Origin: Mastigias papua
Taxonomy: Eukaryota > Cnidaria > Scyphozoa > Rhizostomeae > Mastigiidae
Direction of reading: 5' to 3'
Assembly: GCA_964019165.1 (NCBI GenBank)
Contig: OZ025286.1
Location: 10,224,688 to 10,288,687, forward strand
Length of the DNA stretch: 64,000 nucleotides
Both the position numbers and the translations under genes were made by a program. The notes beneath the pieces were generated by a model. The model was given only the letters and a program-made list of their open reading frames with translations, ran no database searches and was not told the origin of the DNA. Below, piece by piece: positions 1 to 64,000 of the stretch (positions within the stretch are counted from its first letter, which is position 1; each line of letters begins with the position of its first letter).

Positions 1-2564
1 GAAAAGAGCTTTGAAGGAATGTGCCTCAGCTGTGGGTCAGAAGTCGATTTTCTCAATGTTTGGAAAGAAGGATAGCGACACTGTTGAGGTTGAAAATACA
101 GCAGAAGTACTAGAGGAAGGCCTACTACATGATGAATCCTCGCCACCCCCCAGCAAAGTGGCAAAGAGTGACACTACAAATGTTACAACTGAAAATGCAA
201 AACAACAAGATGAATTTGGAACTCACTGGTACAAAGGAAAGAAATTAGACTTAAACTGGCTTATTATGTCTGAGAGCTGTCTTGAAGTTAGATATGAAAG
301 AAAAGACAAAAGGCAAAGGCCTATCATGAAATGCCTTGTTTGTAACCAGCTTGAAATGCATGTTAAAAGGTTCACCGTCAATGGTCGAATACCTGTGGCT
401 CAAGGAATTCGTGTTGATGGTAAGGACAGGCTTCGTTTGATAGTTGACCATTTATGTTCTGCTGCCCATGAAGAGGCATTACGACTCAAAAAGCTTGATG
501 ATGCTTGGAAGGATAGGTCAGATGCCCATCCCTGGGTACGAATAGTGAAGAAATGTAAAGCTGAGACCTTACAATTGCTTCTAAAACTTGCAGTTGATGT
601 ATACAATGACTGCAGAGTAGAAACTGTCAGTGCATGGAGCTGGGCATCAAGATCTTTGTCTGGTGATCATAGCAACAATTTGTTGCACATATTTAGAGAT
701 AATGGATGGGATGCTGATTTTGTTCCTTACAATCAACCAGGCTCTGCCTACCATTACAGAGACCCTATGACATATGCTGAAATGAGAGAAATTATCAGTG
801 AACATGAAATGAAAAAAGTAGCAGATTTGTTAAAAGAATGTGTCTGCTATTCAGTACAAATTGATGGCAGTTCAGACAAACAACAAGTGGATTCCAAATT
901 CATCACTGCAAGATTTCTCCCACAAAATGAAGTTTCTGTGAAAACTGTATTTCTGGGTATTTCAAGTAGTGACCTTGGGGGTGCAGATGGTTTGCTTGAT
1001 GCACTTACCACTTGTTTAAAGAGTGTGGGAGTTGATACAGAGAAACTTGTTGGAATAACTACAGACGGTGAAAATGCCAACACTGGTAAGAATGGTGGAC
1101 TCTGGAAACTTCTAAAGGATTACACTGGAAAAGAATTGCTCACTGCATGGTGAATATGCCATCGCTCTGATTTGGCTTTGGAGTCTGTACAGTCTGAAGT
1201 TCCTGAATTGTCATTGTGGATGACCAATGTACTTGCTGTTTCCAAATTTTTCAGACAATCACCTCGCAGAGTAAAGTACCTTCACAAAGAAGATCCCAAA
1301 TGTCTGACATTTCCTAAGCACTTTGAAGTGCGATTTGCTGAGCACACTTTGAATGTGCTGAAGGCAGTGCTAAATAATCTTGAAGCAGCAAAGCAAGTGT
1401 GGACAAAGATGTGTTCTGGTGAAATTCACGCTGAAAAAATTGAAAACAGAATGGCTCAAGGCTTTTTAGATAAATGGAAACATGATGGTCAACAGTTTTG
1501 GTTAACAACTTTGATGTTTGATTTGTGCAAAATATTTAAGAATCTCCAGAAAATTTTTCAAAAGTCACACCTAATTTTGTTGGATATTATAACTGCAAGA
1601 GATGCTGCAGTTGAGAATCTCAAAGTAATGAATGAAATACCAATACCAGGTGGGAGAGAGGAGAAATGTCGTGGAAACTTTGAAGAAGTTTCTTCTCCAA
1701 CTAATTCAAGACAGAAAAGAAACATAATGAACAAATATGTGACAACAACACACAGGAATGACATGGCAGTGAGAACAGAGATTGTCCAATCAGCAATAAA
1801 TTTTTTAGATGAGAGAATGAACCTTGAAAATGATGGAACTTTAAAAAATTTGATGAAAATTTTAGATGCCAAATCATCTACAGAGCTCATCACAGCAAGC
1901 AGAGATTTAGCCAGTCAACTATTTGGCCCAGAAAAGATTGAAGATTTTGTCTCTGACACATGTATGTCATGGAGGAAGATAGTTGCCATTGAAGATCCTG
2001 CTATTGAAGACAATGGCACATTTTACGCATTGAAATTAAGAAAAATGGTGCAAGCAAGCTGTGGTCTTTTGAAAACATTTCTAGCATCGTTTTTAACCTT
2101 AACCCCACATAGCATGGGGACTGAAAGAACAGTCTCTCATTACAACAATATCAAGACCTCAAACAGAGCTTCACTTAGCCAACAGTCAATAAACAGCATT
2201 ATGCACATCTCCTTAAATGGTAAAGGAACAGCCTTTTATGATCCAAGAAATGCAGTTGCTGAATTTTTGAAGCAAAAAGAGAGGCGTGACAGACAGCCTG
2301 ACCAAGAAATATATCAGACTAGAAGTTTTATTAAAAAGTTTTTTCAAAAAGACAATGGTTGTTTATAATTGCTATTAGTAACTTTTTCAAAAGTGTGGAC
2401 CTCAATTTGAACACTTAAAATGGTTTTGCATGTTAAAATTTCTGTTATGTCATATACATTTTATTCAAAGTTATTATAACAATGGCGCTATTTTTTCTGT
2501 GTACTGGCTTGGGCCCCAAACTAAGATTTTCCCCAGTAGTTGGTTTTGCTTAAAAGAGGCTCTG
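1..2564 (+). mobile_element. hAT transposon 1, right-hand part (left end outside window)
   Basis: The stretch holds a hAT-type transposase frame (2-2368) and about 195 bp of 3' non-coding sequence. The right end is placed at 2564, where the reverse strand reads CAGAGCCTCTTTTAAGC, a plausible hAT terminus. The next eight bases (ttatgaat) would be the target duplication; its partner lies left of the window. Just beyond 2565 the minus-strand endonuclease frame of a non-LTR element resumes, which supports this boundary. Boundary confidence is moderate because only one end is visible. Confidence 0.7.
2..2368 (+). pseudogene. hAT-family transposase (KIAA1586/ZNF862-like), one in-frame stop, 5' end off window
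   Basis: The frame is already open at base 2, so the true start lies upstream of the window. Visible parts in order: a low-complexity acidic leader; a Cys/His zinc-binding segment (CLVCNQ, then HLCSAAH); DUF4371-like catalytic-core pieces, with one Asp in VQIDGSSD and one in ITTDGENA; and a C-terminal hAT dimerisation segment (MGTERTVSHYNNIKT). A TGA at 1151-1153 interrupts the frame, and the same frame continues to 2368. The context (W-stop-ICHR) suggests a lost Cys codon of a C-x-C-H type motif. Otherwise the frame is undamaged. It could be a recently killed transposase or, less likely, a domesticated gene. Confidence 0.8.
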
Positions 2565-2572
2565 TTATGAAT

Positions 2573-3135
2573 GGAATGAAATGTTTAGAAAGAAGAAGGC
2601 TGATAAAGTCAGAAGTGGGAGAATGAGAATCATAATTTAATAAGTTTATGTTAAAATCACCTAAAATAAATACCTGCTTATATACAACAGAGGGTTTAAA
2701 TAGTGTTTCATCGATGTATTCTGTGAAGTTTTCAGTTTCAGTACTTGGATGACGCTATGAGCAACAAATCAATATGTTTCTTTCCTTTGAAGATTCAATT
2801 TCAGTCCACACTGTCTCATATTCATCACTGTCACTCTTTAGATCAGACCTGTGAACAGGGCCCAGGCTAGTTTTAATATAAAGACCAACACCATCATTTT
2901 GACTATTAGATTTTGAAGAGAAAAAATCATAACCAGGAATGTCAACATTAGTGCTCAAAGGCCTTTCAAACGAATCCCAGGTTTCAGAAACAGCAACTAC
3001 ATCAAAACTAATATTTAGGTTAGACAGCAAAGTTAGAAGCTCATCAAAGTGACAGGAAAGACTTCTTATATTCATATGTAGAAAAGAAAGATCATGATGA
3101 GAAGTGCTTGAAGTGGATAGCTCTTGGATAGTATG
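2573..3135 (-). pseudogene. Non-LTR element A, ORF2 apurinic-type endonuclease segment
   Basis: The reverse strand encodes an exonuclease-endonuclease-phosphatase fold segment: FLHMNIRSL near its start (the usual N-x-R-S-L), then VVAVSETW with the catalytic Glu, and GVGLYIK. After a frame break near 2755 the strand continues with VFILGDFNIN, the Asp/Asn metal-binding block, to about 2573. The frame break and the nested insertions show it is dead. The N-terminal side is cut by hAT 2 at 3136, and the RT side is cut by hAT 1 near 2564. Confidence 0.8.
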
Positions 3136-6100
3136 CAGTGGCGGCTCGTGGTATTTTTCGCTGGGGGGGGGGGCAAGGCTGTAAAAAACTGGGTGTGGTC
3201 GAAAAAACCTTTTACAGCCACACCCAAAAAGTGACATTGGATAACTTTACCTCCAGATAGTAAAATACAGTTCTTTAATAAGAAGCAAATTATCTGGTTT
3301 CAGCCTGAATGTTTTTCAATATTTTGTCAAATCCAGTCTGAGATGTTTCTTACATTTATAGACTTTCAATGGTAAAAACAACCCAGATTAGGTAACTGTG
3401 GTGCAATAACAAGGATGTTACAGTTTTTTGAAGCATGTAATTTTATCAACAAGCATGTAGTTTTATCAAAAATTTACTTGTAAAAACAATTCTTTAAAGT
3501 TGTTTGAAACTCAGCCTGCCTGCTTCTTAATTTTTGCCCAATTCCTACTTCATGTTTCTTATAGACATGCGTCTCATAGAGTGTAATCAAAAAATAATAA
3601 CTGCTATTTTTGGAAAATAAGAGATATTATTGCTTCAATCTGCTTCAAGAATCACAACTATCGATAGCTAGTATTTTTTTCTACTAATTGGAAGAATAAC
3701 TAAGTCAGGCAGAGAGTTTTTCAAACTATTTTTATATAATTGAAAGTATTCATTCCATGGGCATTAAATAATATAAATTGTCTAGAATGATTTATTTCTG
3801 TCTAAAAAATTTACAGAGATTCTAGGTGATGTAATCAGAAACTGTCAAATATAATATGCAGGCTTGGCTTGCAATTTTCAAAAAATTCATAGAGGCTCTT
3901 GAGCTACTTAGAAAGAAATTTAGCTCTTCTATTCTTGAGCTGGGCAAACATATTAATCACATGTTGATTGAAGTCAATTGAATCTCTAACCAGATTCTTT
4001 TCTATGGAAAGCATAGCCAAAGCATTGCTATACATCACAGAGAGCTCAGAATGAAGCTTCATTTCATCAAGAAAAGGAAATGATGCTGCAGCACTTTCTA
4101 CAGCCTTGGTTGGGAAGCAACATTACAAACTTCCCCCAATCTCATTAAAATTTCCTCATTAAAGCATTCACACATGGGCCTTTTTGCAAAAGGCTCCTCA
4201 TTTACAGCACAGGATTCATTGTGAAAAATATCTGGGATTTTTTTATCTGGCATTGTTGAGTGACACCACAAAATTTCTTATGCATGTATGAATGAAGGTT
4301 GAGCTGATTTGATGCTTTTGCAGCTGGGCATACAGAAAATCTACATGTGGTATCAAATGGTGAAAAAACCTCAGATAGAGTATAAAGCTCCAGTCCTCAA
4401 GCCTAAGGAGGAGGCCACTTGCATCATGAACACTAGCTTTGTCCTTTTCCAGGTATTTACTATCCTGTTAAAGCATTCCTTCAAGTCATCCTTATGCTCA
4501 AAAACAGTAGAAACAATTCTACATTCAAAGTTCCACCTGGTCTGCACAGATCTTGCAATTCTTATGGCAACACAATCATCAAGGCATGATACTCTCTTTG
4601 TAGAGTGAGAGAAAACAGAAAATGAATTTAGGTGTGCAAAGAACAATCTTACACTATCAATTTGTGAAGTAGCCTGTTGCAGAACAAGATTAAGTTGGTG
4701 GGCATAGCAATGAACATAATGAGCATTGGGGTATGCTTCCCTAAAATGCTCTAAACACCTCTATGCTGGCCACTCATTACTGAGGCATTATCATAATACT
4801 GTGCAACAAGTTTTTGCTTGTAATGAGCATTAGGAAGAATGCTATTCAAACAGCTGATTGCATTAGCAGATCTATTTTCAGCATTACCTTGTGGTAAGTC
4901 ACAGAAAGTCCAGAAGCTCTCAACAACCTTTCCAGACACAATATACCTAAATACTACAACATTTTGCAAGTGATTTGATACATCAGTTGTATCATCTGCA
5001 ATCACTGCCACAAAGTCAGCTTGCTCTATCTCTTTCTGAATTGTGCACTGCAAAGTTTTAAACATACTATCAAGCAACTCATTCTGGACAGTTCTAGAAG
5101 TACCCTTAAACACAGTAGCTGATTCTAAGTGTTGATTTAAAACAGAATCAAGAGCTGCTGTAAAGTTGACCAAACCAAGAAACACACCTGGGTTTTCTGA
5201 AGTAAGAGTTTCATCATGACCTCTTAATGCCAGCTCAAATGCACCACAGAATTTGATGCAGTCAATAATTCTGGATAGAATATGGTGGGGGTTTTTTTAA
5301 CTTCAAGATTGTGTTGAATAATGGAATCCCTATAAGCTTTACTTAGCTGCTCGGCAATATTTGTTTTGCCACAAAATGTCAGCTTCAAGCAATTCTCAAC
5401 ATGACAACTAAATTTGACATGTCGCTTGACCTTCTCAGAAAGATGTTTCCAGTCGTTCACACCAGACTGAGTCCAAGCTTTTTCTCGTTGAGCATCTTCA
5501 AAAAGCAGACAAAGAAAGCAATAAACTTGTCCAGAATGACTGCAGCCAGTAAGCGCTTCACCTCCAATTTTTCTTCCAAAGTTAACTGTCTGAAAGGACG
5601 ACTTCGCAGACTTCTAACAGCATTCTTTGCTATAGAGCGCAGTAAAGATGACAGAATAAAACATTGTATAAGCACTACCGAAGACTGCAAACAGTTCGAC
5701 TGATGCCTCGTGAACTCAAAAAATCACACCGCAGTCCTAGTTAGTAGCTTTGCGTTGGCAAGGCATCACCACACCTCATGGTAGTTGTTGTTGTATCTGG
5801 GAGGGCAGATTTGAATTTGCCCCACTTTCGTCGATTTCAGCCAATCGTATGGCGTTTCTAGCGGCGTTTGGCTTTTGATGTTTTCCAGTGCGCATGTCAA
5901 GCAGCCGATTTGAAGGGCAAAATAATTTCTGCCCCGCAAATGACATCATCTTAATTCATGCACGCTCAGCAGTTTTGATTGAAGCAAAGTGAGGCTCGAC
6001 GTCAAACAAATGGCAACGAATCCCGTATAAAAATATAAACGGCCTAGAGAAATCATTGAGACCCTACAATAATTTACTAATTTCTATCAATCACTGTGAA

Positions 6101-6172
6101 GAAATTTTATTTCTGCATTTTCTTTGGGGGGGGGGGCACTGCCCAAAATGCCCTATTGACGAGCCGCCACTG
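3136..6172 (-). mobile_element. hAT transposon 2 (3,037 bp) with 8-bp target duplication
   Basis: The ends are inverted repeats: CAGTGGCGGCTCGT at 3136 and its complement ending at 6172. Just inside each end is a G-run (near 3161 and 6126). The duplication ATAGTATG is exact at 3128-3135 and 6173-6180, and 8 bp is characteristic of hAT. The interior holds a broken minus-strand transposase related to ZMYM1-like hATs. It sits inside the endonuclease gene of non-LTR element A. Confidence 0.92.
3860..5703 (-). pseudogene. hAT 2 transposase (ZMYM1-like, DUF4371), multiply frameshifted
   Basis: Fragments in order on the minus strand: 5690-5457 and 5460-5224 give the leader and the zinc-finger-adjacent region (HVENCLKL, TNIAEQLSKAYRD). 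5185-4751 gives a DUF4371 core with IADDTTDVSN (catalytic Asp) and VAQYYDNASVMSGQ (second Asp block). 4646-4371 gives a further segment (VQTRWNFECR). 4200-3860 contains recognisable C-terminal remnants with stops. Several frameshifts separate the fragments, so no full-length protein can be made. The family is clear, but exact endpoints are approximate. Confidence 0.75.
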
Positions 6173-7088
6173 ATAGTATGGTAGCTAGAGTTAATATTAT
6201 AAGACAAGTGTTCATCAATATCATAGTCTTGCAGGTCCGGCAAGTTGGTAAGATGTGAGGTAATTTCAAATGACGGTTGTAATGAATTGTGGAGGCGCTT
6301 CCCCTCGTGAGACTCCCCCTAGGAATAGGGTTATAGGGATGAGGGTTAAGGGCCTCACATTATTATCATTTATGTTTATAATTTAGCTAATTGAGCTCAG
6401 AGAGCAGAAGAAATCTGGCGATCGATTGTGAGTTATGTTAATTTTATGAAGATACGCAGAAAGGAAATTATCTCGATACAAATATACTAATAGAAGAACT
6501 CTTAGGTGATCTACGAACAATCTGAAATTTATGGACATTCATTTGAAAGAACAGAGAAGAAGATAGTGGAAAAGAAAGAAGGCTGATCAGAACTATCAAG
6601 ACCAAGTAACTTTGATCGTTTTTTCTAATATATGTATATTGAGCTCAATTAGCAATTATTCTTTGTTATTTGTAAATTGATTTCATTTGATTATATACAG
6701 TCCTCTTGCATTAGAACTTATATTTCGAACCCCGGTCACATGGGGTAATTTCTAACCTTGCGACCTTAGGGGGAAATACAGCAAGAATTTCCTCACCTAG
6801 GCCAGAACTGAAACTTAGCAAGGATATTTCTTACAATGGTAGAGAATCTACAATAGAGGGTTTGTCATAACCAAAAAGATTAGAAAGTGTTTCATTTTCA
6901 ATAGAGCTAAAAGGGAAGATGTTTTCATGGAAATCAAGTGTGCAATTTAGACAAAACCTGGGGACATCATCAGGTTCATTACAGAGTGCCTCATATTCAG
7001 AAGCAAATATATCATTACAGAGAATGCCCTTTGTGGTCACATTTTTGTGACAAATGCCACAGGGAAGTTTAGGGTTTCTAACCATCAT
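6173..7088 (-). pseudogene. Non-LTR element A, ORF2 N-terminus (zinc finger) with unassigned interruption
   Basis: From 7088 the minus strand starts with a Met-Met and a Cys-rich finger (CGICHKN, GILC, FCLNC), a PHD-like module placed ahead of the endonuclease in many invertebrate non-LTR ORF2 proteins. The frame stops at 6831. A second coding piece (LTNLPDLQDYDIDEH) lies at about 6290-6181 and leads to the hAT 2 boundary. The 0.5 kb between (about 6300-6790) contains stops in all frames I followed and may be another insertion, but I could not find clear ends. Confidence 0.6.
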
Positions 7089-7132
7089 TTAGATTTATAA
7101 ATATCAATGAACTGAAAAAAGGAAAAGATTTA

Positions 7133-7190
7133 TGTTTCACATGTTATTTTTTATGTTTGTGGGCTTACAGGAATCGCACAAGCAAGCTGA
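7133..7190 (-). repeat. Gypsy 3' LTR, first part
   Basis: Matches 14902-14959 with one mismatch. It ends in TGA, the 3-bp target duplicated by the Harbinger insertion that follows. Confidence 0.95.
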
Positions 7191-7520
7191 AGGCCTGTGC
7201 AAACGATCTAACATTTCGCCTAACATTTGACCTAACATCATGTTAGGCGAAATGTTAGATCGTTTGCACACCTTGTTAGGGCTCCTAACATAATGTTTTG
7301 CAATGTTGGGCGATGTTTGATCAAGATCAAACATTTCACCTAACATTTCATTGTTCTCAATTTGTTGGTTGAAATGTTAGATCGTTTGCACGCAAGTCTA
7401 ACATTGTTAGGCGCGCGCACGCGCACTGACTTCTTTATTCGCGCCAAATTTTTCGCTCACGTTGTTTCGTTGTCGACAAGTAAAGTAAGCCCAGGTTTTG
7501 CAAACACTGATAAGTTAAAG

Positions 7521-8513
7521 ATGAACGATTCATCACACAATTACGAAGAATCAGATGAATATCTCGAAGATGCCAGTGATGTTGATGAGAGAGAGTTTGT
7601 TGAAAGTGGATCTGAGGACGATGGGGAAGCTCGTAGACAGTTTACATATAGAGAGAGATCCCAACTGAAAAGAATAAGAAACAGTGTAACGGACGAAGGC
7701 TTAAAAGAAAGAAGAATGAAGATTTCTTACAATCATCATCCACAGCAGGTACAATTAAAACCCACAAAGCAGATAAAGAAATGGGATTCCAGAGAAACTT
7801 CTTCTCTTATAGAACTCATTGAGCAAAGGCCTTGCCTATGGAATGTTAACGACCGGACCTATCACTCCAGAGTAGAAAGAGAAAGGGCTTTGAATGAAAT
7901 TGGAGATCAGATTGGAGTTTCTGCTGCAGAATGCAAATCAAAGGTTGCAATTTTGAGGGGGCAGCTTGGAAGGGAAATGGCTAAAGTAGTCAAAACAAAG
8001 TCAGGGCAAGTTACAAATGACCTGTATAAACCGAGCTGGATTTTCTGGGACCAGCTTCAGTTCCTTCGTCCAGTTCTGCAGCCAGGCAAAAGTAAAGATA
8101 ACTTTGCTTTGCCCAATGAGTCCTCTTCACAAGGTACTGAAGATGCAGTTGCTGAAAAGGAAAGTACTTTTAAATCAACCCCCCATAGTAGAAAGAAGAA
8201 AAAGGGAATCATTGAAAAGAAGCAAGAGATGCTTGAAACCTGCATAAATGTGCTTAAGGAGCAGCCCAGGGAAAATGGCAAAGAACAATGCAACTTTTCT
8301 TTTTATGTGGCAGACAAGTTGCAAAAATTTGATGGAAAGACAAGGGCCATTGCTGAAAAAAGGATATGTGATATCCTGTTTGACATAGAGATCAATGATG
8401 TTTCATTCCCATCCAGAAATGAAACTGCTTGGTACAATCAGAACTATTATGGAGGAAAGATAGATCAAGATAATGCTCAATACAGTTTTATGACAATGTT
8501 GAAATCACCATAA
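7521..8513 (+). CDS. Harbinger MADF/Myb-like DNA-binding protein
   Basis: A 330-residue protein starting at the first ATG after the terminal repeat region; the frame is open further upstream, but only through inverted-repeat sequence. The N-terminus is very acidic. A MADF-type domain spans about residues 90-180 (SLIELIEQRPCLWNV, ALNEIGDQIGVSAAECKSKV, WIFWDQLQFL), followed by a basic Lys-rich linker. In PIF/Harbinger elements the second protein binds the subterminal repeats and carries the nuclease to the nucleus. That role is inferred from family. It converges on the transposase gene; the stop codons are about 730 bp apart. Confidence 0.88.
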   Translation: MNDSSHNYEESDEYLEDASDVDEREFVESGSEDDGEARRQFTYRERSQLKRIRNSVTDEGLKERRMKISYNHHPQQVQLKPTKQIKKWDSRETSSLIELIEQRPCLWNVNDRTYHSRVERERALNEIGDQIGVSAAECKSKVAILRGQLGREMAKVVKTKSGQVTNDLYKPSWIFWDQLQFLRPVLQPGKSKDNFALPNESSSQGTEDAVAEKESTFKSTPHSRKKKKGIIEKKQEMLETCINVLKEQPRENGKEQCNFSFYVADKLQKFDGKTRAIAEKRICDILFDIEINDVSFPSRNETAWYNQNYYGGKIDQDNAQYSFMTMLKSP

Positions 8514-9243
8514 CATGCATTAACTATTATATTTCTCTAGCAAAATAAATCTTTGTTCCAAGGATGTGGTCAATATTTATGATTGGGCTTGGGTAGCAAA
8601 AGAGCTTTTAAGCATAGGGGTGGGGTGAAAAAATCACATTTAATTATGCATATTTTATATAAGATAACTAAGTATTTTAGGTAAAATATTAAGCAAAGGT
8701 GTATCAAAAAACTGGCATCTTTAAATAAATTATGATTGTAATGCAGGCAACTGGAACTTATTCCAGCTAAAGCAAGTAAATAAACAAATAAGGTTCTTTG
8801 GGTTGTTTTCTATCATAAAGCCCTTCATGCAAATAATGCTAATAAACTTAATCTGTATAATTTCCATGTCTCTAGCTGTAAGAAAACTAGTTGCACTTTT
8901 ACAGTAACATAACACAAAGGTGGGGGTAGTTATTTCCTGTTTTCCTTAGGTGGTGTAATAAAAATTGAGTTAAGAAGATGCCAGGATAAAAATCTTTTTG
9001 AGGGTACACAATACCTTTTTCTCAGTTTTCACTCTGGTCACAAATAATTACTGCTGCCTAAGTATATATTGCTAGTCTTTATATGTATTAAAATTGACTC
9101 CATTGCCATGGAATAGCACCTTCATTACAGAAATATTCTTTGAAAATTTCTCTGATTTCCTTTGCATTGTTGCTAGAATTATGTCCTGTACTAGGTACTC
9201 TAATATCCAGCAATGTGCTTGGTGCATGGCCTGCTCTCCATAG
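8514..9243. other. Intergenic space between the convergent Harbinger 1 genes
   Basis: AT-rich sequence holding the 3' untranslated regions of both genes. An AATAAA at about 8544-8549, roughly 30 bp after the MADF stop, could serve as its poly(A) signal. No further coding signal is seen. Confidence 0.5.
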
Positions 9244-10290
9244 TTAAGGTGAAAGTGTTTCATATTTGTCTTCTCTGTCAGCCAAACCGGTAGGACAGTA
9301 TATTACTCTGGATTTGCTTTTTCTAAGGTAATTATGAAGGGTCAAAGCTGTCATTGTTACATCTTCTATTGTTTCTGGTGACAAGGCAATTGGTGAACGA
9401 AATATACGCCATCTGTTGGCAAGAATTCCAAATAAGTTCTCTGATATTCGCCTGGCACAGCTATGCCTGTAATTGTAGACTCTCCTCTCATCTGTCAGAC
9501 CAGCCTGTGGAAAGGGCTTCATCATATATTCCTTAAGTGCAAAGGCATCATCACCAACAAAAACATGAGGAACTCTGATAACTCCATATGGGAGACATTT
9601 TGCCTCTGGAAGACACAAGTCTCTATTTTCAATAGCATGGGCTAAACTGGATTTATTCCAGACACCACCATCAGAAATCCTCCCATTAGTCCCTATGTCT
9701 GCATAAAGGCATTCATAATCTGGACCAGCAATAGCAAGTAAGACTATTGAATGCATATGTTTATAGTTGAAATAATATGATCCTGAATTTACTGGGGGTT
9801 GCATGACTATGTGTTTTCCATCTATGGCTCCAACACAATTTGGAAAATTCCATTTTTTCTGAAATTCATCTGTGATTTTGATCCATTCCTCTGTTATTGT
9901 GGGGACTTTAAGGTACACTGGTGTGAGGTTTTTGACTACTGCAGCACACACTTCCTTAATAATATACGAGATAGCAGATGCTGATATCCTGAATTGAAAT
10001 TGAAGTGACCTATAGCTCTCACCAGTTGCCAAAAATCTAATTGCAAGAGTGAGTCTAGACTTGGCACTAATGACCGGATTGCCACCACTAATTTGTTTTG
10101 GGGTAATATCTTTTTCAATTTGTGACAACAAAAACAAAAGGTCCTCGTGAGACATTCTCATCATTTCCTTGTATCCTTGGCTATCTTCCACGCTCAGCTC
10201 TTTGATAATATTGGCGTCAAACCCTTTTTCATCTCTTCTTTTGATCCAATTTCTTTCCTTTCTTTCTTTCCTTCCTTCTTTCTTCCTCAT
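9244..10290 (-). CDS. PIF/Harbinger DDE transposase (HARBI1-like)
   Basis: A 348-residue protein of usual length for the family. Basic N-terminus, then a helix-turn-helix-like stretch (LTLAIRFLATGESYRSLQFQFRIS is the family's recognisable start), and a DDE_Tnp_4 core: first Asp in GAIDGKHI, second in VFVGDDAFAL, Glu in ISENLFGILANRW. All three catalytic residues are present with no stop or frameshift, so it may be active. It cuts and pastes the element with its partner MADF protein. Confidence 0.93.
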   Translation of the reverse strand: MRKKEGRKERKERNWIKRRDEKGFDANIIKELSVEDSQGYKEMMRMSHEDLLFLLSQIEKDITPKQISGGNPVISAKSRLTLAIRFLATGESYRSLQFQFRISASAISYIIKEVCAAVVKNLTPVYLKVPTITEEWIKITDEFQKKWNFPNCVGAIDGKHIVMQPPVNSGSYYFNYKHMHSIVLLAIAGPDYECLYADIGTNGRISDGGVWNKSSLAHAIENRDLCLPEAKCLPYGVIRVPHVFVGDDAFALKEYMMKPFPQAGLTDERRVYNYRHSCARRISENLFGILANRWRIFRSPIALSPETIEDVTMTALTLHNYLRKSKSRVIYCPTGLADREDKYETLSP

Positions 10291-10556
10291 CTTCCATTAA
10301 TTCCAAAACACACAAGACTGCCACAATTTTGCGTTTTCTTAGCTGTGACCATGAAGAAGCAGAGGACATTTTGGAACTGATCGCCTAGTTGTTGTCCCGC
10401 GCAAATTAAATCGATCACTGCACAGGCGCAAAATGTTAGGCTAAATGTTAGGTGAAATGTTAGGTTCGTTTGCACACTTAGCCAACATCAACAAACTTCT
10501 CATAGCAAAAGTTTGATGAAATGTTAGACCAAATGTTAGATCGTTTGCACAAGGCT

Positions 10557-10636
10557 TGACTGTATCTGGTGCATCTAACTCAGATATATATATATGTGAT
10601 TGACAAGTCACTAAAGCGGAAGTACATATTGTAACA
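10557..10636 (-). repeat. Gypsy 3' LTR, second part
   Basis: Matches 14957-15036 with no difference seen, starting with the duplicated TGA and ending GTAACA. Confidence 0.95.
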
Positions 10637-10650
10637 TCTCCCTTTTTTTT
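10637..10650 (-). other. Gypsy polypurine tract
   Basis: Reads AAAAAAAAGGGAGA on the minus strand, directly upstream of the 3' LTR: the expected plus-strand primer. Confidence 0.85.
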
Positions 10651-10845
10651 AACAAACAAAACAAAATAGAACAAACATAACTTGATGTATATTACATGAC
10701 TAATTGCAACAACAAAACTGGTAAATGTTCCTAACGGTTTATCCTATAAATTGGAAATTAATTATCACCCCTGATTTTGAAACTGTTCCTCCATATTAAT
10801 AACAATCATTATGTTCAATCAAATGTCTATATTTAATAACGTCCT

Positions 10846-13800
10846 TTAAACATAGTCCAAGCTTGAGCTAGCTCTTCTAGTCAGAGTCTGTGGTGGCATG
10901 GCTGGAGTTTTCCTATTGTTTGGCGAACTCTCCCTTGCTCTTGGTTCCTCACTAGCTGTTGGAGTGCTGTTTGTTGCATTTGTGTCTGGCATTGGTTTTA
11001 TATCCTCTCTGTTCCTGCGTATAACTTCACCATCTGACTGTACAAGATATGATCTATCTGATAACTGTTCAAGACACTTTCCTGGTTGCCATGTCTTCCT
11101 CTTTTTGTCACTAACTCTGACCTCTTCTCCTATATATAATTCAGGTAGAGGCTTGGCATTCTTGTCAAAGTAACTCTTTGCTTTTTGTCTCTTGAACTCT
11201 AGACTGTCTGATACTCCATCTATGACTTCAGGAAAGAGTAGATTTGAAGATACTGGCACTAGTGTTCTAGTCCTTCTGGACATCAGACGTTGACACGGAC
11301 TGCTTTTCATCCCTGCAGTGGGTGTATTGTGATAGTCCAGTAAGGCTAACCAAGGATCTTTGTTATCTGCCATTGCTTTCTTTAAAAGGCTTTTTACTAT
11401 TTTTACAGCAGACTCTGCTTTACCATTGGACCTTGAGTGGTAAGGTGATGAAGAGATGTGCTTAAACTCCCACTCTTGAGCAAAGTCTTTGAATTCTTGA
11501 CTGGCATATTGAGGTCCATTATCTGTCATTAGCACATCAGGTATTCCATGTCTGCTGAATTGTTCTTTAAAGAACTGTATGAGTGTAGCAGATGTTATTG
11601 ACTGCAAACATTTCATTTCAATGAAATCTGAATAACCATCTACAAGAACTATATAATCTTTGCCATTTAATGCAAATAAATCCGAAAATAGACGACTCCA
11701 TGGTCTATCTGGAATCTGATGTGTCTGCATTGGCTGTTTTTGCTGTTTGGCTTGGTACTCTGCACAGATAGAACATTTTGTGATAGCTTCCCTAATTTCA
11801 CTGTTCATTGAGGGCCAGTATACAAGGTCTCTTGCTTTGCGAAGACAAGATTCTATTCCAAGGTGACTTGAATGAATACGTGATATGACTTCTAAGCGCA
11901 GAGCCTTGGGAATTATTAATCTTTGGCTCTTAAACAATACGCCATTATATAGAGACAGTTGGTCTCTAAAGTTCCAAAATTCTCTTATGTGTATGGGAAC
12001 TTCCTCGCGTTGTTCAGGCCATCCTGTGAGTATTGTTGTTTTTAATGTCTGCATCACAGGGTCCTGTTCCGTGGCTTTCTGTAGCTGTGAGAGCCTCTCG
12101 CTGCTGATTTTAATTGTATTCAGTGGGTTGATTTCTTCAAGCTCAAGTGTGAAAATTTGGAATTCAGTTTCTTGAGTGTCTGTATTTGGCACTGTAGCCC
12201 TTGACAAATGATCAGCAATGTACATGTGCCGACCTGGCTTGTATATTACTTCCAGGTTATATCGTTGCAGTCTTAGCATCATTCTTTGTAACCTGCATGG
12301 TGCCTCTAACAGTGACTTTTTAAATATTGATTGCAGTGGCTTGTGGTCTGATTCTACTGTGACTTTCTGTCTTCTAGTGATGTACTGTGAAAATTTGTCA
12401 CAGCCAAATACAATAGCTAGGCAGTCCTTTTCAATTTGAGCATACCTCTGTTCTGTTGGCGACAGTGTTCTTGAGGCAAATGCAACAGGCTGCCCATTTT
12501 GCAGTAAAGTAGCTCCTAGACCCTTTTCACTTGCATCGCATTGGAGTGTAACCTCTTCATCTAAATCGTAGTATTTCAGAACTGGGTGTCTAGTGACGAG
12601 TTGCTTTACTTCACTGAATGCTTTGTCATGTTGAGGCGACCATAAAAATTGTGCTTTCTTTGTTGTCAGTTCTCTTAGAGGGTGAGAGATGTGTGCTAAT
12701 TTTGGCATAAATTTAGCTAGATAATTTATAAAGCCTAGCAAGCTCAATAATTCTTGCTTTGATGTTGGCTTTGGCATGTTCTCGACGTCTTTTATCTTGT
12801 CAGGATCAGGTTTAAGACCATCTTTTGTAATGAGGTGACCCATAAATTTTACTTCTGTCTTGCGTAAGTTCATTTTTTTGCTGTTCAATTTAAGATTGAA
12901 TTCACTTGCTCTGTTCAGCAATTCTTTCAGATTTCTATCATGATTTCTCTCTTCTAACTCCTGTGTATCACCATAGCCTACAACAAGTATATCATCTCTC
13001 AAAACCTCCACACCTGGTAAATCAGCAAGACATTCTAGTCTCCTTTCAAACTCCTCAGGTGCTGTACTAATGCCAAAAGGCATTCTGAGAAATCTGTACC
13101 GGCCAAAGGGTGTCCAAAATGTAGTTAACCTACTACTCTGCTCGTCGAGGGATATCTGGTAGAACCCATCTTTGGCATCTAAAGTGGTGAACACTCTGGC
13201 ATTACTTAACTTTGGCAACACTTCCTCTAGTGTTGGCATCTGATATTTTGGCCTTTTAAGTGCTTGATTTAGATTTTTTGGGTCCAAACAAATTCGTATT
13301 TTTTGTGGCTTTGCAACTACAACCATGCTGCTAATCCAGTCTGTAGGCTCCGTTTCTTTTTGTATTATACCTTCGGCTTCCAGTTCAGCTATCTTTGCTT
13401 TCACTTCCGAGTGCAATGAAACAGGAATACGTCGTGGAGCATGTTGTACTGGTGCACAGTTCTCGTTCAATACAAGCTTTGCTTTCCCAATGTGACCAAG
13501 TCCTTCAAACACATGTTTGTAGTTCTGTAGTAAGGTTTCACGGCTAAGTAAAGATGTCCTTATTTCAGTCATATTGTTGATGTTGAGTTGGATCAGGCCA
13601 AGTTTCTCACATGTATCAGCAGATAGCAATGGTTTGTTGTTACCTTTGACTACCTGGAACTGTATTATTTCAGTCATCCGTTGCTGTTTGTTATTATTCT
13701 CCACTTCCAGTGAGGTTGTTCCCATGGGTATCATAAGTGAACCATCAAACAGGCGGAGTTTGACCTTTGAGTCTTGAAGTTGTGGATTTCCATCTTGAGC

Positions 13801-13905
13801 AATCCTAGATAGGTCGTCATAGCTCATAACATTGCAAGTTGCACCGGTATCAAGTTGACATGTTAACTCTGTTCTGGAGTGACCTGAGTTGCTTAGAAAA
13901 TTACA
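10846..13905 (-). CDS. pol: Gypsy pol: protease, reverse transcriptase, RNase H, integrase
   Basis: The frame opens at 13905 without an AUG and overlaps the end of gag by 13 nt in the -1 frame, so expression by -1 frameshifting is likely. The protease active site (DTGA) lies before the first Met (13827). Counting from that Met: RT about 130-300, with TLDAKDGFYQ and LRDD in place of the usual Y/I-x-DD; RNase H about 428-545; HHCC finger about 655-690; integrase Asp716, Asp769 and Glu805, giving the canonical D-35-E spacing. No internal stop. The C-terminus is short and basic. Confidence 0.95.
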   Translation of the reverse strand, partial: CNFLSNSGHSRTELTCQLDTGATCNVMSYDDLSRIAQDGNPQLQDSKVKLRLFDGSLMIPMGTTSLEVENNNKQQRMTEIIQFQVVKGNNKPLLSADTCEKLGLIQLNINNMTEIRTSLLSRETLLQNYKHVFEGLGHIGKAKLVLNENCAPVQHAPRRIPVSLHSEVKAKIAELEAEGIIQKETEPTDWISSMVVVAKPQKIRICLDPKNLNQALKRPKYQMPTLEEVLPKLSNARVFTTLDAKDGFYQISLDEQSSRLTTFWTPFGRYRFLRMPFGISTAPEEFERRLECLADLPGVEVLRDDILVVGYGDTQELEERNHDRNLKELLNRASEFNLKLNSKKMNLRKTEVKFMGHLITKDGLKPDPDKIKDVENMPKPTSKQELLSLLGFINYLAKFMPKLAHISHPLRELTTKKAQFLWSPQHDKAFSEVKQLVTRHPVLKYYDLDEEVTLQCDASEKGLGATLLQNGQPVAFASRTLSPTEQRYAQIEKDCLAIVFGCDKFSQYITRRQKVTVESDHKPLQSIFKKSLLEAPCRLQRMMLRLQRYNLEVIYKPGRHMYIADHLSRATVPNTDTQETEFQIFTLELEEINPLNTIKISSERLSQLQKATEQDPVMQTLKTTILTGWPEQREEVPIHIREFWNFRDQLSLYNGVLFKSQRLIIPKALRLEVISRIHSSHLGIESCLRKARDLVYWPSMNSEIREAITKCSICAEYQAKQQKQPMQTHQIPDRPWSRLFSDLFALNGKDYIVLVDGYSDFIEMKCLQSITSATLIQFFKEQFSRHGIPDVLMTDNGPQYASQEFKDFAQEWEFKHISSSPYHSRSNGKAESAVKIVKSLLKKAMADNKDPWLALLDYHNTPTAGMKSSPCQRLMSRRTRTLVPVSSNLLFPEVIDGVSDSLEFKRQKAKSYFDKNAKPLPELYIGEEVRVSDKKRKTWQPGKCLEQLSDRSYLVQSDGEVIRRNREDIKPMPDTNATNSTPTASEEPRARESSPNNRKTPAMPPQTLTRRASSSLDYV

Positions 13906-14861
13906 TTAGCAACAACTTGCCTCCCTTGACCTTCTACAGATGTAACTTCCTCTATTTGAAATATTTCTTCATCCGTTTCCTCTTTACATCCGTCTGCCAG
14001 TGCGTGTATACGTCTTGTTGACTTTGAGGATAAACATACCGAAGCGAAATGGTTTTGTTTTCCACAATTATTGCATGTTTGTCCGTAGGCCGGACATTCT
14101 TTCAGCTTATGTCCTTGATCACGTCCACAATGATAACATTTTCGTTTCGTGATGTTCGTCTGTTTTTGTGCTTGTTGTTTGTAGTTCGGTGCTGCTTTGC
14201 TAGCTTTTGTGGGGGGCTTTGAGGTTACCTTTTTGTAAGGCCTGGTACGAAGTACGTTTACCCCTTCTACCTCACTCGTGGATGCTTTCATGGCCTTTAT
14301 CTGTACGTTAACAACTTCACTTGCGCGGCAGATATTTAAAGCTTTATTTAAGGTTAAATTTTCCTCCTTGAGAAGGCGTAACTTTGTTGTTTCATCTCGA
14401 ATTCCTAGGACAAGTTTGTCGCGTATAAGCTCGTCAGTTAGCGTGCCGAACTCACATGAAGAGGATAGTTTTCTTATCCTGGTTAGAAATTCATCTATTG
14501 ATTCATCAGTGTTTTGAGAGCACAAATTGAAAATGTACCTTTCATATACCACGTTCCGCTTTGGTTTGAAATGCGCTTGTAATGCTTCCATGCATGTGTT
14601 CACGTTTCTGCGTTCGTCATCGGTAAGTTTCAGGTTCATGAAAATTTGCATACACTCTCTGCCCATGACTGAACGTAGTGTTGCTAAACGGATTTTCTGA
14701 CTCCTTTTGTCGAGGCCCGTTGCAATTTCGTAGTCTTCATATTGCTGTCGAAAAAACTCCCAGTTCGCGACTTTATCGCCGGTACATACCATCGGAGATG
14801 GGATCGGAAAATTTGACGGGTAATTCACCGAAGGTGAACCTTCTTGACTCGTCTCAAGCAT
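13893..14861 (-). CDS. gag: Gypsy gag
   Basis: A 322-residue nucleocapsid precursor starting 41 nt inside the 5' LTR boundary. The middle is a capsid-like helical region (YEDYEIATGLDKRSQKIRLA, typical of the retrotransposon gag domain). The C-terminal half has two zinc knuckles (CYHCGRDQGHKLKEC and CNNCGKQNHFASVC). The stop (TAA at 13893-13895) follows AATTTTC. This is not a perfect X-XXY-YYZ heptamer, so the -1 shift site is only suggested. Confidence 0.93.
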   Translation of the reverse strand: MLETSQEGSPSVNYPSNFPIPSPMVCTGDKVANWEFFRQQYEDYEIATGLDKRSQKIRLATLRSVMGRECMQIFMNLKLTDDERRNVNTCMEALQAHFKPKRNVVYERYIFNLCSQNTDESIDEFLTRIRKLSSSCEFGTLTDELIRDKLVLGIRDETTKLRLLKEENLTLNKALNICRASEVVNVQIKAMKASTSEVEGVNVLRTRPYKKVTSKPPTKASKAAPNYKQQAQKQTNITKRKCYHCGRDQGHKLKECPAYGQTCNNCGKQNHFASVCLSSKSTRRIHALADGCKEETDEEIFQIEEVTSVEGQGRQVVANVIF

Positions 14862-14884
14862 TATGTATATGTGCTATACGCCAA

Positions 14885-14901
14885 CTTAACACCTGGCACC
14901 A
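14885..14901 (-). other. Gypsy primer-binding site
   Basis: The minus strand reads TGGTGCCAGGTGTTAAG immediately after the 5' LTR. It begins with TGG, complementary to the CCA end of a tRNA. The tRNA species was not identified. Confidence 0.75.
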
Positions 14902-15036
14902 TGTTTCACATGTTATTTTTCATGTTTGTGGGCTTACAGGAATCGCACAAGCAAGCTGACTGTATCTGGTGCATCTAACTCAGATATATATATATGTGAT
15001 TGACAAGTCACTAAAGCGGAAGTACATATTGTAACA
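14902..15036 (-). repeat. Gypsy 5' LTR (intact, 135 bp)
   Basis: Begins TG and ends CA on the element strand. It is followed at 15037 by the ATTTA duplication. It serves as the unoccupied-site reference for the Harbinger insertion in the other LTR. Confidence 0.95.
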
Positions 15037-15041
15037 ATTTA

Positions 15042-15072
15042 ACTTACTAAAAGGAACACAATTGGTAGCCAT
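15042..15072 (-). other. Possible ORF2 initiation region of non-LTR element A
   Basis: Nineteen bases after the ORF1 stop the minus strand has ATG GCT ACC, and the Gypsy element cuts it after about 10 codons. The zinc-finger frame across the insertion has its own Met at 7088, so whether this upstream ATG is used is uncertain. Confidence 0.35.
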
Positions 15073-15091
15073 TTTTTTTAAAAGTTGCAGT

Positions 15092-15851
15092 TTATACTGA
15101 AACATCACTCGGTACTTCAGGTACATTAACGCTAACATTGGCATTGATATTCTCGTTTGTTTTGCGGACAACCAAACGATCCATGACAAGATATGCTATA
15201 TGACCTTGATTCCTTGCTCTTACCATTTCGGGGATTAATTGTGCTAGCTCCTTTCTATGACTCTGCTTGAAAAATCTTCCCGGAATGATACTTCCTTCGG
15301 TTTCTTCTTCTGGGCCAGTTCTATTATCCGTGATTTCTGCTTTCAGTGCAACAATTTAGCTACTATGGGCCTTGGCCTATACTCATCATTCTTCTGTCTA
15401 GGCCTTTTTCCCTTGACCTTCGTTGATGTTCCTTACATTGACCTATTCTGTGAGCTCTCTCGATCGTTATTTCCTCTGTAATGCCCAGATTATCAACAAG
15501 GGCTTTCTTCACTTCTGCTTCGCAGTCGTTCCATGTTTCAACGGGAGCCTCTGGTATTCCGTAGACCTTAATATTATTACGCCTACTTTGATTTTCCAGG
15601 TAATCGTTTCGATTTTCGAGATCTTCTAGGCCCTCAAGGGCTTTGTCCAGCATTTCAGATTTTATTGAAATTTTTTGCTCTACTTCCAGTATTTTGCTCT
15701 TGTTATCATCTACATCCTTTTGTGTGAACTGTAAGCTAGTTTTGATATCTTCCACATCGCTCCTCAGAGTTTTCAATTCGGACTTTTCAATTCGTTCACA
15801 AGCATTTCAACCAAAGTACGATAATTCTTGGCCTGGACGTCAAGAATATGA
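15092..15851 (-). pseudogene. Non-LTR element A ORF1 (L1 ORF1p-like), main part
   Basis: The reverse strand encodes a coiled coil (SLQFTQKDVDDNKSKILEV), then the transposase_22-type RNA-recognition segment (LENQSRRNNIKVYGI, ITIERAHRIG). After a frame break near 15363 comes the C-terminal domain ending AYLVMDRLVV, with a stop at 15092-15094. Such proteins trimerise and coat the element RNA. At least two frameshifts (near 15363 and 15780) make it non-functional. The N-terminus is cut by the next insertion and resumes at 17730. Confidence 0.8.
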
Positions 15852-17729
15852 GTGTGGTTCGGCGCGAGCGCATCCAAATAGGTTGCGGAGAAAGAGCCTC
15901 ACATATAGGTGCTATCATCCATATAGGTGCTCCACAGGAGGCCATTGTATTAACCTCGCAAACGTCACAAATCATGATCTCAGAATCATAAACCTATAAT
16001 CAGCGCATTTCACGGGGGTTCCGTGTTAAGTTACAGGACTACATTAAATAAACTACTATACTTACTATACTATACATGCAATATAAACCTATGCGATGTA
16101 AATTGTACGTAGGCTATTGTTAGACATAAACATCTGAAAAATCTGAATCTACACATCACGTCGCACTTTTCATTCAACTTGCACATCCACTATAATGGAT
16201 GATTCTCTCTCTATTTGCGCAATCAGATTTAAAATAGCTCTTATAGTTTTCGTAAAGAGACACTAGCATCCATATAGGTGCAAATCCGCCCAATGCAGTA
16301 TGCGGAGCTATAAACACAAGGAGGGTATGCTACGGAAAAATAGGAATCATGTCTCCCTTTCGATTTGACTTGATAATAATATGTAATCGATGATTCTCTC
16401 TCTATTTGTGCAATCAGATGTAAGATAGCTCTTATAGTTTTCGTAAAGAGACACTAGCATCCATATAGGTGCAAATCCGCCCAATGCAGTATGCGGAGCT
16501 ACAAACACAAGGAGGGTATGCTACGGACAAATAGGAATCATATCTCCCTTTCGATCTGACTTGATAATAATAAGTAATCGATGATTCTCTCTCTATTTGT
16601 GCAATCAGATTTAAAATAGCTCTTATAGTTTTCGTAAAGAGACACTAGCATCCATATAGGTGCAACTAGGCCCATTGCCGTATACGGAGATATGAACAGG
16701 CAGAGGGTATACTACGGAAAAATAGGAATCATGTCTCCCTTTCGATTTGACTTGATAATAATATGTAATCGATGATTCTCTCTCTATTTGTGCAATCAGA
16801 TTTAAAATAGCTCTTATAGTTTTCGTAAAGAGACACTAGCATCCATATAGGTGCAAATCCGCCCAATGCAGTATGCGGAGCTATAAACACAAGGAGGGTA
16901 TGCTACGGACAAATAGGAATCATATCTCCCTTTCGATTTGACTTGATAATAATATGTAATCGATGATTCTCTCTCTATTTGTGCAATCAGATTTAAAATA
17001 GCTCTTATAGTTTTCGTAAAGAGACACTAGCATCCATATAGGTGCAACTAGGCCCATTGCCGTATACGGAGATATGAACAGGCAGAGGGTATACTACGGA
17101 AAATAGGAATCATGTCTCCCTTTCGATTTGACTTGATAATAATATGTAATAGATGATTCTCTCTCTATTTGTGCAATCAGATTTAAAATAGCTCTTATAG
17201 TTTTCGTAAAGAGACACTAGCGTCCATATAGGTGCAAATCCGCCCAATGCAGTATGCGGAGCTATAAACACAAGGAGGGTATGCCAGGAGAATATATGAC
17301 AAATTTCTCCCTTTCGATTTGACTTGAGACAAATATGTAATCGATGATTCTCTATCTTTCTGTGAAGACAGTTTTCAACTACTAATTCGTATGCGGCATT
17401 GAGCGTATTTGCACCTATTTGGATGCTAGTGTCTCTTTAGGAAAACTATGAGAGGTATTTGAATGTAATAAGAGGTATACGAATAGTAAAGATAGTGTGT
17501 GATGTGAAGTAGTGTATGTGTTATGATACTGTGTATAAACTATATAATTTAGTAGAAAGTAATGGGTATACCCCCGTGCATTGTGTTGACGTGATGTGTT
17601 GTGATTGTAATCGATTCACCTATGATAGTGATGCTGGTATTGGTATGCCCTCCCGCAGAGCACCTATATGGATGCTGGCACCTATATGTGATTCTCTTTC
17701 TCGCGTACCTATATGGTTGCGCTCGAGCT
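15852..17729. mobile_element. Inverted-repeat element filled by a 191-bp tandem array
   Basis: The ends are inverted copies of about 80 bp built from variants of CATCCATATAGGTGC, each preceded by CGAGCGCA and a GAGAAAGAG stretch. The candidate 8-bp duplication GAATATGA is at 15844-15851 and 17730-17737, although the left inverted repeat seems to begin about 9 nt inside it. An inner inverted copy of the array motif lies at about 17400-17455. There is no coding capacity, so it is a non-autonomous element of unassigned superfamily. It splits ORF1 of non-LTR element A. Confidence 0.75.
16198..17342. repeat. 191-bp tandem array, six units of two subtypes
   Basis: GATGATTC starts at 16198, 16389, 16580, 16771, 16962, 17152 and 17343, giving a 190-191-bp period. 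Every unit contains GACACTAGCATCCATATAGG (one unit has CGTCC). Units differ in the next 60 bp: type A (AAATCCGCCCAATGCAG) and type B (AACTAGGCCCATTGCCG), in the order A-A-B-A-B-A. The last unit also diverges near 17282-17340. Confidence 0.92.
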
Positions 17730-17788
17730 GAATATGATTGAAGAATATCGTCCCTAATGTAATCCTGCACAGACATATTATCTTGCAT
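17730..17788 (-). pseudogene. Non-LTR element A ORF1, N-terminal piece
   Basis: From an ATG at 17788 the minus strand gives about 17 codons (MQDNMSVQDYIRDDILQ) leading to the insertion boundary. The piece resumes at 15851 with a coiled-coil-type sequence, one base out of frame. The match to ORF1 is by position and character only. Confidence 0.5.
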
Positions 17789-18728
17789 TGTAAATATCTA
17801 ATTCTATATTAAGACAAACTTGACTTGAGATATCTAATAATATTAATAGGGACGCTTATTGCCTCTTAAAAAGGTGAAATAGTCGCAGCGCTGAGCTCAG
17901 ACAACGACATTCAAATAAGATAAGAAATTAGGGAATCCTAATTGTATGAATTCGTCTTAATGTTAAGTGAACTGGTGAATTGATTTACAACTACGATTAC
18001 ACTTTTTCTTGTTGCATGTTGTATGTTTATTACTTTACCATACCTCATTCTGGTTCACTGTTTTGCTCGCTAGGCTGATAAAAACGGTGTCCAACAATGA
18101 ATGGCTCCAAAGTCATTAGATTTGCCTGGTATGGTCCTATGGCCACAGAATAGAGTTAGGCAGAAGGGTCACTCTGAGTCGGTTCCTCTGATATTTTGCT
18201 GACACCAGTTCTCAGCGATTGACCTATGGGGATTCTGCTGAACTTCTTAAACTCGATTTGAGAGCGAGGTTGTTGAGAAGGCGTATCGAAATGTTGAGCT
18301 TGAGAATGTTGCTGCGACAGAGCATAGAATTCAACGGTACAAAGATGGAACCCTGTTCTAATTTTGCTCATTGTAGGAAAAGGTATGTGTTTGCATTTTG
18401 TGTTTACCACCGGTTTCACCCAATATCAGGGCTCATCAGTGCAGCTAGATAAACTGATTACCGGGTGCAGACCGGATTTTGATTCTTCGATTCCATTTCG
18501 AAGAAAGTAGTCTTTGCTCTTCACCGTTACCCTGGCATGGGAGGCTTGAGAGGTAGTTTATGCTTGCCCATTGCACAACCCCAAGGCTTGCAGAGGGAAG
18601 AAGGCACCTCATGTCTTTTTTGTTGGATTCATTGACCTAACCTGCTACCCACACATTGTACGCAAACCGTTCAGTGTTTTTCGTTATAATTTCTCTTGCA
18701 TACGCAATTTCACATATTTTGTTGCATA
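17789..18728. other. Non-coding stretch, with 5' region of element A and left part of a dispersed repeat
   Basis: About 17789-17900 may be the 5' untranslated region of non-LTR element A. From 18195 to 18382 one frame stays open between a possible acceptor (ending GACACCAG) and donor (AAAAG-GTATGT), which could be a host exon, but nothing recognisable is encoded. From about 18650 the sequence matches 26590-26660, a dispersed repeat interrupted here by the insertion at 18729. Confidence 0.4.
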
Positions 18729-19165
18729 TGTAGTGAAACGTAAACATTGTAGCATATGCCATTTCTTGCTCAATGCCGATTTTCTTCTTTTAATTCGCTC
18801 GCATTCACAACATCATACACCTGGGACATCACCGTGCGTCGCTTCTGTCATCACACACTTGGTCAATCCTAGTCTGTTGTTCTCTACACAATCGCCGCCA
18901 CACGATTCCATTCAACAAACAACTAACCCTTCCTCTACGTAACTCATGTTTATTGTGGGTTGTTCTCTGTTTATGTATATATCCATGTTATTTGTAATGT
19001 AAAGTTCAGTCGGAGTAGAGTCTGAGTACACTCAATATCACCGTCTCCTCTCTCTGCCTCCGTGTTCTCGGCACGGTAAATAAGACTGTAACACCATGAA
19101 CATCAACAAACCAACGAGGGAAGTCACAGGACAAGCCATAATGATAGGAAACCGTCGTTCCTATA
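18729..19165 (+). mobile_element. Solo-LTR-like insertion, copy A (437 bp)
   Basis: Begins TGTAGTG and ends CGTTCCTATA, flanked by CATA at 18725-18728 and 19166-19169. The related repeat at 26.6 kb has the unoccupied sequence TTGCATATTC, which confirms the 4-bp duplication. A second copy lies at 46059-46506 in reverse. It has no coding capacity. Size, 4-bp duplication and lack of a TIR suggest a solo LTR, although the end is TA rather than CA. Confidence 0.75.
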
Positions 19166-19294
19166 CATATTCTCGACGTACACAATGAGTATTTAAAGTG
19201 ATACATAGTTTATATGTAATTTCAACTGCACGGATTGTTACCATCCGGCGAAAATCCACCCTGCAAAGTGTGAGATGTGCATGTACAAGATGTT

Positions 19295-19588
19295 TGTGGG
19301 AAATATTGTTTGTAAATTAAGGCCCCTTTCCCGTTCACTGATTCGGAGAATCACACATAAATTGTAAGTTGTACAAACATAACAAAACATTCATTAAAGA
19401 CCATTAGAATACATGAGTTAATTTATCGAAGCTGTTCATTTGTATATCGTTCCATTGAAAACGGTCCATTTGTAAATCGTTCGATCGAAGCTTAAAACGA
19501 CTGTCCACGTGATCACAAAACGAAGTGGTCAGACCAGGTGACCATTCAACAAACAATAGCATAATTATAATTGGTCCAATGTTCTTCA
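19295..19588 (-). repeat. BEL/Pao 3' LTR (294 bp)
   Basis: The first 103 bp match 24966-25068 nearly perfectly. The end is defined by TTCTTCA next to the purine tract (GGGGGAGAGTG on the minus strand, 19589-19599). Confidence 0.85.
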
Positions 19589-19630
19589 CACTCTCCCCCT
19601 ATTAAAGTGTCCTTGATAGCTTTAATATTG

Positions 19631-21040
19631 TCACTGATTTTCGAAATCGGTCATAGCCATTGCCGCTATTCTATTACGAGCATGTGTTTTAGCTTCTCTT
19701 GCAGGTCGCTGCTCTTTATGCTCTTGCTGCTTTTTAATTTCATCCGATTCCTGGCTATGTATTTCTAGATCCTTTATAGCTTGAATAGGTCTTTCACAAA
19801 TGTAGCCATTACAATTCTTGATTTTGAAACCTCTTATAACACTGTCGCGGCCTTGAACAATGCCAACAATTCGTCCAAGCACCCACTTAGGTTTGATGGT
19901 CATACTGTCCGTTAGCATTACTACTGATCCAATCTTCGGCAGTACTTCTTTGGAACCGATAACCTTCTGATGTCTCTCCTCTAATGCACGAAGATACTCT
20001 GATAACCATCTTTTTCGCAATTGCTCCCTGCATGTCTTCAAGTATTTGGCACGTTTTGTGATTATTGCAATGTCATCTAGTTGATCTAGGTCTTCTTCTA
20101 GGAATTGTGCAGGCATCCCACGTAACAAAATGTTTGGTGTCAGAACAGGCTGATCAAACTCATCTCCTATGTAGCAAAGAGGTCTATTATTCATAAAGCA
20201 CTCAACATCAAGTAACACATCTTCAAGCTCATTGTACTTCAAGAGAGCCCGACCAATCGATTTCGAAAGGCTTGTTTTCATAACTCCCACCAACCTTTCA
20301 AAGAAGCCGCCCCACCAAGGGGCTCTAGAAAGGTTAAATCTCCAGTCGATTCTTTGTGTATTCATATACTTGAAAAGATGTTCTTCAGCTTTAATTTTCT
20401 TCAGCCAATTCGAAGTAGCATGAAAGGTCTTGGCGTTATCACTGACTAATAAATTTTGTGTACCACGTCGAGCCACAAATTCTTTTAAAGCATGTTGAAA
20501 CTCTTCAGCGGTTTGATCCTTGCAAAGTTTCAAGTGTACGGCCCGTGTAGCCGCGCAGGTAAATATTATTATGTATGCCTTCAAGGTTTCTCGGTTTTCT
20601 TCTTTAAAGAGAAATGGGCCTGCAAAGTCAACACCGGTTGCTGCAAAGGGTTCAGTTAGCCTTGTCCTGAAGGATGGCAAGATAGATGTTGCCGGTGGTA
20701 ACAGTTGTCTCTTCCGATATCTCTTGCAGAAATTGCATCGGTGAATAATTTTCTTGACTAAATTCCTCATCCTTGGAATCCAAAACCTTTGTCTAAGTTT
20801 GTTCATGGTTGATTGCACTCCCCTATGAAGGGTTGATACGTGATAATATTCCACAAGACGTTCCACAAATTTTCCTTGCTTTGGCAACAGTATTGGCTTA
20901 TAATTCTCTATGCGCCCGTTGACATGCCATATGCCATCCTCTTCCAATTGTTTCATTAAGTTGCTTTCCATTGAACCTTCAATTTCAGCCCTGTTGATTT
21001 CCGCTGTATTAAGGGCCCTTGCAACTTTCCTCCCTTGCAA
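19631..21040 (-). pseudogene. pol: BEL/Pao integrase and C-terminal region of pol
   Basis: 469 codons in one frame, shifted relative to the upstream RT frame. It contains the HHCC finger (H-x-STLH, CNFCKRY), then integrase core pieces: ATGVDFAGPF (first Asp), LLVSDNAKTF (second Asp), and APWWGGFFERLVG (Glu). This WWGGFFERLVG form is characteristic of Pao integrases. The C-terminal domain includes the usual GSVVMLTDS...KWVLGRI block and a charged tail. The region itself has no stop, but it cannot be made from the gag start because of the frameshift near 21040. Confidence 0.9.
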
Positions 21041-23331
21041 TTAGAAACGAATCTTATAATATATGCTATGATACGTAGAAGGGTATCGTGTTTGAAGCGT
21101 AGTAGCAAATTGTCCATGAAGGTATTGATCTCTGTATGTAGCACATCATTTTCATTTGAAGCAAATAATTTTGTACTAACTTTCTCAGATAAGCTTTCTG
21201 GTACTTCAACAGTTTCCGGTTGTTCTGGCCAATCATCGCAGTTTTTAAGCCAATAAGGACCTTTTAGCCAAAATTCTCCAAGTTTTGAAATTTGTACTCC
21301 TCTTGTCCCAAGGTCGCTGGGATTGTGCTCGGTAGGAACATAGTTTCAGTTGGCGCCTTTAAGCCCTTTTATTTTGTTAACCCTATTTCTAACAAATACA
21401 GACCAAGTCCCCTTGTTTTCCAGCCAGTGCAGGACAGTGGTGCTGTCTGTCCAGTAATGAGTAGAAATGATTCTTTCATTCATCAGAGCTTTTACAATGT
21501 TGTTTTGTAGCTTGGCAAGCATGTGGGCAGCAACAAGTTCAAGTCTCGGAATGCTTGTTTCGGAAGGTGCAATACGAGATTTTGCAGCAAGAAGATTTTG
21601 AGAAATTACCTTTTCTTCTTCATATTCTACAACATAAACTGCAGCACAAACGGCTACTTTACTTGCGTCAGCAAATCCATGTAACTCAAAATCACTTTTC
21701 TTGACTTGCACAACTGATCGAGGTACAGACAGCCTTGGATTTTTAATCAACGATTGAATCCAGCAATTCCAACGTTTTTCGATTTCCTTTGGTAACGCTT
21801 CATCCCATTTCAATTTTAGCTTGCATACCTGACCAAACAGGAGTTTGGCTGATATCATTATTGGGGATGTCCAGCCTAGTATATCGAAAACAGAGTTTAT
21901 GATTGAAACCCTTTTTCGCTTCGTTAGCTGTTTGTTGGCGTTCACGCACTCTGCAAAATTGATCTCTAATTTGTCTCCTTGCTTGTCCCATGATATGCCA
22001 AGTATCTTGGTTTTTCTATGTTTCTCCCCTAGCCTTTCACTCTCTTGTGCTTCTTCATTTGATTCAAATTCCTGCAAATTTGAGTGCCATTTGTGCAAAG
22101 TGAATCCGGCCTTTGCAAATATCTCTGTTGCTTCTCTTTTGAAGGTTTCAACCTCGTCAACATCCCTGCCTCCCCCTTGAATGTCATCTACATAGGTGTC
22201 TGCTATTAGTGCTGCTGAGGTTGCAGGGTATTCTTCACTGTGCTTTTCTAGGTGTTTTTGAAGCGTTGCCCCAAGAATGTATGGGCTTGAAGTAGCACCA
22301 AAAATCACTCGTGTAAATCTGTATTCTTTCACCTTTCTCTCGTCCAAATCGTTGTACCATAAGACCCTTTGTGCATCACGGTCCTTTTCATCAATTCATA
22401 TTTGGAGAAATGCTTTCTGTAGATCGCCAACTATTACATATGGGCGAAATCTGTTCCGCAACATTATGTCAAATAACTTTGGCTGTAATGAGGGACCTGT
22501 CTCTAGACACTTGTTCAGTGATGGTGTGCTTGCATTTGGACTGGCAGAACAATCAAAGACTATACGTAGCTTTGTTGATTTGGCCCCTTCTCTAATAACA
22601 GATTGATGTGGGATGTAATGCACTGTTTCCCCAGTTGGCTTCACTGGGACTGGTTCAAGGATTCCATTGTCAATTTGTTCTCTCATAACAGTGTGATATT
22701 GTTGCAATTTGTCAATTTTTATGAGTTTTTTAGTTACATAGCTCAAACGAGCTCTAGTTTGTTCTTTGTTGTCCAGTAAAGGTGCACAGTTTCTCTTCCA
22801 TGGCAGTCCTGTTTGATAGAACCCATTTTCGTCGTACATGATCTGATCTTTAAACTCTTCATGGGAAAACTCTTTGTTAGTGATGGGCTCTGTCAGCCCT
22901 AAGACATCTAAGGAGCACATTCGTTCAAACTCCTCTTGGCCAGTGCGAATTAGAAACTGCTTGTCTGTTGTTTCTGAGCAATTCTTCCCACCAAATAATG
23001 TCTAGCCCAACTTGGTGTACTCTGCAACAGGGTCTGTGCCTAAGTTGTTGCCAAATATTGGAGGCTCACTTGTCCTGATTCGCTGGTAGTCACCTACTCC
23101 CAAAATTACATGTATTGGAACATTTTTGCTTGAGGTTTCCGCGTCAGACAAATCTATTCTTCTCAATCTTGGAATTCTGTCCTTTATCGACTGGATATTT
23201 GGGTTTGGGAGGAAGGTAAGGATTTCCTTCTCTGCATTTATGCATTCTATTTCCAATGAGAAATCATTATCAACATTCGAGTGCAAGGTTATTTTGTAAA
23301 TTTCCACAATTTTCCTCATAGTTCCATACAT
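21041..23331 (-). pseudogene. pol: BEL/Pao protease-to-RNase H region with in-frame stops
   Basis: One frame interrupted by stops near 23000, 22394 and 21344. The RT domain shows RIVFDCSA, VGDLQKAFLQI and the catalytic TYVDD. RNase H_Pao follows with HGFADASKVAVCAAVY and HYWTDSTTVLHWL. The frame continues past 21144 until a shift near 21040 moves into the integrase frame. All landmarks are typical of the family. The stops are a mix of TGA and others, indicating decay rather than recoding. Confidence 0.88.
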
Positions 23332-23355
23332 TTGTTCGATGTTTCTTTGTTCACG

Positions 23356-24897
23356 TCAGATTGGTTTCAAGTTCAATTTTGTAATCACTTCAGTGCAAAT
23401 ATAGCTGCTGCTAGCACCAGTATCAATCATGATCCTCACTGGTTCGTTCTCAATAGTAGCAGTCAGTGATGGATGCAAAACTCCCGTTTGTCCTATTGTA
23501 TTGCTCATACCCTTCTCTGTGTTGGTTTCTTGGGAAAAGGTTGACCTTGGTTGTTGCTTACAAATTGAGGTGTGGTGCTTTTCACCACAGTTGAAGCACC
23601 CACGTGATCTGCATTCTGCACCCTGATGACCTATAGCGGTACAATTGAAACATGCTCTCTTTTTGCGCAGAATTTCTCTTCTAGCAGCAGTACTCAGAAC
23701 TTTCCTGCACTTTATGCTAGTGTGCTCTGTGCTGTCGCAATATGCGCATCCATGTTGAGGCTTGTTTACCATAAGTTTATCATTTGAGCTGTTCCTGCTG
23801 TCATGTCTTTGGCTACAGTATCTGTTTCTTCTAATGCTCACATCCCTGTCCTCCTCCCTATCCTTTATGGGGTTTCTGTCTGTGTATTTCCGTAAGCTTT
23901 CAACAAGATCTTCAAGAGACCAATTCTCCCAGTTGTCATCATTCTGGGCAAGTAATTCCTTTACAGGGCCCAATTTATCGGATAAGCTATACACTGCTGA
24001 TTGCGCAGAACTAATTTTCCCCATTGTTTTTAATGTCCTTACAACCCTAGAAAGTTTATTATAGAACTCGTGAATGCTCTTTAGTTGGTGAATGCTATTT
24101 ATTGGCTTTAGACTTTCCATTTCCTTAATCAAGGCCTTATGCACTTTGATGTCTTTTCCATATTTCTCGTTCAATATTCTTTTGGCCTCCTTATAGCCCT
24201 CTTCTGTATGAGGCAGTCCCAATATATCATCCCTAGGCGTACCTTGTACTAACTCCATCAAATAATTGAATTTACTTACTTCTGCAATCCCAGAATTGTC
24301 AACCTCCACTGTGAATTGGTTCCAAAATCGGAGCCAATCAACATAATCCCCTTTGAAGGGGGTTATAGTGTATTTCTGCAATTTAACGGCACATACCATA
24401 GAATTAGCTGCCGTCCCTTGTTGTTGGGGTACTCCTCTCTCGTTTAGCTGTTCTTGTATTTTAAGCTTTTTCTCCATCCACTCTTGTTCCAACTTCTGCT
24501 GTCTCAAAATTGCCTCTTCCTGCTCCTTGTGTTGTTTAATGCGTAATTGGGCGAGCTCTTCGTCAAATTTCCGTCGTGTTTGTATACTTGTTTCTGTTTC
24601 ATGATGTTTTGCAGCTTCTAAAACTCGTTTCATTGCGTTCCTCACCTTACAAAACTCCTCAATTTCCACGCGCTGTTGTTTTGACCATTCGCTTAATTTG
24701 TCGAACGACTTTTCCGCCTCTAGTAATTGCTCCATTGTTTCGTCTTTTTCCTTCAATAGCTTAGCAATTGATTCGTTTATTCGTTGTAGTTGAATTCCTA
24801 TGTCATCGATACTGTCCTTTTGCAGATCTTCCTTGGCTTCCTCTAGTTTCAGCCGTTCTAATCGTAATCTCTTTGCGTATTTCATTTCAGGTTCCAT
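23356..24897 (-). pseudogene. gag: BEL/Pao gag with zinc knuckles and protease start
   Basis: Start chosen at the Met of MEPEMKYAKRLRL. An upstream in-frame stretch reaches 24960 but overlaps the primer-binding site. Residues about 10-160 are a long charged coiled coil. DUF1759-like gag follows (LPHTEEGYKEAKRILNEKYG). Three Cys/His knuckles include CAYCDSTEHTSIKC and CFNCTAIGHQGAEC. The protease motif MIDTGASSSYI lies near the end. A TGA at 23356-23358 stops the frame, and the same frame continues beyond it. Confidence 0.85.
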
Positions 24898-24941
24898 TCT
24901 TGTAAGTGTAAACGAATGTAACTGGCCTAAAACCACGTTGT

Positions 24942-24965
24942 CCTGGCAGGGTCGCCACAAATCAG
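24942..24965 (-). other. BEL/Pao primer-binding site
   Basis: The minus strand reads TGGCGACCCTGCCAGGA shortly after the 5' LTR. TGG complements tRNA CCA. This type of sequence is usual in BEL/Pao elements. Confidence 0.7.
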
Positions 24966-25068
24966 TGTGGGAAATGTTGTTTGTAAATTAAGGCCCCTTT
25001 CCCGTTCACTGATTCGGAGAATCACACATAAATTGTAAGTTGTACAAACATAACAAAACATTCATTAA
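24966..25068 (-). repeat. BEL/Pao 5' LTR, truncated to 103 bp
   Basis: Identity with the 3' LTR is lost exactly after TTCATTAA at 25068. The U3 side of the LTR is missing. Confidence 0.85.
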
Positions 25069-28000
25069 CGGGGAAGTTCGGGAAAAAACTAAAATTTGAT
25101 ATGTTGTAGAGAATGTCGCAAAACCCGATGATCTGAAGTGTTTTTGCTCTTACTTGCGTACTTCCGCTGATATTCCCAGTTGTTTCTCGTCAAAATCCAC
25201 CTCGTGCTAGGCCGCCATCCTCACCTTTTCGCAAGACAGAAGTTGTTGTTGCACTGACGTCATCACGTGCAGAAAGACTCTGAATCACTACCTTTGACTA
25301 CGAAAGTTGGGATTATTATACCCACTTCTGTGACCTAAAAGCGGTCCAGTGGTATTGCAAAGGCACAAATACATCAAAACAGAGCTGCAAATATATCTTT
25401 TATTATTCTGGAAGTTGCCTATGCTTCTAATAGCGACTTTCAGACAGTCAAGAAATTCCAGCTGCGAACCTATGCAGCATCCACTTTTTTAAAATAATCG
25501 GCATACTCATAGAGGTCGTTAATTTCTCTGAATAATTTTTTTGCACATATTTCGACAACACAAAAATTTTTCCAGTCCAGTACTAAATCGCTCTGAAGAC
25601 TTTCTTACCAAGAAGTTTTTCGTTCCGATCTGTTGCACATAAGCATTGCTGGAAAGTAAAAAATCTCCGTGTACTTTTTAAATAATGGTAAACCTTAGTC
25701 AATGACCGAAACTGCTTCTGACGGGCAGCCGTTATAAAATATTCAGCATTTTATAAGCAGATAATCGAGTTTTAAATGCATATGAACCTATAGACTTTCT
25801 TGGGTCTCTAAAAATCCAATGCTGACCTTTCTTAACTTTTTGAACAACAGAATACTACTCCTAATAAACCACTTTAATTAAAAAAATTCGTATACATGCT
25901 CACGCATGCGCGACAAAAAAGTGATTTGATTCACTTCAATTGTCAACAGTAAACATTCATTTGACAGCATGGAAGAAGTACCAGAAAGATTAACAAGGTA
26001 ATCAAGTTATCATTGTATTTATAGTCAGCTACATTGCCTTAAATTCCGTGCAAAATTACTCTGTGCATGCATGTCGTCGAAAAATACCACACGACTCATT
26101 GTCAGTGCGACACCCTAAACCAGGGCCTTTTTTAACATACAAACTCAGCTACGGCGGATCGGATGTTAACAATCCGGGCGGATTTGCAGTTTAGGGTTCC
26201 AGCCAAATCGCCGTAAATTCTATACGAATTTACTCCTTACGATGCAGAGAGTCGAAACAGACGATAAAAAGTGGGGTACTACTTACCAATTACTTATTTA
26301 CTCTTATTTCTCCCTCGCTCAACAGTGAAATCCCTTTGTCCTTTAAGAAACTTCCGCCTGTTCTACAACTAACCCTAACCCTGACCGTTACCCTACAAAA
26401 AACCCTAACCAGTCGAAATTGCATGTAACCAACTCGATGCTGTTTATTTTCTCGTGGGGTTCATGGAGCGCAGGGTTAGGGACAGGCCTAGATTGTGTTT
26501 GTTTTAAATACTATGGTGTCTATACCGACGAAATATATGAAAGAATCGTCATTTCTACTGCGTGCGTGATCACACATTGTCGAGTCGTAAAGGGTTTGTA
26601 CGCAAAGCGTTCAATGTTTTCCATTTTAATTTCTCTCGCATACGCAATGCTTCAAATTTTATTGCATATTCTTGACGTACGCAGTGAGCACTTGCAAATG
26701 ATTCATAGTATATGCGAAAATTCTTTGCAACGGATTGTTGACATCCGCCATTACAACACTAGAGATTTCATCTCCATTTTTTTACGTCAAATACTTGACA
26801 ATTGACATTCTTTCAATATATCACATTTATCGGCTTTATTTCAAATTAGGCTTTTATTTCAAACTGGGCTAGCAGTGAATGACGCAGTATTGATATTTCC
26901 CTGTACTTAATCATGTGTCCTTAGCTTCCTTTCCTAGTATCATATCCCTTTTTGAGAGTTCCCCCTCCCCAGTAAAGATATGATAAAAACGTCTATGCCC
27001 TAACCCTTACCCTACCCCTAACCCTATGGGGCAAATGGGGTAGCAAATGAATGTACAGATGAAGAACTATCAAATGGTATATAATTTGTGGAGGTAGCCC
27101 CCTGTTATCACTTTGCGGTGCAAAACCATACCAGCCTCGACTGTAGAATATGACCTTTTCCAATGAGATATTGAGTGTGTACGAGCAAAAGGTCAGGTGT
27201 GCAAGTGTGCACTTGTTCTCAGGTGTGCACTTGCAGTGCCTGCTTGATTGTTAACTTAAGAAAGTATAACAAGTTTAGTAATTTTCTGTTGTTTCTCAAC
27301 AAACACAACAAAAGCTCTGTACTGAACAGCATGCACATCAGCGGAGCAATTTTTATTTCATTATTATCATTATGATAGTTGGAAAATATTCAAAGTAACC
27401 AAATAAACCATACCCTGTTGCCTTGAACACCCTACCACACCCATGTCTGGGTGTGCATTATCATTGTCAACAGAATCTCCATTTTTATGAGACATATGGC
27501 ATTAAATTCCAATCATAGAGATCTTTCTATTGGACTCTATTTCATGTACTTGCAAGAAAGTTCAGTTATGACTAGAGACTAGCTATCCAGGCAACAAAGG
27601 AACATGCAAAACATATCTAGGGAGCAAGTGTACATGACCAGATTAAAAAGGAACAAGGGAACTTCCACTTTTCTAGATGTCAGGGAAGTGCTTTCCTTGG
27701 ACCAATTGTCAAGGTATTTTATCAGTCAAATTTCAAAATGAAGGTTCTGTTGAAGTGCAATCAAAGCTACTGAGCTTCTCCATCAGCATAATGCAGACCT
27801 GTATGCTTTTGTGCATTCTTTACTTGATTTGCATCCGAGCAAGCCCCATACATGGTAAAAAGTTGAAACAATGATGTTTTGGGCAAATTGTATTCCAACA
27901 TATTATTCTGTAGCATCCAGATAAACCTGGGGCACTACCTCCAAGGATTTCTTGCCAAAGAAAAAACTACTTTGCACTGAAACAATTTTTGGAAAAGATA

Positions 28001-28242
28001 ATGCTTAGTGGGTGTGGTACTCAATTACCAAAATTGTTAACTCGAGTTGATTCTCATTGTCACAGCTCCTGAAAGTGGCTGCAGTTCACCCATGTATCAC
28101 ACCCACAGTTTCACTTCTTCCAAATAGTTACTCACTGTCAATATCACTAAACCTATATAAAGTTGGTTACATTTATATATAGCTTATAAAACTAATTAAT
28201 ACCAACTATCTAATTAAGATAACAACACAACTATATTAATAG
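25069..28242. other. 3.2 kb without recognisable gene
   Basis: No known domain was found in any frame. A small possible first exon lies at 25970-25999 (ATGGAAGAAGTACC, then AG-GTAATC). A dispersed repeat at about 26570-26760 is also seen at 18650-18728 plus 19166-19250. Complementary motifs (GGATGTTAACAATCC near 26160 and GGATTGTTGACATCC near 26740) hint at a terminal-inverted-repeat element of about 600 bp. Telomere-like motifs occur twice. Otherwise nothing is seen. Confidence 0.5.
26369..26412 (+). repeat. Interstitial CCCTAA-like repeats
   Basis: Several CCCTAACC units interspersed with CCCTGACC and CCGTTACC variants. A second short cluster lies at about 26998-27025. These are degenerate telomere-like repeats. 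Confidence 0.6.
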
Positions 28243-29425
28243 CAAATAAAACATGTACTGTTCATGCCATCCCAGCTATGTATTTTCTTTCTAAATATTT
28301 CAAGAGGAGACTGTGACAATTTTATCTCATCATCAATGGTATTCCATAGCAGACTCCCTCTAAAGGATTGGGCGTTCAGTCCATAGCATTGCAAACTTAT
28401 TGAAGGGAGTTTGCATAATTCCTTTTTGCGGAGATTATATTGAACATCTGTTTTTACAAAAAAATTCCCATATATACTCAGGGTGTAGGTGATTATGCGA
28501 TTTATTTACTTCAATCATCAATTTATGGAGGTTCTTAGTATGTGTTGTCTTTGTATTACCCCTTTCAAGAAGTTCCTCATATGTCTATTCATAGTCTCTA
28601 TATAGAATCCTCACTGCACGCTTGTGAGTTCTATCAATTTCATTATTCGCAGTTTTGCTACAAAATAGCCAGATCAATGGGCAATAAGAAAAGTTCAATA
28701 ATATGACTGGATTTAATAGTAACTTTGACTTATCATTTCCTAAATATGGTCTTAGTCTACCAAATGCATGCAATGTTTGGTTGGCCTTCTTACATATTCC
28801 ATGCACATGGGTGTCAAATTTAAGGGCATTATCAATGGTCACTCCCAGGAGTTTAACACATTTGCTTTGTGTAATCAGTTGTCCATTAATGTTAAGTCAT
28901 AGTTTATTTTGTCTTTTAAGTCCTAAGAACATTATTTGGAATTTTGATGGATTGGCTCTCATGCCATTAGCAGTATACCATTCCAATACTTCTTGTAGAT
29001 CTCTCTCCAATTTAACAATAACTGAGTCTATATTTGAATCACACAAGTAAATAGTTGTGTCGTCCGCAAATTTACATATTTCCGACTCCAGATTCCTATA
29101 AAATAGGTCATTTATAAAAGTGTGAAAAGCAAGGGGCAAGAACAGAGCCCTGTGGTATACCAATAGATATATATTTTGGCAAGGTATAAGTGGATCCTAT
29201 TTTGACTCTTTGAATTCGATTTGACAGGTAGCTATAAATTAGTCTTAGAGGTTTTCTATTGAATCCATATGCTTCTAATTTCACTATCAATAAATCGTGG
29301 GGTATGCAATCGTAAGCCTTAGATAGGTCCATTAGGATTGTTCCCACTATACCTGTCATGTGTAGATGTTTTTTCCATTGCTCTACTACTTGAAATAGAG
29401 CATGTTGTGTCCTATATCCCTGTTG
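28243..29425 (-). pseudogene. Non-LTR element B, RT C-terminal half
   Basis: Minus-strand fragments in order: 29425-29108 with GYRTQHAL, MDLSKAYDCI (motif A) and GIPQGSVLAP (motif B); 29163-28897 with KFADDTTIYL (catalytic F-ADD) and NPSKFQIM; 28842-28585 with CPLIWLFCS and a THKRAVRILY thumb/tail. Remnants continue to about 28243. Frameshifts separate all three. The right side is cut by the transposon at 29426, and the upstream part resumes at 34047. Jockey/CR1-like by motifs. Confidence 0.82.
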
Positions 29426-30330
29426 GGTCATTCCACATTAAAAGGGGACAGAATTTTTGAAAATGTAACCCACCAGCTCAGAATTGGCTAATTTTTGGTG
29501 AGGATGTAATTTTTCATGAAACAAATATAACCTGAAAATTTCAGCTCAATATATCAACCTGTTCCAAAATTAGATCCTATTGAAATTTGTGCCATTTTGG
29601 GCCAATTTTCGCCCGCTCGTTTATGCGCAGTTTTTGGACATTTTGTTGTGTTAATATTTGATGAAGTAAACAGAATTGTACCATGCAAGTTTCATATATG
29701 GGCAAATCAATGCTCAGGAACTCAAAAATGACATCAGAAATATGCTAAAACAACTAGAAGAGCACTTAAATGGGTGGTATCCAAGGACCACTAGTTTCCT
29801 TAGCAACGGAAGTGCCTCAAAACTTGGCACATTTTGATGGTGTAGCGAAAATGTGATATCCTCCAATTTTGTCATAGAGGTTTCTGAAGGTCTAAAGCTA
29901 TTCTCTACAAAAACTCACAATAGGTATATCTCCATATCTGGAGATATCTTGATTCAAAAACTCACATTTTGAGGAAGAGTTTGACAAAATTTTTGTTGGC
30001 TCATCAAGAGTTTTAGCAGTCAAAGCACCTGTGTTTTTAAGTTTGGAAACAAGTATATTCTATGTGGATGTCAAAATTCTTTAAAATAGTGAAGTAGGTT
30101 GTCGTATATAAATAAATAAATAAGTATATATAGTATATATGTATATATATATATATACTTCTGCTCAGTTGAAACTTGAAACTCACTTCAAGAGCTTTTA
30201 GAATTTCCTTTCCGAATATCCGCTTGGAGTGCTCTATATTGCGCATTCACCTTTTCTAAGGTAGTGATAATTGCCTACAAAGTTACGTATCATATATTGA
30301 ACAAGCGGAAAGTTTCATTGTGCCAATTGA
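29426..30330 (+). repeat. Left terminal inverted repeat (905 bp)
   Basis: Pairs with 33151-34046. It includes a TA-rich microsatellite (about 30100-30160) and a palindromic-looking TATCTCCATATCTGGAGATA (29931-29950). A short open frame in it (30037-30246, minus) recurs identically at 33235-33444 (plus) and is not considered a gene. Confidence 0.95.
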
Positions 30331-30476
30331 CTTCAATTTGCAATTCACCGATTTCCGGAAAACAAATTTGATCTGCAATAAAGCAGACGTTACAACGTAG
30401 GGGAGACGGATATTATATATGCGCACGGAAATGGTTTTGCTGACGACATTTAGAATCAGAGAGTCTTTAGTTGAAC

Positions 30477-33098
30477 ATGAACATGGATGTCGTTGAGAGA
30501 GTCTGTGCTATTGGTAACATTTTGGGTGATCCTTGTCATAAGTTATCATATTGTAGGAAAATAGGTTTAAAGAAGATTGAACTGTTTGATTCTGAAATGC
30601 GTGAAGTTATCATGTGGCGGTCTGGTTTGTCAGTGTTAAACGTTGGTGCTGAAATTTGTCTTCATCACGAGCAACTACTGACAAGCAGATTTGCAAGTAT
30701 GCACATGAAATGTTTTGATCCGTTCAAGAGCCATAGAAAGAATGTTAAACGTGGACTTGCAGAAATTACACTGAAATTTGCAAAAGAGATGACGCAGTAT
30801 GGCTTTAGTGGTGTTATTCCGGGCTATAAAATATGTCCGTCATGTAGAATGAAATTAAAGGGGCAAATTGGTCGGTATGAAGCTGAAGGGGATCTGTCAG
30901 GTATTGATGAGGAAGAATCAAGTTTTGAAGATGCATTTGAACATGATATGTCAGCCAGTTCGAGCAAGGATTCCATAAACATTTCATTGGGCGAACTTGA
31001 TGTGTCACCATTGAAGCTTCATTCTATTCCTCCTCACTCAAAAGTGATTCAAGGAAAGAGAAAGCTAAAACAAGCCACAGCTGCCTTTTCTTCTAAAGTC
31101 GCGTCTGCTTTGCAACTTCAGAGCTCAGATTTACTTGAAGAGAAAGAGCCGACAAAAACATCTGAAACTTTGGAGCAAGATTCTAACGACTTGAAACACC
31201 TGGTTAATCTAATGAAGGAAAAGGTCAAAGCTTCTACCAGAAGAAGAAAAATACAAATTCTGACGTTAACTCCTGAATCTTGGTCAATAAGAAAGGCTGC
31301 AAAAGAATTTCAAGTATCGAAAAAGACCATTCAAAAGGCCCGGAAATTAAAGGAAGAAAAGGGTATTATGGCATTGCCTGATTTAGTGACCAGTAAAAAG
31401 CTGGACAGGCGTATCATTGATGCAGTTCATGCAATGTACAATGATGATGAATATACGAGGCAACTTCCTGGCAAAAAAGACTATGTGAGTACAGCCAAAA
31501 ATGTTCATGTTTCCAAACGGCTCATCTTATGCAATCTGAAAGAGCTTTATGCAATTTTCAAAGAAAAAGATCCGGAAATTACCATAAGTTTCTCAAAATT
31601 CGCAAGTTTGAGACCAAAGTGGTGTGTACCTGTAGGGCCAAAAGGAACTCACTCCATATGCGTATGTACCATGCACCAGAACTTGAAGCTGATGCTGGGG
31701 GCAGTGAATTTTGAAAACAATTACCATGAATTTATTGACATGATTGTTTGTGATAGTGAATCAAATAAGTGCATGGTGCACAGATGTGAAAAATGTCCAG
31801 GCATCAACAATGTCAAGGCAACTCTTAAACGAGTGTTCTTCGACAATAATGATGATGATAGTGAAAGTGACTTAGACAGAGATATCAGCGTCAGTGAGTC
31901 TATAACATATAAGCAATGGACTACTAACGATAGAGCTGATCTGGTGTCTCTAACGACCACAGTTGGAGAATTCATAGAGGATCTATGTGGAAAGCTAGAT
32001 ACAATAACTGCACACTCTTACATAGCCAAAGCACAGGCAAATTATTTGAAATCATTAAAAGAGAAGATGGGAAGGGATGAAGCAATTGTACTTGGAGACT
32101 TTGCGGAAAATTATAAGTTTGTTGTGCAGGACGAAATTCAGGGCTATCACTGGAACCAAAAGCAGTGCACCTTGCATCCAGTTGTAATTTACCACCGCTG
32201 TACTCAAGATTCTGATCTTGCATCAAGATCATTATGCTTTATATCGGATGACTTGGATCATGATGTCTACATGGTGTACAGTGTCATTGAAACATCAGCA
32301 AAATATATTAAAGAAAACATCTCTGCTGGCATCACCATGATTCATTATTTTTCTGATGGTTGTGCAGGTCAGTATAAAAATTGCAAGCATTTTTTAAATT
32401 TATGCCACCATCAGGAAGATTTTGGAATAGGTTGTCAATGGAATTTTTTTGCGACATCACACGGAAAATCCCCATGTGATGGTATCGGGGGAACAGTTAA
32501 GAGAGTGACTGCAAAGGCAAGTCTACAACGATCCATGGAAGATCAAATTCTAAACGCAAAGCTGATGTTTGAATATTGTGATCAGGAAATATTGGGAATC
32601 GAATTTTTCTATTTAGAGAAATCAAGGGTAGACCAAACAAGAAAAAATCTCGAGGAACGTATGGGGCTGGCAAAAACAATTCCTGGAACGAGAGGCTTCC
32701 ACCAGTTCATACCTTTAACACAGAATAGAATTGGTGCTAAGAGAGTTTCAGAAGACAAGCAATTTGCTTTGATTTTTAGTTTTACTACTTCACCAGCTGA
32801 CCAGACTTTGGCACATAACTTGACACCAGGAAGCTTTGTGGTTTCAATGTATGACAGTCATCATTGGTTAGGAGTTGTTTCTCAGATTGACAAAGACAAT
32901 GAAGATGTGCAAATAAAATTCATGCACCCACATTTCCCTACGCATTCATTTGAGTGGCCATCCAGAGAAGACGTATGCTGGGTGCCTGATATTAATGTTT
33001 TGGTAGTAGTTGATACGCCAGTGCCATCAACCAGAAGTGGAAGACAATACCATCTCAGCACCAGTGATATGTCAAGAATCGAGGAAAGTCTTCATTGA
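30477..33098 (+). CDS. Putative transposase of unassigned superfamily, 873 aa
   Basis: Start chosen at the first ATG, 146 bp inside the left repeat; a TATTATATAT lies about 60 bp upstream. No stop or frameshift. Order: Cys/His cluster (about 59-122: ICLHHEQLL, CPSCRMK); acidic/Ser-rich linker; helix-turn-helix-like segment about 263-293 (SIRKAAKEFQVSKKTIQKA); second Cys/His cluster (about 392-441: HSICVCTMHQ, CMVHRCEKCPG); then conserved-looking acidic blocks GDFAENYKF (Asp541), YFSDGCAGQYKN (Asp627) and HGKSPCDGIGGTVKR (Asp668), a candidate RNase-H-fold triad. The C-terminus has a Tudor/SH3-like stretch (SHHWLGVVSQIDKDNEDVQIK). Role as transposase is inferred from position and motifs. Confidence 0.8.
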   Translation: MNMDVVERVCAIGNILGDPCHKLSYCRKIGLKKIELFDSEMREVIMWRSGLSVLNVGAEICLHHEQLLTSRFASMHMKCFDPFKSHRKNVKRGLAEITLKFAKEMTQYGFSGVIPGYKICPSCRMKLKGQIGRYEAEGDLSGIDEEESSFEDAFEHDMSASSSKDSINISLGELDVSPLKLHSIPPHSKVIQGKRKLKQATAAFSSKVASALQLQSSDLLEEKEPTKTSETLEQDSNDLKHLVNLMKEKVKASTRRRKIQILTLTPESWSIRKAAKEFQVSKKTIQKARKLKEEKGIMALPDLVTSKKLDRRIIDAVHAMYNDDEYTRQLPGKKDYVSTAKNVHVSKRLILCNLKELYAIFKEKDPEITISFSKFASLRPKWCVPVGPKGTHSICVCTMHQNLKLMLGAVNFENNYHEFIDMIVCDSESNKCMVHRCEKCPGINNVKATLKRVFFDNNDDDSESDLDRDISVSESITYKQWTTNDRADLVSLTTTVGEFIEDLCGKLDTITAHSYIAKAQANYLKSLKEKMGRDEAIVLGDFAENYKFVVQDEIQGYHWNQKQCTLHPVVIYHRCTQDSDLASRSLCFISDDLDHDVYMVYSVIETSAKYIKENISAGITMIHYFSDGCAGQYKNCKHFLNLCHHQEDFGIGCQWNFFATSHGKSPCDGIGGTVKRVTAKASLQRSMEDQILNAKLMFEYCDQEILGIEFFYLEKSRVDQTRKNLEERMGLAKTIPGTRGFHQFIPLTQNRIGAKRVSEDKQFALIFSFTTSPADQTLAHNLTPGSFVVSMYDSHHWLGVVSQIDKDNEDVQIKFMHPHFPTHSFEWPSREDVCWVPDINVLVVVDTPVPSTRSGRQYHLSTSDMSRIEESLH

Positions 33099-33150
33099 AC
33101 ACAATGAAAGTAACTTATCAATGTCACATTGCTTTGCTGCTGTACATACA

Positions 33151-34046
33151 TCAATTGGCACAATGAAACTTTCCGCTTGTTCAATATATGATACGTAACT
33201 TTGTAGGCAATTATCACTACCTTAGAAAAGGTGAATGCGCAATATAGAGCACTCCAAGCGGATATTCGGAAAGGAAATTCTAAAAGCTCTTGAAGTGAGT
33301 TTCAAGTTTCAACTGAGCAGAAGTATATATATATATATACATATATACTATATATACTTATTTATTTATTTATATACGACAACCTACTTCACTATTTTAA
33401 AGAATTTTGACATCCACATAGAATATACTTGTTTCCAAACTTAAAAACACAGGTGCTTTGACTGCTAAAACTCTTGATGAGCCAACAAAAATTTTGTCAA
33501 ACTCTTCCTCAAAATGTGAGTTTTTGAATCAAGATATCTCCAGATATGGAGATATACCTATTGTGAGTTTTTGTAGAGAATAGCTTTAGACCTTCAGAAA
33601 CCTCTATGACAAAATTGGAGGATATCACATTTTCGCTACACCATCAAAATGTGCCAAGTTTTGAGGCACTTCCGTTGCTAAGGAAACTAGTGGTCCTTGG
33701 ATACCACCCATTTAAGTGCTCTTCTAGTTGTTTTAGCATATTTCTGATGTCATTTTTGAGTTCCTGAGCATTGATTTGCCCATATATGAAACTTGCATGG
33801 TACAATTCTGTTTACTTCATCAAATATTAACACAACAAAATGTCCAAAAACTGCGCATAAACGAGCGGGCGAAAATTGGCCCAAAATGGCACAAATTTCA
33901 ATAGGATCTAATTTTGGAACAGGTTGATATATTGAGCTGAAATTTTCAGGTTATATTTGTTTCATGAAAAATTACATCCTCACCAAAAATTAGCCAATTC
34001 TGAGCTGGTGGGTTACATAGGTGTCCCCCTTTGACATGGAATGACC
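33151..34046 (-). repeat. Right terminal inverted repeat (896 bp)
   Basis: Reverse complement of the left repeat. The only visible length difference (9 nt) is in the outermost 40-50 bp. Confidence 0.95.
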
Positions 34047-35110
34047 CTGTTGTAATCCATAAAGTAATAGGGATAGCATACCAGCCGTGAAATGGTTACT
34101 TTGTTCACTGATGATTCATTCAAATATTTTTGACAAGGCTGTTGGGATACTAATAGGTCTATAGTTGACTATTTGACATGGATCCCCCTTCTTATATATT
34201 GCACATGCATCTGCCTCTTTTGGTTTGTCCGGAAAGAAACAGTTATCCATAGTTGCATTTATGCTGTCAGTTAAGTATGGGCAAATCACCTCTTTCGCTT
34301 CCTGTATAATTTTTTTTGTAAATTATCACTACTTGGTTTGTTAGCCTCTAATGCTTCTATTTTAGACATGACATGCAACAAAGTCACAAACCTAAATTCA
34401 AATGTATGGCCCATTTTTACCTTTCTGTTTATGGCAATAATGCTTGGGGGATTTTTATACTTTGCCACAGCTATGTCAATCTTCCTGTCAGGGGTCTTAT
34501 GTATCCCAACGTCTTTAAATGTAGGATCTAGACCTAGACAGTTTTTTGTAGTCACAAAATGGGAGTTAGGGGATTCAGCAATTACTTTATCATCTGTTAT
34601 AATAGTATCATCCTCAATGAGAACAGTCATGCTGACAGTCAGATTTCTTTGTTGTCTTACTTTTTCCCAGTTTTATTCGCCTTTTTCTTTAGTCTACTTC
34701 TTTTCATAATTGCTCGTCTCATATCAGCTTGCACATGGGGCTATTTATTCCCTCTACCAGCCCTTTGCTTCAATGGTGCATGTTCCTGTACCACACTTTC
34801 TATGACCGACTGTAAATCTTGATAGTCAGCATGAGTGGTTTCCCGAAGTTTATTATGTAGGTCTCTTTCGAAATCTTCCTTTTGGAAATTTCTATATTCT
34901 CAATATCTGATAATCTTAGGGGACAACTTTACATAGATTGATTTTAGTATAGTGTAAATCATATCGTGATGATCACTGAAGCCAGTTTTCGACAATTGGC
35001 TTTTCATGAAGGATTGTTTCATATTCGTCATTGTTAACTGATTGCTCGGAAAGGATGAATCAAGCGTACTCTCTGCAATAACTATTATATCGCGTGTGTC
35101 TTTCATCATA
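34047..35110 (-). pseudogene. Non-LTR element B, endonuclease remnant and RT N-terminal region
   Basis: 35109-34900 encodes the start of an apurinic-type endonuclease (DIIVIAESTLDSSFPSNQ) fused directly to its C-terminal end (KTGFSDHHDMI), so the middle of the domain is deleted. 34630-34286 encodes the linker and early RT region (VTTKNCLGL, HKTPDRKID). Further RT remnants run to the transposon boundary at 34047. Stops and frameshifts are frequent. Confidence 0.7.
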
Positions 35111-36110
35111 TAAGAGAACTGTTCAAACTCTTACCGAGTTAATATTTATGTATCCTATTATGATATTTTTGTGGGTTATCCAATCTCAGCTTTTTCATCT
35201 CTTCAAAGCAGTCAGAAAGAAACCTACTGTGCAGTGGATGGAGGAGCCACTAGTTTGTATAGAGTGCAAGGGTAAATGTGTAGTTACCCCCTCCCAATAT
35301 TTTGAAGCTGTGATAAGTTAGATTCATCCAAAATTGCAATAAAAGTTATTGAAATTTCTTACATTTATACCGATGAATTCATGAACCGTTTTCTATCTGA
35401 AATATGTGAACCTCTTTGCTCAAACAGGGCATTTTCCTTTCATTGCCATGGTGTAGTCCAACAATTTTTCCAGACCCCTATTTCTCTTCCTCTGATAACA
35501 AGACATCAGCATAGGGCTATGATTCTAACTTATACTCATAATCTTTGGAATGTGTTGAAGGGTGTGGTCTTGTCACTATTATACACGATGTTTTATAAAT
35601 GAGCTTGCATAAGGGAATTGTTCTGTCATTTGATGGTAGAATATCAATTTGTATGTCCTTATGTCCACAAATCTTCCAGAACTTTATGTTCACTATTTGA
35701 GATTTTAAGGAAATATGCCTTGATATTCTTATACTCTTGCCAATCTTCCTGCAGAACCAGGCCCCTAATTCCACAAAATACCTAATAATGATACTCAGTT
35801 TTCAATTCCTCACATAGTTGCCGCTAAAATGTCCCCATGGCTAGGAGCAGTAGCTAAAATAATACTTAGAAAGAGCTTAGTTTATGTCTTGTAAGTACTG
35901 GAACACATTTAATCCAACCAATTTCTCATCACTGTGCTCCTCTGCTACTTGCTGAAACACTGAAGTATGGAAAATTCAACTGTTGACCATCAGTCTAGCA
36001 TTGCTTACAAAACTCTGTGCAATATGAGGATTTTATCATGTAAACAGGGGAACAAGCAGACATTTAATAGGGAACACAGGGGCATGTGCCCCACTGAGGT
36101 ACATGAATGA
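35111..36110. other. 1 kb without recognisable gene
   Basis: AT-rich, no domain or clear repeat boundary seen. This may include the 5' region of non-LTR element B. Confidence 0.4.
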
Positions 36111-36130
36111 TCTACCCGTAATTGATAAAA

Positions 36131-36238
36131 GTTAAAACGAGCAGAAACGAGCTGAAACCACCAGAAACGACCTGCAAACGACCTGAAACGAGCTGAAACG
36201 ACCTGAAACGACCTGCAAACGACCTGAAACGATTTGAT
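36131..36238 (-). repeat. Decameric minisatellite (copy 1)
   Basis: Ten-base units on the minus strand of the type CAGGTCGTTT, CAGCTCGTTT and GCAGGTCGTT, about ten units, ending in TTTTAACTTTTATCAATTAC. The same unit and end occur at 48682-48776. Confidence 0.85.
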
Positions 36239-36439
36239 AGGACAATCTCAGACGGGGGAAGCCGGATTTGTCCATTTGAACAATGGATAGCATGCTGAAA
36301 CAACATGAACAACCCTAATTCCGGAACCGAAGGAGACACCGTTTATCAAGTGCAAAGTGCTAATGCCCTCTGAGGGCTGTGAAGCTGTCATTAGGGGCTT
36401 GCCCATTGCAGACAAGAAACAGGGATGTTTATTTTTAAC

Positions 36440-36865
36440 ACATGCTCAGAGATATTTCATTATTTTTAACACATGCTCAGAGATCTTCTCGTGGTGATCT
36501 GTTTCTGGCTAATATAAACACGTCACAATATGGCTTGAAATCAATTCGATATTTGGGGGCAAAATTATGGAATGAATTACCTATTGCACTAAGAACTTCT
36601 ACGGCAAAATTTACATTCAAAAAGTCTTTAAAACTTCATTTCTTAAATGCAAGGTAATTGCAATGGAACTACCATCACTTACTGTATTTCTAATGCAAAT
36701 TTTTGAACATCCCGTGTGCCAAAGCTAAAAGGGGAGCCTCCTTCTCGTTAGTTAATCTACTTAGGAGGTTCCTCCTGAAGAATTCTGTTTTTGTTTTATG
36801 TTGTGTTTTATTGTACTTAGAGGCAGAATTTAAAAAATGATGATGATGATGATGATGATGATTAT
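36440..36865 (+). pseudogene. 3' end of a non-LTR retrotransposon (fragment C)
   Basis: About 65 codons of the RT C-terminal tail (YLGAKLWNELPIALR, FKKSLKLHFL), stop near 36657, a short 3' untranslated region, and a (GAT)n tail at about 36838-36862. The last is the usual microsatellite terminus of CR1/L2-like elements. The upstream part is missing through 5' truncation. Confidence 0.8.
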
Positions 36866-37538
36866 AATAATCATTACGTTGAGTGAATTATTGGCACGGG
36901 CTTTGGAACGTGTGCATGGGGGTCATAGGGAGGACTTTTTAACCGGGACAGTAGCATAGACAGGGGGCAAACAAAGGGGGCAAGTGCCCCCTAATGATAA
37001 AAGTTTATGTCCGAGAAAAGCTCAAATCAGTAACAAAGTCGTTACCTCAAGAGGGCTTAGCTCCCTCTGGTTGTTGTTGGATATATTTTCACAAATTTTG
37101 TTTGTGTTTTCCGATGGTTCAAAGGGTGTGTCCGAGGACCGCATTAATCCATGGGATCAGAGGACCCCTACCCAGTCCTAACGCTATGGATCCCCAAGCA
37201 GAACTTTGAAAGTTCTAATCCTACGAATAGTTTTAATTCCTGATAACGCATGAAATACATGTGTTTATTTTATAAGAACGTTTTCTCATCCAGTACTGAA
37301 CTTTTTTTTAGCTTTTTTTTGGGATTTATCCATTCAAACATTCTTACAACTTTCTTAGCAAGAATAGTTGAGTTTGAGTAGCAATACAGTGTTACACAGA
37401 TAGACAGGCACTACACAAAGACAACATTGAAATGCATAGAATTTCATATAAAATCTATGTACATTAAATGAAAGGGATGATGAGCTTGTATAAAAATTGG
37501 AACATGGAGTTTGTTTGAATTTATTGACTTTCTTAGGC
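36866..37538. other. Stretch without recognisable gene
   Basis: A G-rich segment (about 36965-36995, GGGGGCAAGTGCCCCC) resembles the hAT-type subterminal palindromes seen elsewhere in the window, but no paired end was found. Otherwise nothing is seen. Confidence 0.4.
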
Positions 37539-37713
37539 ATTTTCATTTCATTTTTCATTTTATAATATTTATACACGTAAAAAGTTTCAGTTATAAATAC
37601 TGTTTTTCAAACTGACGTGTTAAAAACAAATTAATAGATATAATATTACAAAAAAAGTAGCCCTAATACAATCATTTGATAAAACAGAAAAGAAAGCGAG
37701 ATAAAGGAAATCA

Positions 37714-40713
37714 TTAGCTCTGGCTCAGTGCATCGACATCGTTTTTTGATAGCCGTTTGAAGGCATTGAGGGAGGTTGCCACTTTAGCTTCCCTACTCAA
37801 GCTGTTCCAAAGTCTGGCCCCTCGATACGAGAATGACTTCTGACCAGCGCTAGTTATTAAAAGTGGCAATTTTAGATCTGTGTCAGTTGAGCGTAGTACA
37901 CGACCGTTGCTTCCTGAACATCTTGTGAACAGATTTCGCATGTATTCGGGTGCAAGCTCATTCAGAGATTTATAAACCATTGTTGCTGTTTCTTTGTGAA
38001 TAAGACTGGAAATCGTTGGCCAACCTAGGCTCTGGATGAGTGGGGCCGCTGATGCATCATATCCACTATTCATAACTATTCTCGCAGCCCGATTTTGTAC
38101 CTTTTGCAGGCTGTCAATTTTACGCTTACTGCAATTACCCCATACGGAGCAACAGTAACTCAAATGAGGCTCAACCAAGCCTCGGTACATTTTTGCAAGA
38201 ACTTCTGAAGAAAGATATTTCTTCGAATATTTGACCAGTCCAAGAGCTTGGAGTGCCTTTTTCTTTACCATATCAATATGGTCATCCCATTTGAGTTGAT
38301 TGTCAACTTGAACACCAAGATATTTAAAGCTACTAACGATCTCAATATTATCATTATTTATTACAAACGCTGGTTGAGCATCAGGCTGGCTTTGGATCTT
38401 ACGGATATTTGGGCCTGAACCAACAATCAGAGATTGGGTTTTAACGACATTTAATGAAAGCTTGTTTCCATGCAACCAGTCCTGTAAGTTCGAAATATCA
38501 CAGTTTAAGTCATGTTGAAGATCAGCGAGACTCATAGAGGAGTGCGATATTGTAGTGTCATCTGCGTACATACTGACATGCGCTTTTTCAAGCGAAAAAG
38601 GTAAATCATTTATGTAGATCAGAAACAAAAGTGGACCAAGACAGGAGCCTTGTGGGACACCACAATTTATATCACTTATACTAGATGAAACACCATTGAC
38701 TTTGCAAAATTGCTTACGGTTGTTAAGATACGAGGCGAACCAATCGTGTTCAAGACCATTTACACTATGCTTTGCAAGTTTTTGCAAAAGAATGTTGTGG
38801 TCAACCGTATCAAATGCTTTCTTTAGGTCAATGAAAATCAAACCAGTATATTCTCCTTTGTCGATGTTAAGGTACCAGTCGTTCGTGTTTTTCATAAGAC
38901 AGGTAACAACGGAGTGTAAGGATCTAAAGCCAGACTGATGCCGGTATATAAGCTTATTGGTGTTTAAGTAATCATAAAACTGATCGTACAAAAGTTTCTC
39001 AAAAAGGCGCGAGATGAGTGGTAAGACAGAGATGGGCCTATAGTTAGATCTGTCATCCCTTTGACCACTCTTAAAGATAGGGGCAACATGAGCTATCTTC
39101 CAACAATCAGGGAACTTCCCAGAAAATAGCGATAAATTGAACAAATCACACAAAGATCCTTTAATAATGGGCAAAGCTATCTTCAAGAAGAAGCTTGCAA
39201 TTCCATCATTACCGGATCCATGGGAAGTTTTCATTTTATTTAATGAAGCTATTAACTTATCCGTCATGATTGCTGAGAAGGCAAAGCTCGATGAAGGCCT
39301 ATCAATAGAATATTCATTCGACAAGAGAGGGTTAGGTTTGTCAGGAATCTTCTTACTTAGCCTATCTCCAATGGTGCAAAAGAACTCATTCATCGATGAT
39401 GCGATCTTAGCCGAATCAGAAATATTCTCACCATCAACCTTAAGAGAAGCTACAAATGTTGTGCTCGATTTCTTATTAATGATTTGATTGATTGTTTTCC
39501 ATGTTTTCTTCAGGTCACCTTGAAACTGGGTGATTTTTTCAGAGAAATATTCACGTTTTAGTTGCCTGTTTAAGTTGTTGGCTTTATTCCTGATTTGCCT
39601 ATAGGACTGCATTAATAGCTTAGAATTACTTCTAACAGCCTTGATTTTCAATTTGTCCCTTGTCTTCACCAGTTTGAAATAACTGCTATTAAGCCAAGGC
39701 GTGAATTTATCGGACACTCGTCTGTGTAATGTTGGTGCATGCTTCTCAAGGATAAGTGAGAACATTCTGGTCCAGCCGTTAACCGCCTCATCAATATCCT
39801 GAGCCTGCGATACAAGTCCTTCCCAGTCAACCTCAGAAAGATCAGATAGGAAAGCTGTTTTATCAAAATTTTTTAACTGTCTAGATGTTATATATTTGTG
39901 CTCCCTTTTCACCCCTCCATGGAGCTTTCTGACACAATAGATAAGGTAATGATCACTGAGACAAGTCTTAAATACCCCAGAATCAGCAATGTTTGATTGA
40001 TTAGTGGTTGCAATATGATCAATTAAAGTAGATGTTTCAACAGTGACCCTAGTATGTTCTTTTATGACCTGACTCATGCCGAAAAGATCATACAGTTCAC
40101 GTAAATGAGAAATGTAGCTCAGATTAGCATCTGTGGTAGAAAAATCACTAAAGTCACAATTGGTATCACCTAGGAGTATCATTTCCTTATTTTCCCCGTC
40201 AAAATACCTTAAATTCTCTTCAAGGCATTCAAAACAAGAAACTGGACTATTTGGGGGCCTATACCACCCAAGGATGATAAATGGAAGCGAGTTTTTAGGC
40301 TCCACCTCGATACAAACTAGCTCAAGTGATTTATTAGGAAAATCCTCTCTAGGTTTGAAATTGACTGTATTCTTTACGTAAAGTGCTACACCGCCTCCAT
40401 TTCTATTCCTATCACATCTTTTAAGAGAATAATCATCGATGGCTATAAGTTGATCCTCGACTTTATCATTTATTTTTGTTTCATTTACGACCAAGATGTC
40501 TATCTTCTTATTTTCAACCAGCAACCTGATTTCATCTATCTTTGGGATGAGACTATTGACATTCAGTGAGGCCATTACCAAGCCTTTCTTGCGACCAAGG
40601 GGGTGAATATGGGGTTTCTTATTGGCACTACTGTTAGTTTCTTTGGCCTGAGTATCAGTTTCACAGGCATTTGACTCTAGACCCCCCTCGACACTGCTAT
40701 CTCCGGCTAATTG
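37714..40713 (-). CDS. Non-LTR D ORF2: apurinic endonuclease and reverse transcriptase
   Basis: The first ATG is at 40575, giving 953 aa. The frame is open back to the ORF1 stop (another 46 codons) with no AUG, so readthrough or reinitiation is plausible. Endonuclease blocks: SLNVNSL, VVNETK (Glu), LGDTNCDF (Asp; Thr replaces the usual Phe) and CLSDHYLI (SDH). RT blocks: NYRPISVLPL, FIDLKKAFDTVDH (A), GVPQGSCLGPLLFLIYINDL (B), MYADDT (C) and FKYLGVQVD (thumb side). The C-terminus has the usual VQNRAARIV and SYRGARLWNSL. Confidence 0.95.
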   Translation of the reverse strand, partial: QLAGDSSVEGGLESNACETDTQAKETNSSANKKPHIHPLGRKKGLVMASLNVNSLIPKIDEIRLLVENKKIDILVVNETKINDKVEDQLIAIDDYSLKRCDRNRNGGGVALYVKNTVNFKPREDFPNKSLELVCIEVEPKNSLPFIILGWYRPPNSPVSCFECLEENLRYFDGENKEMILLGDTNCDFSDFSTTDANLSYISHLRELYDLFGMSQVIKEHTRVTVETSTLIDHIATTNQSNIADSGVFKTCLSDHYLIYCVRKLHGGVKREHKYITSRQLKNFDKTAFLSDLSEVDWEGLVSQAQDIDEAVNGWTRMFSLILEKHAPTLHRRVSDKFTPWLNSSYFKLVKTRDKLKIKAVRSNSKLLMQSYRQIRNKANNLNRQLKREYFSEKITQFQGDLKKTWKTINQIINKKSSTTFVASLKVDGENISDSAKIASSMNEFFCTIGDRLSKKIPDKPNPLLSNEYSIDRPSSSFAFSAIMTDKLIASLNKMKTSHGSGNDGIASFFLKIALPIIKGSLCDLFNLSLFSGKFPDCWKIAHVAPIFKSGQRDDRSNYRPISVLPLISRLFEKLLYDQFYDYLNTNKLIYRHQSGFRSLHSVVTCLMKNTNDWYLNIDKGEYTGLIFIDLKKAFDTVDHNILLQKLAKHSVNGLEHDWFASYLNNRKQFCKVNGVSSSISDINCGVPQGSCLGPLLFLIYINDLPFSLEKAHVSMYADDTTISHSSMSLADLQHDLNCDISNLQDWLHGNKLSLNVVKTQSLIVGSGPNIRKIQSQPDAQPAFVINNDNIEIVSSFKYLGVQVDNQLKWDDHIDMVKKKALQALGLVKYSKKYLSSEVLAKMYRGLVEPHLSYCCSVWGNCSKRKIDSLQKVQNRAARIVMNSGYDASAAPLIQSLGWPTISSLIHKETATMVYKSLNELAPEYMRNLFTRCSGSNGRVLRSTDTDLKLPLLITSAGQKSFSYRGARLWNSLSREAKVATSLNAFKRLSKNDVDALSQS

Positions 40714-40716
40714 TTA
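40708..40716 (-). promoter_or_regulatory. Candidate stop-codon readthrough site UAA-CAA-UUA
   Basis: The ORF1 stop TAA (40716-40714) is followed in frame by CAA TTA, matching the CARYYA context of tobamovirus-type readthrough. ORF2 is in the same frame with no further stop. Function is inferred; the sequence itself is certain. Confidence 0.6.
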
Positions 40717-42129
40717 ATACGAAAAAGATATAATTTTGTCTATAACGTTCATGGCTAGTTGGCTATCACCTTTGGGGTTGAGATGCAAACCTTTTCTGCC
40801 AAGATGACGTTCTGTTATGTTCTGCTGTCGTAGGATGTCGATGTTCATCGTTTTTAAGGCTCTGTTAAATTCATTCACTTTACCATTAAGATGTTTCTTG
40901 TCAGCACGTCTGATTATTTCAGAGACAATGACGTGGCAGTTGGGTAGCGACTTCTGAATCATGTCGATAAGCGATTTAATTCCAATCACCATTTGGTTTG
41001 CTGATAATCGATCAAGGTCGTTAGTACCCACCATCAGAATAATCTTGCTTGGCTTCTTCTTGATAAGAGGTTTGAGGTAATCATGCATATCTTTTATGGT
41101 GGAGCCTCTAAAACATCTCACTTTCGTATGATACCTACGACTAAGTGTTGTTTCGTTGATGTTTCCAACCATACTGTCTCCAGCTATAAGAACTGTATTT
41201 TTGGGCCAGATATTGTTTTGGTCATCATCCTGCTGAGGCATTTGGGAGGCATCATTTCTAGAGATTTCTTGGGACTGCGTTTCATTCAAAGATGCGGAGG
41301 CGGATTCAGTACTCTGCGGTGCAGCGCAGACGACGGATTCAGGAGCTGGTGAGGCCGTTGTTGTTTGTACAGGTACAGTCGTTGCATCATGTTTTTCATT
41401 GACTTCATTGTGTGAAATTTCTTTCGATTTTTTCTTTTGTTTTCCCTTTCTTTTTATCTTCTTTGTGGCTCTATTGTTATTTTCAACAATCTCGAGACTT
41501 TCGTACACAATAGGTGATTTCAAAGGGGCATTCTCTTTGCTTACAATCGAGGTAGGTTCCTTTGTCTTTTCTGAGTTGTTTACCTTCCCATCTGCGGAGA
41601 CTCCATGGCCCAATTTTAATTTCAGAGAAAAATTTTCCTCCAGTAATGCGATGTTTGTGCTGCGTTCAATTTGAAGTAGACTTTGCAACTCGACAACTGA
41701 TTTCGCAAGTCGCTCAAAGCTAATATAGATATCTGCAGGAGGAGACTGCACGGATCTATCAGGCATGCATGGTGATTTATCGAGAGTGTTGGTAGCTGCT
41801 GAGAACAGTGGCCTTCGAGGTGGCGTTGAGACTCCGTCAAGAAACTTGAAAAATGAATCATTGAAGCAAGCCTCCTTAGCATTCTCTTCTTCATGTCTGG
41901 CATTAATTGGTTCGCCTTCTGCATCTTCCGGTAAGTCTATTGAGTCTGCCATCGCAGCATCCCTGTCTTCATCAGACTTCAGTTTCAGTAGGCCCTGATT
42001 GATCACCGTCAAGAGTCTCGAAGCAAGCTCTTCTTTCTTTCCTAGTATCGATAGATTTCGTTTCGAAAGCTCGGCTTTTAATTCGCCAACCTTTAATTTC
42101 TTTATTGCAGCGGCATTTAACTCGCTCAT
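40714..42129 (-). CDS. Non-LTR D ORF1: SAP domain plus SGNH-like esterase domain
   Basis: 471 aa. A SAP-type DNA-binding helix pair spans residues about 8-44 (LKVGELKAELSKRNLSILG). The middle is low-complexity and Lys-rich (KKIKRKGKQKKKSK near 225). The C-terminal SGNH/GDSL-like domain has VLIAGDSMVGN (Ser), MVGTNDLD (block III) and RKGLHLNPKG (His). The Asp expected three residues before that His is Lys here. Esterase-bearing ORF1 proteins are known in CR1-like elements and are thought to act in RNA/membrane association. That role is family inference. Confidence 0.9.
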   Translation of the reverse strand: MSELNAAAIKKLKVGELKAELSKRNLSILGKKEELASRLLTVINQGLLKLKSDEDRDAAMADSIDLPEDAEGEPINARHEEENAKEACFNDSFFKFLDGVSTPPRRPLFSAATNTLDKSPCMPDRSVQSPPADIYISFERLAKSVVELQSLLQIERSTNIALLEENFSLKLKLGHGVSADGKVNNSEKTKEPTSIVSKENAPLKSPIVYESLEIVENNNRATKKIKRKGKQKKKSKEISHNEVNEKHDATTVPVQTTTASPAPESVVCAAPQSTESASASLNETQSQEISRNDASQMPQQDDDQNNIWPKNTVLIAGDSMVGNINETTLSRRYHTKVRCFRGSTIKDMHDYLKPLIKKKPSKIILMVGTNDLDRLSANQMVIGIKSLIDMIQKSLPNCHVIVSEIIRRADKKHLNGKVNEFNRALKTMNIDILRQQNITERHLGRKGLHLNPKGDSQLAMNVIDKIISFSY

Positions 42130-42249
42130 ACTTATTTTCTTTCAAAATTTACTGGAAAACAATTCAGTAAGTTTAGCATCTACCGCAACGTGCGCCCACT
42201 TCCTCAATCCTCCAATCAGGCCTCAGAAATCTAGTACTAAATTTTCTTA

Positions 42250-43210
42250 ACTTTTTGAGTAGCCACATACTATCTATTTTAAGTCACTTATTTGTTGAAA
42301 CTTTATTTTGTAGGTATCATTATCTGAAATAACAGTTCTTGCTAGCAGGGTACAATATACTAATCATGTGGCAACACATTTGTTTTACACATTTTAAGGA
42401 GTCCCCCAAAGTTTCTTGCCCAGGGCCCTAACAAACGTAACTGCGGGACTGGTATGTCCAGAAAATAATCCTCATGGCAAGTCCCTGGAACCTCTTTCCA
42501 TCACTTATTCCTCTATTTATATCTCAGGGGTACAAGCAGGATCATCGGGATGTCCTATAATAAAGGAGCTCCACTCCTGGTGCAATCCTGATTTGCCCCT
42601 CCTCATCAGATGGTCAAGTATAAAACTGGTTCTATTGCTCACAATATTGAAAAGGTGAATCAAACTTTGAAGTGGGCAATTTTCCAAGCAAGATGCAAAC
42701 AAAAACACAAGTTTATCTGTGACTGATCCAATAGGCCCACTCATGATGCCAAAACATTCCATTGGTCATGAACCCATGATGAATAATAGGGGAACACTTC
42801 TGTGACCACGTTACTTATGGAAACAAGCCACTTAGGTAGCTTACAGCATTTTAAGAAGTAGAAATAACATGGTAAGAAATTAATTATATCCCTAATCTTT
42901 GGCAACAGATATGCCTGATCAAGAATAAACAAGGAGAACTTTCAGTAGTTATAGGTCATTTACTTGTCAAAATAAGACTGTAATATTTCATTTTTTATAT
43001 CTAATAGAAATTAAATCTTATTTTGTTTTTCTTTATGGTACTCTAGTACTCTACATTATTTGTTTTCAAAATTTTCCAACTCCCCTGTAACCATTTCAAG
43101 CCCAATTACTACTTATCAAATTTCCCCTGACATAGATCACCTTCACAGCTATAAAGAACTTGTATAGTAATTTATAAAACAGTTCTTGATCATAATTCAG
43201 TTGCTATACT
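42250..43210. repeat. Non-coding stretch holding one arm of a diverged inverted repeat
   Basis: Segments 42650-42780 and 43180-43225 match, in reverse complement, 48340-48480 and 48225-48260 (for example AAAACATTCCAT within both, and ATAATTCAGTTGCTATACTC against its complement). The left arm carries about 390 extra bp between the matches. No gene is seen. Confidence 0.6.
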
Positions 43211-43431
43211 CTGTTGGGTGGTGTTATCCACGGACAACACATACATAAATTAGCATAAATTACCCTATATTACATAATCTAGACCTCATGCTTGGTATCG
43301 CTCTCAGAGATTTATCATGGTATGATCAACACACGTTGTTTATTATTGTGTCCTTTGATTTGATTATATCGAGATAACACTAGTGACAGGAGCTTTTTGA
43401 ACCCTATTACCATTCTGCTTTAAATATTGTC

Positions 43432-44355
43432 TTCAGTAAACTAGAGAAGTTCACCGGTAACGGGAACGTCAACCTAAATGAGTGGCTCAAAAGTTTTGGG
43501 CGTTGCTGTGTCATCGCGGACAAACAAGATGACCATGTTCGCGGCCAGATTTTAATGCTTTGCGTTAGTGGTCGCGCCGAAGCTTGCCTTGATCAATTTG
43601 ATGATTCTAAACAAGAACCCCAGAAATTTAGCGCCCTAAAAGAACAGTTAAAAGCTATCTTCGACTCACCTTCAGATCGTGGAGCTAAAATGGCGGATTT
43701 CGAGCAACGCATTCGAAATATCGACGAAAGTGAGGAAGAGTTTATGACCAGCCTCATACAAACATTTCGTACTGCCAATCCGTCTGCCGCAAACGAAGAA
43801 ATAAACCGTGCAGTTAAAAGAAAATTCTTGCAAGGGATCCCTGTGAATTTGCGACGCTACCTTTTCATTTTCTGCAACAATCCTTACGATACAACAGTTA
43901 GCCCACAAGATCTAAAGGCCAGTCGGGATGCCATTATCCACCTGTCAGCTTCCACATCCGGTCCATTCCACGAAACATCTCCCCCCAAAGTCCTTGCTAC
44001 CAGCCCAACTACCAGCCCCCCAGACTCTTCAGCCCCCCTTGCCGATCCTACCCTCGCTGCAATCATGTTGCTGTCCTCGAAATTCGATGCGCAAGCCCAA
44101 ATCACACAAAAGAAGCTGGAAGCACAACAAGACGAAATAAATGCTTTGAGAAGCCAATTTTCGGTTCCGGTGTCATCACCATCACAGCAACACCAACAGT
44201 TCCAGCCGAGAGGCAGACAACAACGCCCACGTTACACGCAGAATTCCCGTAGGCCATTTCAATACCCTGCTATACAATTCCAGTCTGATGGATTTCACAT
44301 GAGCCAATCTTCTGATGTCAACATCCGTTGCCATTTCTGTCACGGCCTAAATTAT
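43432..44355 (+). pseudogene. gag: Gypsy 2 gag, cut inside the zinc knuckle
   Basis: Open from about 43432 (KLEKFTGNGNVNLNEWL, the usual capsid start) through a retrotrans_gag domain (FDSPSDRGAKMADFEQRI, KRKFLQGIP) and a Gln/Pro-rich linker, to the first half of a CCHC knuckle (RCHFCHGLN). Here the GGGGCGCC transposon begins at 44356. The apparent reading frame beyond is inverted-repeat sequence. The second half of the knuckle (KRDC equivalent) lies after 45662, one base out of frame. Confidence 0.85.
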
Positions 44356-44499
44356 GGGGCGCCAATGCAGACAATATTCGGACTTAAAATATATGTTCCT
44401 GTTTTCATTTATATGGGCGGTTTTTCAAATATATCTGCGCAAATTGGAGCATGTCATACTTATTTTTTATGTGCTCTTCAAAATTCTGTATATGCTTCA

Positions 44500-44712
44500 C
44501 TTTTATATGCTGTTCAGATATTTTATATGCTGTTCAAAATTTTATATGCCGTTCAGAATTTTTATATGCTGTTCAGATATTTTATATGCTGTTCAAAATT
44601 TTATATGCCGTTCAGAATTTTTATATGCTGTTCAGATATTTTACATGCTGTTCACAATTGATATGCTGTTCAAAATTTTTATATGCTGTTCAAATTTTTT
44701 ATATGCTAATTG
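44500..44712 (+). repeat. Tandem TATATGCTGTTCA array, left arm
   Basis: About ten units of roughly 20 bp (TTTTATATGCTGTTCAGATA and near variants). The mirror array is at about 45352-45518 in the right arm. Confidence 0.85.
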
Positions 44713-44814
44713 AAATGCAGATTTATTTTCATAAATTATGCTATGTCATCCAACATGAAGTACCAGATGCGCGCAATGCAAATATTGTTCATCGCTTTCA
44801 CGATGGACGGGTCT

Positions 44815-45198
44815 TCAACCATTGACATTGAATTTGGCTATATCTTTCCACCTAAAATGCTTTTCGCGGAGAAATAAGATTTGAGATGGTGACAAAATGG
44901 TAGAGGGTCGCCCACGTTGTCCGCCTCTTGCAACCTCCGGTTGAAAACTTGCATCATTTTGACCCTCAAGATACATAGTGCCTTCCCGTTTGGTATGGAA
45001 GAAGTCATAAATTTTGTGAAATGAATTATTAAGCGCAGTACATTGCGCGTGACCTTCGCTGCATTCTATGAGATTCTGCACAAGTAATGAAAAGGAAATG
45101 CAACATTCTTGCAGTCTTGAAATCACAACTTCTATCTTATCTACTGAGATCGCTGTCCATTCACCCTCAGTGAGAGAAGCAAGCTGGCTATACTCCAT
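44815..45198 (-). pseudogene. Truncated helix-turn-helix protein inside the GGGGCGCC element
   Basis: 127 codons from an ATG at 45198. A helical N-terminus (VDKIEVVISRLQECC) leads to GGQRGRPSTILSPSQILFLREKHFRWKDIAKF, which resembles the GRP-motif helix-turn-helix that precedes an integrase-like core in several invertebrate transposase-like proteins. The frame ends there, and the catalytic part is absent. It is probably a relic of the autonomous parent's transposase. Confidence 0.5.
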
Positions 45199-45662
45199 CT
45201 ATAAAGATGTACAACCCTGTTTGAAAGCAGCAAAATCTGCCTGACTGGTACTCTCCATCTTCACACGGCAAGGCCCTCGACGAAGCGCAATCACATTTGA
45301 CACTTCATGTCATTACATAAATCATGTACATAAATCTACATTTCTAATTAGCATATAAAAGTTTTGAACAGCATATAAAATCTTAAACAGCATACAAAAT
45401 TTTAAACAGCATATAAAATATCTGAACAGCATATAAAATTTTGAACAGCATATAAAATATCTGAACAGCATACAAAATTTTGAACAGCATAGACAATATC
45501 TGAACAGCATATAAACATAAAGCATATACAGAATTTTGAAGAGCACATAAAAAATAAGTATGACATGCTCCAATTTGCGCAGATATATTTGAAAACCACC
45601 CATATATATCAAAACAGGAACATATATTTTAAGTCCGAATATTGTCTGCATTGGCGCCCCAT

Positions 45663-46058
45663 ACTAAATCATTTCAAACGGGACTGCCTCGCTTTTAAAC
45701 AACAACAACAACCACATTTTGATAAATCCAATCAGCAGTAGGAAAACTTCTGGGGCTCTCAGTAGAGGGTCATACCGACAGAGCCCAACATCCTTCTCCT
45801 TTGACCCCCCAAGATAATGAAAGATTTGGTGAAAACCAACACCCTGCCCCCCTTCTTTGGCTAACTGGAAAATTAAATGGACAACCTCTTGACATGTTAT
45901 TGGACTCTGGCGCCTCCATTTGCTGTCTTGCCCTGCGCTGTTTTACTTCTAGTCCAAACCTACAAAATCTTCCTGTTAAACCACATTTTGGTCCTGGCAT
46001 AATGAGTGCTAATGGCACACTACTTAAACTGTATGGACTTGTCAACCTACCTTTAACT
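45663..46058 (+). pseudogene. Gypsy 2 gag end and aspartic protease, first part
   Basis: The zinc knuckle remainder near 45680-45740 is frame-shifted. From 45801 the protease reads GKLNGQPLDMLLDSGASICC (active-site DSGA) to about residue 85. It is interrupted at 46059 by the solo-LTR-like insertion. Confidence 0.8.
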
Positions 46059-46506
46059 TATAGGAACGTGAGTTGTTAGGTCCTATAGACTGCAGATGTT
46101 CGATAAGTGACATCCTTCGTTGATCCATGTTGTTGCGTATCATTATTTAACGTGCAGAGAACACGGAGGCAGAGAGCGGAGATGATGTGTTGACTGTACT
46201 CTGACTCTACTCTGACTGACTATACATTACAGATAACATGGATATATACATTAACATTGAACAACCAGAAATAAACATGATTTACGTAAAGGAAGGGTTA
46301 GGTTGTTGTTAGAGGATTGTTGAATAGGCTCATGGTGTGATGATTGCATAGAGAACAACAGAATAGGAATGACCAAGTGTGTGATGACAGGAGTGAGGTG
46401 TGGTGATGTCCCAGGTGTGCGATTAGAGAATGTGAATGAATGAAAAGAAGGAAAACCGGCATTGACTGAGAAATGGCCTAAGCTACAATGTTTACGTGTC
46501 ACTACA
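46059..46506 (-). mobile_element. Solo-LTR-like insertion, copy B (448 bp)
   Basis: Reverse copy of 18729-19165: on the minus strand it begins TGTAGTGACACG and ends CGTTCCTATA. The 4-bp duplication AACT is at 46055-46058 and 46507-46510. Deleting it with one AACT keeps the protease reading frame. Confidence 0.85.
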
Positions 46507-46510
46507 AACT

Positions 46511-47460
46511 GTTGGTAATCCTGCAATCTGTTACACTGTTGAATTTGTTGTTATTCATGATTTGCCGTACTCTTGCATTCTTGGTTTGAGTTTTCTTAAC
46601 CGACTCCAAAAATGGGGTATCGACAACACCAACCACACCCTTTTCCTCAACCAATCAGTTGTCCAAATGTCCAGTGACATTCCTCGCCTAGAAACTTTAT
46701 CCCTCACAACTAGTCAGAAGTTCACTATCCCTCCTGGACAGTCATTAAAAGTTTCTGTAATCGCCCGTGGTTCAGCCTTAAATTCATTTCGACCGGTGAC
46801 CAACTTACCATCTCTGATTGACAGTCACAAGCCTATAGAGGAACGTCTCAAAATCAGTGTTCTTCCAACTATCCAAGTTATTTCCCACCAGCATTCCAAG
46901 GCCTTACTCACTATCAGCAACCACTCACTTACTCCAAAAACCATTGGGAAAGGTACTAAATTAGCAACTGGGACATGTGCCTTTGAGGAAATTACCTGTG
47001 AACCTCTGGACAATGTTAATTTGTTACCTCATCCATTTCCCAACAATCACCCCAAAGCTGTATCGATGTTTTGACCTCAAAAATGCAACATCTCTCTCCT
47101 CCGCAACGACAACAAGCCACGCAACTCTTAACAGAATTCCAAGATGTCTTTACTTTATCAAATTCTAAGATAGGACGAGCAAACGTTATCCCGTTTGATG
47201 TCCAACTAGTACATTCCACGCCTATCTCCACCCCCCTACGTCGGGTCCCTCTCCACCAGCACCCTATTGTAAAAGAACTTCTCAAACATTATCAAGAATT
47301 GGGTTTAATTCAACATATCGATTCACCCTACTGTGCTGCCACCTTGTTAGTCCAAAAGAAAAATGTAGCCAATAGTGCCCATGTAACTGATAGATTCTGT
47401 CTTGTCGTTGACTACCGCTTTCTAAACAACGCCCTCACGGATTCAGGGTGGCCTGCACCC
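46511..47460 (+). pseudogene. pol: Gypsy 2 protease end and reverse-transcriptase start
   Basis: Protease C-terminus with VIHDLPYSCILGLSFL (46511 on), linker to a TGA at 47072. A shifted frame from 47071 carries the RT N-terminus (FDVQLVHSTPISTPLRRVP, LVVDYRFLN). The RT is cut at about 47460, before its catalytic motifs, where the LTR tail begins. Confidence 0.85.
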
Positions 47461-47506
47461 GTTGTTTATTATTGTGTCCTTTGATTTGATTATATCGAGA
47501 TAGCAG

Positions 47507-48640
47507 TGAACTGGTCAAAGACATTCGAGCACAAGACAGATAAAAACAGAGTAGAGTTAAGTTTTCACTTCATTCACTTCTTGGTTTAGTTACTATACTT
47601 TTCTCTTTCACTTGTTTTGCTGTGAAGGGATGGTATATCTTGTTGGATTTCACACTATTTATTTTCGTACCATTTATAAAGCTGTTAAAAAGTTACTTCT
47701 AGGTTTAAAATTCTTCCTAAAGCATCACTCACAATGTTCAGAATATGAGATAAACCCAGGTGACCAATATGAAACTGGACAATTCATAGTGCCCCTGTAA
47801 CTGAGAGAATATGACCATGTTGTCTTTTCACTTTTTTATGAGGACTATCATAACCCCTGCATATATCTATTTTTCTTCAGCTTCATTGTCTGTTTTAGAA
47901 AAATGAAACATAGTTCCAGTTACTGACTAGTGAAAGACAAATAATCCTTTCCTGTTCATCAACGAGCTCTTTGTGAGTATGATAAGAAGGCTAAAAAATT
48001 GCTGATTCAATCTAGTCTAAAATGCAAACCCAATGCTTTACACCAAATGGGGCATATCGTTGAGAAACACAAAACTGAAAAGCAAACCAAAAGCAAACTG
48101 TGGTAGTAAAAATTGACAAACATTTTCTGGTATGTGATGGGTATATTCTCTTGACTGTATTCTCTCTGTTTATTCTAAGTCTTATAGTGTCGAGCCTATG
48201 AGCATATTGCGTTATTGTCTTTTCCAGCCCATCTAACAGAGCATAGCAACTGAATTGTGATTAAGGACTGTTTCAACTGCTTTGAAAGTCGTATATAGCT
48301 GTTGAAGTCATCCATGTCTGGGAAAATAGGATAATTGACGCTATTTGGGTTCATGACCGACATGGAATGTTTTGCTCATGAATGGGCCTAAACCGAGTGG
48401 ATCAGATACCAATAAACCTGCGTGGTTGTTTGTATCTTGCGCGAGAAGTTGTTTAATTCAAAGTTTGACTCACCTTGTTAATACAGTCAACAAGAAAACC
48501 AGTTTTATCCTTTGAAAATAGTGCAAAATTCGTTAAAAATGGCAAAAATTAGTCGCTCTCACTGCAAACATGCTTCCAACATGGCGACGCTTCAAAATAT
48601 CGGCTTAAGAAAGGACGGGGGTAGATAGGGATTGTTGGTA
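47507..48640. other. Non-coding stretch with the second arm of the diverged inverted repeat
   Basis: 48225-48480 is the reverse complement of parts of 42650-43225. The rest shows no gene or recognisable element. Confidence 0.5.
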
Positions 48641-48681
48641 TGGTCTTTGAACACCTCTCGAAAAGGACTAGAGCAGGACTA

Positions 48682-48760
48682 GGTCGTTTGCAGCTCGTTT
48701 CAGGTGGTTTCAGGTGGTTTCAGGTGGTTTCAGGTGGTTTCAGCTCGTTTCAGGTCGTTT
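48682..48760 (+). repeat. Decameric minisatellite (copy 2)
   Basis: Units CAGGTGGTTT (four in a row) with CAGCTCGTTT and CAGGTCGTTT, followed by TAACTTTTATCAATTACG as at 36.1 kb (inverted). Confidence 0.85.
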
Positions 48761-48767
48761 TAACTTT

Positions 48768-49683
48768 TATCAATTACGATGATCTACCTGATATAATATC
48801 AACCGGAGAAACACATTTATATGCAGATGACATAACAGCTTTTGTAAAAGGGGAAAATGTAGATGAATGTGTTCCCAAGCTAAATGGTTTGGCAACAGAA
48901 ATGAATAATTGGTGTTTAGCAAACAAGATGATAATAAATGTAGGGAAAACAGAAACAATGATAATGACAAGAAAGCAGTTCATTGGCTCTCTTGCTCCGA
49001 TTAAAGTAGGGGAAAAGATAGTGGAATATAAAGAAGTGTCCAAAGTGCTGGAGGTTCATATAGACAATAAACTGGATTGGAATGCGCACACTGACAAAGT
49101 CTATAAAAAGTACTCAGCAATGATAGGCACGTTAAGAAAGGCCAGGTCCCTACCCACAAAGACACTAGAGGAAATTTACTACAAAATAGTGATTCCAAAA
49201 GTAATATATGGAATGCTTGTGTGGGGCACATGCTCACAAAATGTATTTGAAACAATCGAAAAGCAACATGCTAGAGCTGCAAAGTCAATAAAGAACATCC
49301 CCAGGAAAACTGAGTGGAAAAGAGTTCTGTAGACAGTAGGCTAAGATCCCATTATATACATATACAAAAGGAAGGTAGCAACTGAAATATAAAAAATATT
49401 GGAGGAGGGATATGAACAGCGACTGGGAAATGGCTTCAGAAAATCAAACATCAAGGAAGGGAAATTAGAAGTCACAAGATTGAATTCGGAACTCCAAAGA
49501 TACACTTTTAGCTACAGGGGGATTCTTGTTTGGAATGAAATATCGAACAATGTGAAACAAGTAAATAGTAAAGAGATCTTTAGGACAAAACTTAAAGAAG
49601 ATGCAGACAAATTAAGAAATCTAAATTTTTCTAGAGGAACTGTTTGCATAAGAAACAGACGTGCTGACTTTGTTTATTATTAA
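48768..49683 (+). pseudogene. Non-LTR fragment E: RT C-terminal half, 5'-truncated
   Basis: Begins abruptly within the RT (FINYDDLPD). It then has THLYADDITAFV (YADD), NKMIINVGKTETMI, LGTLRKARS-like thumb, and IYGMLVWGTCS. A TAG near 49330 and a frame break separate it from the C-terminal tail at 49399-49683 (YSYRGILVWNEI-like RYTFSYRGILVWNEIS). The 3' untranslated region runs towards the (TATG)n at 49818. It is truncated by normal 5' truncation or by the adjoining minisatellite element. Confidence 0.82.
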
Positions 49684-49999
49684 GGTTTGACCTCAAAAGT
49701 TAAAAAAAAATTGTAACTTTTAAGTTCTCCTTTTATCTTTTCAATTTTAAGTTGCAGGTCCACATCGGCCATCTAGAGGCCGCCATTTTCTACTAACCTG
49801 CATTATAAAATATATTATGTATGTATGTATGTATGTTTCATATAATATATTCCATTATTACAATAGTATGTACAATAAAAATAGCCCGGTTCTAAACAAT
49901 AGAACAAGGGCCGAGCAAATAAATGTTTCAAAATTAAAACGAAAAAAAAAAAGTAAAGCTACAGAGGATAAGAAACAACCATCAGTTCTAGATTTGATT

Positions 50000-51508
50000 T
50001 TACATTTTGAATCCCATAAAAGTTTTCATGATTTTCACAGTTCCTGAGACCGATATAGTCTGTAATTTTCTTGTAATGCTTTTTACTTCATTCTCATTAA
50101 AGTTTAGTTTTTCGAGGTTGGTTTTCAATTCCTTAGGGACGTAGCCCAGTGCACCGACTATTATAGGGACCATTTCAAATTTGTAGCCTTGGTATAGCAT
50201 TTGTAAGTTTCGTAATAGGGCTGCATAATTATCAAGTTTTTCTTTTGCTTTCTTCGTTATATTCATATCGGCGGGACAGCTTATCTCAACAACTGCACAG
50301 GTTTTTTCTGCTTTGTTCCATATCAGTATATCAGGCTTATTATGGGCCAATTTTGTTGAAGTTCTGATCGGAACGTTCCACCAATATTCATAGGCGCCAT
50401 GTTTCTCGATAAATTCGTATTCATTTGGAAACTGCACCCCTTCGCCTACATGTTTCTTCAAGTGTGACTTGAAAACGGCTTTGGCGACTGGATCATGGCG
50501 CATAGGCAGGTAGTAGCGACTTGACATCATTGGACAAGAGCTAATAACGTGTGTGATGTCTTCAATGTTTGATTTGCAGAGGCGGCATCGGTTATTTACA
50601 GTAGGCTGTACACCAGAATCTCGTTGTCTCTTGTTAATCAAGTATTTTGTTGATATTTCTTGCTCTTGTATGGCACATGCGTATGCTGCAAAATTTGAAG
50701 TCAGATACTTGTCCTGCAGCCACTGTTGGCTAGTTTGTTTATCAATACCTTCATCTCTGTCGATCATTTTTTGGACATATCCATGCATGACTTTTTGTCT
50801 GTAGCTGATAGAACTTTTTTCCTGAATTTGTCGCAGCAATTTTTTCCCAGTTACTCTAGGTTTCTCGTCAGGAGTTATAGTGATGTTATTATTGCTCATT
50901 AGTTCTCTTCCTACACGTATTGAATGGTCTATTTCTTGTTGGTAGATATAGCTCATTACAGCGTTTCTGTCCTTATGCACTTCAAGATGGCTGTACAGCG
51001 AAGCTATTCTGCATTCATAGAGGGCCTGTACCGACTTCAGGCCTCTGCCACCTTGGTACCTTGGAATATATAGTCTATCAACGTCGCTGTTAGGATGAAA
51101 ACTGCTATTCATACTCATGATCTTGCGAATTCTAATATCAATTTCTTTTAAATCTTCGATATTCCAATCAATAATGCCAAAGGTGGGGTTGATGACACTT
51201 GTTACGAAAGTATTATGTGCAGTAGCTTTGTTATATGCTGAGAGTTCAGAAGACCACAGTTTTCTGCATCTAGTGTACAATTCTTTCTTAACTCTTTCCT
51301 TGTTTAGTTCTCCCACGTATTCGATGTTCTCGTCCTGGCCTAAGTATCGGTAAGTATCGCCTTCCTCCACAGGTTGTATAACTAGATCATTCATTTCTAG
51401 AGGCGCTTGGTTATTGACTTGTTTACCGCCGCTGATCTGTGTGTAGGCGCACTTGTCTACCCCAAACTGCATATCAATGTCTTTCGAGAATGTAGTAACA
51501 ATATCTAG
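50000..51508 (-). CDS. Non-LTR F, C-terminal part: zinc finger and restriction-like endonuclease
   Basis: Continuation of the 57158-55155 frame once Harbinger 2 and one TAG copy are removed. It has FSKDIDMQFGVDKC (RT palm end), thumb-like helices, and a CCHC finger CRLCKSNIEDITHVISSC (C-x2-C-x8-H-x4-C). The PD-(D/E)xK nuclease block is HNKPDILIW, then VVEISCPAD. The nuclease nicks target DNA for primed reverse transcription (family knowledge). The stop is at 50000. No damage is seen in this half. Confidence 0.88.
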   Translation of the reverse strand, partial: LDIVTTFSKDIDMQFGVDKCAYTQISGGKQVNNQAPLEMNDLVIQPVEEGDTYRYLGQDENIEYVGELNKERVKKELYTRCRKLWSSELSAYNKATAHNTFVTSVINPTFGIIDWNIEDLKEIDIRIRKIMSMNSSFHPNSDVDRLYIPRYQGGRGLKSVQALYECRIASLYSHLEVHKDRNAVMSYIYQQEIDHSIRVGRELMSNNNITITPDEKPRVTGKKLLRQIQEKSSISYRQKVMHGYVQKMIDRDEGIDKQTSQQWLQDKYLTSNFAAYACAIQEQEISTKYLINKRQRDSGVQPTVNNRCRLCKSNIEDITHVISSCPMMSSRYYLPMRHDPVAKAVFKSHLKKHVGEGVQFPNEYEFIEKHGAYEYWWNVPIRTSTKLAHNKPDILIWNKAEKTCAVVEISCPADMNITKKAKEKLDNYAALLRNLQMLYQGYKFEMVPIIVGALGYVPKELKTNLEKLNFNENEVKSITRKLQTISVSGTVKIMKTFMGFKM

Positions 51509-51785
51509 AGCCCTCTTTACATGACACTTCTTAACCTAGGGTGAACCTAGGTTGACCCCAACCCAAGTTATTTTTCTACGTGTAAATCGACTCAACCTGG
51601 GTTCACCCCAGGTTAAGAAAATCCTACTCGAGAGTTGGGTTGAACCCAGGTTCACCCCAGGTTGAGTGTCGTGTAAATCGAACTGGGGCGAACCTGGGTT
51701 AAGGAAAGTTAGGGCGCATGCGCGCATCTATCAATCTTGTGGAAGGGCGCCAATTTACGAACGCCGTATTGAAGTTGTAGATAAA

Positions 51786-52748
51786 ATGAATGTGGAAAAC
51801 ATGGAAAACCTCAATGCACGAGGAATATTGTGGGAGGATGAAGAAGTACTAGCATTGATACACATTTGGGGTGACTCTAGGATTCAACAAGATCTTGATG
51901 GCTGTTCTCGAAAACGCCCTATCTTTGAAAGAATTGCAAAGCAGCTTAAGGAACAAGGATTTGTTAGGAGCTTTGCTCAAGTTAGAGAGAAAATCAAACA
52001 ATTGAAACAACGTTACAAAAAAATCAAGGATAGCAACAACCGTTCAGGGAACAAGAGGAGAACATGTCCATTTTATAAGGAACTTGACGATATTTTGGGA
52101 GATAGGCCTATTACAAACCCGCCGAAGTTGCTTGATAGTATGGAAGCTGAGGAAGAGCATTGTTTAGAGGAAGTTGAGAGGAATTTTTCAACTGAAGAGA
52201 AAGAAGAATCTTTAGAAGATGAAGCAACTGAGGAATCTTCGATACTAGATGAAGCAACTGAGGAATCTTTGGTATCAGAGGAAAGTAATTTGATCACCAG
52301 TCCTATGGATCCGGGTAGCTCCACCACACCAAAGGAAAACTTTAATGAAGGCAAGGAGAAGTCCAGGAGAAAACCAAAGGACAAGGTTTCTAATAATTTT
52401 GGAAAAAGCAAGAAAAGGACAAGACGTGAAACATTTTTATCAGAAATCTGCAGCATGCTAAGTGAGCAGCAAAAAATATCAGATGAGAGATTTTTTGCAC
52501 AGGAGGAAGAAAGGCGAGTAAAAGAGGTTGAAGAAGAAAAGAAAAGAAGAAAAGAAGAGCAAGATCATGAAGTTTATATGATGCATTTTATTGGCAATAT
52601 GTTCATGCAAGCAGCTGCTTCCCTAAGTCAATACAGCCAAGTCAATGCCCAGGCAACACCTAACCATTACCCATTTCATGCTACAAGGCCTCAACAACAA
52701 ATTGACACAGATAGGGAGGATGAAGCATTGTATGAAAACTTATTTTGA
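51786..52748 (+). CDS. Harbinger 2 Myb/SANT-like DNA-binding protein
   Basis: 320 aa from the ATG of MNVENMENLNARG; the frame is open further upstream through inverted-repeat sequence. A trihelix/Myb-like domain spans about residues 10-105 (WEDEEVLALIHIWGD, FERIAKQL, FAQVREKIKQLKQRYKKIKD, CPFYKELDDILG). Then an acidic Glu-rich linker with two near-repeats (DEATEESSILDEATEESL) and a long charged coiled coil (RFFAQEEERRVKEVEEEKKRRKEE region). Likely binds the subterminal repeats for the nuclease. Intact. Confidence 0.88.
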   Translation: MNVENMENLNARGILWEDEEVLALIHIWGDSRIQQDLDGCSRKRPIFERIAKQLKEQGFVRSFAQVREKIKQLKQRYKKIKDSNNRSGNKRRTCPFYKELDDILGDRPITNPPKLLDSMEAEEEHCLEEVERNFSTEEKEESLEDEATEESSILDEATEESLVSEESNLITSPMDPGSSTTPKENFNEGKEKSRRKPKDKVSNNFGKSKKRTRRETFLSEICSMLSEQQKISDERFFAQEEERRVKEVEEEKKRRKEEQDHEVYMMHFIGNMFMQAAASLSQYSQVNAQATPNHYPFHATRPQQQIDTDREDEALYENLF

Positions 52749-53634
52749 ACTAACAACAGAAGCATAATGCACCCCTAACAAAAGAAAATGATGCTCAGAG
52801 TACAAGCTACAAGTTATAAAATGTCTATAAAGTTTATGTTAAAGGATACAGGGTGGGCCTGAAGCCAGTGGTGTAGAGTTAGAGGGGGGGTTCAGCCCCC
52901 TAATTGTTTTCTGTATACTATCATAAGTATTGCAAAAATGACACAGCAGAGTTCTTTCATTTGTGAACAGGCTTCTGCCAAAGAGATACTTGTCATGTGC
53001 TGATAGTACACATGCTACCATTTCACTTCTGCAAGCAGAATTCAAATTACAACAAAAGGTAACAATAGCAATGACAGCAACAAGGGCTGGCCACCTAGTT
53101 GAGCCCCCCCCCCAGTTATTAGTTCAACTCTACACCACTGTCTGAAACTTTTGGAAAAGAAAAGTATATTTAAATTGTCAGATAATACTTTGAAGTGCCA
53201 GGGACTTTCTCAGTTATGCCCCTCATGTCTAGGAAATATAGTTTGCATCCAACTGTTTTATAGGGCATTTTTGTGAAATGAGCAAAAGGATAACCAGCAA
53301 GTAATGTTTTCTTGGAGATGATTTTGTGGCAAGGAAATTAAACTTATGGGCTTATATTCAGCACTGAAAATGCAAAAAAGCTGAGTTACTAATTATTCAT
53401 ACTGGTATAGTCAGGGACTAGTATATAGGTTACAAAGATTGCAAGGGTAATAGGTATAGATTTGAGAGAAATAACCAGGGAATAATAGCTGTTTTTGAAG
53501 AAATTATGGGAGAAAAATCCTTAAATCCACTCTGTACCTTGTGTTATAAATTAGGACATAAAGAATTGATTATGTTATAGGAGACAAAGTCAATAATCAG
53601 AAAAAATAAACTTAACAGAACTAGAAAGTTCTTC
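52749..53634. other. Intergenic space between the convergent Harbinger 2 genes
   Basis: Contains the MITE at 52866-53140. The rest shows no coding signal. Confidence 0.5.
52866..53140. mobile_element. hAT-like MITE (275 bp) inside Harbinger 2
   Basis: Ends CAGTGGTGTAGAGTT are inverted, followed inward by a G-run (left) and C-run (right). The flanking octamers CCTGAAGC and TCTGAAAC match at 6 of 8 positions, as expected for an aged 8-bp duplication. No coding capacity. Confidence 0.75.
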
Positions 53635-54948
53635 TCATTGTACACTTTCAATATCAATGGTTTGAAAGTATCTTACAAGTGCATTTCTGATTGCTTGCCC
53701 ATTGTCAACATTTTCATTTGCTGTATATTGCTGGTCAAAAACACTGGAGTCTGCAGATTCATTCACATTTGCCATCAATTCATTGTTAAATGCATCATCA
53801 AATGCCTCACAAATGTTATGTAGAGTGCAACATGCAGCAACCACATCATTTATCTTACTGTGGTCTGCTTCATTCTGCTTCAACAAGCACCTCCACCTTC
53901 CTTTAAGACGACCAAATGCATTTTCAACAACCATCCGTGCCCTACTGAGGCGATAGTTGAACTGCAGCTTCTCAACTGACAATTTGCCATTGTCGGGGAA
54001 TGGCTTCATAACCCATGATAACAAGGGGTATGCAGCATCAGCAATAATAACGACAGGGACCTTTACTCCGTGAATATACTTGGAATTGTGTGCTGAGAAT
54101 AATCTACCACTCATACCTTTTTCATACATGCTAGAATTGGAAAACACTCTTGAATCATGGACCTTCCCTGGCCATCCAACATTTATTTCTGTAAACCTGT
54201 ATTTACTGTCAACAAGCCCTTGCAGAATCACTGAATACCATCCTTTTCTATTATAATAGGCAGCATGGTATTCTCTTGGTGCTTTTATTGGTATGTGGGA
54301 CCCATCTATTGCACCAGCACATTGTGGAAATCCCCATCTTTCCTCAAAATCTGCTACTACCTTGTCTAAATCAGCTCCAACTGGAAATCTAATGAATCTT
54401 GGCATCAGGTTCTCTACTATCAAGCCAGCAACTTCCTCACAAATTGTACAAACAGAACACTCAGAGATACCAAAGAGATGGGCAATAGTATTGTAATAAG
54501 AACCAGTAGCAAATCTCCAAAGAGCTACTGCAATACGTTTTGGGACTGGGATGGGTTTTCTCATAACTGTGCCTTCTCTGTAAAGTTACGGCTCTAATTC
54601 ATTGCAAATAAAGTCAAATGTTGCTTTTTTCATCCTGAAATTCCTTAACCAATCCTTGTCTTTGAAGCTGAGCGTTACAATGGCATCCCACCAGTTGCTA
54701 CTTCTTGCTTTGCACCATAGTGTTCGTTCAACGGGCAAGGGGTGATAAAGAGCGCCAAAAATCTTTGTCAACGCTAATTTACTCGTTTGGCGTCTCACAC
54801 TCAAATAGTTTGCCCACCGCTTTTTGGACGCAACTTTCCGTCTTTCGATGCGCCTTTTCCTTGCTAATACAGTGCGTCGTCGCCAAAAATAAACCAGCAT
54901 CAAACATACTCTCAATAAAAATATCTTTGCTTGCATATGATCCGCCAT
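53635..54948 (-). pseudogene. Harbinger 2 DDE transposase with one nonsense codon
   Basis: One frame from an ATG at 54948 to 53635, broken only by TAA at 54586-54588 (CNELEP-stop-LYREG), where family members usually have Tyr. Core residues are present: GAIDGSHIPI (Asp), VVIIADAAYPL (Asp) and RMVVENAFGRLKGRW (Glu). The N-terminal part has the basic leader and NFRMKKATFDFIC. A protein starting at MRKPIPVPKR (54564) would retain the whole catalytic core. Confidence 0.88.
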
Positions 54949-55154
54949 GTTGTCTCATTTCCCGCCAATACCAGTGGTGCTTACATAAACGTGTAAACAT
55001 GCGCACGCGCAAAGCGATACCGTAACCCAGGTTGACCCCAGGTTCGATTTACACGGTGAAAATAGTTTCAGCCGTGTAAATCAAACGGAGTTGAACTGGA
55101 GTTAGGGTGAACCTGGGGTGAACCTGGGTTGAAGAGTGTCGTGTAAAGTGGGCT

Positions 55155-57158
55155 TAGGAGTTTCTTGAGATTATTTAAGGTCCCTGCAAACAGCTTGAGA
55201 TCATCAATAAAGAAATTGTGTGTAATATTGGTTGTTCGTATGTTGTCAGCTGCATAACCTTTTAGCTGCTTCAATAGCTGAGACAAAGGGTTGACAGATA
55301 GGATAAATAGAATAACAGAAAGGCTGTCCCCTTGGAAGATCCCTTTGTGGAATCTGATGGTCTTGGTCGTAATGCTCTCTTTGGTACCACTAAGATGTAA
55401 TTTGGTGGACCAAATTTTTGTAAGCTCCCTAATCGCTACAATTAGCTTCTCCGGAGTTTTGGCTAGCTTGAGAGCATATAACAGCCATTCATGAGGTACT
55501 GAGTCGAATGCCTTTCTGTAGTCGAGCCAAACTGTGTAGAGGTTACGTCTCTTTGATCGCGCTTCCTTTAGAATGGTCTTATTTAGCAATAGTTGTTCAG
55601 TTGTTCCCCAGACATTTTTCTTTCCTCCCGCTTGTTCTGATGTTATAATGTTGTTTATTTCACAGTGGTCGCAAAGGAACATGTTCAGACAGCTGGTATA
55701 AAGCTTGTACATGATGTTTAAGCAAGCTATGGGCCGGTAGTTTTTAGCCACTTGGGTTTCGGCGTTTTTTGGTAGCAGCACAGTTTTTGCTTGAGCTAGC
55801 CATTTTGGAATGCGTTCGGAGTTATTTAAAGATTTTTCAAATAGTATTGCCATGTATGGGACAATAGAAGACAGGTTTTTGTACCAGAAACCTGTAATGA
55901 GGTCTGGTCCGGGTGACTTTTTTGTTTGAAGTTTCCTTATTGCTCTCTGGACAATTTCATTACTAATTGTATAATCTTTAGGTATTGCTTTTGCACAGTA
56001 GGGATTTTCAAGTAATTTCAACCATTCTGCTTGTTGATTAAAGTGCCCTTTCTTTTCCCAGATTTCTTCCCAAAATTTCTCTACTTCATGTTTGGTTGGC
56101 AATCTGTCTGCTTTAACTGAGTTTCCTCTCATTTGGCGGAAAACTTGTCGGGGGTTGTTGGCAAATTGACGGTTGATGACTTTTCGTTTATGGAGCTTCT
56201 GTTGGTATCTTAGCTTAGCACTCATTGCTTTCAGCTTCTGCTTCAGTAAGTCCAGTTGATAATCTAGCGTACGCTTTTTAGTGTTGCCATATTTTTTTTT
56301 GAACATCTCTTTTAATCTTTGCTGGTTTTTCGTGTAAGTGTCTGATGTTTTGCAAGTGATTACTGTACTGAGTTTACCAATGATCTTTCTCGTATTGTCT
56401 ATAGAGTTCTCAATCTTTTGCATCCATTTTGGCTTTTCTCTCTTTCTACATTCCGCTGGAGTGTCACGTGGTAACTCTCCTACATGTTGTTTAATCGTAT
56501 ATGCTGCCGTATATAGGGAGACATTTATTGTCCAGTAATTCAATTCATTGATCGTTTCGAGATGTTCTTTAAGAATTTCGTCAATTGTAACAAGGAGAGC
56601 TCTGTCAATTTTCTTGATTGTATATGTCGTCGTGACACGTTCGTCGATGGGTTTCTTCTGGAGAACTTCATAATTGGCGATAAAACATTCACGAAGTGCT
56701 TTGTATTCAGCTGTTGACCTGAGGGTGTTAATAGAATTCTCATCTGGCTCCTCATTTACTCTTATGTTGCTTAGGGTCTCAGGAGCAATTATCTCATAAT
56801 GCATGTTTACCATCCCATTGTTATCGGAGTTCTCGCCTGATGTATTCTCAACGGTGTTTTCCAACATGGCTGCGGGCATTTGTTTGTCATGTTTTTCGGC
56901 ATTTTCTCTTTGAGAATATTCGGTTGCTATGACAACTTTGCGTTTCTCCACTCTTGTTGCTTGCTCTCTCAAATTTTTGTCTGTGAAAAAAGATAGTTCT
57001 GGGTGAATTTCATCCCAATAATTTTTCATTCTTTTCATGTAGCCCAATCTTGGATCCTCCCTTGCTCTTTTGTAGCAGCTGTATAAATCCTCCTTTAGTT
57101 CGTATGTCCAAACGAATTGTTTCGAATAGTCCCTTTTTCTCCTGTAGCTCACAGCCAT
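55155..57158 (-). CDS. Non-LTR F, N-terminal part: reverse transcriptase
   Basis: Start chosen at MAVSYRRKRDYSKQF. The N-terminal 300 residues are Lys-rich without a recognisable finger. RT blocks follow: KSPGPDLITGFWYKNL, NYRPIACLNIMYKLYTSCL, LYTVWLDYRKAFDSVPHEWL (A), GIFQGDSLSVILFILSVNPLSQLL (B), and NFFIDDLKLFA (C; FIDD instead of YADD). It is interrupted after KKLL by Harbinger 2 and resumes at 51508. No stop within this part. Confidence 0.9.
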
Positions 57159-57384
57159 GATGATATCGTGGTTCGCTAAAGTAAACAACTTTCAGGCATG
57201 AAAATAAAACCACAAGATATCTGCTTTCCGATGCTTATGCTTCTTTCATATCTGAACCAAAAAGATAAGCATTAGCAAGGCTCTCGGCAGTAGTAATCTA
57301 AGCTGTGTTAGAAGCAAAATCTCAGGTTTAGAACCTAAATTGTCTTCTAGCTTGATAGCACGTCCGCACCGCACGGCGCAATAT

Positions 57385-57532
57385 GTATGTACGTATGTAT
57401 GTATGTGTGTATGTATGTATGTATGTATGTATGTATGTATGTATGTATGTATGTATGTATGTATGTATGTATGTATGTATGTATGTATGTATGTATGTAT
57501 GTATGCATGCATGCATGCATGCATGCATGCAT
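57385..57532 (+). repeat. (TATG)n then (CATG)n microsatellite
   Basis: About 28-30 TATG units with one GTGT interruption near 57406, switching to CATG units from about 57505. It adjoins the 5' end of non-LTR F. Open frames through it in several registers are artefacts. Confidence 0.95.
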
Positions 57533-58631
57533 GTAAGGAACCCTCAAAGGTGGGTTTACTCAGTAATTTATAAGTAGTGCTGCACTTTTTATCATCTCCT
57601 GCAGTTAAGTGCATCATAAGAAATAATTCTCATTGAAATGTAAGGCGATTTGACTGTTACCCTAAACTGCAAATCTGCCATATAAATTTAGCTGATTTTG
57701 CATTTCAAAGATTCAAGATCCTTGGTTTCATTTTCAGTGACTTGTATCTTCATTGATATTGATAGGAATGAATTGAAATTTGGTACATTTACAGCTTTTT
57801 GTCCACGGAATCTATTTTGGGCTTTTGTTGGTCTATAGTAATTATGTTTGGAAAATAATTGAGCAAAAGATTACAAGAATTGGCAGTTTAATGGGGTCAT
57901 CTTCCATTTTTTAGAAGCTTTAATGTTTCTACAAAAAGTGAAATAGAGTTTATGTTTGACTGTTGTGTTTCATTGATCTAGTGACATCAAATTTATCCAA
58001 CAAATGAACATTTTAAAGCAACATAATCATGTGGAATTTTTATGCAATTTATATTGAGATTTTTTCCTTACTTCATACTAAACCACACTGCTGTCTCGAA
58101 GTCAATAATACAAGAGTCTTTGCTATGTCTTGACTTGTGATCATTAAAGGAAAAAAGCCATACTTTTGCAAAGCTGCATAATTTTAAAAGTAGAATTGAT
58201 AACGTTTTGTTTGTCTGCCTTACTAGAGCTTTGACTCAACAGATCAGCATTAACTACACAGAGTTAGGACCTTTTGGATCATCTTCTTGTTTTGCAACTT
58301 AAGAGCTGATAACAGTCATCATTATGTACCTTACCAACAGAGCATCCAACTCTGTCCTTACTATACTACATAGTCTTCTCTACTAAATAGAATGGTGGGG
58401 CACTCAAATGTTTTCAGATAGCTTTCCCATCCTTAGACCACCCCTGTATTGATTTTTCTATTTTTCACTTGGGCTAGATATATCTTGTCAAGACAATCCT
58501 GTTCCCAGCATTACCGTTCACTTCTGTAAGATGCTGCTTTTCTTACTTGTCTATAAGGGACCAGTGATTATTAATGGTTGGGGGCATATGTCTACTGAAA
58601 TTAATTTCACATGAAAGAAAGTTTGCATGGT
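57533..58631. other. 1.1 kb without recognisable gene
   Basis: AT-rich. It may contain eroded hAT sequence continuous with the fragment to the right, but no motif is readable. Confidence 0.4.
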
Positions 58632-58889
58632 TCATAATGTAGTTTGATGGTTGCTTGACTTGATGTACATTTTGAACCTTGATACTGCATAGGACCAGTC
58701 TATGAAAGGAAATACAATTGGTTTGTCTACTTTAAATGAATTGACACCAGTCTGGTGACCAAACATTGCACACGGCAAGCAGAAGGCACCATGAAGGAGT
58801 TTAGAGTATTGAAGCCACTTATAATCTTCAAGGGAAAAAAGGAAAACTCCCCTCTTTTCCATAAAATACTGCTCCAGATATTGCTGCAA
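58632..58889 (-). pseudogene. hAT transposase fragment (TTF-type zinc finger)
   Basis: 85 codons. FSLEDYKWLQYSKLLHGAFCLPCAMFG is the hallmark TTF/DUF4371-associated finger of ZMYM1-like hAT transposases. It is followed by WSYAVSRFKMYIKSSNHQTTL. No catalytic core follows in frame and no ends were found. An eroded remnant. Confidence 0.75.
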
Positions 58890-60539
58890 ATTTCATATTT
58901 TGATTATCTGGTCAGAGGTGCTGTTTTGTCAAAAACACAAGCTATGTAATTAGTATTTGTTGAAGGGTCCTCAAACATTTTTTCAGACCTATGATCAGAC
59001 AGAAAGGAAGGGAAACTTCATCAATTACCTTTTTCATCGATTGCCTTTTTCATCCAGTAGAGATTATGATTGTGTTGTAACAGGCAAAAGGATCTTTCCT
59101 ACTTTCAAGCTAGAAGACATAAAGAGTGAAGAAACCTTGGTCTTCAAATTTGTGACTTTTAATTCTGCATTAGAAGAGATTGAATTTTCTTTTAGTATGC
59201 TAAAAGAATGTTTCTGCTCTTTCGTGCTATAGTGAAGTTTTGTAGTAACAACAGACTTTTCACAGATTGAATTTTCTCTACTTTCAAACATGAACCTTTA
59301 CTAAGACCAGGTCACAAACTATTGCAAAAATACTGGTACAATGTGAAGGATTGCCATCATTTAGAGACCCAGCATAATGTGATGATAACAAATGGATGTG
59401 GGAATGTGCAGCTTCTGGGTTGTTTGAGACTTAACTACAACATTTAACAATTTGAAAGCAAACTTTCCAAATGCAATACATCCAGTGTCTGGATACAGAG
59501 GGTGCATGGCAATACCAGTAACACTAGCTAATGCCAATAACCAAACAAATTGGTTCTATCCTTTTACCTGACAAATTTTCAAGGTCTCCAGCTGCACTAG
59601 CTGGCAATGCTTACACCCTGGTGTATTCATCAAATCACTAATCTAAGGGGTATGGGATAGCTGAAAAATCTACCAATAAGTTCAAGTGTTTGCTTGTTGT
59701 CAGTAAGCGTAATAAATGTGGATGTGCTGCATAGAAGGAGGCATTATGATAAAGCTCAGCTGACATAAGTGCTCTGAGTGTCAAAAGGACAGTTTTTCAT
59801 CCTCAGAGACAGCCGCAGATACTGCAGTATACAGGCAATTACAATCACCACTTATCCTGGATAAATATGCTATAATATAAGAAATGCAACAAAAAAAGCC
59901 ATGGCCAAAATCAACTGAGACAAGCAATGCCTCTTAAGCAGTGTGCAAGCAAACAGAGATTATACTGATTTTTAGATTTCAGATTTCATTTCTATCAATA
60001 ACCTACGTTCAAGCTAAATTGAAATATAAACACAGCGTCAGTAGTTAAGATTTAAACTAAAACAAATAACCATAACAAGATCGAACAAAAGCAGAAAGAA
60101 AAACAAATCATTCCAGGTACCACTATTCCACAGCCGCGCCACACTCAATGCATAAGGCAGTAAAATTTCACGATATAATTCATGAAAACATTCAGGATTA
60201 TGTTGCTACAAGTCATAACCTGATATATATTCAGATCATAAATTTGGTCACTTTGTTGTAAGAAGATAGACTTTGCCATCTCCTGGAGGATGCTAGAACT
60301 TCTGTTAAGCTGGAGCATGAAGCAATGAACTACCTGGCACAACAAATGTTATCTGGAGCAGGGAGCAGTATGGCCTAGCTTCTTCATCTCCGCCGTCGAA
60401 AGTTCTCTGAGTAGGTCTGATTCCTTAAAGTCGACGAGCTAGTCAATTCTGCTCAAAAGATCCCGTGTACACTTTCATAGCTTTGCTTGCTTCCCCAACG
60501 GTCATGCAGTCTTCCCATATCATTCTCCAAGTGAGGCTT
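58890..60539. other. 1.65 kb without recognisable gene
   Basis: No domain, terminal repeat or array recognised. Short open frames here have no family features. Confidence 0.4.
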
Positions 60540-60540
60540 T

Positions 60541-60615
60541 TGTGCGGCAGTTGTGCGGCAGTTGTAAGGCAGTTGTAAGGCAGGTGTAAGGCAGTTGTAA
60601 GGCAGTTGTAAGGCA
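60541..60615 (+). repeat. 11-bp minisatellite
   Basis: About seven units of CAGTTGTAAGG (early units CAGTTGTGCGG, one CAGGTGTAAGG). The GTGCGGCA motif also recurs at 60646-60652 and 60741-60750 in complement. Confidence 0.85.
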
Positions 60616-60659
60616 GATATCCTTTGTCTTTGGTTAATCCTGATCTGCCGCACAACCCC

Positions 60660-61557
60660 TCCTTAGAACAATAAAACCAAAATCGGTCTCAAAATGTATT
60701 ATGAAAAGCTGCACTGTCAGCTAGATAATTTATGTGATCTGCCGCACAACACTTGCACCGCATAAATTATCAAACTTTTTATTTTTTTTAATAGATTTGA
60801 AAAGAAAAACACAACTACAACTAACATACAGATACATTTATCTGTGCCTCTCACAGCTGGAAAAGATTCGAAGTCATTGTGTAAAATAACTGATTTGTTT
60901 TACAGGTAAATGTTCAAAGGAAGACACATAAATAATTCCAGTTATATTGCAACAGGATTGATAACAAAACGGGCTCTCAATGACAACAACTTTCGATTCA
61001 ATATCCACTAAACAGCAACACAAGCACGACTTTGATAACAACTGTACATAACGGGGATTGAACAACGACTGACGTTACAAACAAGCATAATACAGATATG
61101 ACATGACAAGCATAACCCTATGACATTGACACGATAATTACATGAAACAAAAGAGATAGTGACAACAGCTGTGGAGATGGCATCACGCAATATTATGAAG
61201 TGTGGTGACTACGACAAAAGCGGAATCAATAAGAACGTAGAAACAGCATTTTACATACCATTTCGTAAACATAAAACAAACGATAAAACTAGTACTCTAA
61301 CAATTGTGTCCCTGCTATGAGAGACACTTACAATAATATGGCATTTTCAATGAAAAAATACTGTACATAAAAAGACATTCAGTAAAGCCTTGGACAATCC
61401 AACCAAGCACCCTACCCTTCCTTAGGCAATTTCAAAAATTTACTAGGGATATACAGTGTTAAGGAAAAATCGAAAGTGCTCGATGGGTTCGACCAGGGCT
61501 TTGGAGAACAAAAAAAAAAGAAAAAAAAGATAGGCTGCTGTAACTTCTGTTTAATAT
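60660..61557. other. 0.9 kb without recognisable gene
   Basis: AT-rich. Includes an A-rich block (61510-61530). No gene seen apart from the probable 3' region of the non-LTR fragment to the right. Confidence 0.4.
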
Positions 61558-63445
61558 TTATTGAAAACGCCTAGTTTTCTTAATGTACGATATTGTGGCA
61601 TCGAGAATCATCCTATTGGTAACATTATCCCATTGTGAACATCCATACAAAAGGAGGCTGCATAAGATTCTAGAGTGCATACCATCAATGTCCAAGGCAG
61701 GGATTTCTGAGAGTTGACCGAAGAGATACCCACGTATTAAGTCGAACTTGGGGCAGTGCAGGAGGTAGTGCTCGTTATCCTCCTGTTCAGCACCACAATT
61801 GCACATTGGGGTTAAGCAGTCGAGCCTGTGCCGAAAGCAATGATCTTTTAATGCGCTGAATTTCAAACGAAGTTTAGTTACAAGCGTGACTCCTTTAATG
61901 TCGTGAATATCATAGCTAGACTTTCCTAACGGCCTTATGATTGCAAGAAGTTTGCGTTTAAACTCTGTAATGCTTAAAGAGTCTTTTATTTCATCACTAA
62001 GTAAGTTCCATTCATACAACGCATTTTGAAAATACGTATTTGAAAAACGAACAGTCCTGCAAGAACCTTGATCATAAGCACTTATTGTTCTAAGGTTATA
62101 AGTAGCAATACGTTCATCTGGAATTTCAACATACAAGTACCCAGGGGATTGAGTTTTCCTCAGATTAAAAAAATGACACATCCGGCAATACCAGCGTCTC
62201 TGGTACAAAGTTTCCCAACCCAATTCCTCATACAATCTTTGTCTACTAGTCCCTCTCCATGCTCCAGTAACTGCTAGAGCAGCTGCATATTGAATTTGTT
62301 CAAGTTTGTGAGTGAAAGTAGACTGCATATCAGGGTCGTATCTGTGATAAAGTATATCACCATAATCCAAGTGAGGCCTCACGTAGAGTTTATAAATCTG
62401 ATCCAGCACGTGCCTAGAAACATATTTCGAAAGATGCTTTATCAAACCTATGCCCCTTCTTGCTTTTATAATAGCTTGCCTGATATGACTTTCAAAATTT
62501 AAGTTAGAGTCAAGGGTTACCCCAAGGTGCTTGTGCTCTGACGTTGTTTCTATCACTTCAGGTCCCAAATACAAGGGAGGGTGGGTTAGTTTAAATGTCT
62601 TATGAGGAAAGATTACTTCTTCACTTTTATCCACATTCAAATGCATTCTCCATTGCCACGCCCACAATCTCACCTTGTCAAGGTTTCTTTGTAGTTCATC
62701 TGCAGATTTTTTAACTTCGTTTACAGTAGAGAAGAGGGACGTATCATCTGCAAACATCCTCACATCACAGCTAATGTTATCAACTTAGTCATTTATATAT
62801 ACTAAAAAGAACAGGGGGCCTAAAACCGAACCTTGAGGCACTCCTGCAGATATTGTTGCCCATTGTGAATTTTTTCCATTTAATACAACGCGCTGCTTCC
62901 GGTTTGCTAAATAATCCCGAATTAGTGAGAGGAGGCCACCGCCAATGCCACAGCACTCTAACTTGTATAGTAAACCGTTGTGCCAAACCCTATCAAAGGC
63001 CTTTGATAGGTCTAGAAAGACAGCTCTAGTTTCACGGCTGGGAATTTCTTCAAACGCCCTATAGATCATATGAGTTACAGATAATAACTGATTAATTGCC
63101 AAGTCACCTGATCGAAAGCCTGATTGTTCGGAAGTTATAAGGTCATGTTCAGTTAGATGTTTATAAATTCTGTCAAATAATATTTTCTCAAAAATTTTAC
63201 CAAAAAGAGGCAATAAAGAAATAGGTCGATAATTGCATTTATTTTATCTACTATCTGTTTTGTGTATTGGAATAACAGCCTTTTTCCAGATCGATGGATA
63301 ACTACCTGTCTCCAGGCATTTTTCAAAGATGAGGCACAGGGGCTCAACAATAGACATGTCACATAACTTTATCATAGAAACAGAAATACTGTCACTTCCA
63401 CTTGCGTTTTTAGAATCAAACTTGCATATGTGTTGAACGAAAACG
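61558..63445 (-). pseudogene. Non-LTR fragment G: RT domain to C-terminus, two nonsense codons
   Basis: One minus-strand frame from about 63445 to 61558 with TAA near 63240 and at 62785-62787. Landmarks: IWKKAVIPIHK, NYRPISLLPLFGKIFEKI, FLDLSKAFDRVWH (A), GVPQGSVLGPLFFLVYIND (B), and RMFADDTSLF (C). The thumb side reads HKHLGVTLDSNLNFESHI. The C-terminal Cys/His finger is CNCGAEQEDNEHYLLHC. No endonuclease in the window, so it is 5'-truncated. Apart from the two stops the frame is clean. Confidence 0.88.
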
Positions 63446-64000
63446 ATTTATGATTATAAACCAATCCCAATGACATCATTGATCATTTCTCTTATACTGA
63501 ATACGAGGCAAACGATGAAAGCAACAGAAGAGAAAGGAAGATTGATTTACAAAGGTACACAGGGATTCAATGTTAGATGTGGGTATAGAAAGAACGAATT
63601 GATCCACACTGTTCCCAAAATCCGGACAACTTATTCCAGTTTGAGAAAAATGACTGTCTTCCATAAGGTACGGAAGGCACATTGGATCTGCCTCTGATGC
63701 TCCGCTATTCACTGCACAGCATACTTCTTTTGTTCACACATCTCTGCGTGGTCAAGTCTTTTGTTTGGCGATTCATTTGAACTTTATATATAGTGCTATC
63801 AGTGGAAATTGTCGAACGATCTAGTTAAGAGATGCAAGGCTGCCTGTAAAGAATATGATAAGCAGCAGTTTGCTTCATAATTTGTATTAGATTAGAATCT
63901 TTATGATATATTTAATGTTTCTAGTATTTTCGCGCGTAAGCTGAGTTTTCTGGTTTACATTACAATATTATTTTTCGTTTTATTAATGTTGATAACATTT
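63446..64000. other. Right edge, no recognisable gene
   Basis: No conserved motif or repeat recognised. Confidence 0.4.

Follow-up and report, generated by a model that had tools for sequence, protein, structure and literature searches.

A probable autonomous DDD transposon of Mastigias papua without a match among the named superfamilies tested

The 64,000-nucleotide stretch of Mastigias papua DNA analysed here (the window) contains a gene enclosed by long inverted repeats (Table 1), which raises the question of whether this segment is a mobile element and, if so, to which transposon superfamily it belongs. The first-pass annotation had described precise ends, arms of about 900 bp and an uninterrupted 873-codon gene. 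All three were borne out: the tips match perfectly over 10 bp at 29426 and 34046, the arms are identical over 868 nt each, and the gene is intact. The outermost 37 nt on the left and 28 nt on the right match each other in parts only, unlike the inner 868 nt. No further copy of the element was found in the window. Other mobile-element proteins encoded there include a Gypsy integrase, two Harbinger proteins and an intact reverse transcriptase.

Table 1. Coordinates of the element, its flanks and the regions of its predicted protein
Feature	Position	Strand	Description
Whole element	29426-34046		4,621 bp; tips, arms and single gene
Left outer tip	29426-29462	+	starts with GGTCATTCCA, perfect, then imperfect match to right tip
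Right outer tip	34019-34046	-	terminates in TGGAATGACC
Left inner arm	29463-30330	+	868 nt, 100% identity to right arm
Right inner arm	33151-34018	-	868 nt, 100% complementary to left arm
Left target-duplication copy	29418-29425		CTGTTG at 29420-29425 (symmetric reading); full direct repeat CCCTGTTG
Right target-duplication copy	34045-34052		CTGTTG at 34047-34052 (symmetric reading, in which CC at 34045-34046 is the element's own end)
Putative transposase gene	30477-33098	+	873 codons, single frame, 0 internal stops
N-terminal Cys/His-rich region	30477-30851	+	residues 1-125; C120 in 81/91 and C123 in 79/91 spanning rows
Helix-turn-helix	31236-31352	+	residues 254-292; Pfam HTH_23 and helices in model; putative arm-binding domain
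Probable zinc knuckle	31659-31799	+	residues 395-441: C397, H400, C425, C432, C437, C440
Predicted RNase H-like catalytic core	31899-32603	+	residues 475-709
D541, first presumed catalytic Asp	32097-32099	+	107/111 spanning rows (2 Glu, 2 gaps)
D627, second presumed catalytic Asp	32355-32357	+	98/105 spanning rows (5 gaps, 1 Gly, 1 Asn)
D668, third presumed catalytic Asp	32478-32480	+	92/98 spanning rows (5 gaps, 1 Tyr)
Predicted Tudor/SH3-like tail	32814-33023	+	about residues 780-849
Reverse-transcriptase pseudogene, left part	29108-29425	-	broken; interrupted by element
Same pseudogene, right part	34053-34322	-	interrupted by element

The element had been described as flanked by a 6-bp duplication, CTGTTG. 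The repeat is present, but the direct repeat as measured is 8 bp (CCCTGTTG), and it is read as 6 bp only if the outer GG..CC is assigned to the element. At the composition of the window, a chance match has a probability of 3.4e-4 for 6 bp and 2.3e-5 for 8 bp. If the true duplication were 8 bp, the right end would lie at TGGAATGA and the element would fall in with hAT, P, MuDR, Zisupton and other systems that duplicate 8 bp. The measured length and a weak P-element-like GBD match (PF21788, E 0.0054) in one of 55 family members are consistent with this, but it would leave the tips asymmetric, the inverted repeat of a relative on contig L004 likewise starts GGG and finishes CCC, and Pfam found no hAT/P/MuDR-type transposase domain in the window protein. 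Furthermore, the C/DxxH motif, which PMC9587614 gives as the hAT, P, MuDR, Kolobok and Dada signature between the second and third catalytic residues, was absent from the examined stretch of the window protein and present in just 4 of 92 rows. We therefore regard the 8-bp reading as distinctly unlikely, and a target-site stagger of 6 bp as the most likely reading of this one copy, in which 8 bp can also be read.

Joining the two flanks with one copy of the repeat produced a continuous minus-strand reverse-transcriptase frame containing one stop codon; the alignment of this frame to the window's intact reverse transcriptase runs through the junction (E 4.8e-23). Restoration of the target frame on removal of the element indicates a clean insertion, and from the sequence the recipient looks to be an older mobile element that is now dead. 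The same result bears on whether this could instead be a domesticated or host gene lying immobile between inverted repeats that arose by chance or in assembly. An assembly error could imitate arms that are 100% identical but have differing outer tips. However, the direct repeat lies exactly at the tips, the target frame is restored, and many relatives of the protein fall in multi-member clusters, which makes a host gene highly improbable.

The domain set proposed for the 873-residue protein in the first-pass annotation (helix-turn-helix, Cys/His clusters, three acidic blocks and an SH3/Tudor-like tail) was recovered in full. The Pfam HTH_23 match to the helix-turn-helix was just below the cut-off (E 2.5e-5), and an NCBIfam match to the start of IS481 in the same region was far below it (E 5.4e-4); this domain probably binds the element arms. 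Each zinc-knuckle residue was kept in 111 or 112 of 112 rows, and residues 395-441 would be expected to bind zinc. Modelling predicts an RNase H-like fold in which D541, D627 and D668 lie where strand and helix order would have them, in support of the proposed transposase identity. When candidates from Foldseek were re-aligned with VIA, the nearest solved folds were DDE/D transposases and integrases, which no other family outranked in the VIA lists. Foldseek itself returned nothing from PDB at or below E 0.001 with either of the two models, a search of BFVD was likewise empty at that threshold, and structural alignments covering the helix-turn-helix and core jointly had an rmsd of at least 6.7 Å. 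The modelled fold looks like one held in common with mariner transposase and retroviral integrase.

The named relatives identified by profile protein searches come from animals as far apart as sponge and fish, and one branch among them has a Ulp1 protease. The zinc knuckle, core and tail are common to the helix-turn-helix and Ulp1 branches. A tree was built from 90 of 188 non-redundant cores, themselves from 210 sequences that cover 85% of the core; rows with names had priority, low P numbers came next, and the Ulp1 branch was under-sampled as a result. As judged from these sequences, the lineage spans animals and has at least two branches, one with the helix-turn-helix, to which this element belongs, and one with Ulp1 in many members. 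The genes of relatives are annotated 'uncharacterized', 'ARL14 effector' or 'Cc8L18.2-like', Cc8L18.2 being a bracovirus gene. One protein from a public contig, P0001, differs from the window transposase at 6 residues over 782; it could represent the same element, as an allele or in a different assembly, or else a second copy. The intact reading frame, identical arms and P0001 all support the earlier suggestion of recent activity, and the element was probably recently active.

The relative on contig L004 has similar tips, GGGCAATTCCAT, with no 6-bp duplication adjoining its inverted repeat. The flanks of L004 share two other 12-bp words, which are AT-rich. Shuffling produced some perfect 12-bp inverted repeat in 285 of 1000 cases, and a copy of the tip within 2 edits in both flanks in 36 of 1000. 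L004, filed as the MAG 'bacterium isolate Cli_8', is the sole GTDB contig found with a relative, and is presumably host contamination in that MAG. We rejected a bacterial origin, as GTDB contigs gave no relative in one profile search and only L004 in another, and a viral origin, as IMG/VR contained no relative in three profile searches. Three IMG/VR contigs (L001, L002 and L003) matched the tip pattern, by rough estimate no more than chance; the matches in L001 and L003 fall within an ORF of a phage-like contig.

Comparison with named transposase superfamilies gave no strong match in Pfam, NCBIfam, PDB sequences or protein searches. Profile searches of 5.8 billion proteins (candidates chosen by word sharing, hits partly named) returned no named transposase among the matches listed, 120 of 140 in the last search. 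Pfam detected no Harbinger, piggyBac, Merlin, MuDR, hAT or mariner transposase domain in the window protein; Pfam covers the last five, and as a positive control the two Harbinger proteins of the window matched DDE_Tnp_4. Across the 55 family members, the only transposase matches among 25 of 30 families listed were single and weak: PF21788, as above, and PF04986 (E 0.035). No rve match was listed for the window protein up to E 10. Profile searching of PDB sequences with a limit of E 10 gave six matches, the strongest at 0.85 and not one a transposase, and PHROGs gave weak matches, the best to an unnamed family (E 2e-4) over residues 260-355 in the helix-turn-helix region. CxxC and Hx3-4H, which between the second and third residues mark EnSpm/CACTA, Mirage, Chapaev and Transib in PMC12730594, were found between D627 and D668 in 0 of 92 rows by pattern search. 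The duplication of Kolobok is TTAA (PMC9587614), and that of the element contains CTGTTG. Among the open-licence papers listed by literature searches, none was seen to describe this transposon family; its motif strings occurred in no paper, and, of 112 papers containing a tip string, the 20 listed have titles on subjects other than transposons.

The protein could still be a diverged representative of a superfamily that has a name, most plausibly Sola, or Novosib, Academ or Zator. Pfam may be without models for several of these, which counts in favour of this explanation. So does a likeness to Sola, which we take to have a large single transposase, a similar motif order and, surrounding the second and third acidic residues, motifs that resemble those of the element. 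Against it, the searches of 5.8 billion proteins listed nothing named as a transposase, and Sola2, according to PMC3627910, duplicates 4 bp of AT-rich target and has inverted repeats of 12-21 bp in the families described there, whereas the element has a repeat of 6 or 8 bp and arms of 868 nt. We consider such membership rather unlikely.

The ends, arms, reading frame, duplication, restored target frame and conserved triad, all read from the sequence, together with the predicted fold, make it very likely that this is an autonomous cut-and-paste DDD transposon, of a lineage that matches none of the named superfamilies tested by profiles or published descriptions. The following account of how the ends are bound, cut and joined, of the stagger and of what the tail does is inferred. 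The single product would bind the element ends via its helix-turn-helix, and perhaps also its Cys/His domains. Its RNase H-like core, in which the triad is DD(40)D, would cut at GGTCATTCCA/TGGAATGACC, and the cut ends would join target DNA by staggered attack, most likely of 6 bp, with gap repair yielding the target duplication. For the Tudor/SH3-like tail, analogy with the integrase C-terminal domain suggests possible contacts with DNA or chromatin. Twenty eukaryotic DDD/E transposon superfamilies are listed in PMC9587614. If this is one more, animal-wide and passed over by Pfam and annotation, then some animal genes under labels such as the three given above would be transposase genes. The element, intact and with exact ends, also lends itself directly to testing how its ends are recognised and how a Tudor-like tail affects target choice.

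Among known systems, the superfamilies with 6-bp duplications, IS3EU/GingerRoot and Dada, are largely refuted as a home for the element, and their probability is very small. The helix-turn-helix is weakly like that of IS481 and IS3 transposases. IS3EU itself matches rve, the Pfam profile that finds the Gypsy integrase of the window and misses this core. The third catalytic residue of the element is Asp, not the Glu of retroviral/Gypsy integrase, IS3EU and Ginger. Both IS3EU/GingerRoot and Dada have duplications of about 6 bp, and the repeat of the element is readable as 6 or 8 bp. However, the termini of IS3EU/GingerRoot are TA..TA, occasionally TG..CA in GingerRoot (PMC10045372), and those of Ginger TGTNR, versus GG..CC (GGTCA..TGACC) in the element. 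Dada resembles the element in its 6-7-bp duplications and a CCCC zinc finger ahead of the core, but has a DDE triad, targets small-RNA genes and, in Dada-U6 and -U1, is without terminal inverted repeats; the element sits in a reverse-transcriptase pseudogene and bears long ones. From Tc1/mariner (Mos1) it differs by its zinc knuckle and Tudor-like tail, with no Pfam mariner-type DDE match, and mariner duplications are generally 2-bp TA (PMC10045372). Like the DDE/D cut-and-paste class as a whole, the element has three acidic residues in a predicted RNase H-like core and, on one copy, terminal inverted repeats with a target duplication.

The tips of the element are perfect 10-bp inverted repeats (GGTCATTCCA/TGGAATGACC), bearing out the precise ends described in the first-pass annotation. 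Its two arms of about 900 bp and its single 873-codon gene were likewise recovered, the arms as identical inner stretches plus outer tips that match in parts only. CTGTTG, reported as a 6-bp duplication, is present at both tips, but the direct repeat flanking them measures 8 bp (CCCTGTTG). A 6-bp duplication applies where GG..CC is assigned to the element itself, a reading favoured by the tip symmetry. The arms are identical inside yet differ at their tips, a pattern that suggests recent homogenisation or the overwriting of one arm with the other's sequence, for example during repair via a hairpin that the arms could form, or else an assembly error.

Coordinates of the element and of other features in the window
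Feature	Position	Strand	Details
Element	29426-34046		4,621 bp
Outer arm tips	29426-29462; 34019-34046		37 nt; 28 nt
Inner arms	29463-30330; 33151-34018		868 nt each, 100% identity
ORF	30477-33098	+	873 codons, between arms
Intact reverse transcriptase	37717-40713		
LINE	37714-42141	-	endonuclease and reverse transcriptase; a 475-aa ORF precedes it on that strand
Harbinger-type units	7344-10296; 51666-54585		each a DDE_Tnp_4 transposase and an opposite-orientation MADF or Myb/SANT protein

The element lies within a dead, minus-strand reverse transcriptase. When the flanks were joined and one repeat copy kept, which removes 4,627 bp under both the 6- and 8-bp readings, the two sides fell into a single frame, continuous across the junction, with one stop in the reverse-transcriptase part. 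Frame restoration alone is expected by chance one time in three. The joined frame also aligned through the junction to the intact reverse transcriptase (31% identity, E 4.8e-23), and this continuous homology is the stronger evidence of insertion.

Pfam searches of the window protein up to E 10 returned five helix-turn-helix (HTH)-type families and no other, the best being HTH_23 at residues 254-292 (E 2.5e-5; 24.4 bits, the cut-off being 24.6). In NCBIfam, residues 258-314 matched the beginning of IS481-type transposases, with a score well under the cut-off (E 5.4e-4). As a positive control, Pfam recognised two Harbinger transposases and a Gypsy integrase within the window. Among 55 relatives, PF21788 (E 0.0054) and PF04986 (E 0.035) matched weakly in one member each, with no further transposase family among the 25 of 30 Pfam families listed.

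Conservation was counted over an alignment of 112 proteins, using only the rows spanning each site. The presumed catalytic residues D541, D627 and D668 were Asp in 107/111, 98/105 and 92/98 rows, gaps making up 2, 5 and 5 of the respective remainders. All three were Asp in 89 of the 92 rows with letters at every site (exceptions P0023, P0051 and P0069). The first and second are separated by 82-87 residues in 89/92 rows, and the second and third by 40 in 90 and by 41 in 2. Since E544 (106/109 rows) and D552 (97/110) are also conserved, the triad was chosen with the help of the predicted fold too. C397, C425, C432 and C440 are invariant in the 112 proteins and H400 and C437 are each kept in 111, so that these six residues likely form a zinc knuckle preceding the core.

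Searches with the window protein, with its relative P0118 and with a 24-sequence profile retrieved 119, 15 and 140 proteins, respectively. Organism names, borne by only part of the matches, were all of animals: Hydra, Rhopilema, Acropora, Paramuricea, Ephydatia, Nymphon, Pycnogonum, Argiope, thrips, Periplaneta, beetles, Cydia, Biomphalaria, Littorina, Lottia, Patella, Elysia, Styela and Neoarius. P0001 and the window protein disagree at 6 of 782 aligned residues; P0001 may come from another copy of the element, from an allele of it or from a different assembly of it. Among the 120 of 140 profile matches listed, 16 carried a Ulp1 domain and 1 an OTU domain; in P0204 an OTU protease domain takes the place of Ulp1. 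Of the 16 Ulp1 carriers, window-branch profiles found the Tudor/SH3-like tail in 14, the zinc knuckle in 15, and the HTH and N-terminal region in none. The two branches matched over 490 columns in hhalign, and in an alignment of 20 Ulp1-branch sequences Asp did not vary at the second and third sites and was at least 90% conserved at the first.

The one relative whose DNA was examined for ends is encoded, in a 705-codon frame open from stop to stop, on L004, a 4,028-bp contig recorded as part of a bacterial MAG. The gene of this relative has on either side, at 206 and 3741, the perfect 12-bp inverted repeat GGGCAATTCCAT, which is two edits away from the window element tip GGTCATTCCAT; the flanks share two other perfect 12-bp words, both AT-rich. 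Of 1000 dinucleotide shuffles, 285 produced some perfect 12-bp inverted repeat and 36 carried, in each flank, a copy no more than two edits from the tip, and none gave a perfect repeat as near the tip. This supports ends common to the two. No 6-bp duplication was seen beside the repeat, so L004 lends no support to the duplication length. GTACGTCCAACAC repeats lie on both strands beside the gene (L004:570-781 and 3338-3736), and are possible transposase-binding sites.

The ends, arms, ORF, duplication and restored target are present in the DNA itself, and the fold of the window protein is predicted. In a mechanism consistent with these features, the HTH would bind the element ends, the DDD core would cut and join DNA with a 6-bp or, less likely, 8-bp stagger giving the duplication, and the tail may contact chromatin or DNA.

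The Repbase rule is convergence in iterated profile searches at E below 0.005 (PMC4455052). By this rule nothing named as a transposase stood among the matches listed from the protein searches made here. The EnSpm-type CxxC..H..H pattern occurred in 0/92 rows. Kolobok has a TTAA target and a C/DxxH signature (PMC9587614), whereas the window element has CTGTTG, and C/DxxH occurred in 4/92 rows. IS3EU has TA..TA ends (PMC10045372) and Sola2 4-bp duplications (PMC3627910), in contrast to GG..CC and 6 or 8 bp here. Ginger1 is described with CCGG/CCGT targets and TGTNR ends, again unlike GG..CC. Dada inserts in small-RNA genes, and Dada-U6/U1 are described without terminal inverted repeats, whereas the window element has long inverted repeats and lies in a dead reverse transcriptase. 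By these descriptions, the window element stands apart from IS3EU, Dada, Kolobok, Ginger1 and Sola2.
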